Below, in pieces: positions 1 to 64,000 of a stretch of DNA of 64,000 nt (within the stretch, counting starts at the first letter, position 1; each line of letters begins with the position of its first letter). The notes beneath the pieces were generated by a model, which did no database searches, was not told the DNA's origin, and worked only from the letters and a program-made list of their open reading frames with translations. The DNA comes from Argopecten irradians (Eukaryota > Mollusca > Bivalvia > Pectinida > Pectinidae): contig NC_091138.1 of assembly GCF_041381155.1 (NCBI RefSeq), positions 34,217,604 through 34,281,603 on the forward strand, in the 5' to 3' direction. Position numbers and translations under genes: made by a program.

Positions 1-44
1 GTTTATGGACAACTGCGTTATATTGAAAGTCTGATGTATTGCAT

Positions 45-400
45 GAAGTTTTTTTGATGTTAGCGTTCTTATGAATTCAAAAGACATTGTTATAAGTAAC
101 CAAATAATGTACCTTTTACTTGGCAAAAGTATATGGCCATGTTTTGTTATGAGTCAAAAGTCAGCAAAGCACAACTCGCGGTATATGATGTTCTGCACGA
201 TAATATCTCGCCAACCAGTTACAGGCTTACGAAGACTTGCTAAAGTCCGGTACTTGACATTAAGTTTTCTTGATGTTAACGGCTAGCGATCTTGTGAATT
301 TAAAAGAAATCCGAGTGATTTACGTAATGAAATAATGTACCTGTTATTCTGCAAAAGTATCTGGCCATGATTTATTAGTCAAAAGTCAAAGCAACCCATT
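45..400. repeat. Diverged tandem duplication, period about 228 bp
   Basis: Two related blocks, about 45-185 and 262-400, share the landmarks 'TTGATGTTA', 'ATAATGTACCT' (104 and 332) and 'GCAAAAGTAT.TGGCCATG', followed by 'AGTCAAAAGTCA'. The copies differ at many positions, so the duplication is old. No coding function is evident; the 71-codon open frame at 71-286 falls inside this repeat and has no recognisable protein features. Confidence 0.6.
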
Positions 401-1280
401 TAAGTTTTCTAAAAAGGAAACCAAAACATGTCCGGAAATGGTAATATTTCTATTGTTATATTTTTCCGAAAATATTCTTCAATGTTAAATGGATATTAAG
501 ATACGGATATGTTTACTTATTATTTTTTGTCATTGAAGGGACATTGATGAAATTGATAATTTAGTAATTATAAAAGAATTATAAAAAATGATACTCAGAT
601 TCTGAACAGTTTCATTGGTGTCGAAATCGTTATTTCAGAAATAATTTAAATATAAAATTTATTACTGTTATTTCAGGAAAATGAGTTATTCAACTTACTG
701 TTCTTGAAAAACTTTAAATAACATAAAATAAATACGGTATATCGTGAATATATTTTGTTAAACTCCGAAATTCAACACTGCACACTTAAAGTATACTAAA
801 TTCAATATTTAAATGAAAAACCAATTTCTTTATTATTTTGTTTGAATCCTTCAATCACAGCATCTATGAGTGGCCTTGGCACTTTGATTATTACCCTAGA
901 GTAATTGTTGCCATATACAGTTCAGTATCCATCATGATGCATTAGCTATATAGTCTGTCGCAGTGGACATGGTTTCTTACCACACTTATTAATGCCTTGT
1001 GATTTAAATGATACTTGTAGTTATTTCTCATCAGTTTATAAACATAATTATGCATTGCAATAGTCTTGGAATAGTGTTTCAATAAATAGAAGAATTATTT
1101 CCTGAATTTGAAAACCGATTGTAACCGATAATCAATCGATTTTGACATTCCAATTATCGATATGTATGAAACTGATTCCCATCACTGGTATCTGTAAACA
1201 GATCATTTTCAAAAAACAGTTGCTATAACCAAAGTTGAATAAATTTAATTTGATACATGTATTTTTATCAATCCTACATA

Positions 1281-1460
1281 CCGTATTCGACCCAATAAGC
1301 GCCCATGTCCCTATGAGCGCCCCTCCTCCTTTTTAAGGTCTCAATTTCAATTGCCCAGGCATAAACAAGGACCAAAACTACATAAAACGGTATAAATTTG
1401 CAATAATTTTGACTTATTAGCACCTTTTCATTTTTATAAAAAAAGACGGGTCGAATACGG
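1281..1460. mobile_element. TA-flanked MITE, family A (mariner-like), copy 1
   Basis: The ends are inverted repeats: CCGTATTCGACCC on the left and GGGTCGAATACGG on the right, a perfect 13-bp match, flanked on both sides by TA. The interior (AATAAGCGCCC, then CCTCC) matches two other copies in this window at 37.5 kb and about 36.9-37.1 kb. A TA target and short TIRs are typical of Tc1/mariner-derived MITEs. No transposase is present, so the element is non-autonomous. Confidence 0.75.
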
Positions 1461-3800
1461 TACTAAGCCTTCAGCAAGGATTTTGTATCAGTCAATACCT
1501 TAGCAATGACAAAAACCTTTGTTAAATAAGTATATAGCGATTCATCTGCTAAAGGTGCAATAAACCATGAAGTTTCATAAAAGATAATGATTTGTTGACA
1601 GTTTTCATCTTCAAACATAGACTGTTATAAACAACAAACTGAATACTTGATGGACTATGAAGCGAATGTTAAAAATTCATGACTTTTTCAGCTGTCTCGG
1701 TGAAAAGGTTACAAGATCAATATGTGATCAATGCAATGCTGAAGGGTATAGAGAATTTCAATCTACTTTAGTTAGGTCTAGAATGTACATATTCTGATTC
1801 AGTTATAACTTGTAAATTACCGTATACCGGTACATAGATTGCTTACTATATGCTAGTGTTAGTCTAGAGGTGACTTTGTTTTACCATATTCATAATTATA
1901 AGAATGATTCATAAAACGTGTGTGGTTTTATCTCTCTATTCAAAACAAAGCAAAAAAACTGGCATATTATATTAGCTGTTGATAGGAAGTAAATTAACGA
2001 AGTACTTGTTTCATGATTCATATTCTTGGTCTATTTGAGGGGTCTCTATTGCAAAATCTGACATAGACAACTGGTGTAATAGCGACTGAATTATTTGGAT
2101 TAAATGCTGTCAATACTGGTAAATTTAAAGTAATTTATTATTTGTCTGGACTATAAGCTTGCAATTTTCCTAGTAAACAATGTAACCTACAAGCTTTGTA
2201 TACACAACTCGGTATGTGTGTATTCAAGCTATTGACCAGTAAGGCACAGCAGCACCGTTTTCGCTGTCTGAAATCTTGAGGAGATTTATAGCGCCATAGA
2301 TCAATGTTACTGTGGGTGAGATATATCAATAGCTTTTAAAACAGACATGGAAGTTTTATATATAAACTGTATTTATATAGACATATATAATGATATAGCG
2401 CTGCAAGGACAGCACAGATTATTGAAGGGACTTGAAGTCAGGGTGATGTAAATACAGATTATTGAAGGGACTTGAAGCCAGGGCAACTTAGTATCTGACA
2501 ATGTTTTTGATATTAAATCAGGCACTACTCTGGTCTTGGCCTATGTAAATACCCTAATATAGGTATTTCGATTGATAATTCTTGATCATTCAGTAATATC
2601 TTTAGTGAGGTCTTAAATGGCTCTCCAATAAATGAAATGAATTGATTCTCTTTTTGCATTTAACTCCAATCTATGTAATTCCATTTAATTACTTATTTTC
2701 AAGAATTTACCAAGTACATGTATTGTATAAGTAAACACTCAATATTTTATTGCATAAAACCAATAACCACCAAGATATCAATATTAAAATAAAGTGATGT
2801 GAGATACTAAGTATGTATTGTAAATTACAAATATAGAGACAGTTTGCTTAGTTGGTTTCACATCATTTTGTTGAGAAAAGGTTAGAAGCAGCAGACCATC
2901 CATCATAAGACTGGCGAAGGTCCTGTTTGTATTGTCTGCTACTACAATGGCTGCCCTCATTTCTAGCAAGTCAAGCTGTAATTCTGTTTGGTGATCAACC
3001 CCTGTTGTCATCCTGTACATTAAATGCAGCAGCAAATATGATTGAACCGTATTTGAAAGAATGCTGTTGTATTTTCGTGACACATGGATGCGGGCAACAA
3101 GAATCTTGTATGTATGCAAATTGGTGTCTCATCATCGCTAGAACATCCATACTGTATATTATGTACATGAGAAGAGACCTTATCATGGTACTTATTTTTT
3201 GGAATGATTGTCCTCAAAAGTAGATTGACCATAGCTGTTAATAGGACGTTAATTAATCAAACAAACAAAAGTAGATCTGTATGAAATAGGTATGTATCAG
3301 TCAGCGAGTATATAGTGCAAATATGATCAGTAGTAGCTAGTATCCTTGTCTGTCATTTTTCTATAACACCTTACATTTTCTGTAATACCTCATGCATTGA
3401 TAACTACAAGTTCATTTGTATATGTACCTTCACAGACAATGTGGTGACACAGCTGGGCGGCTGTTTAATGCAAGTTTAAAAGCATAGTACTGGAAGATCA
3501 GCAATGTTCAGCAGTTAATACATATATAGGAAAGTATATATATATGGGGTTTTGGAGGGTTAAGGATTTGCTTTTTCTCTGTTAAAATGATTTCTGACAG
3601 GTAATATGTAATCTGCTTTTGACTTCAGTACATACTCGCTACTTTCCGGTTTATTGTTCCTTTCAAAGAATGCAGTGAAAAATATTTTTTCGATTATCAA
3701 ATATTTTTTGTCAAAAATTAACTACAGTGTATTACCATACTTGTTATGGCTGTTAAGTTTATATTACAAGCTGTAGCCATATACAGTAGGTTGATGGGTT
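1461..3800. other. Non-coding stretch with no recognised gene
   Basis: I see no convincing gene. The open frames here are short and overlap on both strands. A small local duplication lies at 2411-2482, where 'ACAGATTATTGAAGGGACTTG' is repeated (copies near 2414 and 2454). The rest is AT-rich unique-looking sequence. Confidence 0.5.
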
Positions 3801-3807
3801 TTTTCAG

Positions 3808-3855
3808 GGAGCTCTAGATCTATTCCCCTCCCCACCACCACCATTTCGATTGAAG
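3808..3855 (+). other. Candidate 48-nt exon of an unknown gene
   Basis: A pyrimidine tract ending TTTTTTCAG precedes 48 nt that stay open in phase 0 and encode G-A-L-D-L-F-P-S-P-P-P-P-F-R-L-K; the segment ends GAAG|GTGAGT, a strong donor. A second open segment with good splice sites follows 97 nt later. No family is recognised. The alternative is a cryptic splice pair, or a non-coding 5' exon of TNRC6, which lies on the same strand far downstream. Confidence 0.35.
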
Positions 3856-3952
3856 GTGAGTGGAGGCTGAGAGAATATGTGTTTTATGCTGGTCTGTATA
3901 TATTGATAGGTTACAATATTTATACCCTTCCACCCCGTGCTTTTATCTCCAG

Positions 3953-4048
3953 TCAGCCTTGATTGATTGTCACTCTTGCCAGACTTGGCACTGGAGCCCA
4001 ACAGCAGGGAACAGCCAACGTCAAACAACACTGAATGTATTTCAGGAT
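3953..4048 (+). other. Candidate 96-nt exon of an unknown gene
   Basis: The acceptor CTTTTATCTCCAG is followed by 96 nt open in phase 0 (begins S-A-L-I-D-C-H-S-C-Q-T-W, ends N-V-F-Q-D) and the donor GAT|GTAAGG. It shares phase with the candidate exon at 3808-3855. The CxxC (C-H-S-C) and tryptophans are visible, but no domain can be named. The opposite strand is also open for 75 codons, so orientation is not certain. Confidence 0.35.
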
Positions 4049-4316
4049 GTAAGGCAGACTAATGATTCATGGAATACCGACTTTAAAGTAGCTAAAAGAG
4101 TCGTCTAAATTAAAAAATAACTTCATACAGAGTATAGTCATCTGTAATCTTGTGTCCATGACCAGTGCAATGATCTTTAATTTCTGTGATGTTGGCCATT
4201 GGGAGTAAACAGGATAGTTTATCATCACAATGAAGTCTTTTAGTTATTTTGATTAAGCAGGCATGAACAAGCAAAAATTGATAAATAATTCTGCAGTAAA
4301 TATTGTCTTCAGGTTA

Positions 4317-4458
4317 AATGTTTCTGATGTGACTTATCAATGACTAGTATATTTTATGTATACAGTGTGTACACTGTCACCTGCATCATCAGACAGCAAC
4401 TCTTATGTCAATATTTCTGATGACAGTGTACACATTGAAATGTCACATCAGAAACATT
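4317..4458. repeat. Fold-back palindrome, about 142 bp
   Basis: The outer arms AATGTTTCTGATGTGAC (4317-4333) and GTCACATCAGAAACATT (4442-4458) are perfect inverted repeats. Inner arms CAGTGTGTACACTGTCA and TGACAGTGTACACATTG continue the pairing, leaving a small loop around 4385-4415. It is either a small MITE or a fixed inverted duplication. No clear target-site duplication was seen. Confidence 0.7.
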
Positions 4459-4459
4459 C

Positions 4460-6799
4460 AATGGCTATGCAACATTACTGGGGGTAATATGAATTTGGAA
4501 AAGTCTACTTTGAATGTTTGTGATAGAACAAATAGTAGAAGTAACTATACAAGCTAATGAGTTTTAGTAGTTTGTTGGTGCTTTAGGTTATGTTTTGATA
4601 GAAAGTTGCATACAGGTGTTGACCACTGGTTGGTGATTTGTCTCCAGGTACTCGGACTTTCCTCCACTATCTAAATCTTGAATGCCCTTATATGACCTAA
4701 TTTGTTCACAGGATGTTAAACTGAACAGAAGTTGGTTTCAGTGGATGTCAACTTACTCGACTACAGTCCACATTTGATCTTTAGCTGTTGTGACTTTTGC
4801 CCACCACTAGATGATCAGCTGTCTACCAAGTTATTGGTTGTCCCCCCATCTGTTTTGTTACCTGGTCATCCTTATCCAGGTACAAAGCTTATGTATTGAC
4901 TAAGATAACAGGGTAGAGATAGGAAAGGGCACCATAGGGCTTCTGATAAGTCTTGTTATATATGATCTAAAGAGAGTTGTAACATGTAGATAGCAGATAT
5001 TAATCCACGACAACTTGCAATTAGTACATGACTGTACGCGTACATGCAATACAACTTACAAGAAAAATTGTTTATTATGTAACGTATTATCAGTTGGCTA
5101 AACCTGCCCATGTCTCGTCTAGATCCCTGTTACTACTGGTGTAATGGTAAGGCATTTAACTTGTTATTTAAAGTAAATAAAACTGTAGTCAGGAACTTGG
5201 CTATACTGGCAAATCATGTTGTCTCTGTGACATATTAATAAGAGAACAAGATTATTTTGTTTTATGTAAACAAATATGTCATTGTTAAAAAAAAATGTAT
5301 GCATGTACATTCTTGTACTAAAGCATTGGCAAAGCTCTTTTAGGTTATATTATAAGATATCTATGAATTTCTGTATTCCGATCATGTATCAAGATATCTA
5401 CATCAGATTGTGTTCCTAGATGTATTAATAGTATCAAGGTTAAAAGTATCTTATATTACCCTTGGCCACCTCTGAAATCTCGAATGATTTAGTTCAACAT
5501 ACTCTAAATACATGGATGTCATTGACTTTGGTCAAGGTTAAAGTGAATAGTCGGGCAAAGGAAACCAGTCTAAATGCGTTCCTTGGCCTTCCAAAAGTCA
5601 TTGTATACCATAATGATGGTCAAGTTCTGCTTACGGTGTCCAGTTTTGACCATTGAAATTTTGGGGAAGCCCCGTGTAAATTTAGCACAGTTCTAAATAT
5701 AAATTCTCCAAACTCTTTGAAAACGAGGCTGCGTGGAAATGTCAACATGGACATGTGTTTCTCAGTCGTGTCGGTTTCGTTTCGTGTGATAAACCACTAA
5801 TGCGGTATGCAAATTGTTGTTTTGAGATGATAGATTTGATGCAAATGAAGTATTCTTACATTAATGACAATGCTTTGTAATCATTTTTCGATAAAAGTAT
5901 CTTGTACATGGAAATCGACACAAATATTCGGCCGATGCAGAGATGGGGCCCCGGCAAGGGGCAATTATTGCAGCATAGCATTCGTCGTATTTTACATCAA
6001 CCGAATCATGAAGGTTAAATACAAATAATCGTAACATAATTTCCCATTTAAAACCACACGAAAACGTTCCATAGAACGTCCATGCATGTAGCTGTCAAAG
6101 ATGTGAAAATAAATTAGCTCATACATAGATATTTTACAAGTACAATATATGTGTTCAATTATTCGTGTAGTTTTTTTTGCAGAGATTTAATTAAATTATC
6201 TATGTCTCTGGTTGGTTGTTTTTTTGTAAACAATATTTGAGTTCTGGAGAGAGATGACATGAATGTCCAGCTGGAAGGAAAGAAACTTTTATGATGTATA
6301 TGTATCGTACAATGTATATATGTAAACGTACATTCCATGTAGCTGCTATAGAATTACAACTAGGAAATTCTCTCAAACATTGATAATATTTAATTCTTCA
6401 CATTCATGTAGGCCTATGCTGTGAGAATTAACACATCATATATATTTCCAGAAAACATATAGGCCTACATGTATGTTACTTTCCTTTTCTGTTGTTTCTT
6501 GTTCTTTTTTGTGCTCTGGAGAAAAAGATGATTGAGTTGAAGAAAAGTAATTAATTAAGAGAAATGTGTACCACAGTACTTTGTCTGTAGCCGAGGGGTT
6601 CTATACTGTTTTAATAGTCCAGTAATTAATAATTAAATTGAAAATTTCAAAATTAAGATGAAATTGTAAATTCCATTTTTGAATGAAGTGGTTCCCCTCC
6701 TTTGAGAGTACACAGTGTGTATACCCTTTTAGGTTTTTAGGAATAATACCTGAATAGGAACCTGAAATAACATGACAATCAATCAGGTATGTGTGTGTT
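4460..6799. other. Non-coding stretch with no recognised gene
   Basis: The sequence is AT-rich. The short open frame at 5462-5656 has no family resemblance that I can identify. No RNA gene or clear mobile-element ends were found here. Confidence 0.45.
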
Positions 6800-6820
6800 G
6801 GGGGGGTGGGGGTGGGGGGG
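6800..6820 (+). other. G-run with G-quadruplex potential
   Basis: Three G-tracts of 7, 5 and 7 bases are separated by single Ts. The longer tracts can be split, so four G-triplets with short loops are available for an intramolecular quadruplex. It lies just outside the fold-back at 6845-7093. A function is not shown. Confidence 0.45.
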
Positions 6821-6844
6821 CTAAAAGACAGAAGAATCATGAGG

Positions 6845-7093
6845 TTGGGAAGTTGTAACTTGAGTGGGGGGTTGAAATATAGAAGAAATAGCTACAGATA
6901 ACTGGAAGTGGAAGGGTGCTTTATCATTGATCTAATCATTGCATATTTGGGGTTTACATGGCTTTTTTTTTGGTTATTTAGTCTCATTGATTTTGGAGCA
7001 ACTTTGAATCCATATGGTACTGTATATCTTTCTTTTTTCCATGTGTAGCTATTTCTTCTGTATTTCACCCTCCGCCCAAGTCACAACTTCCCA
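6845..7093. repeat. Fold-back element with arms of about 50 bp
   Basis: The left arm (6845-6895) starts TGGGAAGTTGTAACTTGAG and ends GAAGAAATAGCTACA. The right arm (7044-7093) reads TGTAGCTATTTCTTC and ends AAGTCACAACTTCCCA. These are imperfect inverted repeats with a loop of about 150 bp. The arrangement suggests a non-autonomous DNA element, but no flanking duplication was identified. Confidence 0.65.
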
Positions 7094-8555
7094 TTAGGTA
7101 CCACTTTTTTGTTTAGAACTCAAATCAAAGACAGATGTACATAGTACTACATACTACATTTTAGTCTATGTGTTTGTCATCACTGTTACTACAGTATTAA
7201 TACATAAATGGTCTATGTACAAGTTACACATAGACAATAAATGTGAAATTTGGTTCAGACAAAAAGATTTTTAACATTTCAGATAACTTGCTAGTTTTAT
7301 GGTTTTATTTATATGTTGAGTCTACTCTCTTGTAAAGTAGAATTTAGAAATATTAAGACAATGTTATCTATATTGCTATATGTAAAAAAAATCCTTATAT
7401 TTTAAAAGTAATTGAAAAGCTATCTCACAAGCCCTGACAAACAAATGGGCAGGCATATGGATGCAAGAATTATAATCACTGGATCTAGAGGACTAATATA
7501 AACAAATATTTCTACAAAGTTAAACAATGAAAAAGTATTGCATCATAATTTTATTTAATGATTACAGTTGAAAGGAACATTCAATAAATTAATACTGTTT
7601 AAATGTTCTGTTCATGATCTTCTAGGTCCATATTGGAAAAGTTTACTTTCAAGAGCACTCAAATCAACATTCTTCAGTCTTCATATGATGCTATTTGTAT
7701 GTATATGTATATATACATACACTTGTATACAGGTCCAAGGGATGAACTTTCTGTATTCATGTCACTATGCATGCATGGTGCCTGAAAAAAAGAACCAGCA
7801 ATTTTTTTATATCTGTTGAATATGACAAAAATTGAAATGATCAATTTCAAATATATATAAATGAATAAATGTAGGTTCATTCTACAGGTTTTTTTTTATT
7901 TTAGAGAAAACATTTTATAAGTTGTGAATGTGTCACTGATGCATTTGATAGAATCAAATATTGTTTCAAAAAAGATACAAAATTCATTATCTATTGTTCC
8001 AACAAAAATTCAGAATAATTATAAATGATACATGGCTGCAGTACATTTCAACTCTGTAAAGTTTGTCATATACACATGAACCAGGTACAGTTGTAATAAA
8101 TATACAAACACTATTTATTATTATGACCAGAAATAATATTGTATGTGTCCTCCAAATATATCTAAAGAACAAGCTAAAACCTACATGTACATATGTATAT
8201 GTGTATATCAGAACATATACAATACAATTTTACCAATTAACCTACAATGTAAATCCTATATAAAATGTATGTGTATAACACTACCAGAACATGTACAGAA
8301 CAAAAATTTACAAATTAAAAATCTATAAATATATACATCAGAACTGTATGAATTGACCGGTAGCATACAGGGCATTCATTACCCCTAAAGAGGCCCCACT
8401 AAAGAACCGCTATTTACCCCAGGGTTACGTTTTACGCGATTGGGGAACAGGTATGAAACATGTGACCATATGTGACCACTCATTTATGAAAAAATACTGC
8501 TAGGGACTATTTACATAATGATCAAAATACGAAGACTCACTCACAATCAGCTGAG
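7094..8555. other. AT-rich non-coding stretch
   Basis: No gene is recognised. The sequence is rich in A/T runs and 'TATATGTA'-type microsatellite-like sequence. The short open frames on both strands look like chance products of low complexity. Confidence 0.4.
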
Positions 8556-8559
8556 CAGG

Positions 8560-8900
8560 GAGTACCGGGTACGTAGTAGGCCTAAAGTAACTGTTAAGTA
8601 GCGGTCCGGAGCCGCGTGCTCGTTTGAACTGTTCTCTTCACTATAACAAGTTGTATTAACACTCTCCATGCGTCGTAATGTTTACCGAGTCAGTTGTTGG
8701 GATTGTCGCTGCTCCATTGCCTTTCCTTTCGCATTTTAGGTGAGTTAGTTGGTTGTTTTGGCGGAAACATTTTGGTTCAAAACTACGGTAGCCATGTTTT
8801 GTTTACTACGGAGAGTGGTGGGTGTTGCGCATGCGTTAAGATTGAACTGCACTCTTAGCCGTCCGGGAGGACTTTTAGGATTCCCATAGATATTATTATT
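8560..8900 (+). promoter_or_regulatory. Promoter-like island with possible first TNRC6 exon
   Basis: CpG dinucleotides become locally frequent in an otherwise CpG-poor region. A segment ending TTCGCATTTTAG|GTGAGT (donor after 8739) looks like a non-coding first exon. TTGCGCATGCGTT at 8825-8837 is an NRF1-type palindrome. The next same-strand exon-like segments start at 13.08 or 19.2 kb and lead into TNRC6, so this is a plausible distal TNRC6 promoter. Assignment is inference from position and composition. Confidence 0.4.
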
Positions 8901-10357
8901 TTCTTCGCATGTACAGCGATTTTGACGGAAAGTTTTATTTTTCTAATTCATAAGAAATTATACCGGATATATTAATACCATTTTTACCGATTTTACAGTC
9001 ACTTGCCCGACTATTCGCTTTAAAAGGTCAAATACCAATGAAAAAAAGATAAACTGTAAAACTTGAAGTGTAGAAGCAGTTCTATACCTTTTGTTTACAT
9101 TTATTGTTCTACTATTAACTTCACTTTAAATTAAGATCAAAACAATGAAAGATTGTGTTGATATATGCCCTCCTATATCATCCATTGTAGTTCTTATTTT
9201 AAAACAGGTCATGTTTATATACAGTGCTGCCAGCTGCAAGTTTGAGCTGCAAGTTTTGTCATTTTACTCAAATAATGGATGAAGCCTGGAATCAAAACAA
9301 ACAAACGCATTAGAGGAAAAGAGGATGTTGGCAAAGTATATGTATTACAATAACGATAATCAGGAAAAACTACTTGTCTATATCTGGGATGACATATAAA
9401 CGATTTGTCCTGCCATGATATACACTGTATCCCCTAGTAGCTCTAGTCTATTGGGATACATGTTTGATGTCTATAAAGCACAATTATTCACTGTCACATA
9501 CATATAGTTGTATAGACAGCAACCACCGATCTATAGTGGGAAAGGATATTTTCTATGATATCTTAGTTGTAAAATGATATATTGAAAGGATTTTAGCAGA
9601 ATTTGTAGTTTCACTTTTGTACATTTGCCGTTGTTTCACTATTCAATTTGGGTACTGGGTGACGTCATCCATTCGAAATGTTTGCATTGTGAAATATTCA
9701 AAAGGTTTGAGCTATAAATACATCATACAGGTATATTTGTGTATGGTGCATGGATGAATGGATATGCAAGGTCATCTCATAGACTATTATGCATATACAC
9801 ATGTATATACAGTGGACAAGAAGTCGAGAACTATATTAGATAGCCGACATAAAACATATTGTTTCAGCATGATATTTTATTTGGGGTTATCTAGATCTGT
9901 TTAGTTTGGGTTATGATATTTGGATCTAGTTGCTATATGGTACTTGTTTGTACTCTGATGACTACTCTTGCCTAGCTTTCAGCTTGAAGGCTGGGGTATA
10001 TGTATAACTCCATGAGGTGATATTAAATGGAATTTGTAGTCCAGTCAGCCTAGCTTAAATAAAGGCCTCATTTCAAACTAATTGCAACAGAATGTATTCT
10101 TTGCTTCTTGGATTAGTAAAACATCATCAGTATACATAACAGTAAAAAATGCAACAGAAAATTTAAATGCAAGAAAGTTTCAGCCTACACTATTACGAGA
10201 TCGAGAAAAATAGGGAAAATTACACAAACAACAACTTCTAAAGAGTTATGTCTTTGCTTGGTAAACGTTGCTCATCTTATTATGTGAATATTATTAGTTA
10301 TTTGTCACCATTAGCATGCATCTTATTTAGGGGGTTCGCTGGGTGTTTCAGAAAACC
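8901..10357. other. Non-coding, possible first intron of TNRC6
   Basis: No coding signal is recognised. An isolated CRE-like TGACGTCA occurs at 9660-9667. Confidence 0.4.
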
Positions 10358-11344
10358 TTTTTTAGCCCACCATCATCAGATAGGGGGCTATTCAAATCAC
10401 CTTTCGTCCGAGGTCCGTCGTCCGTCCATCCGTCCGTTAACAATTCTTGTTACTGTTATTTCTCAGAAAGTGCTGAAGGGATCTTTCTCAAATTTTATAT
10501 ACAGGTTCCCCTAGGACCCTAGTTGTGCATATTGCATTTTGGGACCAATCGGTGAACAAGATGGCCGACAGGCGGCCATCTTGGATTTTGATATTTAAAG
10601 TTTGTTACCGCTATTTCTCAAAAGTACAGAAGGGATCTTTCTCAAATTTCATATATAGGTTCCCCTAGGGCCCTAGTTGTGCATATTGCATTTTTGGACC
10701 GATCGGTATACAAGATGACCGACCGACGGCCATCTTGGATTTTGATAGTTAAAGTTTGTTACCGCTATTTCTCAAAAAGTTCTGAAGGGATCTTTTTCAA
10801 ATTTCACATGTAGGTTCCCCTAGGACCCTAGTTATGCATATTGCATCTTGGGACTGATCGGTCAATCTTGTATTTTGATAGTTAAAGTTTGTTACCACTA
10901 TTTCTCAAAAAGTGCTAAAGGGATCTTTCTCAAATTTCATAAACAGGTTCCCCTAGGACCCTAGTTGTGCATATTGTATTTTTGGACCGATCGGTATACA
11001 AGATGACCGACCGACGGCCATCTTGGATTTTGATAGTTAAAAGGGATCTTTCTCAAATTCCATGCATTCCCTTGTACCCTAGTTGTGCATAGTACCTTTA
11101 AGGACTGATCCATTATGCCTTTCGGGACTGATTGGTAAACAAAATGGCTAACCGGCAGCCATCTTAGATTTCATTGTTGTAGTTTGTTACCACTATTTCT
11201 TAGAAAGTACTATAGTGATCTGTCTCAAATTTTATATGTAGTGTGTTTGAAAAAGTTTGAAAAGCAGGGAAAAGATCCCTCTTTCCATTGTCAGACATAG
11301 ATCATTCTTTGGTGGGTGCCAAGATCCCTCTGGGATCTCTTGTT
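10358..11344 (+). mobile_element. Tandem-core non-autonomous element, Helentron/HINE-like, family 1
   Basis: It begins TTTTTTAGCCCACC and ends with a 7-bp hairpin AGATCCC-TCT-GGGATCT (11322-11338) followed by CTTGTT. A subterminal GGTGGGTGCC (11311) is the inverse of the 5' AGCCCACC. Between them are a GTCCGTCGTCCGTC tract and about five diverged units of roughly 150 bp, each with TTACCGCTATTTCTCA, GTTCCCCTAGG and TTGTGCATATTGCAT. Tandem cores, subterminal inverted repeats and a 3' hairpin are known features of Helentron-associated non-autonomous elements in molluscs. No protein is encoded. Confidence 0.65.
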
Positions 11345-12629
11345 GATGAAATGGGGTATATCTCTCAATAATTGGAATGGACTTTCAATAGCAAAAGTGG
11401 GATCCTTTTTGTTTTGTTTTTAAAAATTACATGTAGACTGTCGGTTATATTACTTATTTCATAATCCTTGTAGAGTAAAAAAAATAACAACAGTTGGCAT
11501 TTTTCAATGTAATTGATAATATATTGATAATTTGATATATTATACATAAAATCTAATTGGTATATGAATCTAGTCTTTGATCTATGTAATCTTGTCTTGT
11601 GTATACTGGCAAGGTTCAATGATATTTAATGTTGTAACAATGTATAGAACTTGTATTCATATGGCTGGTGTACAAATTAAAAACAATAGGATTTATTTTG
11701 ATGAGCTTATACGGTTCTTACAAACCTAATTTATGCTAACATTTAAGCATTTGAACAGGAACTAGTTTATTATATTTGTAAACTAACTGAAAATCTGCCC
11801 ATTTGTGATGCATCTCATTGTAAATTAACATCCCAAACAAGAGGTATATCATCCTATAAAAAAACTGCTGTTAATCAAGTCTTTTGTTTCTCCGATGGGA
11901 CATTTCTACAGACATGTTAACCAGAATTAAGTCTACTAGACAGGCCTGAAAGATTCCATGTAGATAGAGATGTAGATGTCTTTTACTAATTTGTCAAGAA
12001 CATAAAAAGTTAATGTGCCCTAGGCTCCTTGCTAAGGATGAATTGGGCTTAGCATGTTAACATCCTAGCATAGCGAGGTCCAAAAATAACATTGTTCAAT
12101 GCATAAAAATTAGGGAGCACCACAGTGAAATGGGTCCTTGTACACCCCTACTCACCTGTTTTACCCATGTAAATTACAGCACTAATGTGGCATAATTATT
12201 GATCATTGGCTTTCAGTTTGACTTGTATTTCACACATGATGTAGGAAAACTGTGACAGTGCCACGGCAGGAACCAACACCTGGCTAATTTTACTGTTTAA
12301 ATAGAAGTTTGACCTTACCTGACTTGAGTTTACGGATTTTGTAGCATGTTTGGAATTCGATTCAAGATACATGTAAATTTAAATACTTGTTCACCAGATA
12401 AAGCACTATTTGCTTTGTGATGTAACACAAGTCTTTGCGATTGATATACTTTATTTGTACCATACCTGGTATATAAACATCAGACCATCTATCCAGCTTT
12501 AATATCAGAAAGTCACTGTACTATATCTACTGTATGTCAGTCCAGTCTTTTTCTCTTTTTTTCATATGACAGTGATCACAGACTTGCCAAATTAAAATTT
12601 GCATTGCTTTTAGTGGTAAGAATAGAAAT
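11345..12629. other. Non-coding, no recognised gene
   Basis: AT-rich sequence, with no convincing exon, RNA gene or repeat ends. Confidence 0.4.
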
Positions 12630-12871
12630 TGTACCTGATGACTAAATGTATATACCGGGTAGGTAGCATACATAAACTTTTTAAGCTAGAAGTGAATATT
12701 GTCTTACTGAATGTGGTTTTTTTTTAGTACAGTTGTTTTGAAATACATATTGTACCTGATGACTGAATGTATATATAGATATATAGCATACATTAACTTT
12801 TTAAGCTAGAAGTGAATATTGTCTTACTGAATGTGTTTTTTTTAGTACAGTTGTTTTAAAATACATAAGTG
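12630..12871 (+). repeat. Tandem duplication, period 121 bp
   Basis: Two copies start TGTACCTGATGACT at 12630 and 12751 and share TTTTTAAGCTAGAAGTGAA, CTTACTGAATGTG and TAGTACAGTTGTTTT. The copies remain very similar, differing mainly in a TATA-rich patch and T-run length, so the duplication is fairly recent. Confidence 0.8.
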
Positions 12872-13081
12872 AATTTAGACCAACTGAATGTGTTGGTAGG
12901 TAGTAAACAGGTGTTTTAGATTTTAAAACGGTTTACAGGTGCTATTTCAGCATGAAGTATATAGTTAATGTGGGACTGAATGTATTTTGTTAAGTCTGTT
13001 GTTGAATGATATCATCAAAGTGTAACTAGCAAAAGCCGTCTTCCTGTGTTTCACATTTCACTTCCTTCCTCCTCCATGTAG

Positions 13082-13208
13082 AACTGGGTAGATGGCCGAC
13101 AATAACAGCCTACAGAACGACAAAGGGGACGCGCACCACCAACCCACGCAGTGTCTGATAGCGTCACTTAAGTCTGTTGTGTATTTTAAATTATCAGTTA
13201 TAATATAG
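13082..13208 (+). other. Candidate small coding or 5' exon upstream of TNRC6
   Basis: A strong pyrimidine tract (CTTCCTTCCTCCTCCATGTAG) precedes AACTGGGTAG and an ATG at 13092 that opens M-A-D-N-N-S-L-Q-N-D-K-G-D-A-H-H-Q-P-T-Q; the frame then runs to a TAG at 13206. Base composition changes to GC-rich exactly over this segment. No good GT donor closes it (the best is a poor CA|GTGTCT), so it may be an alternative first exon of TNRC6, a short terminal exon, or chance. Confidence 0.3.
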
Positions 13209-15515
13209 AAGCATTAGATTTTACATAATTTTCACTCCTAAATGCTTGGCCGACATTTATCATATAAAACGTGTGGAAAGTGCAGATAGATACAGAAAAT
13301 CAATATTAAATAATAAAATATTGCATGCCAAGAGTTATTCATTTATTGGGGTCAATAAAAGTTATGTGTGAAGTGATAATTTTAAAGTTAAAATACATGT
13401 ATATCATTTTGGTAATTTTTGAATATGGTCGGCTGATTAAGTTTAAGGATTTAATGTTTTAATACTCAACAAATTACTTTATTACTGTATTTCTCTTGAT
13501 AAACACCCATCATGTCCAGTATCCCTGCCACATTGCTGTGGAAGTGTTGGTATGGTCTATCTAGTACTAAGCTAGATATCATTTGACCAGGAATGTCATC
13601 AGATCAGGATATATCATATATTTATTAATTTCAAATATAGAAACATATTTCACTGAGAACTTGAATTCTGTACAATATAAAGAGTACATTTAGTGGGTAA
13701 AAATTAGCTTTTTAGACTTGCTAGGTTGCTAATTATGGTTACAACAGTACTACCGGAAGTCCTAATTATAATTTGTCAATGGGAACATCTCATTGGGTGT
13801 TTGTCATAATTAAGAGTTGTTATTGGGTAGATTGAAGCCGTCTTGTGTAAAAATACCTTTCCTATACATGTCTATGGGACTTGTGTTTTATCATAAATGA
13901 CTCTACTTGTACACCTAATACTAGTATATCTGATTTGTGGTCTATATGTGGTATACACACATATATATACCCCATGTAGTTAGTATACATTCGAAGGTAA
14001 ACAACACAGTATATATACCTGTGGTAGTTATGTATTAGGTAAGTGGCTGAAATAGCTGTGTGGTTTTAGTTTGAGAATATACTCCATAGTGGTCTCACCA
14101 CGTCTGGCCGTATGCCAGTCGTCTGGCTATGTTTCGTTGGGAGCTGTACATGTATAGCTATATAGCTACCCTTACAGTATATATCATACATACGGCAGTC
14201 CACAGCGAAGTAACATGTATAGTGCCTCTATGTCATAAGTTTTTATTAGTATTTCAAACTAATGACCCATGCCAAATGTAAAAGCGTGGAATGTGAGCTG
14301 GATGCCAAATTGCAGGTGTGATTATGTATGTAATGTTGCAGTATATAGAAAACAGTACAACTGTGAACCCGTGTGTACTTTGAATACAAGGCTATTTCTC
14401 TATGATGTGCTTCATAAGTTGGCATCGCTGTGCAATGATTCACTGTAGATGCAAGTGGTTAATTCTTTGTCAGTGACCATCTTATTCTCATTTATATATA
14501 TAGCAGTAATATCATTACACAAAGTATAGCTGGTACATTTTCTGTTGTTGCTGATGAAGGTCATGGTCACAGTCATTTGTGGGACTCATACATTTGTGTT
14601 TTTCCTGCGAGAGGAAGACCACCGTAATTAGAATATTGAAAAAGTATCAGTTTTTGAACTTAATATTGAATGAACAATTCTTACAATTATTACAGGTCCA
14701 AAACAGCTCAGATGATACCTTATTGCTATAGTCAATCAAGGGCTCTGTACCCCACCCTGTAGATCTAGACTAAAGTTGCAAAATAAGAACTGCAGCCACT
14801 GTACCTTTTTCACAGACACTAGCCTGTGTATGCAGTATAGGCATCTGCCAGTAGCACATTAAAGTACTGGTCAAAATTTTCATATTTATATGATGATAAT
14901 ATGCGTTATGATATTGTATGCTGTTGAAGTACCTGTGAACAATCTCTGTAAAGTTGTATTTCTTGTAATTTTCACTGAAACAATATGTTGTTTTAACATT
15001 TGATATTTGAACATGGACATGTACATATTGATGATTTAGCTCCACAGAACCATATGTCAGCCTATAAGAGAGCCAAAATCTAGGGATCATATATTCCTGG
15101 TTTTTACTATAACGCTTCAATAACCGCCATGTTCAGTACCTTCGGGTTTTGTCGGAATTCAAAATCGTATCACGTGACTGACGTCCACACGTCCTGCATG
15201 TGGTGATTCATGTAACTAGTGTAAGTGCACATGTGTTTGTTTATGTTTTCGTTCTAATTAATATGAGCAAATCGTGCTGGTATATGTCCACAGAGCGAGT
15301 ATTTGAAACATCTAATTCACACATTGCCATAATTCAATATTGTGTGTATCAAATATTGTAATGTGCGAGCATTATTTTCTCTGTAGATCAAGTCTGCTGA
15401 GGTCGACCACATGTTTTGTTTAGGAAAAAGTTGACATTTCTCTTGGTTTCACAACTCTCATGTTACTTTGAGATTGTCATGACGATGTTCGGAAGAATTT
15501 GGAATGATTTGACCT
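13209..15515. other. Non-coding, no recognised gene
   Basis: AT-rich sequence with TATA-type microsatellite patches near 13.95 kb and 14.5 kb. A 116-codon frame on the minus strand (14770-15120) has no recognisable protein features. Confidence 0.4.
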
Positions 15516-16389
15516 CTTTTGAGCCTATTTAATTTTTAGCTCACCTGGCTTGAAGCTTATGTCATGGGGCGGCGTCTCTTTTGAGCCTATTTAATTTTTA
15601 GCTCACCTGGCTCGAAGCTTATGTCATGGCGCGGCGTCCGTCGTCCGTCTGTCCGTCAACATTTCCTTTAAATTGCTACTAGTCATAGAGTTCTGCATGG
15701 ATTGTAACCAAATTTGGCCACAAACATCCTTGGGGGAGGGGGAACAGAACTTGTATAAATTTTGGCTCTGGTCCCCCGGGGGCAGGAGGGGCGGGGCCCA
15801 ATAGGGGAAATAGAGGTAAATCCTTTAAATCGCTACTAGTCATAGAGTTCTACATGAATTGTAACCAAATTTGGCCACAAACATCCTTGGTGGATGGGGA
15901 ACAGAACTTGTATAAATTTTGGCTCTGACCCCCTGGAGGCAGGAGGGGCAGGGCCCAATAGGGGAAATAGAGGTAAATCCTTTAAATCGCTACTTGTCCT
16001 AGAGTTCTGCATGGATTGTAACCAAACTTAGCCACAAAAATCCTTGGGCGAAGGGGAACAGAACTAGTACAAATTTTGGCTCTGAACCCCGTGGGCAGGA
16101 CGGGTGGGGCCCAATAGGGGCAAAAGAGGTAAATCCTATAAATCGCTACAAGTCCTAAAGCTTTGCTGGATTGTGACCAAATTTGGCCATAAACATCCTT
16201 GGGGGAAGGGGAACAGAATTTGTATAAATTTTGGCTCTGATTCCCTGGGGGCAGGAGGGGTGGGGCCCAATAGGGGATTTAGAGGTTAATATGAAAATTC
16301 CTTCAGAAAAGAAACAATAAACCTGTATTCAGAACATAACTTGGCATTACAAACCAGGTGAGCGATACAGGCCCTCTGGGCCTCTTGTT
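15516..16389 (+). mobile_element. Tandem-core non-autonomous element, Helentron/HINE-like, family 2
   Basis: The 5' end TTTTTAGCTCACCTGG occurs twice (15533 and 15596) because a segment of about 62 bp including host flank is duplicated. A GTCCGTCGTCCGTC tract leads into about four diverged core units containing AAATCGCTACTAGTC, AACCAAATTTGGCCACAAAC, TATAAATTTTGGCTCTG and GGGGCCCAATAGGGG. The 3' end has CCAGGTGAGC (inverse of the 5' end), the hairpin AGGCCC-TCT-GGGCCT (16369-16383) and CTTGTT. It has the same terminal plan as the element at 10.36 kb but an unrelated core. The 61-codon frame inside it is repeat sequence, not a gene. Confidence 0.7.
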
Positions 16390-17066
16390 CACGTGTACAC
16401 GTTAAAAAGATATTTTACTTTTATAATTTAAAATACTTCCAGTGGTAAAAGTGGTAAAATTAGAAAGTTTAAAACTCAGACAAACGGAGAAAAATATGTA
16501 TAACACTTAAACAGTTTTTACTATGACAAAAAGAGCGAAAGTGATAGACCATAAAACTTAAATTGAAATTATAACCAGACTTTTCTGATGGGTATAAATG
16601 GATAGTAGGGTAAATATACGTACCCAATCTAATATACTTTCTGGCTACGGAGATTATAGCTAAGTCATTGCAGCTAATGTTGGTAGATATTTTGTTTAAA
16701 TCATTGTTAAAGATGTCCAATCTTTGAAAAAAAAAAAAAAAAGTTTTAATGCTATTCAAAGAACATTCATCTCTTTATCAAAGAAATAATATATGAATTT
16801 AAGCAAAACATCAAAATGACAACTCTGTTTTAACCATGTTCCAGAATTTAAAACATTGGCATGTACAGCTGTTATGACTACAATATTATCTGTCAGTATG
16901 AAATAAAACATAACTGTATTATTAATAGAGCATGCAGCCTTTTAATAAGTACCTGTGATTAAAATACTGGCAGTAGACTTTGAACACGTTATACAACCCT
17001 GGTGAAAATTTCATTTCATGCCATGTAAGAAACTTATATATATAGTGTCTAGATATTATGCAACTT
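16390..17066. other. Non-coding, no recognised gene
   Basis: AT-rich intergenic or intronic sequence with an A-run near 16729-16742. No supported feature. Confidence 0.4.
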
Positions 17067-17075
17067 ATTCACCTA

Positions 17076-17216
17076 TAGTCCACTAAACCTCCCTATATTA
17101 TCAGGCTTTTTTTTTTTTTTTTTTTTTGCCAAATATATATATATATATATATATGTTAGGCAAATATTTTTTTAAAACCTAAAGGTAATAATAATATAGG
17201 CAGGTTTAGCAGACTA
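17076..17216. mobile_element. MITE family B with 9-bp target duplication, copy 1
   Basis: The left end TAGTCCACTAAACCTCCC and the inverse of the right end TAGTCTGCTAAACCTGCC match over about 27 bp with three differences. The element is flanked by a perfect 9-bp direct repeat ATTCACCTA (17067-17075 and 17217-17225). A 9-bp duplication is typical of Mutator-like elements. The 141-bp body is mostly T-run and AT repeat and encodes nothing. A second copy lies at 36880-37221. Confidence 0.85.
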
Positions 17217-17225
17217 ATTCACCTA

Positions 17226-17649
17226 GGCCCTATATATATATATTGAAGGAATTAAAAATGTTTTTATTATGATCATCCTAATTTTACATGAGGTAGCTAA
17301 CTGGCAGGGTGAATAAGTGAAAGTGCACTGCTTATATGTGTGAAGTAAGAATTGTGATAAGTGGCTAGCTACAATGAGCGAATGTTAACTATTTTGAAGG
17401 TAAACGATTTGACTTGGAAATGCAGTATGCATCCAATTATATTTCAATGAAAAAGACTTAAAAAATATAAAACAATCGATTAAAAATGCGCAGATGGCAA
17501 AATAAAAATGTCTAAGGCTATATCCAAGATAACAATGCACCCCAAAAAATAAGATATTCTGAAGAATAAATTAAAATTGACTAGGTCTATTATAAATACA
17601 AAAGAAATTGTATAACATATCTTGAGTATGACAAATGATAAAAATAACA
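17226..17649. other. Non-coding, no recognised gene
   Basis: AT-rich; nothing supported. Confidence 0.4.
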
Positions 17650-18480
17650 TGCTGCGAAACCTGTCTCACTCCGGCGTTAACCAACTACGAAGAAAATATT
17701 GGTAAAGTGCGTCGGGCACTTGCTCTGTCTGCATTGCTTAGTTTTCAGTATATAAATCATGTGACCACGCGCATGCGCAATAAACGTGTGTTAACCTACA
17801 ACCAACCAGCTCTGTAATGAGCCTGCTGCCTATGTCGGCCTGTGAGCAGGCCTTTTAGAACTGAAAACGACGAAAAGTTCTTAAATTTTGGCTATAAACA
17901 TGCCTCATCTCCGGTGCTATGTACATACTCAATTTCGTGTCCATTAGGCTGTATATTCCGTAAGCGGTTACTGTGATATGTGCAATCTTTCTCGGGTTCA
18001 AACCATCGCCCAGGAAAGTCGCCATTGAATTTTCATTCCGAACACATCCAAGGTAGGTGTACATTGTTTGTCGGCGTTATCCGTACCGTTTGCTACAAGC
18101 TATTGTAAATTTCATTTTAGATGTTTATTTACCTTTATGCGAAAATGCTTAGAAATCTATTTCGTATGTTATTCAATCATATTTGGACATGGGGAATCTT
18201 TTCAGCTGGGAAAATCGGTCAAGGTTCAATCGCGTAGCTTCAGTGTTTATTGGCGTGTCTTTCATTGCCCTGAATAATCGGGTGTTTCGTGCAATTTGAA
18301 GTTTGTCATTTAATAAATATATCCAATATGTATGTTTCGTGACAATGCATATCTCCGTTGCACATATGTTTAGCGTGTTTTCAAACGAAACAAGTCGGCG
18401 ATTACACTAATATTTTGGCAGCCATTTTGCCTCATCAGAGTAATGGCTGCCGGCGACATTAAAAATTCAAGATGGTGGCT
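17650..18480 (+). promoter_or_regulatory. Promoter-like island upstream of the TNRC6 5' exons
   Basis: CpG-containing sequence rises above the surrounding AT-rich DNA. A perfect NRF1-type palindrome GCGCATGCGC lies at 17769-17778. The segment ending ACACATCCAAG|GTAGGT (donor after 18052) resembles a non-coding first exon. The short exon series that leads into TNRC6 starts 1.15 kb downstream on the same strand. Short frames such as the one starting at 18443 (M-A-A-G-D-I-K-N) lack support. Both this island and the one at 8.6 kb could be alternative promoters. Confidence 0.45.
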
Positions 18481-19202
18481 GTCTCACCAGTCTGGTGCGA
18501 GAAATTATTATGAATTTGGATTGCAGCCGACACTTTTACTGCTTTTCCTACGCTTTTGTAACCTCATTTATGTACAAATTCGTTTCATCAGCATAATGTT
18601 GTTGAGTTTGTATTTCATTGTGCGTTCTCTTAGTGACGTCGGGGATTTTAAATACCACGACTGGGGCCAGTTGGATGTCGATGTAAAAATTATGAACACG
18701 CATTAGGGAAACTTGTGTATACATTACCTTCGGGGTCCTATCATAATCTATAAACCTCATATTTTACTTGTAGCCTGAACGGTGATCATTGCTACAGAAT
18801 TCATGGTTTATTGTTGTGCATTGCGCAAATTTAATAAACTTCAAAATGTGTTGCAAATCAAGATCTACTAATTGGCCTATAGCATAATGACAGTGTATGT
18901 TATTGTAGAGATGTCATTGTTCACATGTTCCTAGACTTTGTGATTTTGCATTATTGATTCACCGTGTTTGTTTTTCAGACTTGCATGAACTTAATTTATT
19001 ATTTACTGGATAGCATTATGCATGCTTTTAAAATATAACAGAGTCTAGGAGTAGTATTTATTTCAAAATTTTGAAATTTTATCACACAGGTACAACTGCT
19101 GATTTACTGATGAAAACATTTACCTGTTGTCATTGACTCATAATTGCTTGAAGTAAACATTAGTTGCACATTTAATTTAGACATGATTCTTTTTTGTTTC
19201 AG
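18481..19202. other. Intronic/non-coding sequence
   Basis: No coding signal; probably the first intron between the promoter island and the first short 5' exon. Confidence 0.35.
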
Positions 19203-19268
19203 CTGTCATCCAAAGATCTTAACATTCATCTTGCCTTAATCTTTCATTGTGACTACCTGTACTCTAAG
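19203..19268 (+). other. TNRC6 5' leader exon 1 of 7
   Basis: 66 nt between CTTTTTTGTTTCAG-type acceptor sequence and a TCTAAG|GTAAAT donor. It is open in one frame, but the following exon has stops in all frames, so it is read as 5'UTR. Confidence 0.55.
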
Positions 19269-19481
19269 GTAAATAAAGTTTGAAATTGAAAATAATATGT
19301 AATCTTATGTCAATATTAAATTTTAATTTTATATCAATTTTTATAGTCAATGCTCATATATATATGAACTAATGGAAAGGGATTTATGAAGTTTGAAAGT
19401 GGCTTATTCATGTTAAAATAATAAATCTCTTATTGAAAAAAATCATAGCACATTTTAACATGTCTTTTTCTTCCTTTGCAG

Positions 19482-19541
19482 AGTGAAACTTAATTGCCAA
19501 ATTGTGTAAGATATTATCACTGCCTATTACCATAATCTCAG
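19482..19541 (+). other. TNRC6 5' leader exon 2 of 7
   Basis: 60 nt between CTTCCTTTGCAG and CTCAG|GTAAGTC, both near-consensus. It contains stops in all three frames (TAA, TGA), so it is non-coding. Confidence 0.65.
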
Positions 19542-19669
19542 GTAAGTCATTTCATAAAGAAAGATAATTAACTATCAAAACATATGCAATCTTAATTCAT
19601 CAATTATATATATAAACAGATTTTATTAACATAATTAAAAAAAAAATATATATAAACTGATTTAATTAA

Positions 19670-20025
19670 AGATGCTCCACCGCTGACAAATGGTATTTTT
19701 TCACTATAAAAAACAGGAGCAGACGATTTAGTATTTTTCTTCTGTTACAAAAGTTACTTACTTTACACCATTAACACCATTGAAAAGTTTGAGCTTCTAA
19801 TTTTACTTCAAGTTAAAAATATGAAAAATAATTAATTGCATCCCGAAAAAATTCCGTGACACTATATCCTATATGGAATTAAGTACTGATTGCGCATGCA
19901 CTAAAGGCGAAATAAATTATTTTATATTATTTTTTGTGTTAATTAGGCATATATGTACACGATTAAACACCAATTATTGTTCAAATGATTAATATCATTT
20001 ATGCTCTGTCGGCAGTGGAGCATCT
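19670..20025. mobile_element. piggyBac-like MITE flanked by TTAA
   Basis: The left end AGATGCTCCACCGCTGAC and right end GTCGGCAGTGGAGCATCT are inverted repeats (two differences), immediately flanked by TTAA (19666-19669 and 20026-20029). TTAA targeting is the hallmark of piggyBac elements. The 356-bp body has no open frame. It sits in an intron of the TNRC6 leader. Confidence 0.85.
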
Positions 20026-20159
20026 TTAACAAAATTTAAAAAAAAATGTCAATAGACTACTTCCAATTCCTTTGTTGAACTTGGTTGTGTTTTTGAGATA
20101 AAGAAATGAATAATTAAAGAGGACTAAATTTTGATATTGAACCTCTTGTTGACTTTCAG

Positions 20160-20197
20160 ATTCATATCAAAACTGAAGCTCATACTATTTATATGAG
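20160..20197 (+). other. TNRC6 5' leader exon 3 of 7
   Basis: 38 nt between TTGACTTTCAG and ATGAG|GTAAGTG. It contains an ATG close to its 3' end that would open an upstream frame. Confidence 0.6.
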
Positions 20198-20540
20198 GTA
20201 AGTGATGAAGTGTAAAGACCAGTCGTTTTATGACACAACATGTAAAATTCTACAATGTTAGGTCAAGTAACATTTTGTGAGGTCAAAAATATATGATACT
20301 GTAAATGTATGGAAGTTTGGCATGATGGCAAAACAATAACTGAAAAATGATGAAACAGCCGTCAGAAAATCAAATGTCTAAATAAAATTAAAGTGAATTA
20401 TGTATTCAGAATGTAAGCTATTGCATGATTCAACTGTATTCTTTTGGAAAATACGGACCCCAAAATGTATTAAATAAATTTCTTTACATTCAGTGGTCAT
20501 AGTGAAATCTGTATGTTTCTATTTCTCTTCTCCATTCCAG

Positions 20541-20619
20541 ATTAGTTGCTGCCTGTGGTTGTGTAACATATCTGTTCTTAAATATTTATAGCTAATTCAG
20601 CATTTTATATCAAACAAAG
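20541..20619 (+). other. TNRC6 5' leader exon 4 of 7
   Basis: 79 nt between TTCTCCATTCCAG and CAAAG|GTAAGA. It has several stops and no long frame. Confidence 0.6.
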
Positions 20620-20887
20620 GTAAGAAGGCAATGAAATTCATTTCTTGAAATTGAAGTGCTCCTTGTCCTAAGGAAACACTTTGTACAATTGTTTTAAATA
20701 TATTAAGAAATGAATGAATATAAAAAGGATCTTGTTTAATGGTTATATAATCAGTAAATAAACGAAAACTACTGTTCATTTACATTATCAAGAACTGTTT
20801 AAATAGTTTATATTATCAGTGAAAGAATACTAGATATGTAATGGTGATGCATAATGAGTAATGCATTTTATATCTGTTTATCTGCAG

Positions 20888-20930
20888 GATATTTTACAGA
20901 CAAGCTAACCTGCTGGGTTCAATGAGAAAG
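20888..20930 (+). other. TNRC6 5' leader exon 5 of 7
   Basis: 43 nt between TTATCTGCAG and GAAAG|GTATGA. It contains an ATG in AATGAG. Confidence 0.55.
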
Positions 20931-21207
20931 GTATGAAATACTGTTGATGAGTTTTACCGGGTTTTTTTCCCCACAAAGTTGACTTGCCATACAGATATGT
21001 AAACAGGTACAGAATAGAAATGTGATGTGTCTGCCAAACTCGCTCAGAAACCCACCAACTACAAAAAGCACATTACTAAATGATAATTACAGGAGATTAA
21101 ATAAAACTTGTTCAGTTCCCAAGTATCATCAAATTTCCATGATTTGTACTTCATTTTAATCAGCATTATCATTGTGAAAAAATTTATCTGGTAACTATCT
21201 ATTTCAG

Positions 21208-21291
21208 ATCAAGGAAACCCCATTGGTGAACAAATATAGATCCACTAGGACACTGATCCTTCAAAAGTTGGATTTATTTCCATTGATAAAG
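21208..21291 (+). other. TNRC6 5' leader exon 6 of 7
   Basis: 84 nt between TATCTATTTCAG and TAAAG|GTAAAT. Non-coding by frame content. Confidence 0.55.
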
Positions 21292-21855
21292 GTAAATGTT
21301 AAAAAATACATAAAGAGAAAAGACTGCTGTCAGAATTCTTAATTTTAAGTTCTAGCAAAATATGAAAATCCTTGCCCTTTCTGGGTATTAGAAAATGTGT
21401 TTCTTTATCAGGGGTATTGACTCATTCTCCCCTGAAAATTCATTATTGACTGCTTTTGAATTAAAGAGTAGATCAAGTGTGTCCTCAGTGTTATTGGTTG
21501 GTGTGAATGTATGTGAAATATATATAGTTTTGTAATGTGAAAAATGTTTTTATGTCTTATTATGTATTACTATGTAAATGTTTATATATTGCGATAAGTT
21601 CTAAAACTTAAACAAAATAAAGGATCTGAATCAGAAGTGAATGGGTTAAATACTTCATTGTATATATATACATATTTGCAGTTTCCATATATTCTGTTGT
21701 TAGCACCAAAAAAATTACACATTTGCAGTTTCCATATTCTGTTAGCACAAAAAAAAATCAAAAATCATTAAATACTTAACTTCCAAATGATGAGATGAGA
21801 GTTGTTAGCATTAGTTATGAATTTCATTCATAATAGTGTTTGTTTTGTATTACAG

Positions 21856-21962
21856 TTCCTCAGAACCGGCAGGAGTGCTGAAGCAAGAGGTAGTCATTGC
21901 CTCTAATCAACGAATTGACTGATATCATAAAAAGTGCCAAATTCTCGGGGAGATGCAAGAAG
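21856..21962 (+). other. TNRC6 5' leader exon 7, carrying the start codon
   Basis: 107 nt between GTATTACAG and AAGAAG|GTAAAC. ATG at 21953 is preceded in frame by a TGA within the same exon. It contributes M-Q-E plus one base, which matches the phase of the next coding exon (V-S-K-P-H-G). A donor-like GAG|GTAGTC inside it at 21890 would skip the ATG. Confidence 0.65.
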
Positions 21963-24900
21963 GTAAACAGATTTCAGTCATGAAAAAGAAATGTTAATCT
22001 CGATTTTAGGTCGGCGTTGAATGTTAATCCCAAATCAGTGTTGAAGGTATAGTGGTATACATTTAATAAAGATCAACTGATAAAGGCAACTTGTTTCATT
22101 TTATAGGACTGACTCAAGGTCTGATGATTAAAGTTGGAGGATGTGTAACTGATACAATTCATAATGAATACATTTGATTGTCAAGATAATGAAATTAATG
22201 GGTAAATTTATAATTGCAGTGAGTAAACCTCATGGGGCTCAGTGGAATGCTGGAGGAAGTTGGGGAACAGGATCAAATGCAGATGACGGAGGCTGGAGTC
22301 AGGGCCCTCCTGCGTCTGGTAGTGGTTGGACCGGAACAGTAGCTGGTAAGTCCGGACTCTATGTTATAATATACAATTTTGATGAGGTTGATCCATGTAT
22401 CGACAGTGTTCAAAATGCTGCAATTGTTTTATTATTTTACTTGGTTTTTATTTACAAACAATAGTTGAAAAGATATACAACAGTCAATAGTGTTAAAGGG
22501 ACAATTCACTCAGGCTAATTTCTTTTATATAACCAAGAAGCAAAATATGGCATAAATATATTGTTCTACATTTCGTATGAAACATATAACATAAAATATT
22601 GACGAATTCCACGTTATTGTTTAGTATTTTAATTGATACCGTTGTAATTACAAATTGTTGATCAATACGATTAAACAGGTACAATATGTACGCTGTACCC
22701 ATACCAGAGACAAAGTCACGCACATCAAACAAATGAACTACATAACCACTGAGAAGGTGATAAAATGATTTTTTAGGCAAGACAATTCACCTAATAAGGT
22801 AAACACACTATTGTCCGAGCGATTTGAGCAGTTCTAGACAAAAGTAGCATTACTCTACGATCAAGGGACAGGGTTCGGCATACAAGATGTTCAACCACAA
22901 TGTGTAATGGCGGACAGCGAACGAGTGTGAACTTTTCACACTCATTTCACCATTATGGGCTTTTCTGGCATATCACAGTAAAACCGACTGATCTAATTTC
23001 CATTAGAACTGGGTTTTTTCCTGTATATGTACAAATTTTAATTTTAATTGTCCCATAAATATCTAAATATTTATTTCAGGATATATTACCAGAAATGTTT
23101 GTCCTGATTTCCAGATAGAGGATGGCAAATGCATCATTGTACTGTAGTTTTCATAGAACGACTTGCTGACGTGCTGTCTAAATACAAACACCGCTCTTAT
23201 CATTAGGTGTTTGTTTTTGCAGCTCCAACAATGTATTCGCAATGTATGATGAAAATGTGTTACAATTATGTTGCATTCAAACACTTAAATAACTATGAAG
23301 CTATGGTGCTCTGGTTCGGAACTTCCCTATCTATTTATAGACATATCGGTCAATCAACTTTTATGAGTTGATCATTGTTATTAATGTTAATGTTTTATAG
23401 GGGGTCATGTGGGGAACGTTGATCGTTTTGCTATAAAGAAAAAAGAAGTTCTTGTCTGTTGAGTTATTTACTTTCGAAATTGGTCATTTTTTTTGTAGAT
23501 TTAATGAGTAATTTGTTTCTTTTGGTTTTTATTGAAGGCACAGCTGCTGCAAACGGAACTGTACACGATACTTCAAACTGGGGAAACGCACAAGATTTAG
23601 GTCAAGTGTCAGATTGGCAGCAACCTCCCAAACCAAACATAATAGTAGACCGTAATGATAAAGAGGCCTGGCCATCTATTGGAGGTGACAATTCTGAGAG
23701 TACTTCTGAGAATGGTGATGACAATGCCTCTGTGAAATCAGGATCTGTGATATCTGTTTCGAGTAATCAAGGCCAGACACATGACAAAACTTCAGGTCCA
23801 AGTGCCATTCATAATCAGAGTACATCCAGTTTATGGAGCACAACATCCAACTTTAACGGAATGGATTCCAGCACCTGGAGTGGTGGAATAGGCATACCCA
23901 ATTCCTCAGCGGCCAATATCAGCTCTGTGAGCTGCAACAGTTCAATGAGCTGGACAAGCCCACTCTCTACAAGTCTTTCTTCGAATAACCAAGGATTTAA
24001 TGTGCAAAGCACAGCTAGTAGTGACTTCTCAAACCAAATGAATCTGAAAAGTGTCCAAAGCTCCACCGCTGTGTCTCGAACGACTGCGAGTGGATGGGGT
24101 GTTGGTGGTGCTGCTCCTGGGGCCCTCCCCCAGGCAGTTAGTCAAAATCAAGGAGGGAACAGGCCACAAAGTGCAGTGCAAGTACAGCAATCAACACCCC
24201 GAACCATAGTTGGTGGTGGTAACGGTGGTAATGGTAACTTTATGCAAGGACAGATGGGCAGTGGTGCTCTTCAACCCAATGGACCTCAGACATCTGGCTC
24301 TGCTTCTGTGTCTCAACCAGGGCAAAAAAACAGTTCAGTAATGTCGGCACAGCAGCAACCACTGCAGCAGGGTAGTTCTAATAGTGCATTTCAAAGTATT
24401 CATGGCATGTCTGCATCATCAGTATTTTCATCGAAGTCTCAGGCGGAGTTGGCATGGGGTTCTATTGGCTCGGGACCCCAGTCTCAAGGAAGTGCTAATA
24501 ATGCTGGTGGCGATGCAGCTAATGCAGGCAAGGGCAGTGGCAATAATGGACAAATCAAGTCAAGCGACTCTGCTGCTGGTGGATGGGGAGCACCACCTGT
24601 CGAAGGAGATGCCAAAGTTCCAGATGGTTGGTCTGGAAATCCGAGCTCCAGTGGTGACTGGGGAAATTCTGTACCCTCCAGTGGGAGTCAGTGGGACACA
24701 ACTCCTACTTCTAAACAAGGGCCTCCGCAACAGTGGCCTGGAGCAACTCAAGGTGCGGGGCAAAATCAAGATCCACCCAGATCTCAGCCTTCCTCATGGG
24801 CCGAGGCAGCTGGGAAAGGCCTTACTACCAATCCCTCCAATGCTTCATCAAATCCAAGTGCTTCTAACGAAAATACGGTGCAGACTCAGCAACAACAGGA

Positions 24901-27900
24901 AAGTGCTCCTATTGACATTGAATTTCAGCGTGCAATAGATAGTCATGATGGATGGGGTCAGCGTCCTGTTCGCCAAGATACCGCGTGGGACATGAGTCAA
25001 GCACCAAAGACACAAAGGAAACCTCCTCCTGCTACAACTGAAAAGAACCCCAACAGCAATATGTGGGACAACAACCGTGGAACTGCAATATGGGAAGCCA
25101 GCAAAGACAATGCACCTGCTTGGAATGGCCCTCCAGGTAGCTGTCCTCCTACTGGGGGACCTCCGGGTAGTGCTCCGCCCGGTGGTGCTCCGCCTGGTGG
25201 TGTTCCTCCTGGTGCTATGCCTCGTCCTAATCCTCAAACTGCGCAGTGGGATGCAAGTAGAACTGATCCTAAGTCTTGGACTGGCCCACCGAAACCGAGA
25301 GACGCTGGTAACTGGGGAGCAACTAAGCCAGAGAAACCTGTTACAGGACAGTGGGGAGGGCCTGGTGGTAATGAAGCTAGTCAGCAAGCATCTGGTCAGT
25401 GGGGAAACAAAGTGGAAGTTGGATCATGGGGAAACACCGGCGAGCCTCCTGGAACAATATCTACCTGGGGTGAGACAACGAAGGGAAGAAGGGAAGTGGA
25501 TGATGGCACTTCACTTTGGAACAGCACTGCTGGACATATGCAAAAGCCCCCCAGCAACTGGAATGCTCCTCCAAATCAACAAAATACTCCAAATACACCA
25601 AATTCACAAAATAATCCTAACATGATGCCCATGCCTGGCATGCAGGCTGGGATGCCAGGCGGAATGCCAGGTGGGATGCCTGGACCCATGCCTAGTGGAA
25701 TGCCTGGTGGTATGCCAGGTGGAATGCCTGGAGGAATGCCGGCAGGTATGCCGACCAGTATGCCTGGTGGAATGCAAGGTCGCCCAGATGAGTGGAACCG
25801 CAGTAATAAACCACCACCACCTCAACCTGGACAAGCTTCTGGATGGGGGGAACCACCACCACCAAGCATGAAAGGAGACGATGGCAGCCGCTGGGGAGGG
25901 AACCAACCGCAACAGGTGAGCAAAATTATAAATTTGATTGTCCAACTTTACATCAAAGGAAGGGAAAGCAGTGCTGTGGTATTGTATTAAAAAAAAACTG
26001 TCTCTTGTAAATCTGACTGTTTTAACTGATGAATGAGTGATGATACCTTTGAATATTTAGCTGATGATCTGTTTTCGAAAACAGTCAGCAGTTTGTACTT
26101 GTAACAGTATAATTGACATTTCTTTTATAATAACTTGAGCCATATATATACAGCAGATAGCAGGCATTTCAATTGGCTTGTCTTCTGCAGGCTCGAGCTG
26201 GTGGTTGGGGCGAAACAAGTCAGTGGAACCCCAAGCAATCAACCTCGTCCTCATCCTCCAGCTGGGGAGAAGAATGGAACCCCAATGAACGAAAGGTAAG
26301 AATTGGCAATCCCAAACCATCCTCCACCTCCCTCTCCAGCTGGGTGGGGCCGGACGGGGCTGACATGTATTGGAACAACCCACCTGACCCATCCGGCTCT
26401 AGTTCAAAATCCTTCAACTGGGGCGAGAAAGACATGATCTGGAACCAGTCTGATAATAGGAAGGTAAGTAATTAGTTTGTGGGCAGGGTTACAAACGAAG
26501 TTGAGGCTAGGCCAGCCTGAAGCTCACCTCACCCCATTCCCGAGCCCAGCACCTCTAACTTGCACAGCTTAATTAATGCCATACTTAATTTATATTAACA
26601 TCAGTTCAGTTTATTGTTTCATTAATGTTTTGTTTCACAGTTGATGCTTTTCCCATTCTTGGAAATGGGCATCATCTAGGAATGCTGTTTTTGGGTTGGA
26701 AAATGTTTTGTAATTTTCTGGAGTTTTGAGACAATTTTGTTTTTAAAAAAAGGAGTATAATGTAACCAGGTGTGAATGGTTTTGATTTGTTCTAACTGAG
26801 TGGCTAAGATATTCTGATAGATAAAATTGATAATGGGTCTCTTAAAAATTGATGTCAAAAACTTAGAAAAAGTAAGTGGCTTATATTGCCCAAGTCATAA
26901 GGTTCCTCTCCTCTGGAGCAATAACTTGGAAATCAGGTAAGAGAAACATACATATTGATATATTATTGCTATTTGATTTATTCACTTTCAATTTACCACC
27001 TGTCCACTGGATGCCATAGAAGATGAGCTGCTACAGTTTCCATTGAATGTTGCTGGTGAACTCTTCATATGGTTGCAGTGTTGTTTAACTGCAGTTGATA
27101 CTAATATTTGTTTCTACAGGATGATATGATGTGGAACGAGGATGGTTCTACCAATTATGACGATGCTGACATGGGCACATGGAACGATACTACTCAGGAA
27201 AACAACTCTTCCTGGAGTAGTGCTACAGGTTGGAAGTTCGGGAGGAGGAATCTTGTAAAGGTAATAAATTCAGTAAGGACACTTTTATTATACTCTTTCA
27301 CTCTCTTTCTCTTCTATCTTCAACAACATTATTCAATAATCATTACCACATTATATATGAATGTTGTAGGCTGCAAAATTTCAAGAAAATTTTTTTTTAT
27401 AATTATGTATATGCATTTAAATGTTTCATTGTTATTAAATAATACTTGCACTGTTACCAAAAATGGACTAATAATACAAAGAGATTGCATGAAAGTACTA
27501 CTTTTACTTTTAAATAATCATTGCAAATAATTGACCCCGGACTTGTTTAGGATTTCTTCCACCCTCTTAACCTGACATGTTAAAACAAATAAATGTATGC
27601 AACTCGTCAAGAACATGTATTGTTAACGTGGATGTCGATCTTTTCAGGGTGGTGCTACAAGCCGATTCCCAGGTAGTGGGAACCAGCCACAGATGCGCAG
27701 CAGACTGCTGCAACAGCTAATGGAGATGGGCTTTCAGGTTAGTCATTATATTGATATTTATATTGATTGTTGATATTTGAAAAAAGAGTGTCAGAATCGT
27801 TCATTATTTCATAAAATTTTAGTTACTGAAATGTTGGTTCTTAGCATGGCATAAATCCATAACTAATTTATTTCGACCAAATATAATATTGAAACAGGAT

Positions 27901-30900
27901 GGGACATAACATAATGGAAATACATGATGCAATTTAGGTGTCTTCATGTAGATATATGCAAAAGAGCATTCTTTACAGCTGCTGTCATAATCATTCCTTA
28001 TTATGACATGTGACCAGATATTTGCTAATGTTCCAATTATTTAAAATATTCCTCGATTGATCAATACTATCTACAATATTCTAAGGATTTTTATCACTAT
28101 TGTTAAGCCAGTCCACTTCTGGACTAGTAATAGCAAAACTGAATGCTGTGAAGTTGAGCATTGCACTCTTTTATTGATTGGTCAGTTTTCTTCTTTTGAA
28201 ATGTCCGAATTAGTCCAGGGGTGGATGATATGACAGTGATAGTAACCCCAGGAATACTGTGGATCAAATTCGAGAAACGACAAACATTGGAATGAAGCTC
28301 GGTTTTACACAAAACTGGAAGCTCGGTTTTACACAAAACTGGAAAAAAAATTGCTTGCAAAGCTACCATTTATCAACTTTTCCTTTTCAAAGAAAATATT
28401 TTTCGAGTCCATTTCACGAAGAACTGTTTATTTTTTTTGCAGAAGGATGAAGCCCAACATGCATTGATCAACAACAACATGAGTTTGAATCATGCACTTG
28501 GTAATATAAATATTCATTGTTTGCAAATTTATTAAAACAAAAAACTAGATAATAATTCATGAAGTTATATTCTAGTCTATACAGCTTGAACTATTTGAAT
28601 ATTGAAGTTTTACTATATTTATGAAAACATTGTATGTAATTTTCAAATTAGCTGTAGTCTTTTTGCATAATTAGTGGTAATTTAGTATGCATGTTCATGT
28701 TTCAATTTCAATTTCAACAAATTTTATTGCAAAAAAGCAAATGGTTTGGCACATTGCAAAGTCTATATTTAGTCATCATGTTAATGTTTAATTTATGTCT
28801 TATCATTTTAGTCTAAATGCATAAAAAAGGACGGAAGTTTTTCATGTTTTATTATTTTGCTTTATTGCAGCTGATCTCTACAAACAAAAAGGTGCTAGTT
28901 TTGTGAAAAGAGACGATATGGATGTTTTCCATCCAGATGGTGCAAAGCCCAAACTGCCTGGGATGGACATAGGTGCAACAGATCATAATGACATATCAGA
29001 TACTCAGTCGGAAAGCAATCCATTTGTGCCTAATATTAATTCCATGCAAAATACTCCTTTTCCAAATGCTCAATCTCAAATACCAAATCAGTTCATTGCA
29101 AATTCTATGAAGGGACCTAGTCTGACACAATCTAGTCAAAATTTGAATCCCAGTATTATAATGCCACAGCAACAAAGACACATTCAAGAAAAGTTCAAAG
29201 TCCAGCAGCAAACTATGAGTGCTCCCCCTCCAATGCCCCCTCCAACTCAGGGTATGGTAGCACGTGGGTCCATTCCCCCTCCTAATCAAGCTGCTGTCCA
29301 ACAACAAATGGCACAACAACAAATCCTCCAGCAGCTCCACTTAGCTGTAAAAGCTGGTCTCATCAGTCCCCAGTTGCTGAATCAACAGCTGCCACCTCCA
29401 TTGTTGATTATGCTACAGCAGCTGTTGCAGCATCAGCAGAGTCTACAGTCACATATCACCATGCAACAGCTTCTGCAGCAGAACAAGATGGGCCAGAATC
29501 CTATGGTACAACGACAGCAACTCGACTCAATCAACACAAAAATCAACGCCATAAAACAGCAAATACTCCATTTGCAACGCCAAATTTCAGACGCACAAAA
29601 AGTGCTGATGAAGCCTTCTCAACAACAACAGACTCCAACTGCTATGCCTCAAAATACACCTGCCGGTACTCTCTCTCAGCAGGAAGCTGATTCAATGAAT
29701 ACCCTGCCATCAGACCTGAATAACCTTGCCATTTCTACAAGTCAGCCACAACCGCAATCCAAGCTTAGTCAGTGGAGACGTTCAACATCTGAAAAAGATG
29801 GTACTCCTGTCAGCTCTTCGGAGAGTGTCCCTGCTACTGCAACTACTCAGCCCACCGAAAATGGTGCTCTCAACAAAGCTGTTGGGTCAAAACCCAATAT
29901 ACACCAGTCTCAATCCACCCCAAACCTCCGTTATGGAGACCTGGGTCTAGCCAATCTTGGAGGAGATCCCACATGGTCCAACATGCCAACTGTCTCATCC
30001 TCCTCTGAGAATTGGCCAAGTGCCATAGGAACCTCCAGTAGTTCTATCACCACTAGTAGCCAGATGCCTACTGGTAAGGATTCCGCTGCGTTAGAAGCTG
30101 GAAAGGATTTTTCAAAAGTATCAACCTCCGCTAGCTCAACATTGAACCTCAACGACTCCATTCCAGAGTTTGTACCAGGTAAGCCATGGCAGGGTATTTC
30201 TGCTAAAAGTGTTGAAGATGACCCACATATCACACCAGGAAGCTACTCACGCTCCTACAGTCTCAGTACTCCAAAGGAAGATGACCTATCCTCTCTAACG
30301 AAAACCAGTCCAAGTACATCTGAGTCTCCTTCGTGGTCAACCAAGAACCCACAACAAATTGGAAGATCCTGGAGTGGTGTAGACAATGTCATTCCAACCT
30401 CTTTCTCCAATGAAGTCTGGGGCGTTCCTCTTCCAAAGAATGCCTCTCGTCCCCCACCAGGACTGATGCAGCAGAACAAACAGGGAGGAAACTGGCCTGG
30501 AGGAGTCAACCGACAGCATTCCTGGGCTGGTACAGGTCAGTACGTTGTGTCGGTCATCCTATAGAAAGTTATTACTGCTCTTTGCACAAAATGATCAACA
30601 GGAAGTACAAAATAATTTCTTGCCAACATAAATAAATGTTTTGTAATGCATTCCAATTATGACAAATACCATACCAACATAATTGTTTTGATGTAGTGCA
30701 TTTCAAGTGACATTGTATCCATATCTTGAAAAGATTTTTAAGAATGTTTCTTTCTTTGATATCTTGCAGGAAGTGCTGGCAATTGGGCAGGAGCTCCTTC
30801 CAATTGTTTACTCTTACGGAACTTGACTCCACAGGTATGACTCTAAACATTTGATATTAAAGAGTTATATAAAGATTTGTGAAACATGATACAGAATTTG

Positions 30901-31599
30901 CATATATATAAGTAAAAAAGAACCATGTCCATGTATATATATGGATCACTGAAAATTGGTGCATTGTACATTAGTTTCACTTTGAATTTATATTGACGAC
31001 AAAATTATATGTTTAACAAAATGTTTTGTTCATTAATATGATGAATTGAAAAGTTTCTAAGTTGTGTGATTTCTCTTTTGTAGATTGATGGATCAACTCT
31101 ACGTACTCTATGCCTACAGCATGGACCTTTGATCTGCTTTTACTTGAGTCTGAATCAAGGACAAGCCCTTGTTCGCTACAACACAAAGGAGGAAGCAATC
31201 AAAGCTCAAAAGTCCCTTAATACTTGCGTTCTCTCAAACACAACTATTGTAGCCGAATTTGTATCCGAAGCCGAAGCAGTACGATTTGCTGAGAACGCCA
31301 TGTCAACTTCTCAGCCTAGTCAATGGTCTCAGCAACAACAGCAACAACAACAGCAATCACAGCAGTACAGGTCTACTGTTGGAGGAGGGGGAATGGGCAG
31401 GTCTGTTTCTACCAGTGGTGTGGGGGATCTGGGCTCCTGGAATCCTACACCCTCTGTAGTCCCAATGGCTCCGGGCATCCAGAACAGTAATAGTATGTGG
31501 GGGGCCGGATCAGGACAGGGTACTAGTAGTGGGGGGTTATGGGGAATGGAAGACCACAGTGCTAGTTTGCTTGGTAATATGTTAGGGGAGTCTATGTAA
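21953..31599 (+). CDS. TNRC6: TNRC6/GW182 family miRNA-silencing scaffold
   Basis: Inferred CDS joins 21953-21962, 22220-22345, 23538-25915, 26191-26463, 27120-27260, 27648-27737, 28443-28500, 28871-30535, 30770-30834 and 31084-31599. All phases agree, giving about 1,773 residues, similar to vertebrate TNRC6. In order: a W-rich Argonaute-binding N-terminus with [10 protein letters not shown] and the hook-like [15 protein letters not shown]; a V-D-D-G-T-S-L-W segment; a UBA split between [12 protein letters not shown] and the next exon; a Q-rich region; a PAM2 motif ([11 protein letters not shown]) that in this family binds poly(A)-binding protein; an RRM beginning N-L-T-P-Q-I-D-G-S-T-L-R; and a W-rich C-terminal silencing tail. 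In the family it bridges Argonaute to deadenylases in cytoplasmic P-bodies. Exon 26191-26463 contains a second in-frame donor at 26296. The orthologue is clear; N-terminal exon choice is less certain. Confidence 0.93.
22497..23054. mobile_element. MITE, TTAA-type (AGGGACAATTC family), intronic
   Basis: The left end TTAA-AGGGACAATTCACTC (TTAA at 22493) and right end TTTTAATTGTCCCA are inverted repeats, about 558 bp apart. The right-hand part (TCTAATTTCCATTAGAACTGG) recurs at 48.73 kb in a truncated copy whose right end is GAATTGTCCC-TTTAA. The TTAA at this copy's right edge is decayed. It fills most of the intron between TNRC6 coding exons 2 and 3. Confidence 0.65.
28080..28264. mobile_element. 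Diverged copy of MITE family C in a TNRC6 intron
   Basis: ACTATTGTTAAGCCAGTCCAC, TCTGGACTAGTAATAGCAAAACTG and, on the right, GTCCAGGGGTGGAT plus AGTAACCCCAGGAATACTG parallel the intact copy at 40262-40495. Both ends have decayed, and no target duplication could be assigned. Confidence 0.5.
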
Positions 31600-33870
31600 A
31601 ATGTTTTGTTTTCTTTTATATTATTAAATGTGGTTTCCCTCCCATGTCGTGTGTGATCTCCAATTCATGCGGGTTAGTCAGAGGTGGGAGCAGTATTCCA
31701 ATAGTGTTATTATTATTGATTCATTATTATTAATATTATTGTAGTTGTTAGATAAGCATCAAATGTGTTCTCGAGTTGTTGGTTATGGTGAGACTGCCAG
31801 ACACCAGAGTTGATGCAAATACTTTGGTGCTTGCTGCTTCAAAGAAGTAAAGCCCATTTTTATTTTTTCATACTTCTGATGAAGTATTTTTAAGTCTTTC
31901 AGAATTCCCTTGTTCTTGTCAGGTAGTCTGGGTAGTTTCTCACCAAAATCTGGCAACTCTTCTGATGAAGGTTAAGTCATCTGCACAAATAACCTCAGAT
32001 TTCATGTTTGTAAGAGTCTTTTATTTATGTCAGTCACTCATGACTTCTTTAATTGCCATTTTGTAATGCAAAGATATGAATGCAACCAGATGTATGTAAA
32101 ATGTACTGTATTTAAAAAAGAAGAAGAAAAAAAAAAAAGAAAAAAAATATAAAATATCTATCAAATGGGTATGTGTGAATTTATTTTTATGATGTTTGGA
32201 TTGATGAACCTGTTGTTGTATTGCAGGTTATTTTACTGTGATATTGAAAAATGAATATATATCAATCAGTTTAATTTATGTTATAATACTATGTAGTTGT
32301 AGAAAATGTTGATGAATGTTGAGCCAAGTGTGTGCGTCGACACACGGTGATTATTATTGACTATATATTATATGAATATTCCATGTAATGTGATTGTACA
32401 GTCCACTGCCAAGTCTGTCTTAAAGTGGACTGGCGTTCTCTTTTTGTCTTCTTAACTGAATTGTTGAAATGTCATTCCTTAATTAATAATCTATATTGGC
32501 CAAACATTTCATTATTATGATAATGATACAATAATGATGACAATTTGTTGCTATATAATTTATATGTAGCCATATTTTTGTTCATGTCTTTGATGGTTTT
32601 TTTGGGTTGTGTGACTGTGCTTGCTCAAGAGCGTGTGCTGTTTTTTTCCCCCCATAATATCTATATTCAATCATTCTATTGTGCGACAGAATGTTGTGAT
32701 TTTGCTAACAATACAGGGTATCCTGTAATATTGTTCCCTCTTAGTGCTACAGGTGATACTGTGTAAACCAGAGTTTATATACATTTCTCACCCACCAAAT
32801 TTTTAGCCCACTCTTTATCAAGAAAAAAATACTGATACACAAATGTTACTGATCATGTTTTGTAAGTTATATGATGAATAATCCATGAAAAGTGTTCGTT
32901 TTATATATTATATGTTTTCACAAATAGTGTATGAATGTTTTTGTTTGATTCGTAAAATATGTGTCTTATTTCAAGTGAAATTGTTTTGAATGTCTCGCTT
33001 GCTTACTGAAACAATCAGAAGACCAACTACTGCTGTATTGTCTGAACACAGCCGCCCAAACATCCTGACTTCCATGTTTTGTATAATTATGAATAGCATA
33101 ATGGTGAACACTATGAGCGCATTTTGTTGGTAGATTGTATGTTGTTCTCTTTTTAATATATAGATACCTACCTATGGCATTGTATCAAAATGATCTGGTT
33201 CTATGCCCCATGTTTGGGTGATGGGATTCCTGCTAATGTAGTAGTGCCAGTCTTTAGAATTCTCAAATTGCAGAGTCAGCAGCATTTTATTTTTTTGTAC
33301 ATTGTGATAAATTGAAGTAGTTTGACCTCAGATGGACTAATAAGATTATTATAATGGCAAAAGTTTCTGTTCATAGCGTATTGTGATTCCATTATGGTGA
33401 TGTCTAAGCCTGCTATGACCCCAAAATGTACCAGGCCTGACTCGCCGAGTGATGCTATAATTACGTTTAAGTATGTTATTAACCATTGGAGACAATGATA
33501 TTGGTAAACACTACCATTATGTATGTACCTGTTGATTCCATTTGTATTTAAGGTAAAGAGAGGAAAGTTATATATATTGAAAAAAAATCATAAAAAAATA
33601 TAAAGATGTATGTATGTAAAGTACTTACAAAAACTCTGCTTTTATATGACCAAATGTTTGATCTAGATGATGGTATTAAGTGGATAAGGAGAGGCCTGGA
33701 AAACTAGATTGCCAAAGCACTGGTTGATATCCTAGGATAGAATGATCGGCAGGCAGCTTTTTTATCCTCAAAGTGATAGAAAAATTACATTTTGACATGA
33801 CATGTATATTGTGCTCGTAGCATGCTTTGAAATGTATTAATAAAACTTTACCATGTGATCAAGTTGTTTG
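31600..33870 (+). other. TNRC6 3' untranslated region
   Basis: After the TAA at 31597-31599 there is about 2.3 kb of AT-rich sequence without a supported gene, ending with AATAAA at 33839-33844 followed by a GT/T-rich stretch (GTTTGTGTATTTTTTT), a typical polyadenylation context. A purine tract AAAGAAGAAGAAAAAAA lies near 32115-32145. Confidence 0.6.
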
Positions 33871-34320
33871 TGTATTTTTTTCAGTCGACATCGATATAGA
33901 TGCTGTCTTTATGGGGAAAAAATTGTGAAAATCTAAGTTAAACTTATACTAGAATAGCCGAGTCAAATTATAGGTCAAATCCAATATTATAGTTTCATAT
34001 ATATGGATGGAAAAGCCCGTAGTTGAAGGACCAAGAAGAAAATGGAATATGACAAATTTAAGTAATAAGGTGTACAACACACTTGATAGAAGAATGCTGC
34101 TGCATATTATATAAAGTTTGTTTGTCGCTAATTGTGAAGCATTGTAGAACTGTAGTTTACAGTATTTGGTGGTTGGAAGCATAGACCGGGTTGTTTGCTT
34201 CTCTAGCCACTGAAAAAAACATTGCATGAAATTACAGGATTTTTTTTATGTAATTACCTTGAATTATGTACACCAGCACAATAGCCAAAATGTAACCTTT
34301 GCAAAAATACATGAGCCCTT

Positions 34321-34745
34321 ATAATTTGATTATGACTAATGAATTATCGTTTAAGGGGAAAATCACAAGGAAAAAATACACTTTCAAAAAGGAAAGGAGC
34401 GAACACCATACGACGTTCATTTCGTTATACATTATGACCGAAAAAAGTGGTCAGAGGAACACCTGTCATTCCTCCTATATATAGAGATTGGAAACTACTT
34501 GCATATATATATGAATCTACTGCAGTATTCAGTACAGTAGGGTATACATTTTAGTTATATATTGTTTAATTGTGACTAATGCAGAATATTTTGAGGGAAA
34601 TCAATCATTCATTATAAGGATATACATTTTGATATGATGGGAGAAATACAATTCAAGAGGAAAGTATTGAACAGAATACCACGTTTCATTTCGAAAACTG
34701 GCCAGAGGAGCACCTGTCATTCACAGGAATGAACGAGAGTTACTT
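34321..34745 (+). repeat. Duplicated segment forming the proximal ECI1 promoter
   Basis: Two diverged copies about 242 bp apart share ATGACTAATG/GTGACTAATG, GAACA.CATACGACGTTCATTTCG-like sequence and, most clearly, GGTCAGAGGAACACCTGTCATTC (34449) versus GGCCAGAGGAGCACCTGTCATTC (34691). The second copy runs directly into the ECI1 leader and ATG at 34768, so the duplication may have doubled promoter elements. Confidence 0.6.
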
Positions 34746-34767
34746 CCCTTTGCCGGTAGAAGACAAC

Positions 34768-37700
34768 ATGGCGACTTCGTGGACAAGGGGTAAGTATGAA
34801 GGGAAGTTTGATTATGACACTAGGCTATCTGAATCGTTATTATATTTGCAACGGCCCATTCATCTGTGAAATAATTACCAAAAATGCAGATCATTATTTG
34901 CTTAATGAAATACCACGAACTCTTAATTTGGCTAGGTCTACATACGGCAATGTAAACAAAACTGTTCGAGTGACCCCCGGCAGCGGGTCATAAAAATGTC
35001 ACCATGAACTAAGTCCAAAGGTTGCTAAAATAAGTAAATACTTTACAGTACATTGTATCGGTATTATCGTATAATCTTACTTAATTATTTCATCTAATAT
35101 AAATTAACAAAGTTGTGTGCATTGTAAATTGGCAATCTATGGTGTTATTCAAGGCACAGGCGTCTGCTTCTGCATGGTTTGAAAAAAATATAGAAAGGCC
35201 TAATAAGCTTACTTTAGGCTAGTACAGTACCCCTACTATATGTAGTAGGGGTACTAGGCTATTAGATAGAGTTTTCAATCCAGAACTTCAGAAGCAGACG
35301 CCTGTATACAAGGGACAGGACATTTGGGTAGTAGCTGGTGGCTACTTTCCATTACTATATATGTTTTCAACGAGGTTGCCTTTACTTGACTCTTTTGATG
35401 CTGTCACTCTGAAGATGAATGTCATGATTAAGGGTGTACACCTCTGAGAAGTCAAAATTTTCTTGTATTAAACTTTTTTTCTCATATAGATTTTTGGAAA
35501 AAGGAGTTCGTACCATAAAAGAAAATGGAAGAAAAAACATATGTCCGTGTGCTCGTTTTTGAGCTTTTGTCACTCGAAGACACCTAGTTGACAAAATGTT
35601 GGATTTTATGGGAATTTTGCCGTTTTGACCATATGAGATAGCGATTAAAGCCATAATTTCCTAATGAGATGTTTGATATGAATGAATGTTTGTAGAATTC
35701 ATTTTCTAGTAGTCTACTTTAAAAATATACCAGTTTTGATCAATTAGACTAATATTTTTTCTCAGAATAACAACATATGCTACCCCTACCCCTAATTTTG
35801 AGCTACAAAATGCACCATTTTCAGCCATTTTTGCCAAATTTAACGCTTTATAGAAAAAGTTCTGGTATTAAACTTTTGTTATTATTTTGCATATCAATAG
35901 GGAAACGGTAGTTCTTTCTAAATCAGGAAGAAAAATTGGGGGTCCGTGTGCTTACTTTTTTGCCCCATTTGAATTTTTGTTATTTTTCAGTATTTTAGAG
36001 TAAAAAATAAAAGTGCCCAAATTACCATTAAATGTAAAAATAAACTCACAAAAGTGTATCGTTTCACATATTCATGCCCAATATTTTAATAACTACGAAC
36101 CTAGTAACGATTTGCAGCTAAAATTAGCTAAATACAGCTAAAAATGCTGGCGCAGTGATGATTTTAGTAAAAACAATTTCAGTAAAAAATGGAAAAACTG
36201 TGGCTCTACTTGAAGCGAAAAAAGACACAATTTCAAAATGGCCGCTAAATGGGCTATTTCTTAAAATCCCTGTATAAAAAAATCTACTGAAAATAGAAAT
36301 GTAATTTTTTGCCAAATTTTGCATCTGGCAACTTGCTACAGATACTGATAAATTATATTTGAAAATCTCATAACTTCTTTGATCTATGTTGAAACGAGAC
36401 TTCAACGGGACTGAAACCTCAGAAGAATACATCCTTAATAAGTTCCTTATTGCCCCAGTTGTAGCAGTATAATCAATATGAGCTATTAGTATGACACCTA
36501 TAGTATGTACCAGGGCAATCATTGCAGCTAAGGTGTAGCTCATTAAATAAAGCATCAAGCTAGTGTTGAGGTCCTGGGTTTGAACCCCAGTATGGCCAAA
36601 ATTTTTCTTTGGTCAACCCCTGACCCTTGTTTCAAGCATTGGGAGTGTCAACTGCTTAGCAGGGAATATAAAAACTTGTCAGGCGAAGACTTTGAGAAAG
36701 GTTGTGTGGAATATAACAAGGAGATGAGAAAATGTAGGGACCAATCACCAGACTGATGCTTTAGTCCGTGACCTGCAAACACTAGCTTACTCTGCTAAAT
36801 GAGGTAACTGGTCACTGGTATTCGGTCCAGTCCAATCATTATACCAGTAAGAACATAGCCTGGTTAGCATTTTCAACAATAGTCCGCTAAGCCTGCCTAT
36901 ATTATTAGGTTTTTATTTTGGCCTAAAATAATTGACCCAATTAATAACCACCCAGGGCGTTTTGAAAATTGAAAAAATGAAAAGATACTTACTAAGAAGA
37001 AATCATTGCAAAAACAAAGTGCAAACCTATACAGTTATGATAGTTTAAGTCTTTATTTACGCCTGGGCACTTGAAATTGAGGAATCAAAAGGGGGAGGGG
37101 TGCTTATAGGGACAAAGGCGCTTATTGGATTGAATAAGGTATATATATACAGTGTATATATATAATTTGGTAAAAACAAATCTCCAAAAAGCCTTCTAAT
37201 GCAGGCAGGTTTAGCAGACTATTTCAACAAAAGCATAATTTTGGAAGGACGCATTATCAATATCCGCTTCTACCAGAACAAATGCATGTATACTCATTTT
37301 AGGATAGAAAATGCTTTGGTCTGAAACAGGATGTATTGGTATAGATCACTTTTGATTTACCACTGTGACCAACACAATGTATGTATTTATTCTTGGATGA
37401 GATTCAGAACCCTTTGCAGTAGTTGACACTATATATATATATATATATATAATGTACTGTAACAAATTGTAAATTTCTAAGAACATGCATACTCTGCAGT
37501 CTGCATTGTTTAAGTTGAACTCCAGCTACCGTATTCGACCCAATAAGCGCCCAGGGCGTTTAAAAAATTGGAAAAAATGAAAAAGTGCTAATAAGGCGAA
37601 ATTATTGCAAATCTAGACAGTATTTTGTAGTTTTGGTCTTTATTTATGCGTGGACAATTGAAATCAAAAAGGGGGAGGGCACTATTAGGGACATGGGCGC

Positions 37701-40700
37701 TTATTGGGTTGAATACATTATATAAATTTATCAGATGAACTTTTCATTCTACAATTTAATGAATTTATTTCAAAATTTTTATCCAGGAATACAGGCATGC
37801 AGAACTTTAACACGGCTCTGTACAGCCCCTGTACAAAGAGGGACAGCTGTCAGACTTATGTCAACAGAAAATGATTCTAATCTACAGGTAGATGTGGACA
37901 GCAAGACAGGTGAAAAAACATACTTATACTGCTTTATGTGTTAGGTCCAATAACAAAGATAGGAGGTTATACTGGATTCAGGTTGTCCATTTCTCTATCC
38001 ATCCTTCTGTCCATCTGTAGACACAAAGATCAACCAACTACTAGTTCCTCCTAAACAACTGGAGAGATCTCAATAAAATTTGGTGGCAATAAATCTTAGG
38101 TGTGCACAATCTATAACAGGACAACTCCACCTTTTTCAGAGCTGTGCCTTTTTGTTAAAAGCAATGATATAAACAGAACAGGGTATATGTTGGCCTGCTC
38201 CTGGACGACAGTTCTATCTTTAAATGAATGATTATAAAAAAGATGAAAGTTCACTTTTAAAATTACATTTTGTAACAAGATCCGGTCTTTGTTTATTACA
38301 GACGTATCTCCTTTTGCTGGTAGATACTGTTTGTCATTAGTCTGTGACTAAATATTGCACCATTCTCTATATATAAGGATTTTACGCACTCAACCACAAT
38401 TAATTCCTACCTGTAAGAGAAGATAACTCTGTAATATGCAAATACAAATTTATGAATGCTGCTGCATTTAAGTTTAATTGTCATTGTAATAGTGTGTATT
38501 GTTTATTTATTTTAATTAACTTTTCTTTTAAGAATTCATTACCTTAAATTTGTAGTAGGGTATTTCCTCTTCCAGGGGTTGCGACCATGAAAATGTGCCG
38601 CCCACCTGTCAACAGTCTCAACCTTGAGTACCTGACCAGTATAAGCATAGCGCTGGAGAAGTTAGAGAATGAAAAGTGCAGAGGACTTATCTTGACATCA
38701 GTATGTTATAGACCACTCTAAAAAATACAATAATTTATTATTTGATTTCTTATTTTCTTCAGAATTTATTAATTTGAGTTAATTATCATAGTGGATTTGA
38801 TATGCACAATCAATACTCAATTTACTGTGAGCGTAAATGTTTAATTTCATGATTTGCACATGAAAAACATGTCATGACATTATTTTTGCGGTATATAAAT
38901 CTCATAGTATTGAAGTTTCATACATACGCAAAATATGCGTGGAGGAATTTCCCACAGCGTAATTAGCGTAAATTCCACCTCACGGAAATTTTTGCGTTTA
39001 CAGTATTTGATATTCATAATCAATATTTGATATTCAGAATTTTTACATCTGTAGCTAACTTTTATTGGTTATAGAGTACAGTCACAAATGTCATTAAAGA
39101 CCAGACCACCCAAGTGGTTTCTATATAGCACAAATGGTCTTTAAACACAGGTTAAAATGATCATTTGGGACCCTGAGAAAGTGGTCTTATAAAGCATGTG
39201 GTCTTTATACAAAGGTGGTCGCTAAAGCAGGTTTCATTGTATCCGAATTATGTTACAACTATTCTTGTTACCTTCCATAGGGCGTACCTAAGATTTTCTG
39301 TGCGGGATTGGACATTTTGGAGATGTACCAGCCAGACGTGGAGAGATTACAGGTGTTCTGGAGGTCACTACAAGATGTCTGGTTAAGACTGTATGGTTCT
39401 AAGATGGCTACCATCGCAGCCATCAATGTAAGTTGTCGACAACACAGTGGTCAGACAATGAAGGTCTAGGCACACACAAGTTTTCTAAGATTTTGTTTAA
39501 AAGTTTCTTGGACACTTTTAATTTTTATTTCGTTATCACGTTTGATAACTCTGCTATGTAAGCTGAAGGTATTTGACAGAAAAGAAACCAAATGTCAATT
39601 TAAGGTGATTAATATTTTTACATATCTGTATGCGGATATATATAAGTCACAATAAAGTTAAAAGTAAATGTGTAGACAAAAAATATAGCAAAAATCTCTT
39701 TTAATATAACTTTTTATCAAAAAATTTATTGCAATATCACCTATAGATTTGCAACACTTTGCTATGTATTTCAACAAGAACCTTGTTAGAAATTTAACAA
39801 CACATATAAAAGGCTATACTGTATGTGTACATGACTTAAAAACTCAGAAATTTTCAGATCATTTTGATGTAAAAGAATGAAAAATTTCTGAAATACCGGT
39901 ACCTTTTTACCAGTTTGTCTTCATGTTTTCTCCTTTCATACAGGTTATGTATAGACTTGCTAAATGAACTATGTAATTTTTGGATGTTTTCAGGGCCACA
40001 GTCCAGCTGGAGGCTGCCTCCTTGCTACCTGTTGTGATTACAGGTTCATGGCTCCAAACTACACCATCGGTCTTAACGAAACTCAACTGGTAAGTGTTAG
40101 TGTGATCAGACGGGAATTCCTCTGTTTATGAATAAATGTTAACAAGTGAAAAAATGTACCCATTGAAGGTATAGCGTGGTATTTAGAATTTCCATGTGTA
40201 TGTTGACTATTATCCTTGATAATCCCTGGAATATGTCCTTACAAACCTCGGTAGTTGCCCCCATCCTCGATACTTCAGGGGTTACTATAACTGTTGTTAA
40301 ATCCACCCCTGGACTATCTCATAGCAAAACTGTAGGCAACAGAACAGAACAGGTAATATAATCCTGTGATGTACATCAAAAGAGCCATATAATAGTACAT
40401 TGTGGTTGACTGTGTGACTTTGAAGTCGGGTGTTGGAGTATAGTCCAGGGGAGGATATAACGCCAGTTATTGTAACCCCTGGAGTATCGAGGATGAGTTA
40501 CCCCAGGAATAATGTGTATATGCCGTATCTGTTAATAGAAAGTTGTAAAAAAAATTAGGAATATGTAATGATACCAACAAGCACAGGAAAATCTCCTTCA
40601 AAAATGTATGGAAAAACATAATAATACATGTATATAAATGAATGAAGATAAGTATACGTCAAATAAAATGTTTCAACATACATGTATATCATTCTCTTTC

Positions 40701-42110
40701 AGGGCATCGTTGCACCATTTTGGTAAGCTTATGAATTTTACTTTATTTAGATAATCAATTTGACAATTTATAGATTACATCAATTTGACAATTTATAGAT
40801 TAATTAATTAGTGGCCCCTTCACTAGATATGATGTGATCAATTTGTTTAATTATAAATATCACATTATTGCTAATTCTAAATTGTTATTTTTATTTGATG
40901 CATGATTGTTTTGCCTGTAGTTGCTTGAAAGTGGGATTACAACTGTCTTATGTAAATAAAAGAAAAAAGATGATGTATAGTTTTGCTTTAATACTGATGG
41001 TACTCAGAATTAAATGAAGGAAGCAGCTGGTGATTTAATTCTTGACTAAGAAGATCCACCATGTATAAAGTCTAGTTATTAGAATCTGTTTATCATGGTG
41101 TTAAAAAAATTCTCTTAAAAAGATACAGGAATAGGAGCTCTCTGTCTTGATGTCAGTTCTGAAGAGTTCTCCTAGAAAGCTTACAAATAAATAGGCTTCT
41201 AGATACCAAAATGGTGTCAGTAAAGTATGATTTACCATCTATTAGTTCCACTTTCCTCATATTGTGAGGTCCTATTTTGATTTTCACATGACAACACAAT
41301 CACCGGAAGGTGGGACTTAGTCCACATTCTTTTGGTATCTCGAGACCCACATATTTGTTAAGATTATTTGTTACAGGTTCAAGGACACTATGCAAGGAGT
41401 TATTGGTAACCGTGAGACAGAGCACGCTCTCACTCTTGGTCTAATGTACAGTACAGACCAGGCTCTCGATATTAAACTCATCGACAAGATTGTACCACAG
41501 GAAGAGATCCAAGCTGCCGCACAGGAGAAAATGAAGCAGTATCTCAAAATTCCAGGTCAGCAATTACAGTACCGCTATAGGAAGAACAATTGTTTTGTAC
41601 CATGTCTTCATATAAATGATCTTATTTTGTTTCATACTCAAAAGTTTACATTGTTATAGCAAAAGAAACATAGTTTAGATTAGAATATTGCCAAAGCAAA
41701 TCTCCATAGGCACATAATACCTGGCACATATTGTGATGGAGCAATCGAGGGTGGAAAGGGATGAAGTTCATCCATTTTTGTCTTATTCTTATTTTCATTC
41801 AAGTTTAAGGATGTAAGTATTTGCTTAATAGTTTCAAGTTATTTTCATGATTGTTTTGAAAGTATAGTATATAACTCTCAATCTATTTTTATATGACTGA
41901 TTTTATTATTTAACCTACTGTTTCTTTATTGCAGAGGTTGCCCGCCAGCTCAGTAAGGACTTGATGAGGAGGGAGACTCTAGAGAAACTGAGACTGCGAC
42001 GGGAAGATGATGTTGCTAATTTTAAGAACTTTGCTATCAGAGATTCAGTGCAGAAATCATTAGGAATGTACTTAGAAATGCTTAAAAAGAAAAGTCAGCA
42101 GAAAAAGTAG
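34768..42110 (+). CDS. ECI1: Enoyl-CoA delta-isomerase 1, mitochondrial
   Basis: Inferred CDS joins 34768-34789, 37787-37909, 38576-38700, 39281-39427, 39994-40089, 40703-40722, 41377-41555 and 41935-42110, all in phase, about 295 residues (human ECI1 about 302). The N-terminus is Arg-rich and acid-poor (M-A-T-S-W-T-R-G, then R-T-L-T-R-L-C), as expected for a mitochondrial presequence. Crotonase-fold signatures follow: C-A-G-L-D-I-L-E-M (oxyanion hole), I-A-A-I-N-G-H-S-P-A-G-G-C-L, C-D-Y-R-F-M, and Y-T-I-G-L-N-E-T-Q-L-G, whose Glu corresponds to the catalytic Glu of ECI1. In the family the enzyme shifts cis/trans-3-enoyl-CoA to trans-2-enoyl-CoA in beta-oxidation of unsaturated fats. The sixth exon is only 20 nt and encodes G-I-V-A-P-F plus two bases of a Trp codon. 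The first exon was chosen by phase and presequence character. Confidence 0.92.
35156..35305. repeat. Fold-back element with central perfect hairpin
   Basis: Outer inverted arms CAGGCGTCTGCTTCTG (35157) and CAGAAGCAGACGCCTG (35289) enclose a central perfect palindrome AGTACCCCTACTA / TAGTAGGGGTACT at 35226-35255. This is characteristic of a small fold-back/MITE. It lies in ECI1 intron 1. Confidence 0.75.
35380..36540. repeat. Probable dispersed repeat with internal duplication
   Basis: Two segments about 400 bp apart share TTGTATTAAACTTTT / TGGTATTAAACTTTTGTT, GGAAGAAAAA and GTCCGTGTGCT(C/T)..TTTTT (35547 and 35942). No ends or coding region were identified; the 144-codon minus-strand frame at 36124-36558 shows no recognisable domain. 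Repeat status is inference from internal similarity. Confidence 0.35.
36525..36594 (+). repeat. tRNA-like SINE head or tRNA pseudogene
   Basis: TGTAGCTCATTAAATAAAGCA resembles a tRNA D-arm/A-box, and CTGGGTTTGAACCCCAG forms a perfect 5-bp T-arm with B-box. The acceptor stem does not pair well (3' side TATGGCC) and the anticodon arm is poor, so it is not an intact tRNA gene. A SINE promoter followed by an unrelated body (from 36600) is the likeliest reading. Confidence 0.45.
36880..37221. mobile_element. MITE family B, copy 2, with a family A element nested inside
   Basis: The ends TAGTCCGCTAAGCCTGCC and (inverse) TAGTCTGCTAAACCTGCC match copy 1 at 17076. The flanks are a perfect 9-bp direct repeat TTTCAACAA (36871-36879, 37222-37230). 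The interior is occupied from about 36925 to 37140 by a diverged family A MITE (ATTGACCCAATTAATAACC on the left, GGCGCTTATTGGATTGAAT on the right). The nesting shows that B inserted first and A later. Confidence 0.8.
37529..37718. mobile_element. TA-flanked MITE family A, copy 2
   Basis: The left end CCGTATTCGACCCAATAAGC and right end GCTTATTGGGTTGAATACAT are inverted repeats flanked by TA (37527 and 37719). Extended homology runs inward through GCGCCC. It lies 68 bp upstream of ECI1 exon 2, in the intron. Confidence 0.75.
38825..39003. mobile_element. TA-flanked MITE (CTGTRARCGYAAA type), intronic
   Basis: The left end CTGTGAGCGTAAATG and right end TTTTTGCGTTTACAG are inverted repeats flanked by TA (38823 and 39004), about 179 bp long. 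The body contains repeated GCGTAA and ACGCAAAA motifs. A Tc1/mariner-type non-autonomous element is the likeliest source. Confidence 0.65.
39070..39240. repeat. Probable dispersed repeat fragment (GGTCTTTA units)
   Basis: Short motifs TGGTCTTTA/AGACCA recur (39095, 39130, 39180, 39208), and the right edge GGTGGTCGCTAAAGCAGG looks like an element end. Boundaries and target duplication were not resolved. It lies in the intron before ECI1 exon 4. Confidence 0.35.
40262..40495. mobile_element. MITE family C, intact copy, intron of ECI1
   Basis: The left end CATCCTCGATACTTCAGGGG and right end CCCCTGGAGTATCGAGGATG are inverted repeats; the flanks AGTTGCCCC and AGTTACCCC form a 9-bp direct repeat with one difference. 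Subterminal inverted segments ACCCCTGGACTAT and ATAGTCCAGGGG add a second palindromic layer. The 9-bp target suggests a Mutator-like source. Nothing is encoded. Confidence 0.8.
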
Positions 42111-43125
42111 GCCATAACTTGTGATTGACTGTCGATCATCTTACAAAACAGAAGACATCGTTAATACTTTAGGTTGTTATTCTCTGTGGTCAAGGGAATT
42201 AAATTGACTGTCTTCTAAGTTGAATACATGAAAAAACTTCTGGGTTTAGTGTGTGTTTAAATTGAAGGAAGGATTAGAATTTAAGAAAACATAATGCTTA
42301 AATTCCAACATCGCATAGTTGTCACAGGGACCTGACATGAATTTCTAACCAACAGTATAATTATTATATTGGGACAAGGAAGTAATTCCAACCGTGTGGA
42401 CAAAATAAAATTGTCAAATTTTCAAGACGATCTGCCCCTTTATCAAGACATACAAAAAACGAACTCGATTACATAAAAGGATACAAACAGTAATGCGGGA
42501 CAAAGTAGACAATATTTAACTATATAGCACAATGGAGCGCAATTTACCCTTCGGCAAGTGGCAGCCGAAGGCCGGATCTACCAAAATAATCAATATGATA
42601 AAATATATAAATACTGTTGGTTAGAAATTTGTACCAGTTCCCTGTGGTTTGAGGTATTGATAACTTACTATGGGAGTTGTAACATTATTTGAATATGGTG
42701 CTTTAACTTATGATAGCCATTTCACCAGACAAGCTTTGTATAAAATAGATAATACTGGTATTTGGTATTAGGAGATTCAGCAATCATGTGATAAACCTGT
42801 GAAATATAACTTCTGTTATTGTACATGCAGTTTTAATTAACTGGGATATTATGTACGCGTCAATATTTTTCTTAGTTTATAACACATTTCAGATTATTCA
42901 AAGCACTATTCAATGAACGAAATATCAGCAATCTAGATTGGAAATATCAGTGTTCTTGTTTCAGGATCCATTGCTGGTTTTCTGAGTCCAGAATTTTGCT
43001 CATGTCTGGCCATGAATAGTAATATAACCAGGATAATTATGATATACATGTATTAACGTCTATCTGCACAATTTATGTTAAATACATTTATAGTGTACAA
43101 TAAAGCCACAACAGTCAAAATGAAA
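42111..43125 (+). other. ECI1 3' untranslated region
   Basis: About 1 kb follows the TAG at 42108-42110 and ends near AATAAA at 43099-43104. A second AATAAA occurs near 43239. It contains the inverted-repeat element at 42323-42646. Confidence 0.55.
42323..42646. mobile_element. Inverted-repeat element in the ECI1 3'UTR
   Basis: The left end CACAGGGACCTG and the inverse of the right end CACAGGGAACTG, followed on both sides by AATTTCTAACCAACAGTAT, give TIRs of about 36 bp. The 324-bp body contains CCCTTCGGCAAGTGGCAGCC and no open frame. No clear target duplication was found. It lies between the ECI1 stop and the polyadenylation signal, so it is likely transcribed within the 3'UTR. Confidence 0.7.
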
Positions 43126-43399
43126 TTGTTTCATTGATAAATTGACTGAAGCATTATATGCAGATTTAGCAAGTCACAAATTTATGAAAATTAAGTTTGT
43201 AAGCAATTTGATGTGATTATATGATATATATTTTGTGAATAAATTCATATTTTGTAAATAATGTATTCAGATTAGTTGTTTTCACATAACTTTCTAAATA
43301 TAGGGTAAGTAATTTTATAACTGATATAAAGGATAATGTGTTGAGTGTCTGAGGCTTGTTTTCTTACCTTTTCGGATGCCAACTTTTAAATTTATCAAA

Positions 43400-44040
43400 T
43401 TGTTTTTTGTCCGTGGGTCTGTCCTTCCATCCGTCCGTCCTTCCATTAAAAATTCTTGTTATTACTATTTCTCAGAAAGTGCTGAAGGGATCTTTCTCAA
43501 ATTTCATATATGTACCCTTAGGTCCCTAGTTGAGCATATTGTATTTTGGGACCTATCGGTCAACAAGATGGCTGACAGTCAACCATCTTGGATTTTGGTA
43601 GTTAAAGTTTGTTATTGGTATTTCTCAGAAAGAACTGAAGGGATTTTTCTCAAATTTTATATGTAGGTTCCCCCAGGGTCCTGGTTGTGCATATTGCATT
43701 TTGGGACCGAACGGTTGACAAGATGGCCACCTGGTAGCCATCTTGAATTTTGATAGTTAAAGTTTGTGATTGCTATTATTTTTCAGAAATTACTGGGGGA
43801 TCGCTCTCAAATTCCATATGTATGTGCCCCTTGGGCCTAAGTTGTTGGTTGGTGGGCCACTCATTTAAATAGATGGCCACCAGGCAGCCATCTTGGAATT
43901 TGATTTAAAACATTGTTATCACTATTTCTCATAAAGTACTGAAGGGATCGTTCTCAAACTACATATGTAGGTTCCCCTTGGGCCGTTGTTGTGCATATTG
44001 CCTTTCGGGACCGAGTTGTCAACAAGATGGTCATATTGGT
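43400..44040 (+). mobile_element. Truncated tandem-core element, family 1
   Basis: GTCCTTCCATCCGTCCGTCC leads into about four diverged units with TTCTCAGAAAGTGCTGAAGGG, AGTTGTGCATATTGC-type and CCATCTTGGATTTTG segments, as in the element at 10358-11344. The 5' TTTTAGCCCACC and the 3' hairpin are missing, so both ends are lost. Confidence 0.7.
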
Positions 44041-44134
44041 ACCTATATCAGAGTCCAAGGCTTTTTCACTTTTGAATGTTATCTTCAATTACAAGACATA
44101 CAAACTCCATACTTGTAGTACATAGGGGTCCACA

Positions 44135-44450
44135 CATCCTCAATATTCAGGTGTTCCGATCACTTACGATCTCTACACCCCTGGACTATCTCATAGTAAA
44201 ACTGGAGGCAACAGATTAGAACAGGTAATTTAGTCATTTGATGTACATCAAAAGGGTCGTATAACGGTACACAGTGGTTGACTGTGAGGCTTTAATGTTC
44301 GGCGTCGCTCTCTCCGTAGTCTTCAAAGGAAATCTTTGCTAGCCTGTGATTGGTCAAATGTTTTCAGCTGAGCTGCCTTCAATTTCACTATGAGATTGTC
44401 CAGGGGTGTAGAGATCGTAAGTGATCGGAACCCCTGGAATATCGAGGATG
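44135..44450. mobile_element. MITE family C, second well-preserved copy
   Basis: The left end CATCCTCAATATTCAGG and right end CCTGGAATATCGAGGATG are inverted repeats. The flanks GGGTCCACA and GGGTCCACG form a 9-bp direct repeat with one difference. Internal ACACCCCTGGACTATCTCATAG and its inverse at 44384-44406 form an inner palindrome. The interior ACTGGAGGCAACAGA matches copy 40262-40495. Confidence 0.8.
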
Positions 44451-45930
44451 GGGTCCACGGGGCTACAGGTCATCCTGAGAAGGGCTCTGTTCTGGGCTTA
44501 CCACCTGTGCTCGGGTGGCCAAATTATCTGGCCATATCTGGCCAAATTACTGACATTTATTTTGAAATTTAGTCCCATTTAAGAAAAAAAATATATCAAC
44601 CATGCAATATCTTCTGTGTTATAAGTATATGTTTAGTCTACTGAAGTGTCTGTGTCCGTTTTGCAAGGAAATTGCAATCTTACGGTACATCAACTTCGCT
44701 AGTCAAAGGTATTTCAGGGAGAGTATGGTACATGTAGTTTGAACTAACAAGGTAGTCCTGTTGGAAGGTCAAGCTCGGAACTTTTGAACTCCAGTTACAT
44801 TGAAAGAAGACCAAGGAGATGTCATAACTTCTTATCGGTCTAGTATTATGTGTTTAGCTCTTCTGACTCGAAGGGTCAGGATGACCTATTGTCATCAAGC
44901 TTTGAACGTGCTTTTTACGATTAACAAATTCCCATTCAACCACAAATGGCAAAGCATAAATTTTGATTCAATGATTGCAGCTGGCTACAGTGCTTTAGTT
45001 TTTATTTTATTTAAAAATAAAGACATTATTTGGATTTTGTAGGTTGATATACCATAATGGATACGACTGGATATGGCTGTCAAGAAATCGAGCAAACGTC
45101 AGATTAACAGACTTTGGTACTTGAGTGTTTTTAAACCAAAACAGCAGTTTAAAATGAAATCGTTTAAGTCACAAAGACGGTCTAGTGAAAGAAAGTGTGA
45201 ATTATGAATGCTGCATAGAGTTATAAATGTTTAATTCCATATAGTCTATAATATGCAGTGTATTGTCATAATGCTTTTCAAGCAACCTGATTTGGAAACA
45301 TTCAAACGTTTTCAGCATGCGTTAGAAGTGAGGAACCATTATATCTCTATTTAATATCACATGGCACCACACATATTATTATTAATGACGGAATCTACTT
45401 TAAAGGGGGGCTACTCCTATATATTTCACTCTTCTGTGAGTGAAACCACAAATAGTGGTACAACGTGGTCATTGTTATGAAAAGGTAATGTATTCGATCT
45501 GGCAATTCTTAGCCTAATATGCTTATTATGATGGCAAATAAGATGCCATATGTTATATTGATACATTATTTTAGTGTTTTAAACCCGTTAGCATGGATAT
45601 TACAAGTGCACATAACTGTAACTGTAACCTGCGACATGTGCGCGTTTCAAAAGATTTATTAGCTTAATGACTCAATATTTGTTGATCATAAGTGATAATC
45701 TTAAGACAGCCGTTTAGTTTTAAGATATTTTTCGATAGTAAAATAGTTAGTTAATATATAGGTAATAATCTCTATTGAATTCCAAAGGTGAAAAACACAC
45801 AATATCAAATTTACTAAACTGTGTATTTTAACCGTGAAGTTAACTATGCTTGTAAAAATGTGTACGCACCATGTGTTTGCATGGCTGTGTAACAGGTTGT
45901 CAGCATGTATGTTTTAAATATCACTTGCAG
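44451..45930. other. Intergenic sequence and likely NUDT1 5' region
   Basis: No recognised coding exon is seen. The NUDT1 coding exon starts just after an acceptor at 45930, so a non-coding NUDT1 first exon should lie upstream; I could not place it confidently. The 80-codon frame at 44800-45042 has no recognisable features. Confidence 0.4.
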
Positions 45931-45953
45931 ATCTCCGTGAACAAGTCTATAAA

Positions 45954-48224
45954 ATGACAACCAATAAATTACTGACCTTAGTGCTACTCAGGCAGGCACC
46001 AAGGATATTGCTGGGAATGAAGAAAAGGGGGTTTGGGGCCGGAAGGTGGAATGGATTTGGCGGGAAAGTGGAGCCTGGTGAAACTATAAAAGCTGCCGCA
46101 AGGAGGTATATAGTAAACTTGACTCTTGGAAGATTCGAAATGACAGCATGGCCTTTCTATGTCAGTTAAATAAATTTAATACAAGAAACACAATAACACA
46201 GTTAAACACACATATATTATATATACATAACTCAAAACAAGGAAAGGATGTTGACTGTTTATTGATGGATTGAAAGATTATCAGAAACCATAAAACAAAT
46301 CTTTGGCGTAACAGGGGCTACTCACTCACAACTAACAATAAACAAAAACTGCTTGACTCTGTAGGAAAAGAGAAGATACATAACATATATTATATATACA
46401 TATCTACATGTATATAGATGTGTATGTGATCCGTACTGATACGTACTGTTTTATTGCAAAAGTTTTTTGTTTGAGAACTTTGTGTATTTTTTTTGTTTAG
46501 GAAAAAGAATAATTTCTATTTTATAAACTGTAACTTTATTTTTGGAAGCTGTGCATAGCGTTAGTGGTTTTTAAGAACAAATTAAAAGCTATACGAAACT
46601 CCTACACTAATTATCATCGTCGATTACCTGCCGACAATAACCAGTCTAGCGTAGTGGAGTTAAGACATTTTGATATTCAATGATGCTAATTAGGTGTTTT
46701 GTAATTTTTTGATTTTGTAATATTTTGATACAGAGAACTACTGGAAGAATCGTGTGTAGTTTGTGACGATCTGAAGGAAGTAGGACTTCTGAAGTTTGAA
46801 TTTAAAGATGAACCACAGATACTAGAAGTACATGTATTCACTTCCGATAACTTTGAAGGAGAGCCAAAGGAAACGGAAGGTAAGCCTTATTGACATAAAT
46901 TAATGGCCAAAAAGTAAAGATCTGCTGTCATGAAATATGCCATTGACGGGTATTCATCTTGACCTAACGGTCTGATGTTTTCGCAAATACTGGATTTCTT
47001 GGTCACAGAACTGATCCCTTCCACCGGGTAGCAGGAATCGAAAATAAGCTATTATATCTATTGCAAAAATGTTTTGCTTCATTGTCATTTTCTTTCATAT
47101 ATACCATGGATTGCAGTGGTGATGAATGATAGAAAATAGTGTAACTGCAATGGGCCCTGAACATTTCTTGTTTCAGTCATTTTAAAAATAAAAGAAAAAC
47201 AATTACTGAAATTGCTACATTCGAATAAGGAAAATGGGCTATCAAAGTTTTCCTTTAAGCCAATGAAGGAATACTTGAAATATTGTTGTCATTTTGGTAG
47301 TATGATGATGTGCTTGTTATCTCACTTTAATTCTACAAGATTGATGGTTTGGTCATCCTTGGAAGGGAGGGTGTGATTTTTAATTATCTTAAGTATATAT
47401 GCTTCAGTGCAATATTAAAAATTGAAACACAACACGAATATAGCAGAGTTTCCGAGAATACACAAGGAAGTTCAACATGATCTATGCATTGAAGGATAAA
47501 TTTAAGGGAGTGGGACGATTGGTTTGCCGTTGTCTGTATAATGTGACCGGGTAGGTGTATTTGTTTGGTGTCTTCGGCGACATGGTTTCATGAGATGACA
47601 CTATCTAAAGGACAATAGTTCCACTATTACAAGGACACGCAACACGAATAAGGTATACCGCAGCCTCCCTAGACATACAGTCATCCAACACGAATAAGGT
47701 ATACCGCAGCCTCCCTAGACATACAGTCATCCAACACGAATAAGGTATACCGCAGCCTCCCTAGACATACAGTCATCCAACATATCCCAACACATTGCTC
47801 CATGGAATAAGGTATCCAACACCAATAAGGTATACCACAGCCTCCCTAGACATACAGTCATCCAACACGAATAAGGTATACCGCAGCCTCCCTAGACATA
47901 CAGTCATCCACATATCCCAACACATTGCTCACATGGAAGGCCGTCCTTAAATGAACATGTCTGTTAATAGGACGTCATAATGATAAACCAGACGGAACCA
48001 ATGCATGTTTATATATTGTATACTTTATCATAACAGAAATGCGCCCTAAATGGTTTGACGAGAAGTCCATCCCCTTTGAGCAGATGTGGCCGGACGATAT
48101 ATTTTGGTTTCCGTTGCTGTTAGGTGGCAAATCATTCTCTGGATATTTCTGGTTTGAAGGACTCAATGACATTGTTAAGTACAATTTAGAAGAAGTGGAA
48201 AGAATAGAAAGCAGCACAAGTTAA
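45954..48224 (+). CDS. NUDT1: Oxidised purine nucleoside triphosphatase (MTH1 type)
   Basis: CDS joins 45954-46105, 46734-46879 and 48037-48224, in phase, giving 161 residues (human MTH1 is 156). The acceptor CACTTGCAG at 45930 lies 23 nt before the ATG, so the first coding exon carries a short leader. Substrate-pocket motifs are present: [12 protein letters not shown] and, in the last exon, M-W-P-D-D, which hold the Asn, Trp and Asp residues that recognise 8-oxo-purines in human MTH1. The Nudix box reads G-x5-E-x7-R-E-L-L-E-E-S-C-V across the exon 1-2 junction, with the usual Gly replaced by Cys. In the family it hydrolyses 8-oxo-dGTP and 2-OH-dATP to monophosphates, cleaning the nucleotide pool. 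The long second intron carries a minisatellite. Confidence 0.93.
47636..47937 (+). repeat. Minisatellite, 46-bp unit, in NUDT1 intron 2
   Basis: The unit AACACGAATAAGGTATACC...CAGTCATCC starts at 47641, 47687 and 47733 with almost no divergence, then again at about 47818 and 47864. A second sequence, CATATCCCAACACATTGCTC, follows unit 3 and unit 5, so the array has a higher-order (3 + spacer, 2 + spacer) arrangement. Confidence 0.9.
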
Positions 48225-48467
48225 TATTTTAAGAAGTTTTAATTCCATCTGCTGAGACATTGCATTCATGTGAAGAGAAGAAGCCACCATTTTGACTCTT
48301 AACATACAATGTGTGTCAATTGACCATGATATTAGTGAATCTTCGACTTGCGCATGGAAAATGATTGAGTTTACCATACAAAAGTGTTCATTATCTTGAT
48401 CATCCCTATGCTACTAGTATTCACCATTCGAAATAGGAATAAGGTATTAGATATTGAAATATTAAGC

Positions 48468-49060
48468 TAAATTTCTGGAAAACATCTGGAAATGAAAAAT
48501 CAATCCATGGAAAACTGAAGCACCAAGAAATGTTTTTATATTATGTTTTTAAATACTTGTTTAGATAAAAGTTTATGTAAACTGAAACTGATAGCCAAAT
48601 AGCGACATTTTGGAGATTATGCAAAGATAGATATGAGTGTTTCGGTAAGACTCCCCGGGGATGCTTTACTTGCGAAAACTATGAAATATTGGTGTCTTTT
48701 TATGTTAGTAAAACTAACTAAGGTTTTGACTAATTTCCGTTAGAACTGGTTTGTTTCCGAAATATGTGCAAGATTTTAATGAAGTCTTAGAGCGAATTGT
48801 CCCTTTAACTAAATTTCTGGAAAAACATCTGGAATGAAAAATCAATCCATGGAAAACTGAAACACCAAGATATGTTTTTATATTATGTTTTTAAATCCTT
48901 GTTTAGATAAAAGTTTATGTAAACTCATGTTCATGGAGATTATGCAAAGATAGCGACATTTTGGTAGATATGAGTGTTTCGGTAAGACCTCCCGGGGATG
49001 CTTTACTTGCGAAAACTATGAAATATTGGTGTCTTTTTATGTTAGTACTGTAATTGTTTA
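48468..49060 (+). repeat. Tandem duplication, period 342 bp, with a MITE scrap between copies
   Basis: Copies begin TAAATTTCTGGAAA at 48468 and 48810 and share ATCAATCCATGGAAAACTGA, GTTTAGATAAAAGTTTATG and GATGCTTTACTTGCGAAAAC. The copies differ by shuffled short blocks around GCGACATTTTGG. Between them (48716-48807) is a truncated right end of the TTAA/AGGGACAATTC MITE. Confidence 0.8.
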
Positions 49061-49349
49061 TATTTGTGATCATACTAGCTTTAGTTTTTTTTATCTTATG
49101 TGAATTCAAATATTCTCAGAATGGATAACCAGTATTTCTAAACTGATCAAACTTTGTGAAAGGAACTGTTCATCTTTACCAGGTTAACGTTTTGATTATA
49201 AAATGTTGTTGTTCATAGCTAAAACAAAATATTCTTACAATTTGAAAGTATATATTATTTCATTCTTGATATTGACATCCGATGTAATATTGTTCAATGT
49301 GAAATTATTGATATCATTTTGCATTGATATTGTAAGCCATACTGTTTAA

Positions 49350-51410
49350 GAACATCATATTTTTTTTCATCATTTTTTACATCTTTTTTTAAATTAGTTG
49401 ATTGTTGTGAAAACAAAACTGCTATTGGTGTTGATGTAAGCAATTATTGACCACAGGCACCTTAATTCCCAACCCATTCAGTCATAAAATACATTAATTC
49501 GATTATATCATTGTTCGCCCTAATCTGTGAACAAGAATAGGTATTAATTAATATGAGTTCAAAAGTTCAGTTTAGGACCAATATTCTTACCTACTTTCTA
49601 TGAATGAGTAAGATCTTGAGGCTAAAGATACGAATGTACACGCACAAGACAATTACATGTATGATGATTGGTTTCTTTATTCACCATTCTTTGTTTCGAT
49701 TTAATATAAAGCATATACATGCCATGCATCTTTTTGTAGCAAAAGACTTTGCTCAAATTGATTAAAATTAGAGTTGTAATTCCACTCCGCTACAATGTTC
49801 CTAACGATAACGCGGCATCGAACAGAGAGTTGTTGGAGGTGTCATAGAGCGTTGCAGTGGAGTGTAATTACAAGTTTTAATTTTCAAGTATATTGAAACT
49901 TAACTCTGCATACTTGTAAAGCTATCTTTATTTATTTGCTTGATGTTCTTGGTTCTTACAAAAATTAATTATTTTTGCCAAAAACTCTTTTTATTCAGTC
50001 CTAATTTAGTCATTGAGATTAATTTTTTCCATTGTAAGCACAAATTTGTTGTTGTTGACATTTCTTCTTCATCATGTTTCCATTGAAAATTCGCTTTTAA
50101 TAAAGAATAACAAAAACACAGGTTTCGTACATTATCAATTTTATTCAAATAGAAAAAAATCGAGTTTATAATTATTTTTAAGATAGTGAGGTCTAACAGT
50201 ATATATTTGTCCGTGAGCGTTGACAGTTTAACGTAGAATAAGAAATGGAGTCTTCGTTACTGATAATCAAACATTACATTGTGTCATTTATATATTAATT
50301 GTACGATCACAAATAAATATAATCTCATAAAAGAGTTCTTGTGATAAGAAAGTGAGATAGCTTAAGTGTCAAGAAATATTTGCTAATATAAATCATATTT
50401 TTTTTCATCATTTTTTACCTCTCTTTTTAAATTAGTTTATTGTTTTGAAAACAAAACTGCTATTGGTGTTGATGTAAGCAATTATTGACCACAGGCACCT
50501 TAATTCCCGACCCATTCAGTCATAAAATACATTAATTCGATTATATCATTGTTCGCCCTAATCTGTGAACAAGAATAGGTATTAATTAATATGAGTTCAA
50601 AAGTTCAGTTTAGGACCAATATTCTTACCTACTTTCTATGAATGAGTAAGATATTGAGGCTAAAGATACGAATGTACACGCACAAGACAATTACATATAT
50701 GTTGATTGGTTTCTTTATTCACCATTCTTTGTTTCGATTTAATATAAAGTATGAAAAGACTTTGCTCAAATTGATTAAAATTAGAGTAGTAATTCCACTC
50801 CGCTACAATGTTCTACGATAACGCTCTGAAACAATGTGGCATCGAACAAAGTTGTTGGAGTGTGTCATAGAGTGTTGCAGTGGAGTGGAATTACAAGTCT
50901 AATTTCAAGTAGATTGAAACTTTACTTTATATACTTGTAAAGCTATCTTTATTTATTTTGCTTGATGTTCTTGGTTCTTACAGAATTAATTATTTTTGCC
51001 AAAAACTTTTTAATTCAGTCCTAATTTAGTCATTGATTTAATTTTTCCTTTGTAAGCACAAATTTGTTGTTGTTGACATTTCTTCTTCGTCATGTTTCCA
51101 TTGAAATTCGCTTTTAAAAAAGAATAACAAAACACAGGTTTCGTACATTATCAATTTTATTCAAATAGAAAAAAAAATCGAGTTTATAATTAATTTAGAT
51201 AGTGAGGTCTACAGTATATATTTGTCCGTGAGCGTTGACAGTTAACGTAAATAAGAATGGAGTCTCTTTACATACATCAACATTACATTGGTCATTTATA
51301 TATACATTGTACGATCACAAATAATATAATCTATAAAAGGTTCTTGTGATAAGAAACGTGAGATAGCTAAGTGTCAAGAAATATTTGCTAATATAAATAT
51401 AAAATAACAA
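49350..51410 (+). repeat. 1.04-kb tandem duplication downstream of NUDT1
   Basis: GCTATTGGTGTTGATGTAAG occurs at 49421 and 50459, and homology continues across the whole unit, for example TTGTCCGTGAGCGTTGACAG at about 50207 and 51221. The right copy differs mostly by single-base losses, often in short homopolymers. No gene is seen in either copy; the region probably includes distal NUDT1 3' sequence or intergenic DNA. AATAAA occurs near 50099. Confidence 0.85.
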
Positions 51411-52800
51411 ATATTAAAAAATGTAATTAACAGGATTTACTTTTAGTGAATATGACTAAGATGAGAATAATCCCTACAAAAATATTTTTGACTTCAGTGG
51501 ATAAGTTATTCTATTAAATAATTTCAACATACAGATAGGACTCGTGAAACAAACGTGTTTATAAAACAATCCCGAACTGATATTTTGTGCTTTGGAACAG
51601 ATTGAAATTGTCATTACCTTATTCATCCATGAAACTTCATTATTGACTGATCTCGCCTTTGATTTAGAAGAGTCTAAATGTGTCTTCAGGGGTGAATGAG
51701 TTAAAAGGAAAATTGTGAATGATACTTTATTGGTAAAATCCATTATTACGTGTATATACAGTATGAAAGGTATTATAAACAGTATCTGTCGTATAAAAGA
51801 TGCAGTATCACCGAGTGTTGGCACAGTTAAACGCTTAAACCGATAACCTTAACGTCAGATGTCGAATTAAATTCAATCAATTCTCATTTCTATAACCAGG
51901 TGTGCAATTCAATGGAATATGAATATCCAAAGTTAAAATTGGATTTATAAACATGTAGTCACATACAAAATGTATTTCATGTAACAACACTCGTGGGACC
52001 AAATCTAATCCGACATAAGTATGGAGGATTAATCTTGACCACTAATCCAGTCTACTGCAAGTAATTGATTACTCAGAAAGGGTGTGAAAGTTTGCATTAC
52101 ATGTTAAATGTTCACATGTTAAATGTTAATTATGTTTCATTTGGAATCTTACGTTACTTATTATAATATTAAATAGATCTACCGTTGTAATTGCTTCATT
52201 TGAAGTTGAATGCCATAGGATTATATTGTAAAATCGGTCGTTTTTGTGGAGAAAGATAAATTTGCGGGACATAATTGAAGTTGCAAAAAGTTATTCTGAA
52301 AAAAAGTAATGGGTAAATTATATATAAATTGTTTTCGGTAGATCACAAAATTGTCCGCAAAAGTAATTTCCTATACGGAATGTGGCATAGCATGCAGTAA
52401 GATGAATCTGCTAAAATTCTTTATAACCTTTTCCCACGAAAGCAAATGATAAAACCATCAAGTAAAACGTTTTCGGTGAATCCAAGATGAATATACTAAA
52501 TATCACAACTTTCTTCCAAGAAGAATTTAAAATATTTTATATTGTAAATGCATGTACTACCAAACAAAATATATTCGATCGTCGAACTCACAGCAGTTTT
52601 TTTTTCTCAAAATGATGTCCAATTTCTTTCAAAAGATATGTGAAAACAGCTGTCCGCAATATAAAGAATAATTTGTTAATAAAAAGCTGGTACTTTAACA
52701 ATTTGTAAGTCTTTGTCGAGTTTTTAGCACTTGTTGGTAGTACAAATGATGTTCTGTCACGTCCGTAAGGTATCACTTGGCGGCAGCATCACTTGTTTCG
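51411..52800 (-). other. Probable 3'UTR of the minus-strand RING gene and intergenic DNA
   Basis: No coding signal was found. On the minus strand an AATAAA occurs at 51731-51726, about 1.07 kb beyond the putative stop at 52801-52803, and could end that transcript. The 116-codon minus-strand frame at 51474-51824 has no recognisable domain. Confidence 0.35.
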
Positions 52801-55800
52801 TCACGAATGGTGGTGTCCCGACATGCACCCTGGCTGGTAGTCAACTCGTCCACAGGCAAAACAAGTCTGAAGGAAAACAATATTGACTTGTACATCGTAA
52901 AGCTGAATACAATTCTGAACTTAGCATGAAATGTAAATATGAATACAATTCTAAACTTAGCATAAGATTATGATGTTAGGATTGCACATTTGTTCAAAAT
53001 TACGACTCCAAAAGAGATCTGATCCATGTTTTTATTAAAGAGACCTACAATCATGTATGAATTATTTTATACATTTGTAGACAAATTTACTTGAAAACAT
53101 ATTAATTTCTTCCTTTTGTTAAGCTTACTACAATTCTGACATAAGCGTAAAATGTAAATCTGAATACTGTACAATATTGACCTCAGCATAAATCGCCTTA
53201 TTATTGTACAGCTGTACAAATTATGACCACATAATAGGTCTAGCAACAATTTCTCGAAAAGAATGTACCTAAGTCAATTGCTTTACCAAAATTACATTCG
53301 AAGATAACTTCAGTTTTGAATTTAATAGTGGATTTGTTTAACTTGCAAGGACAATTTATTGTTTTTGAAAGCTAATCTGTCACCATATATCTTAAAGTGA
53401 CTATCGTGAATACAACTATTGCATTCTTTTCTTGTTAGCTTACTAGTGTACACTCTAAATGTATACCGTTGATTATGTTTTATGAATGAAGTTTATATAT
53501 ATAGACAAATCTTCCATTGAAACTGATTACCAGGTTATATATATAATCCACTTACCCCCTGTTATAATCCGGAGTGATCAGGTCACCAAGCGTATGAAAG
53601 AAAGAGAACTTTTATTGAGGACAAAATTACTTAGTAAGTAAATCAAACATCTATTTACAAGTTACTGTGGACAAAGTCACATAAAAACACATGATTGTTT
53701 TTTACTGCAACATTGTACTGAATGATTATCTTCTCATTATGTACAATGCAAATATATTCAGCAAAATTTACAGCAAAATAGGACCAACATTTGGGTCGCA
53801 AATTCACTCAGCAATTTTATTTTGACAGGATAACTAACTTTGAAAAAAATAGAATGTGTTCAAAGTGCATTTTATGTTGTTGAAAAAGAACAATCTTATC
53901 GATATCTATTGTTTGTGATTACTTTGAAGAGAGGAATCATTACAAGCAATCAATGCATGATACAATTATTTCGCTATTCGTCAGCATAAGAGTTCTAACT
54001 TTCATGGGTGTAATATGTTGTTAAAGAAATATTTAAAAGAAAGAAATTTGTTAAGGCAAAGGCTTGTTAAATTAGTTTATTCGGCTGACAATTTGTTTAG
54101 ACACTTACCCCCTTTGGTATCAGCACAGCAAACGGAATGAAAAAGATAAAAGAAGCCATTTAAATAGGTAACATTTAAATGTCATTAAGTTCAATGTTAT
54201 GATAACCTTCAGACGGTTCTCGTAAATTAACATACGTCGTTATTGATGAATTGACAAAAAGTTAAATACAAATTTTGTATGCATAAAGAAAATAACACAT
54301 TAGTAGTTTCACTTAGCTTGAAAACTCTAAGTTGAAACGTTCATTTGGATATACAAGAAGTGAGCAACCTTCATCCAAATTCAAATATTCAGTTTATATG
54401 AATACACAGTCGCCTTCTATTCTGTTAGCCGTGGTATTTTGCTTAGATTGTTAAGATATTCTAAGGAAGTCTGTTGTCATATTTGACATAATGGAGTAAC
54501 AGAATATACTCACAAACACCTAGCCATGATTGTCGATGATGCAGGTAACAACAGTCAGATTTAAAAGCAGGTGGAGGGAGAAAACAGAAAAAATATTATA
54601 CAAACATAATTGATAATGTGATAATTATATAATTATGTACGTATTTAAAACGCCGAATGAATTTCGTATCAATTATGTTCCAAGCCATTTGATTTGATTG
54701 ACAATGATTGACAGCTAGACAAAATATTAATGACATCCTTTGATACATTTTGTTTTCATTTGATCCACATTAAATGTGCTTGCATAATATATATATATAC
54801 ACATAATTTTCTGCTCAAATTTTGAACAAATGCTCGATCAACATAAAATCGAGTTATTTTTTATGTGTTTATAAATTGCAAATACTGTATACACAATAAA
54901 CTATACTTACATCCATCTGCAAATAAAATGTAAGAAGAATTAGTTCATATTATAAAATATATATGTAATACATGTAGGATGTGATTGAAATTATACGAAG
55001 TTTTCGAGTTTTTAGCACTTGTTTGTAGTACAAATGGTGTATTTTACTTTGAAATGCAAATTATACGTAAAGACTGTATGATTATGATGTGTAAGCCAGA
55101 AAGCAGATGCATGCTCGTAACGTAAATTAACCTACACAATTAATTTGCTTTAAAATCGAATTCAGAGATTGAAACATCTGACAAGTTCATTGTGTTTTAT
55201 GCATACTTACAATCTATTGATCGGCGGAATTGTAGAATGAAATGAAAAAAGAAAATACAAAATAATTAGAGAATTATTAAGTGATCTATGAAAATATCAT
55301 TTATAAAACACACAAGCAAAAGGTATTTCTTAATCAGATTTTTTTGCTTTATTATGGTAAACGATCGGCATCCATAATACCATATTTCAATATTCTTTAC
55401 GAAAATAAACTTTTGAGACTCGTGTTAAAGCTAAAACAAAAATATATTTCTAAACCAGATCAGACATATTATCAACATATCAATATGTTACTTGAATTTT
55501 TCCCAAAAACAATTCATAGTTACAATGTTTATTTTCATGACAGTTATCTAGATCTACCTAGTTATACCACTTCCTTGCGGAGAGGTAAATATCCAGGAGT
55601 TTTGGAAGGGAATTAAAATGGCACTGTTTACCCATAACCGAGTTCACAACAGCCATGTTAATCGGGCTCGCGACAAGGAAGAAATGGCTTACATTAAAGC
55701 AAAGAACATGAAGTGACAGTTTGATAATTTGGTAATAATACGCTGTAAACACCCTATCCTACTCGGCACTGCGGCCCTATCAGATAGCGCACTTGCCCAG

Positions 55801-58800
55801 ATAATTCTTTATACAAATATTTAAACCTGGCAAATATTTACTTATGGGATGTGATATAATCAATACACATTCTATCGTTCGGACTGTCGAGTCACTTCAA
55901 TCACCGGGACAAGGGTTCTATTGTGGGTCGTAGACTGATCTGAAATGACTGCCCATACAGAAGTTCAATGTAATACCATTAGAAACGAGTGCTAATACAG
56001 TTAAAAAATATTTAGTATTGTGAGTTTATTGTTGAACTGGGTACGTATTGCAGGCTGTATGAGTCAATCAGAGTTTATGATTTCGTTCTATGATCCAACT
56101 TCTCACATTACATGGCGACAAAGCGATTACTGAGTTGCTAACTGTTTAAAAGCGAGAGTACATTACTATCGTATTGTTAAATATATTTTTTATTTTAGCT
56201 ATTTGTAATACTTATTTGTTTCTGTTTCTTATACACGTACACTAATAGCACACTGGTGTATATGCTGTTTAGGTTTTCGTCGTGATTTGATCGAGTTGAA
56301 TTCGTTGCACTTAAAATCACAAATAATAATACTTTTGTGCTTGTTATATATTATACTTTCGCTTAAATTCACTAATTCGTCGCTATGGTATCTACTTTAA
56401 ATATTAGTCATTTTCGCCCACTTTTACAATTATCATTACCTGTCCGTGTACTCCCCTTTTGTCAGTGAAATGTCATTATCTGTGTCCTTAGTAACTTACA
56501 TTACAGGTATTTACCAACACAGACGCCTGTCTGATAGAAAGATATATAGTTTATCCAGTGTTATCGCCATTTATAAAGTCTGCTGCTATGTCAACAATGT
56601 CTATTATTTATATGCTACATTTAATGACGTAAGTTATTTATTGTTTTATTTGCTTCTTATATTGCGAGAAACCCTTATCTCACCATTATTTATGGTGACG
56701 ACTTTACGTCATATCAACAGCCATTTTGCAGGTGTATATAAGATTTGAAGATTTATTGAAGAGTTTCCGGAATAAAGACACAAAGTTATAGACACAATAT
56801 AGACAGAAACCGACCAAGTAAGGCCTTGAAATAGCGACATAGAGATTCCATTGTTGTGGTAGATTGGTTCACCTATTTAAGCTATGGAGTTTAAAGACCT
56901 CCGAACAGAAACAACAAGTACTACAACTTATAAGAAATCATTTTAGATGACATGGATGTAAGCGAATGAAAGGATGTAAACGAAACAAAAATTCCCAAAC
57001 CCTATCACCTAGAGGTTACCTTCACTATTTGTCACTGTGGTTCTATAAGAACTTATTATTAAAGATCGTAACTGGATTTGATCGAGACCAAAACACAACA
57101 TTTCCACTTCGAGAATAAAAATGTCCCCCTAAAGGGACGTTTCCCTACGTTTTTAAACTCGTTTTTTTCAGTAAAGATAGAAAGGAGGGAAAAGAATAAT
57201 AAGGGATAAATAGATCAACAACAATAGGAATTTCCATCCGAAATTAACATTCCTAATGATAACCATGGGTCACTATATCAATTGATCAACTGTGTCTGGC
57301 AAGTATTCAGCTGTACATTTATTGCTGGCGGGATAGACCTATAGTGATCCCGTATAGAAAGTATGGGTAGGGAGCAATGGAAAAGAAATATGAAAAAATA
57401 AATTAAAGATAAATATATGCATACGAGACCAAGTATATATTCAACACAATTCAGTTATCACAAAATAGAGCTGTAATAATATTGAAACGCGTACCAATGT
57501 ACCACAAAGGTGAATACCCCTCGATTTCCTATTCGGGCCTGACCCTGGTGAGAACGTTTTCAATACCCTCTCGTGTGTTTATAAGTAGATTGAAACCAAT
57601 TTAGCCGGACAATCATGAATGAATAAATCTACATATAGTATGAACACTTACCGGCTGTTTGGTTGAAATTATGTTGTCAAGAAGCACAGGAATATGAAAA
57701 AGAAGATTAAATATTAAACTTGGGACATTTGGATTTATAACGATAGTAACTTTGGAGTCAAGGGGAAACTTCAAACATCATTTCAGCTTTAGATTTCATA
57801 TTACAGTTGTTTGAAAAAATGCATTTTTTTCAAACATCATTTCAGCTTTAAATTTAGTGCAGAATTTTTTACACATTAAATAGTAGATCTACGGTAAGCT
57901 GTCCTTCTAGAAATGATGAGTGTATTCATAATGAATTAATATGTATTTGGTCTATAATACATATGTCGATAATGGGAGGCTACTAAATTTGAATCTCTCA
58001 TAGATCACACGAAACGTTTATCAACACACCTACCTGGATGATTTAAACATGACCTTTTTAACTATATACAACGATATCAATATCAAAATACTAGTTTAAT
58101 TAGATCGGTATACTCTGAACAAGACAAACACTCGGAATAAGGGTGATAGGCAAAGTTGACGAAATATCATGTAACACAAAACAAGAAAACAACTTTTAAA
58201 AAGGGATGAAAAGTAACAACACTCACCCCTGCATGCCATCGACATGCCTTCTCGTTGTTGGACATTGCGTTGTAAAGCTTTTTACACCTAATACACGAGA
58301 ATACAGCATGACCCGTCCGTGAGGGATGAGGGGGAGGACTAGTACCTTCGTCACCATTTGGCTGATTGTTCACAACTTCTGTCAAAAACACATCACTTGT
58401 TTTGTTATTTGTTAGACTTTCTAGGGAACCGTGCATTTTATTTTTGCCGTTTTTAAGATATCGCGTATGTTCCAAAACTACTCTCCTGTCTTCTACTTCT
58501 CGTCGAATGTTCTGTTTCGTGAGATGTGCCCGATGTCGTTTCACGTCGTTGGCATGGTTACGTTGTTCCCGAATTATTTGCTGTTTGAGTTTCTTCTCAA
58601 GACACCTCACTCTACTCTGATGAGTGAAAAGATTACAGTATATGGTGACAAAACCACAAGCTTCACATTCAACATCGCGGAAATCACACTCCTCAACGTG
58701 CTTCTTGATATCACACCTTCGGATTTTTTTCTTGCATCCTTTGGAAATATTCGGACATGTCATTGCCGTATTTGGACATTCATCACCCATATGGTCTGGT

Positions 58801-59087
58801 AAGCTGGACAGAGGAAACGTTTTCCCACACTTATTGTGACAACGAATTTGTAAAGTTAAAAGCTCTAGCCGGAAATCCATGGAAGGCGGGGACATTTTTT
58901 TTATCAACTGAGCACTGCAGTCTGGGCACCGCTTTGCCATGTCGCCCCCAAGTCGCTTTTTGACACAAGAACTACAGAAGATATGGCCACAATGATTTGC
59001 CACTGGGTCCAAGAAGACTTTGTGGCACAGTTTGCACACATATTTGTCGTCCACAGGATCGACAAACTGACGCGGATCTAGTCCCAT
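52801..59087 (-). CDS. RING/TRAF-type zinc-finger protein, probable E3 ubiquitin ligase, with microexon linker
   Basis: The main exon 59087-58227 gives 287 residues. A C3HC4 RING at about 18-57 (C-K-L-C, H-C-G-H-I-F-C-S-S-C, C-P-D-C) is followed by TRAF-type Cys/His fingers at about 83-160 (C-H-N-K-C-G, H-M-G-D-E-C, C-E-A-C-G-F), a basic coiled-coil-like stretch at about 160-215, and half of a zinc module, C-I-R-C...N-N-E-K-A-C-R-W-H-A-G. A TAG lies 12 nt upstream in frame, and an acceptor CATTCTTCAG ends at 59112, which fixes the start. The exon closes with GCAGGG|GTGAGT. The terminal exon 52866-52801 supplies T-C-F-A-C-G-R then G-C-M-S-G-H-H and a stop. Six 3/6-nt exons between them restore a continuous module (about 316 residues in all). 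RING domains of this type bind E2 enzymes; substrate unknown. Retention of intron 1 would instead give a 306-residue product. No orthologue name is assigned. Confidence 0.7.
53556..53558 (-). other. Putative 3-nt microexon 6 (GGG, Gly)
   Basis: Minus strand reads ATTATAACAG|GGG|GTAAGTGGA, with a pyrimidine tract (TTCTCTTTCTTTC) about 40 nt upstream and no intervening AG. Phase 0. Confidence 0.45.
54109..54111 (-). other. Putative 3-nt microexon 5 (GGG, Gly)
   Basis: Minus strand reads GATACCAAAG|GGG|GTAAGTGTC. The donor is strong; the AAAG acceptor is weak, with its pyrimidine tract (TTCTTTTATCTTTTTC) about 25-45 nt upstream. Phase 0. This is the least certain acceptor in the chain. Confidence 0.4.
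54514..54519 (-). other. Putative 6-nt microexon 4 (GTGTTT, Val-Phe)
   Basis: Minus strand reads CATGGCTAG|GTGTTT|GTGAGTATA. An AG-free stretch of about 60 nt reaches back to a pyrimidine tract (CTGTTTTCTCCCTCC), consistent with a distant branch point. Phase 0. Confidence 0.5.
54911..54916 (-). other. Putative 6-nt microexon 3 (ATGGAT, Met-Asp)
   Basis: Minus strand reads CATTTTATTTGCAG|ATGGAT|GTAAGTATAG. Acceptor and donor are both near-perfect consensus, which makes this the best-supported member of the chain. Phase 0. Confidence 0.65.
55211..55213 (-). other. Putative 3-nt microexon 2 (ATT, Ile)
   Basis: Minus strand reads GATCAATAG|ATT|GTAAGTATG, with a long pyrimidine tract (TTTTCTTTTTTCATTTC) about 20-45 nt upstream and no intervening AG. 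Phase 0. Confidence 0.5.
56500..56526 (-). other. Possible additional 27-nt exon
   Basis: Minus strand has CTTTCTATCAGACAG, then 27 open nt (A-S-V-L-V-N-T-C-N), then the donor GTAAGTTA. The length is a multiple of 3 and the phase fits, so it could be an alternative exon in the microexon chain. Its content does not obviously extend the zinc module. Confidence 0.3.
57652..57654 (-). other. Putative 3-nt microexon 1 (CCG, Pro)
   Basis: Minus strand reads CCAAACAG|CCG|GTAAGTG. No other AG lies between the upstream pyrimidine tract (CTTCTTTTTCATATTCC) and this acceptor, apart from the terminal one. Phase 0. Confidence 0.5.
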
Positions 59088-60147
59088 CCTTTTCTTCTAT
59101 TTGTGCTCACCCTGAAGAATGAAACAACATTTATAAGTAATTCAGAAACACCAATAAAATACGATTTTGCTATCTTATACATTTTTTTGGTACATCAGTA
59201 TCTCCTTAACTGTCTAACTGTCATACAGCATTTGTCATTGTTAAAATATTTAAAGAAATTAACTATGACATGAAATACTATAGACATACAAATAATTGAA
59301 AATTTCATATACTAGTAAGCACCCACTTTCTTGTTTAATGAATAATTACAATTACAAACACAAAAAGTCTTGTATCTATTTTGGATCTGGAACATAAAGC
59401 ACTTTTTATTTACATATCTTTGCCCGACCAATCAAAATATACGTTACTTCCTCGAATCTCACATATGATTGGTTAAGATAAAACTTAGAATAGTATCGTG
59501 ATTATAATTTCATGTAGACCATAACGATAGATTTGATAGGACATATTTTTTGCGACGTCTTTCATCTAAATTGAATATTGGCTATGTAATAAAGAGTAAA
59601 ATGAACGTTAGGAACGAGAATGAACACAATTATTTTGTTTGTAGTCTAAAATGAAGCAAATGACAAATTAAGTACGGAGCTATTCCACATTTTGTTTTAC
59701 TGGAAAAGTGCTCGAGTATTTTTGGTTATGACATGAAATAATCGTAATAACTGTACAATAAAGCCACTCGTAATTCAAATTACATGTCATGTCAGAACTA
59801 TTGGCATTAGTGTTGGGCATTATTTAAACGTCGTTCTCCTACCAATTAACGAGTGGTTATTACTCATCAGTTAAATAGATACGCCTAACGAAGTAAGAGT
59901 AAATATATACACCCGAAATACTAATGGAGATTAATCCCGAAAATACACGCGAACAAAAGACCGATTGAATAGTGATCTTTGAAGAGCTATATATACTTAT
60001 TCAGTATGTTATACGAACAGAATAGTCTGGACATGATTGAATACAAAGAAAAAATTTATGCTGATTTCTATTGTGAAAGTATAAAAGCAATCAGAATAGA
60101 AAGCGTTGTAAAATTTGCTCTATTAAACATAATGCGACCTCTATGCT

Positions 60148-61065
60148 TTTTGACTTAATGAAAACTTGCATGCAGAAATTTGATTTAACCTTGTTAAAGA
60201 TTAAAGCCTTACGTGTTGGAGTTTATTTTATGTACAAGATAAAATAGTAAAATAGAAATGAATAAGCTGTAGAATTTGGTCTCCTATCAATATAATCCGA
60301 TCACGTGCCCGTCTTCCTTGAGGTTTTCTGATGTGATAAAGCCGATTTTGTTTCAACTGATACAACGCTTAATACGCACGTGTTCGAGCAAAATGGAACC
60401 CAATGAGCCATACAATTTGATATCTCTTTAATATTGCCCAACATATAGCTATGATTTTCTTTGGGTTTGTGGTGTTTAAAGTGAAAGCATGCAAACAGTT
60501 TTTATTTCATTCGATTGAAAACTTAACCCTTGTGCATTGAACTTTATAATATATGTTCAATAAAACCAAAATGAATTCCAGTGATTTGGTGTACATAAAA
60601 TACGAATCCATTTTGACCCGGTATGTTCATGACATGATGAGATGCTTGTGTGTTGGACTGTATCGTATGAGTACTACAATAGTAAAATGGATTTCTCGAT
60701 GATCTATAAAATTTTATCTATTTAAAATATATTTGTATGGCTTAATCAAGGGCTTGTGATATTGTTTGACATAACGGTACGCAAAGTGAAAGCTTGCATG
60801 CAGAGATTTATTTAATCTCATCTGATTGAATACCGAATTACTTTACATGTTGAACCGTATTGTATGCGGGAGATAGAGAAACAAACATTGAAACCAATGA
60901 GCTGTAAAATTTGGTCTTGCAAAATATGACCCTATAATGTGCCTATGAATTCGTCTGGTTTCGTGGTAAGTGAAATGAAAGCTTGCATGCCTAGATTTGA
61001 TTTCAACTGATTGAACACTGAAGCCTTCCGTGTTGGACTATATCGTATGTTGGGTTTATTGAGGT
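60148..61065. repeat. Degenerate repeat cluster, four units
   Basis: Units near 60165, 60480, 60785 and 60975 share GTGAAAGCTTGCATGC, AGATTTGATTTCAAC, GATTGAA and GTGTTGGACTATATCGTATG, and partly GAGCTGTAAAATTTGGTCT. Spacing is irregular (about 190-310 bp), and the copies are diverged. Confidence 0.6.
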
Positions 61066-62389
61066 ATATCGGCCTGTGATTACCAGTTTATGGATGTGTA
61101 TCCTCAGCTGTTATTAATAATTCAGCCTATAATGGACTCTACAGGTTTGTGTGTCAATCCATTCCCATATACAACAATGGTAGCATCGATAATAGTGATG
61201 GTCATGTCTACTCGATTCGATATTGCAAACATACAGTATTTCAAATGTATCAATAATGACTATTATCAAGTCTTTAGTGAGTGTGTTGTCAAACCATGGC
61301 ATGTAGATGATACTTGTACCATTTTATAGAAAATTCATTTGAAATATGAACAGGTGGCTTAAAATCCTGTAATTGTCCACACGTTTTGATGTCATTGTAA
61401 ATGGGCCTGAATAGCTGCAGACTACACAACAGTTGAACTAAATATTTTTGACGATTTCTAAAACATTTGCAGATTAATTTATCGTTATATCAAAAGTATT
61501 ACGGGTTGAAAGACTGATCATTCTGATATGTAATATTCATAGTTTCTTATTTAAAACAAAAAATATTTTTGTCTAATTATTACAGCAATTTATTTTTGAC
61601 CAAATGTGTCTACCAAACAAGGTCTAAATTATTTTAAAGTAAGCATTCATATTTACTGTATCATAATCTGAGTCATAAATACTTCTGATATTTACTGTCT
61701 GAGTTTTATATAGCTACAAATACGCAAATAGACATTCATAATCGATTTTTTTAAAAATAGTTAATAGAAGCAATTCTTAACTTAACAGAAATAAAAGCAA
61801 AACCTATTTATCATACGTTACATGCTTAATCTAAAATAAAATATTTACATTTTTCCCGACAAAAAGTTTTTAAACGCGTTTCCAAAATCTAAATGCTGCA
61901 TTTTAGCACCGATACATATCGACTATTTGCTGTGGGTTCTCATCCTGTCAAATGTCCATTGACCGAGCAGTCATGCGGGAAAAATTCGATGAAAAATTGG
62001 GGTTAGATGTTTAGAATGTTTTGATGGATTTTATCCGCGGTATCCATGTCAGCGTGAAAAGCACTGAATGACAATATTTGCCTTCATAATGGTTTGTATG
62101 TATCAAAGAAAGGCGACCTAATTGGACGTGATATCATATCTCTAGATTAGAGAGGGAACCGCACGGTGTGTTAGTGGGGATGTTCGCGCTGTAGTGATTG
62201 ATTTTTCATGGATTTTAAATCTTTTGATAACATATATCATAGCAGGGTTGTCTCCTGTGTCATCACATACGTGTGTGTGTGGAAGGATATCGTGTCGGTG
62301 TCTACAGTGAGAGATCTACAGTGTATCCTGTTGTGCATTGATAAGGTGTCACTTTGTGGTCTAACTGTAACTATTTGTTTGGTTGATTT

Positions 62390-62635
62390 ATAGGAAAGTT
62401 TATATACAAAATGTCAAAATATAGATATAATTAGTTTATTGATATAAGTTTGGTTGATGAATACGAAAGTTTATATACATAGTGTCAAAATATAGATATA
62501 ATATTGGCTGATTGACATAAGTTTGGTAGATGAAGTTTATATACATAGCCGTTGTGTGTCAAAATATGGATATATGGTTAATGATATAAGGTTGGTGAAT
62601 ACAAAAGTTTATATACATAGTGTCAAAACAAAGTC
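62390..62635. repeat. Short tandem repeat cluster, four units of about 60-75 bp
   Basis: Four units share AAGTTTATATACATAGTGTC, AAAATATAGATATA and TGATATAAGTTTGGTTGATG with small indels. Confidence 0.8.
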
Positions 62636-62797
62636 AGACCTGGCTGATAAATGATACATGCATATAAATATTGTTGAAAACAATCGGCCGTGAAGCCAGA
62701 ACAGAAACGGTGAACGGGACCTGGTATCAATAGGTACCAAGGTGATACCAAAACAAAGGAATGCCAAGATGGATGTCACCAGTTGTTATGTAATTAT

Positions 62798-62866
62798 CAT
62801 CCTCGATACTTTGGGAATAACTGTCACCCTCGTTATATCCACTAATCCCTGGAAATATCGAGGATG
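62798..62866. mobile_element. Minimal MITE family C copy (69 bp)
   Basis: CATCCTCGATACTTTGGGAA on the left and CCTGGAAATATCGAGGATG on the right are the family C ends, with almost no interior. It is either an internal deletion product or a fold-back remnant. No clean 9-bp flanking duplication remains. Confidence 0.65.
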
Positions 62867-63183
62867 AAATTTTATCAAATTATAGTTTAAATGGTTACTA
62901 TTTGAGAAAAATGGGTAAATATTCTCATCTAGATTTTCTGGTAACGATTGTAATAGTTCTGTAAATAAACCCATTGGTCCATATTTGTTCTTGTCTTAAA
63001 CGTTTAAATAAATGAACAAATGTATCATTCATATTGGTTCCTGTTTTAAGAATTGAAAAGTTTAGGAATGTGTATTGAAATGGTTAAGCAAACATACAAA
63101 AATGGTTCCTGTTCCAAGTTTGACTCGAATTAACGTTGTTGTGGGTCGTCGGTTGTTGCCTCCATCATCTAGAACCGTGTTCT

Positions 63184-63310
63184 AAAGGGTTGGGAGGTTA
63201 TAAAGACTATTGAATGAGACTGAGTACTTAATTGTAACGAAGAGAAAGGGTTTGGAAGTTATAAAGAATATTGAATGAGACTTAGTACTAAATTGTAACG
63301 AAGAGAAAGT
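63184..63310 (+). repeat. Tandem duplication, period about 62 bp
   Basis: Two copies share GGTTATAAAGACTATTGAATG / AGTTATAAAGAATATTGAATG, GAGACT.AGTACT and AATTGTAACGAAGAGAAAG. Confidence 0.8.
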
Positions 63311-63959
63311 ACAGGAGACATAACAAATCTTTTAATCCAACCCAAGATTGAGTTATAGGGTCGGGTACACGGTAACATGTAAGAGTAGGCAAACTTCCTG
63401 ATTGGTGTCATAAAACATTAATTATATAACATTTCTGCTTTGATTGAGTGTAGCAAATATAATAAATTATCTTTGTCGCGAGGACAATATAAGGTTTTGA
63501 ATAGCTATATTCTCTATAAATTTATATAGGTTAAGTACAATATATAGTTAATTGCCGTATGATCAGATTAAGTCATATGGTTCCAAAAATGACTTGGATT
63601 TTCATCGTGAAATGGTTGATTAATGGTGTATAATAAAAGTTGTTGCGACATAAAATGTGTCATTTAACTATATTGTGAAAGATCTTATACATTTGTATTA
63701 TCATTCTAATGAAATAAGTCATTGAATGTGTTATATTATTTATTAAGCTAATGATAAGGGGTATACAATTGACAATATTCAGATTAACGATAACTTATTT
63801 AAAACTACTTGTATGAACACGATGACATTATTAAAAATTACTTTTTCTTATGTTGACTCAGTCATAGTGATAACTCATTTGAAGAAGATAGTTTCGCTTT
63901 AGTGATAATTCAAATGAAGAAAATAATTTCCATTAAAAGTATTAAAAGCTTTAAGTTAC

Positions 63960-64000
63960 CTTTCACGTCGATGATGTTTCCGAAGTAGTCCAAATCCTGA
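63960..64000 (-). other. Probable coding exon at the window edge, unknown gene
   Basis: Minus strand from the window end reads TCAG then GATTTGGACTACTTCGG... and closes GTGAAAG|GTAACT. One frame gives D-L-D-Y-F-G-N-I-I-D-V-K-G, which looks protein-like. The RING gene start has an in-frame upstream stop, so this exon is not coding in that gene unless an alternative transcript is used; it may belong to a neighbour extending beyond the window. Confidence 0.4.

Follow-up and report, generated by a model that had tools for sequence, protein, structure and literature searches.

The locus considered here raises the question of how the two halves of a single C-terminal Cys/His finger are joined when they are encoded by exons that are several kilobases apart. 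The window analysed is a 64,000 nt segment of Argopecten irradians (NC_091138.1, positions 34,217,604–34,281,603), and the gene is on its minus strand. The coding part of the large upstream exon (positions 59087–58227, 861 nt, 286–287 codons by translation) encodes a RING, TRAF-type zinc fingers, a long predicted helix and then C-x2-C ... C-x-W-H-x-G, which is the first half of the finger. Six microexons in a row (3, 3, 6, 6, 3 and 3 nt), distributed over 5.36 kb, very likely supply what is needed to complete the finger (Table 1).

The gene product is a molluscan (bivalve-type) RING/TRAF-type zinc-finger protein and, by its domains, probably an E3 ubiquitin ligase. The RING and the TRAF-type zinc fingers of the TRAF family are present, as Pfam zf-TRAF and two RING models exceed their curated cut-offs in the protein. 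TRAF5 and TRAF6 are the top-scoring solved chains, and the helix is at residues 160–213 in an AlphaFold2 model. The TRAF-C domain is the defining feature of the TRAF family. No Pfam match to a TRAF-C/MATH domain was found in the public protein P0002 or in P0021, and the C-terminus consists of the Cys/His-rich finger instead. At E values up to 10, the best-scoring stretch of a Pfam family never falls in the finger of P0002 or P0021; the HMMER filters used in this search discard most weak matches. A database query with the finger region of P0021 matched P0021 itself and P0025 and no other protein. The structure of the finger is a low-confidence prediction, with pLDDT values below 50 for residues 277–316 in the AlphaFold2 model, which is based on a 13-sequence alignment.

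Table 1. Exons of the RING/TRAF-type zinc-finger gene and the region between its two large exons (window coordinates)
Feature	Positions	Strand	Basis or content
Large upstream exon with start codon	58227..59111	minus	acceptor at 59111 read from sequence; donor GTGAGT
Microexon 1, CCG (Pro), 3 nt	57652..57654	minus	AG/GTAAGT; member of sole GT-AG parse; Pro in P0002
Microexon 2, ATT (Ile), 3 nt	55211..55213	minus	splice sites; sole parse; P0002
Microexon 3, ATGGAT (Met-Asp), 6 nt	54911..54916	minus	splice sites; sole parse; P0002
Microexon 4, GTGTTT (Val-Phe), 6 nt	54514..54519	minus	splice sites; sole parse; P0002
Microexon 5, GGG (Gly), 3 nt	54109..54111	minus	splice sites; sole parse; P0002
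Microexon 6, GGG (Gly), 3 nt	53556..53558	minus	splice sites; sole parse; P0002
Last coding exon, TCFACGRVDYQPGCMSGHHHS-stop, encoding the other half of the C-terminal finger	52801..52866	minus	sequence and homologous C-termini
Region between the two large exons, 5,360 nt	52867..58226	minus	six microexons (24 nt) and seven introns

The original prediction proposed six minus-strand sites with an AG, 3 or 6 nt and then GTAAGT or GTGAGT, located between an exon end at 58227 and the start of the last coding exon at 52866. All of these are present, and the exon that ends at 58227 has a GTGAGT donor. The seven introns are, in order, 572, 2438, 294, 391, 402, 550 and 689 nt in length, and all are phase 0. 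The linker of eight residues, P-I-M-D-V-F-G-G, sits between CRWHAG and TCFACG. The last coding exon should run on into the 3' UTR.

The translation of the eight joined exons is identical to P0002 at 316 of 316 residues, which bears out the proposal that the six sites are used as exons and ligated one after another to give PIMDVFGG. The sole contig of P0002 is 1,330 nt, i.e., shorter than the 5,360 nt region and too short for the introns, and we therefore infer that P0002 derives from RNA. All six microexons can be joined, in order, in one product, as judged from this protein record. With P0002 as a splice product of presumed RNA origin, the six exons of 3–6 nt are within the size class of microexons (internal exons of 30 nt or less). 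P0002 is known as a protein record alone, and it might come from a different locus or from a processed retrocopy, in which case the window would contain decoy sites or a dead copy. This is very improbable, as all 308 of the 308 residues outside the linker are identical between P0002 and the window, a 401-base query (positions 58400–58000; 174 bases of exon and 227 of intron) matches the species' own 846-Mb genome just once, and the window's own sites spell the linker uniquely. A retrocopy would itself need a message spliced in the same six-microexon fashion.

There are seven GTRAGT motifs in the region when the exon's own donor is set aside, and six of the seven are preceded by an AG at a distance of exactly 3 or 6 nt; the sole exception is at 56499. 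Across the entire window the AG-N3/N6-GTRAGT arrangement occurs nine times on the minus strand, with six of these within the region, and five times on the plus strand. That the sites are too many for chance, as originally argued, is confirmed by dinucleotide shuffles of the region (n = 1,000), which give a mean of 0.26 and a maximum of 4 versus the six observed. An exhaustive search of the 5,360 nt region shows one GT-AG parse of PIMDVFGG with six or fewer exons, which is the six-microexon chain, and none in five or fewer pieces. Allowing GC donors adds just one alternative, for the first piece. Contiguous coding of four or more linker residues is found nowhere in the region.

Decoy peptides were analyzed in the same way, the outer two boundaries being kept fixed in both the parse and the decoy tests. 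With any GT donor, a parse is present for 10 of 4,000 random 8-mers and for 4 of 4,000 draws of linker permutations, and for none of six orthologue linkers or 80 other overlapping stretches of the window. With GTRAGT donors, no random, permuted, orthologue or other-stretch decoy parses, and among dinucleotide shuffles of the region (n = 3,000) there is none in which the linker itself parses. False micro-exon series where one ordinary coding region fits are reported for a spliced aligner (PMC10166558), and the AG-N3/N6-GTRAGT sites could by analogy be coincidental, with the true linker coming from another, larger exon. The lack in the region of any GT-AG solution of one to five pieces, with the single GC-donor addition for the first piece, and the failure of decoys and shuffles with GTRAGT donors make this scarcely credible. 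The splicing reading of the six sites is supported far beyond chance.

The distance to the previous AG is 50–195 nt for the six microexons versus a median of 15 for the 228 other AGs of the region, and the probability that six random AGs match the microexons' minimum distance is P = 5e-6; the corresponding distance is 58 nt, and so in the same range, for one of the gene's ordinary acceptors. A pyrimidine-rich stretch is displaced upstream in five of the six (microexon 3 has an ordinary tract adjoining the AG), and at the two ordinary acceptors of the gene it lies right beside the AG. The pyrimidine fraction at positions -20 to -3 is low in five of six. Two traits of eMIC/SRRM-dependent neural microexons, an extended AG exclusion zone and a weak region at the 3' splice site, are thus both seen, as measured by AG distance and pyrimidine fraction. 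That class is also marked by UGC near the 3' splice site and by neuron-restricted inclusion that depends on the eMIC domain; TGC is found within 60 nt in four of the six and within 24 nt in three, these being raw counts.

The flanks of the microexons, approximately 150 nt on each side, were also compared with respect to an origin by tandem duplication, using 15 upstream and 15 downstream pairs versus 100 Markov-resampled pairs each. For four of the 30 pairs the null equals or exceeds the observed value in just 0, 1, 1 and 2 of 100, which is more than expected by chance. However, in none of these pairs does the support extend to the upstream and the downstream flank alike, and the flanks appear AT-rich, so that a duplication origin is no more than possible.

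Each microexon may constitute its own compact splicing unit, with a mostly distant pyrimidine tract, a far previous AG and a GTRAGT donor. The introns might be removed one by one, because simultaneous binding at the two ends of an exon of 3 nt is hardly feasible. After each ligation the full donor 3–6 nt past the new junction could perhaps serve the next step, as in recursive splicing. A stronger form of this model, with an ancient ladder across molluscs, seven phase-0 introns in eight codons, self-sufficient islands and strictly stepwise splicing, is possible and on balance doubtful. It is made less likely by the human MPC1 study, whose authors conclude that exon definition, in contrast to recursive splicing, applies to a 4-nt exon (PMC9929638). 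SRRM4-dependent microexons mostly lose the downstream intron first (PMC10250204), and this counts against an upstream-first ratchet.

At each of the six sites the acceptor and donor are near-juxtaposed, like recursive-splicing sites, and the sites could chiefly serve as ratchet points for the stepwise removal of a long intron, with the coding bases a by-product. An AG abutting a GT, i.e., a zero-nt ratchet point, is absent from the six sites, where 3 or 6 nt lie between them. The region is just 5.36 kb, and the bases encode a conserved part of the finger and are therefore needed as coding sequence, which makes this reading quite unlikely. The ratchet-point reading and the six-microexon chain have a common mechanism and a different purpose.

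The linker is eight residues in 11 of 11 sequences with a complete C-terminus, P0002 among them, and alignment A2 (10 sequences) shows no variation at its residues P, F, G and G. Inclusion of all six microexons would be mostly constitutive, because the eight-residue segment is constant in length and part of the finger. The proposal that each unit can be skipped independently and tunes the linker length is not supported by these sequences. Skipped variants are absent from the 11 complete sequences, which come from a protein database clustered at 90% identity that hides isoforms, and two gene models are without the linker. A real chain of skippable cassettes, similar to flatworm micro-exon genes, would be compatible with microexons that are all multiples of three and phase 0, and none of the 64 combinations of inclusion and skipping has a premature stop. 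It would also account for P0025 (Nucella) and P0041 (Sinanodonta), in which the two finger halves are joined without a linker. However, these two were modelled on large contigs (3.4 and 165 Mb), in which very small exons can readily be overlooked, and with the constant linker length and the invariant residues skippable cassettes appear improbable. The linker loss in P0025 and P0041 may represent annotation misses or real skipping. A direct join of 58227 to 52866, which would contradict the chain, was not seen for A. irradians; the equivalent join is present in these two molluscan models.

A conserved domain of this type can break in genome annotation: a complete linker is present in 0 of 18 models on contigs of at least 45 kb that reach the finger, with an intron-like tail in 16 and a skipped linker in two. 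Among homologues on contigs shorter than 3 kb that reach CxWHxG (n = 19), 11 have the linker and eight have an intron-like V-S/R/C tail, and because of these eight the difference between the two contig size classes does not by itself prove transcripts. The best reading is that annotation missed the microexon chain in the homologue models. Models with intron-like tails (n = 25) break after 0, 1, 2 or 7 linker codons. All of these positions are junctions of the chain, which is a weak test in that seven of the nine possible positions are junctions in this gene. Those that end after linker codon 1, 2 or 7 hint at an old origin of the chain; their ends could represent real exon ends or splicing intermediates. 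The break positions in the gene models suggest that part or more of the arrangement is older than the bivalve/gastropod split.

Eight conserved residues of one probable zinc-binding domain are thus spread over six exons of 3 or 6 bases. Six such exons joined in series strain the usual picture of exon recognition, as exons so short leave scarce room for joint recognition of both ends and six successive splicing successes are needed per finger. The gene lends itself naturally to testing stepwise splicing against exon-defined splicing.

Several known systems show partial similarity; the comparisons are with the available portions of the papers cited. Human RPS24 has consecutive, alternatively spliced microexons of 3, 18 and 22 bp, and in the cell lines tested the isoforms that contain the 3-bp exon are without the 18-bp exon (PMC12686416). 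It shares with the present gene consecutive microexons, one of 3 bp adding a single residue, but there are three of these, with one of 3 bp, versus six of 3–6 nt here, all joined in P0002. Human MPC1 has a constitutive 4-nt microexon with a pyrimidine-rich region far upstream and major branch points at -68 and -63/-64, and 6 nt of donor consensus downstream are sufficient (PMC9929638). Both genes have ultra-small exons with a displaced pyrimidine tract (five of six here); the MPC1 microexon is single and not a multiple of three, whereas the six here are all multiples of three.

In plants there are 1-nt exons in APC11 and VPS55, and adjacent exons of 5 and 12 nt in a peptidase M1 gene; GTRAGT donors were noted for VPS55 and one-after-another splicing was proposed for APC11 (PMC8831610, PMC4674806, PMC11096116). 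These are likewise constitutive or for the most part included, conserved and overlooked by annotation, but at most two are adjacent and the kingdom is different. The aphid bicycle and megacycle genes have many microexons per gene, more than 100 in megacycle (PMC9168663). The likeness is in microexon number, sizes aside, and those are highly divergent putative effector genes, unlike the conserved RING protein described here. Recursive splicing and ratchet points (PMC8605326, PMC6110457) share the near-juxtaposed acceptor and donor, with a donor beside the new junction for a further step; classical recursive sites have the two juxtaposed, whereas 3–6 nt remain in the message here. Schistosome and tapeworm micro-exon genes have runs of at least four symmetrical microexons (PMC7653826, PMC4350168). 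Under the rule in PMC7653826 (at least seven exons, at least half of them micro-exons of less than 70 nt and divisible by 3, and a run of at least four), the present gene qualifies by the numbers, with six of eight coding exons in one run of six. The flatworm genes display skipping-based protein variation and are associated with secretions and glands (PMC7653826, PMC4350168), whereas the microexons here encode a fixed linker in a conserved RING protein.

The six microexon sites of the original prediction are all present on the minus strand between 58227 and 52866. They lie within the 5,360 nt that separate exon 1 from the last coding exon of a gene for a RING/TRAF-type zinc-finger protein, and together encode the linker PIMDVFGG in the C-terminal finger. 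The start codon is at 59087 on the minus strand and exon 1 contains 287 codons, the last of which encode C-R-W-H-A-G at 58227. A seventh GTAAGT is found at 56499 (minus strand) in the long second intron, positions 57651–55214. No AG lies 3 or 6 nt before it, and the splice product equal to P0002, a public protein of 316 residues, does not use it. The start of exon 1 at 59111 (minus strand) reads CAG followed by GGTGAGC, i.e., there is a donor-like motif at the first bases of the exon. Such a motif at an exon start is a feature of recursive-splicing exons.

Positions of exons and other features in the window
Feature	Position	Strand	Remarks
Exon 1 (start-codon exon)	59111–58227	-	acceptor TTCTTCAG; GTGAGT donor follows
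Microexon 1	57654	-	CCG; previous AG at 64 nt
Microexon 2	55213	-	ATT; previous AG at 72 nt
Microexon 3	54916	-	ATGGAT; previous AG at 101 nt
Microexon 4	54519	-	GTGTTT; previous AG at 195 nt
Microexon 5	54111	-	GGG; previous AG at 95 nt
Microexon 6	53558	-	GGG; previous AG at 50 nt
Last coding exon	52866–52801	-	T-C-F-A-C-G-R-V-D-Y-Q-P-G-C-M-S-G-H-H-H-S-stop; remainder of last finger
TNRC6/GW182-like gene	28825–31599, perhaps from 22168	+	GW182 M domain, PABC-binding region and RRM matches
Gly/Trp-rich open frame	23423–25990		upstream of TNRC6/GW182-like matches; no Pfam match
Enoyl-CoA hydratase/isomerase open frame	41321–41659	+	match below Pfam cut-off
Inverted repeat	44148–44210 and 44374–44436		arms 63 nt, 92% complementary, 163 nt apart
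NUDIX-domain open frame	45918–46169	+	match above Pfam cut-off

P0002 was found by a homologue search in which the query was the two large exons joined without the linker (308 residues). It is 8 residues longer than the query and is encoded on a single contig of 1,330 nt. The translation of the eight joined exons of the window is identical to P0002 (316/316). With a contig too short to span the 5,360-nt region, P0002 should derive from spliced RNA or from a copy of such RNA. When the last 174 bases of exon 1 and the first 227 of the adjoining intron were used as a 401-base query, the 846-Mb genome of the species yielded one match among the best candidates scored, thus a near-identical second copy of this part is not evident.

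We enumerated exhaustively every ordered combination of one to six pieces flanked by AG and GT, whatever the phase, requiring introns of 40 nt or more and keeping the two outer boundaries fixed. With these settings PIMDVFGG has exactly one parse, which is the six microexons; no parse uses fewer than six pieces. Permitting GC donors adds one variant, in the first piece only (CCT at 56054, donor GCAATA). No contiguous coding of four or more linker residues was found in the region. Of the 7 GTRAGT motifs of the region (exon 1 donor excluded), 6 follow an AG at a distance of exactly 3 or 6 nt. The composite motif occurs nine times on the minus strand of the window, six of these in the 5,360-nt region, and five times on the plus strand; 1,000 dinucleotide shuffles of the region give 0.26 on average and at most 4. 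A parse with GTRAGT donors was found in 0/3,000 shuffled regions and for none of the control peptides (random 8-mers, linker permutations and orthologue linkers). When any GT donor is allowed, parses are found for 10/4,000 random 8-mers drawn from stored proteins and 4/4,000 draws of linker permutations, and for 0/6 orthologue linkers and in 0/80 other overlapping 5,360-nt stretches of the window. The shuffle counts and control parses bear out the proposal that a chain of consensus sites is hard to get by chance.

The distance from each microexon AG to the previous AG is long. The other 228 AGs of the region have a median distance of 15 nt, with 50 nt or more in 18, and six random AGs equal the microexon minimum with P = 5e-6. 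The two ordinary acceptors of the gene show 20 and 58 nt, and the latter value indicates that a long AG distance is not exclusive to microexons. In five of the six microexons the best pyrimidine stretch ends 27–59 nt upstream, with pyrimidine fractions of 0.47–0.59 at -20 to -3 and 0.62–0.83 at -45 to -21. At microexon 3, as at the two ordinary acceptors, the fraction adjoining the AG is 0.71–0.76. The displaced layout resembles that described for human MPC1 exon 2, a constitutive 4-nt microexon with major branch points at -68 and -63/-64, where the authors propose that distance eases crowding (PMC9929638). Long AG exclusion zones are also described for eMIC-dependent microexons (PMC8797185).

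Three protein searches gave 50 homologues (P0002–P0051), the nearest named relative of the window protein being that of Mizuhopecten yessoensis (82% identical). Of the 50, 39 extend as far as the C-x-[WY]-H-x-G motif that closes exon 1, with two CxYHxG cases (P0042 and P0044) classed by eye from their tails, and 11 fall short of it. In 11/39 the C-terminus is complete and the linker has 8 residues that follow the pattern P-[IM]-[IVM]-x-[VL]-F-G-G (P0002, P0005, P0007, P0008, P0011, P0012, P0013, P0015, P0017, P0019 and P0021); these all lie on contigs of 1,123–2,151 nt. HxG is joined directly to TC, with the linker absent, in two (P0025, Nucella; P0041, Sinanodonta), and P0049 has a different tail. 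The other 25 tails start with V, 19 of them with V-S, a pattern expected from GT-donor read-through. The full linker is missing from all 18 models on contigs of at least 45 kb (16 tails, two direct joins). Eight homologues on contigs below 3 kb (P0004, P0006, P0020, P0022, P0023, P0030, P0045 and P0046) show intron-like tails after HxG; these are genomic contigs or else messages with a retained first intron, and in the latter case a shortened protein without a complete finger would result.

The V-tails break after 0 linker codons in 18 models, including P0050 from the nemertean Lineus, after one in four (P0009 Saccostrea, P0024 Mercenaria, P0029 Solemya and P0042 Haliotis rufescens), after two in two (P0034 Mya and P0044 Haliotis rubra) and after seven in one (P0051 Crassostrea gigas). 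All these positions coincide with junctions of the chain, an agreement that is weak in itself, since the window has junctions at 7 of the 9 positions where a break could fall. The models ending after one, two or seven codons may represent partly spliced messages or species with a longer upstream exon. If the tails are read-through, breaks within the linker would mean that introns split it also in oysters, abalones, Mya, Solemya and Mercenaria; an old origin of the chain is something that we infer.

The idea that the microexons are skipped independently to tune linker length is not supported: the length is 8 residues in 11/11 complete sequences, and Pro288, Phe293, Gly294 and Gly295 are invariant in a 10-sequence alignment of complete homologues, as are the surrounding Cys and His. 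These invariant residues and the constant length make it more likely that the linker is a set component of the finger than a spacer that can be adjusted. Zinc binding by the finger is suggested by its Cys and His. The protein carries RING and TRAF-type zinc fingers, and among relatives of solved structure TRAF5 and TRAF6 score best; it has no TRAF-C/MATH match, and AlphaFold2 gave no confident structure for the C-terminal finger.

As six tiny exons follow one another, we infer a stepwise mechanism in which the introns would be removed one at a time. Steric limits to simultaneous U1 and U2 assembly at microexons have been discussed (PMC10250204), and for the 1-nt exon of Arabidopsis APC11 sequential removal has been put forward (PMC4674806). 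However, the authors of the MPC1 study conclude that recognition of the 4-nt exon is through exon definition, unlike recursive splicing (PMC9929638), which counts against one-at-a-time removal in the chain. Models with upstream introns lost and a downstream one kept suggest an upstream-first order, but SRRM4-dependent microexons, where the downstream intron is removed first in 58% (PMC10250204), point to the opposite order.

In the accessible parts of the open-licence literature on microexons (molluscs, runs, 3-nt, recursive splicing, RING/zinc finger), we found neither this gene nor six consecutive exons of 3–6 nt described. The microexon chain is very probably real. Single 3-nt exons have long been known, e.g., in mouse Ncam and Drosophila TnT (PMC8042270), and the chain is known microexon splicing in an extreme form.
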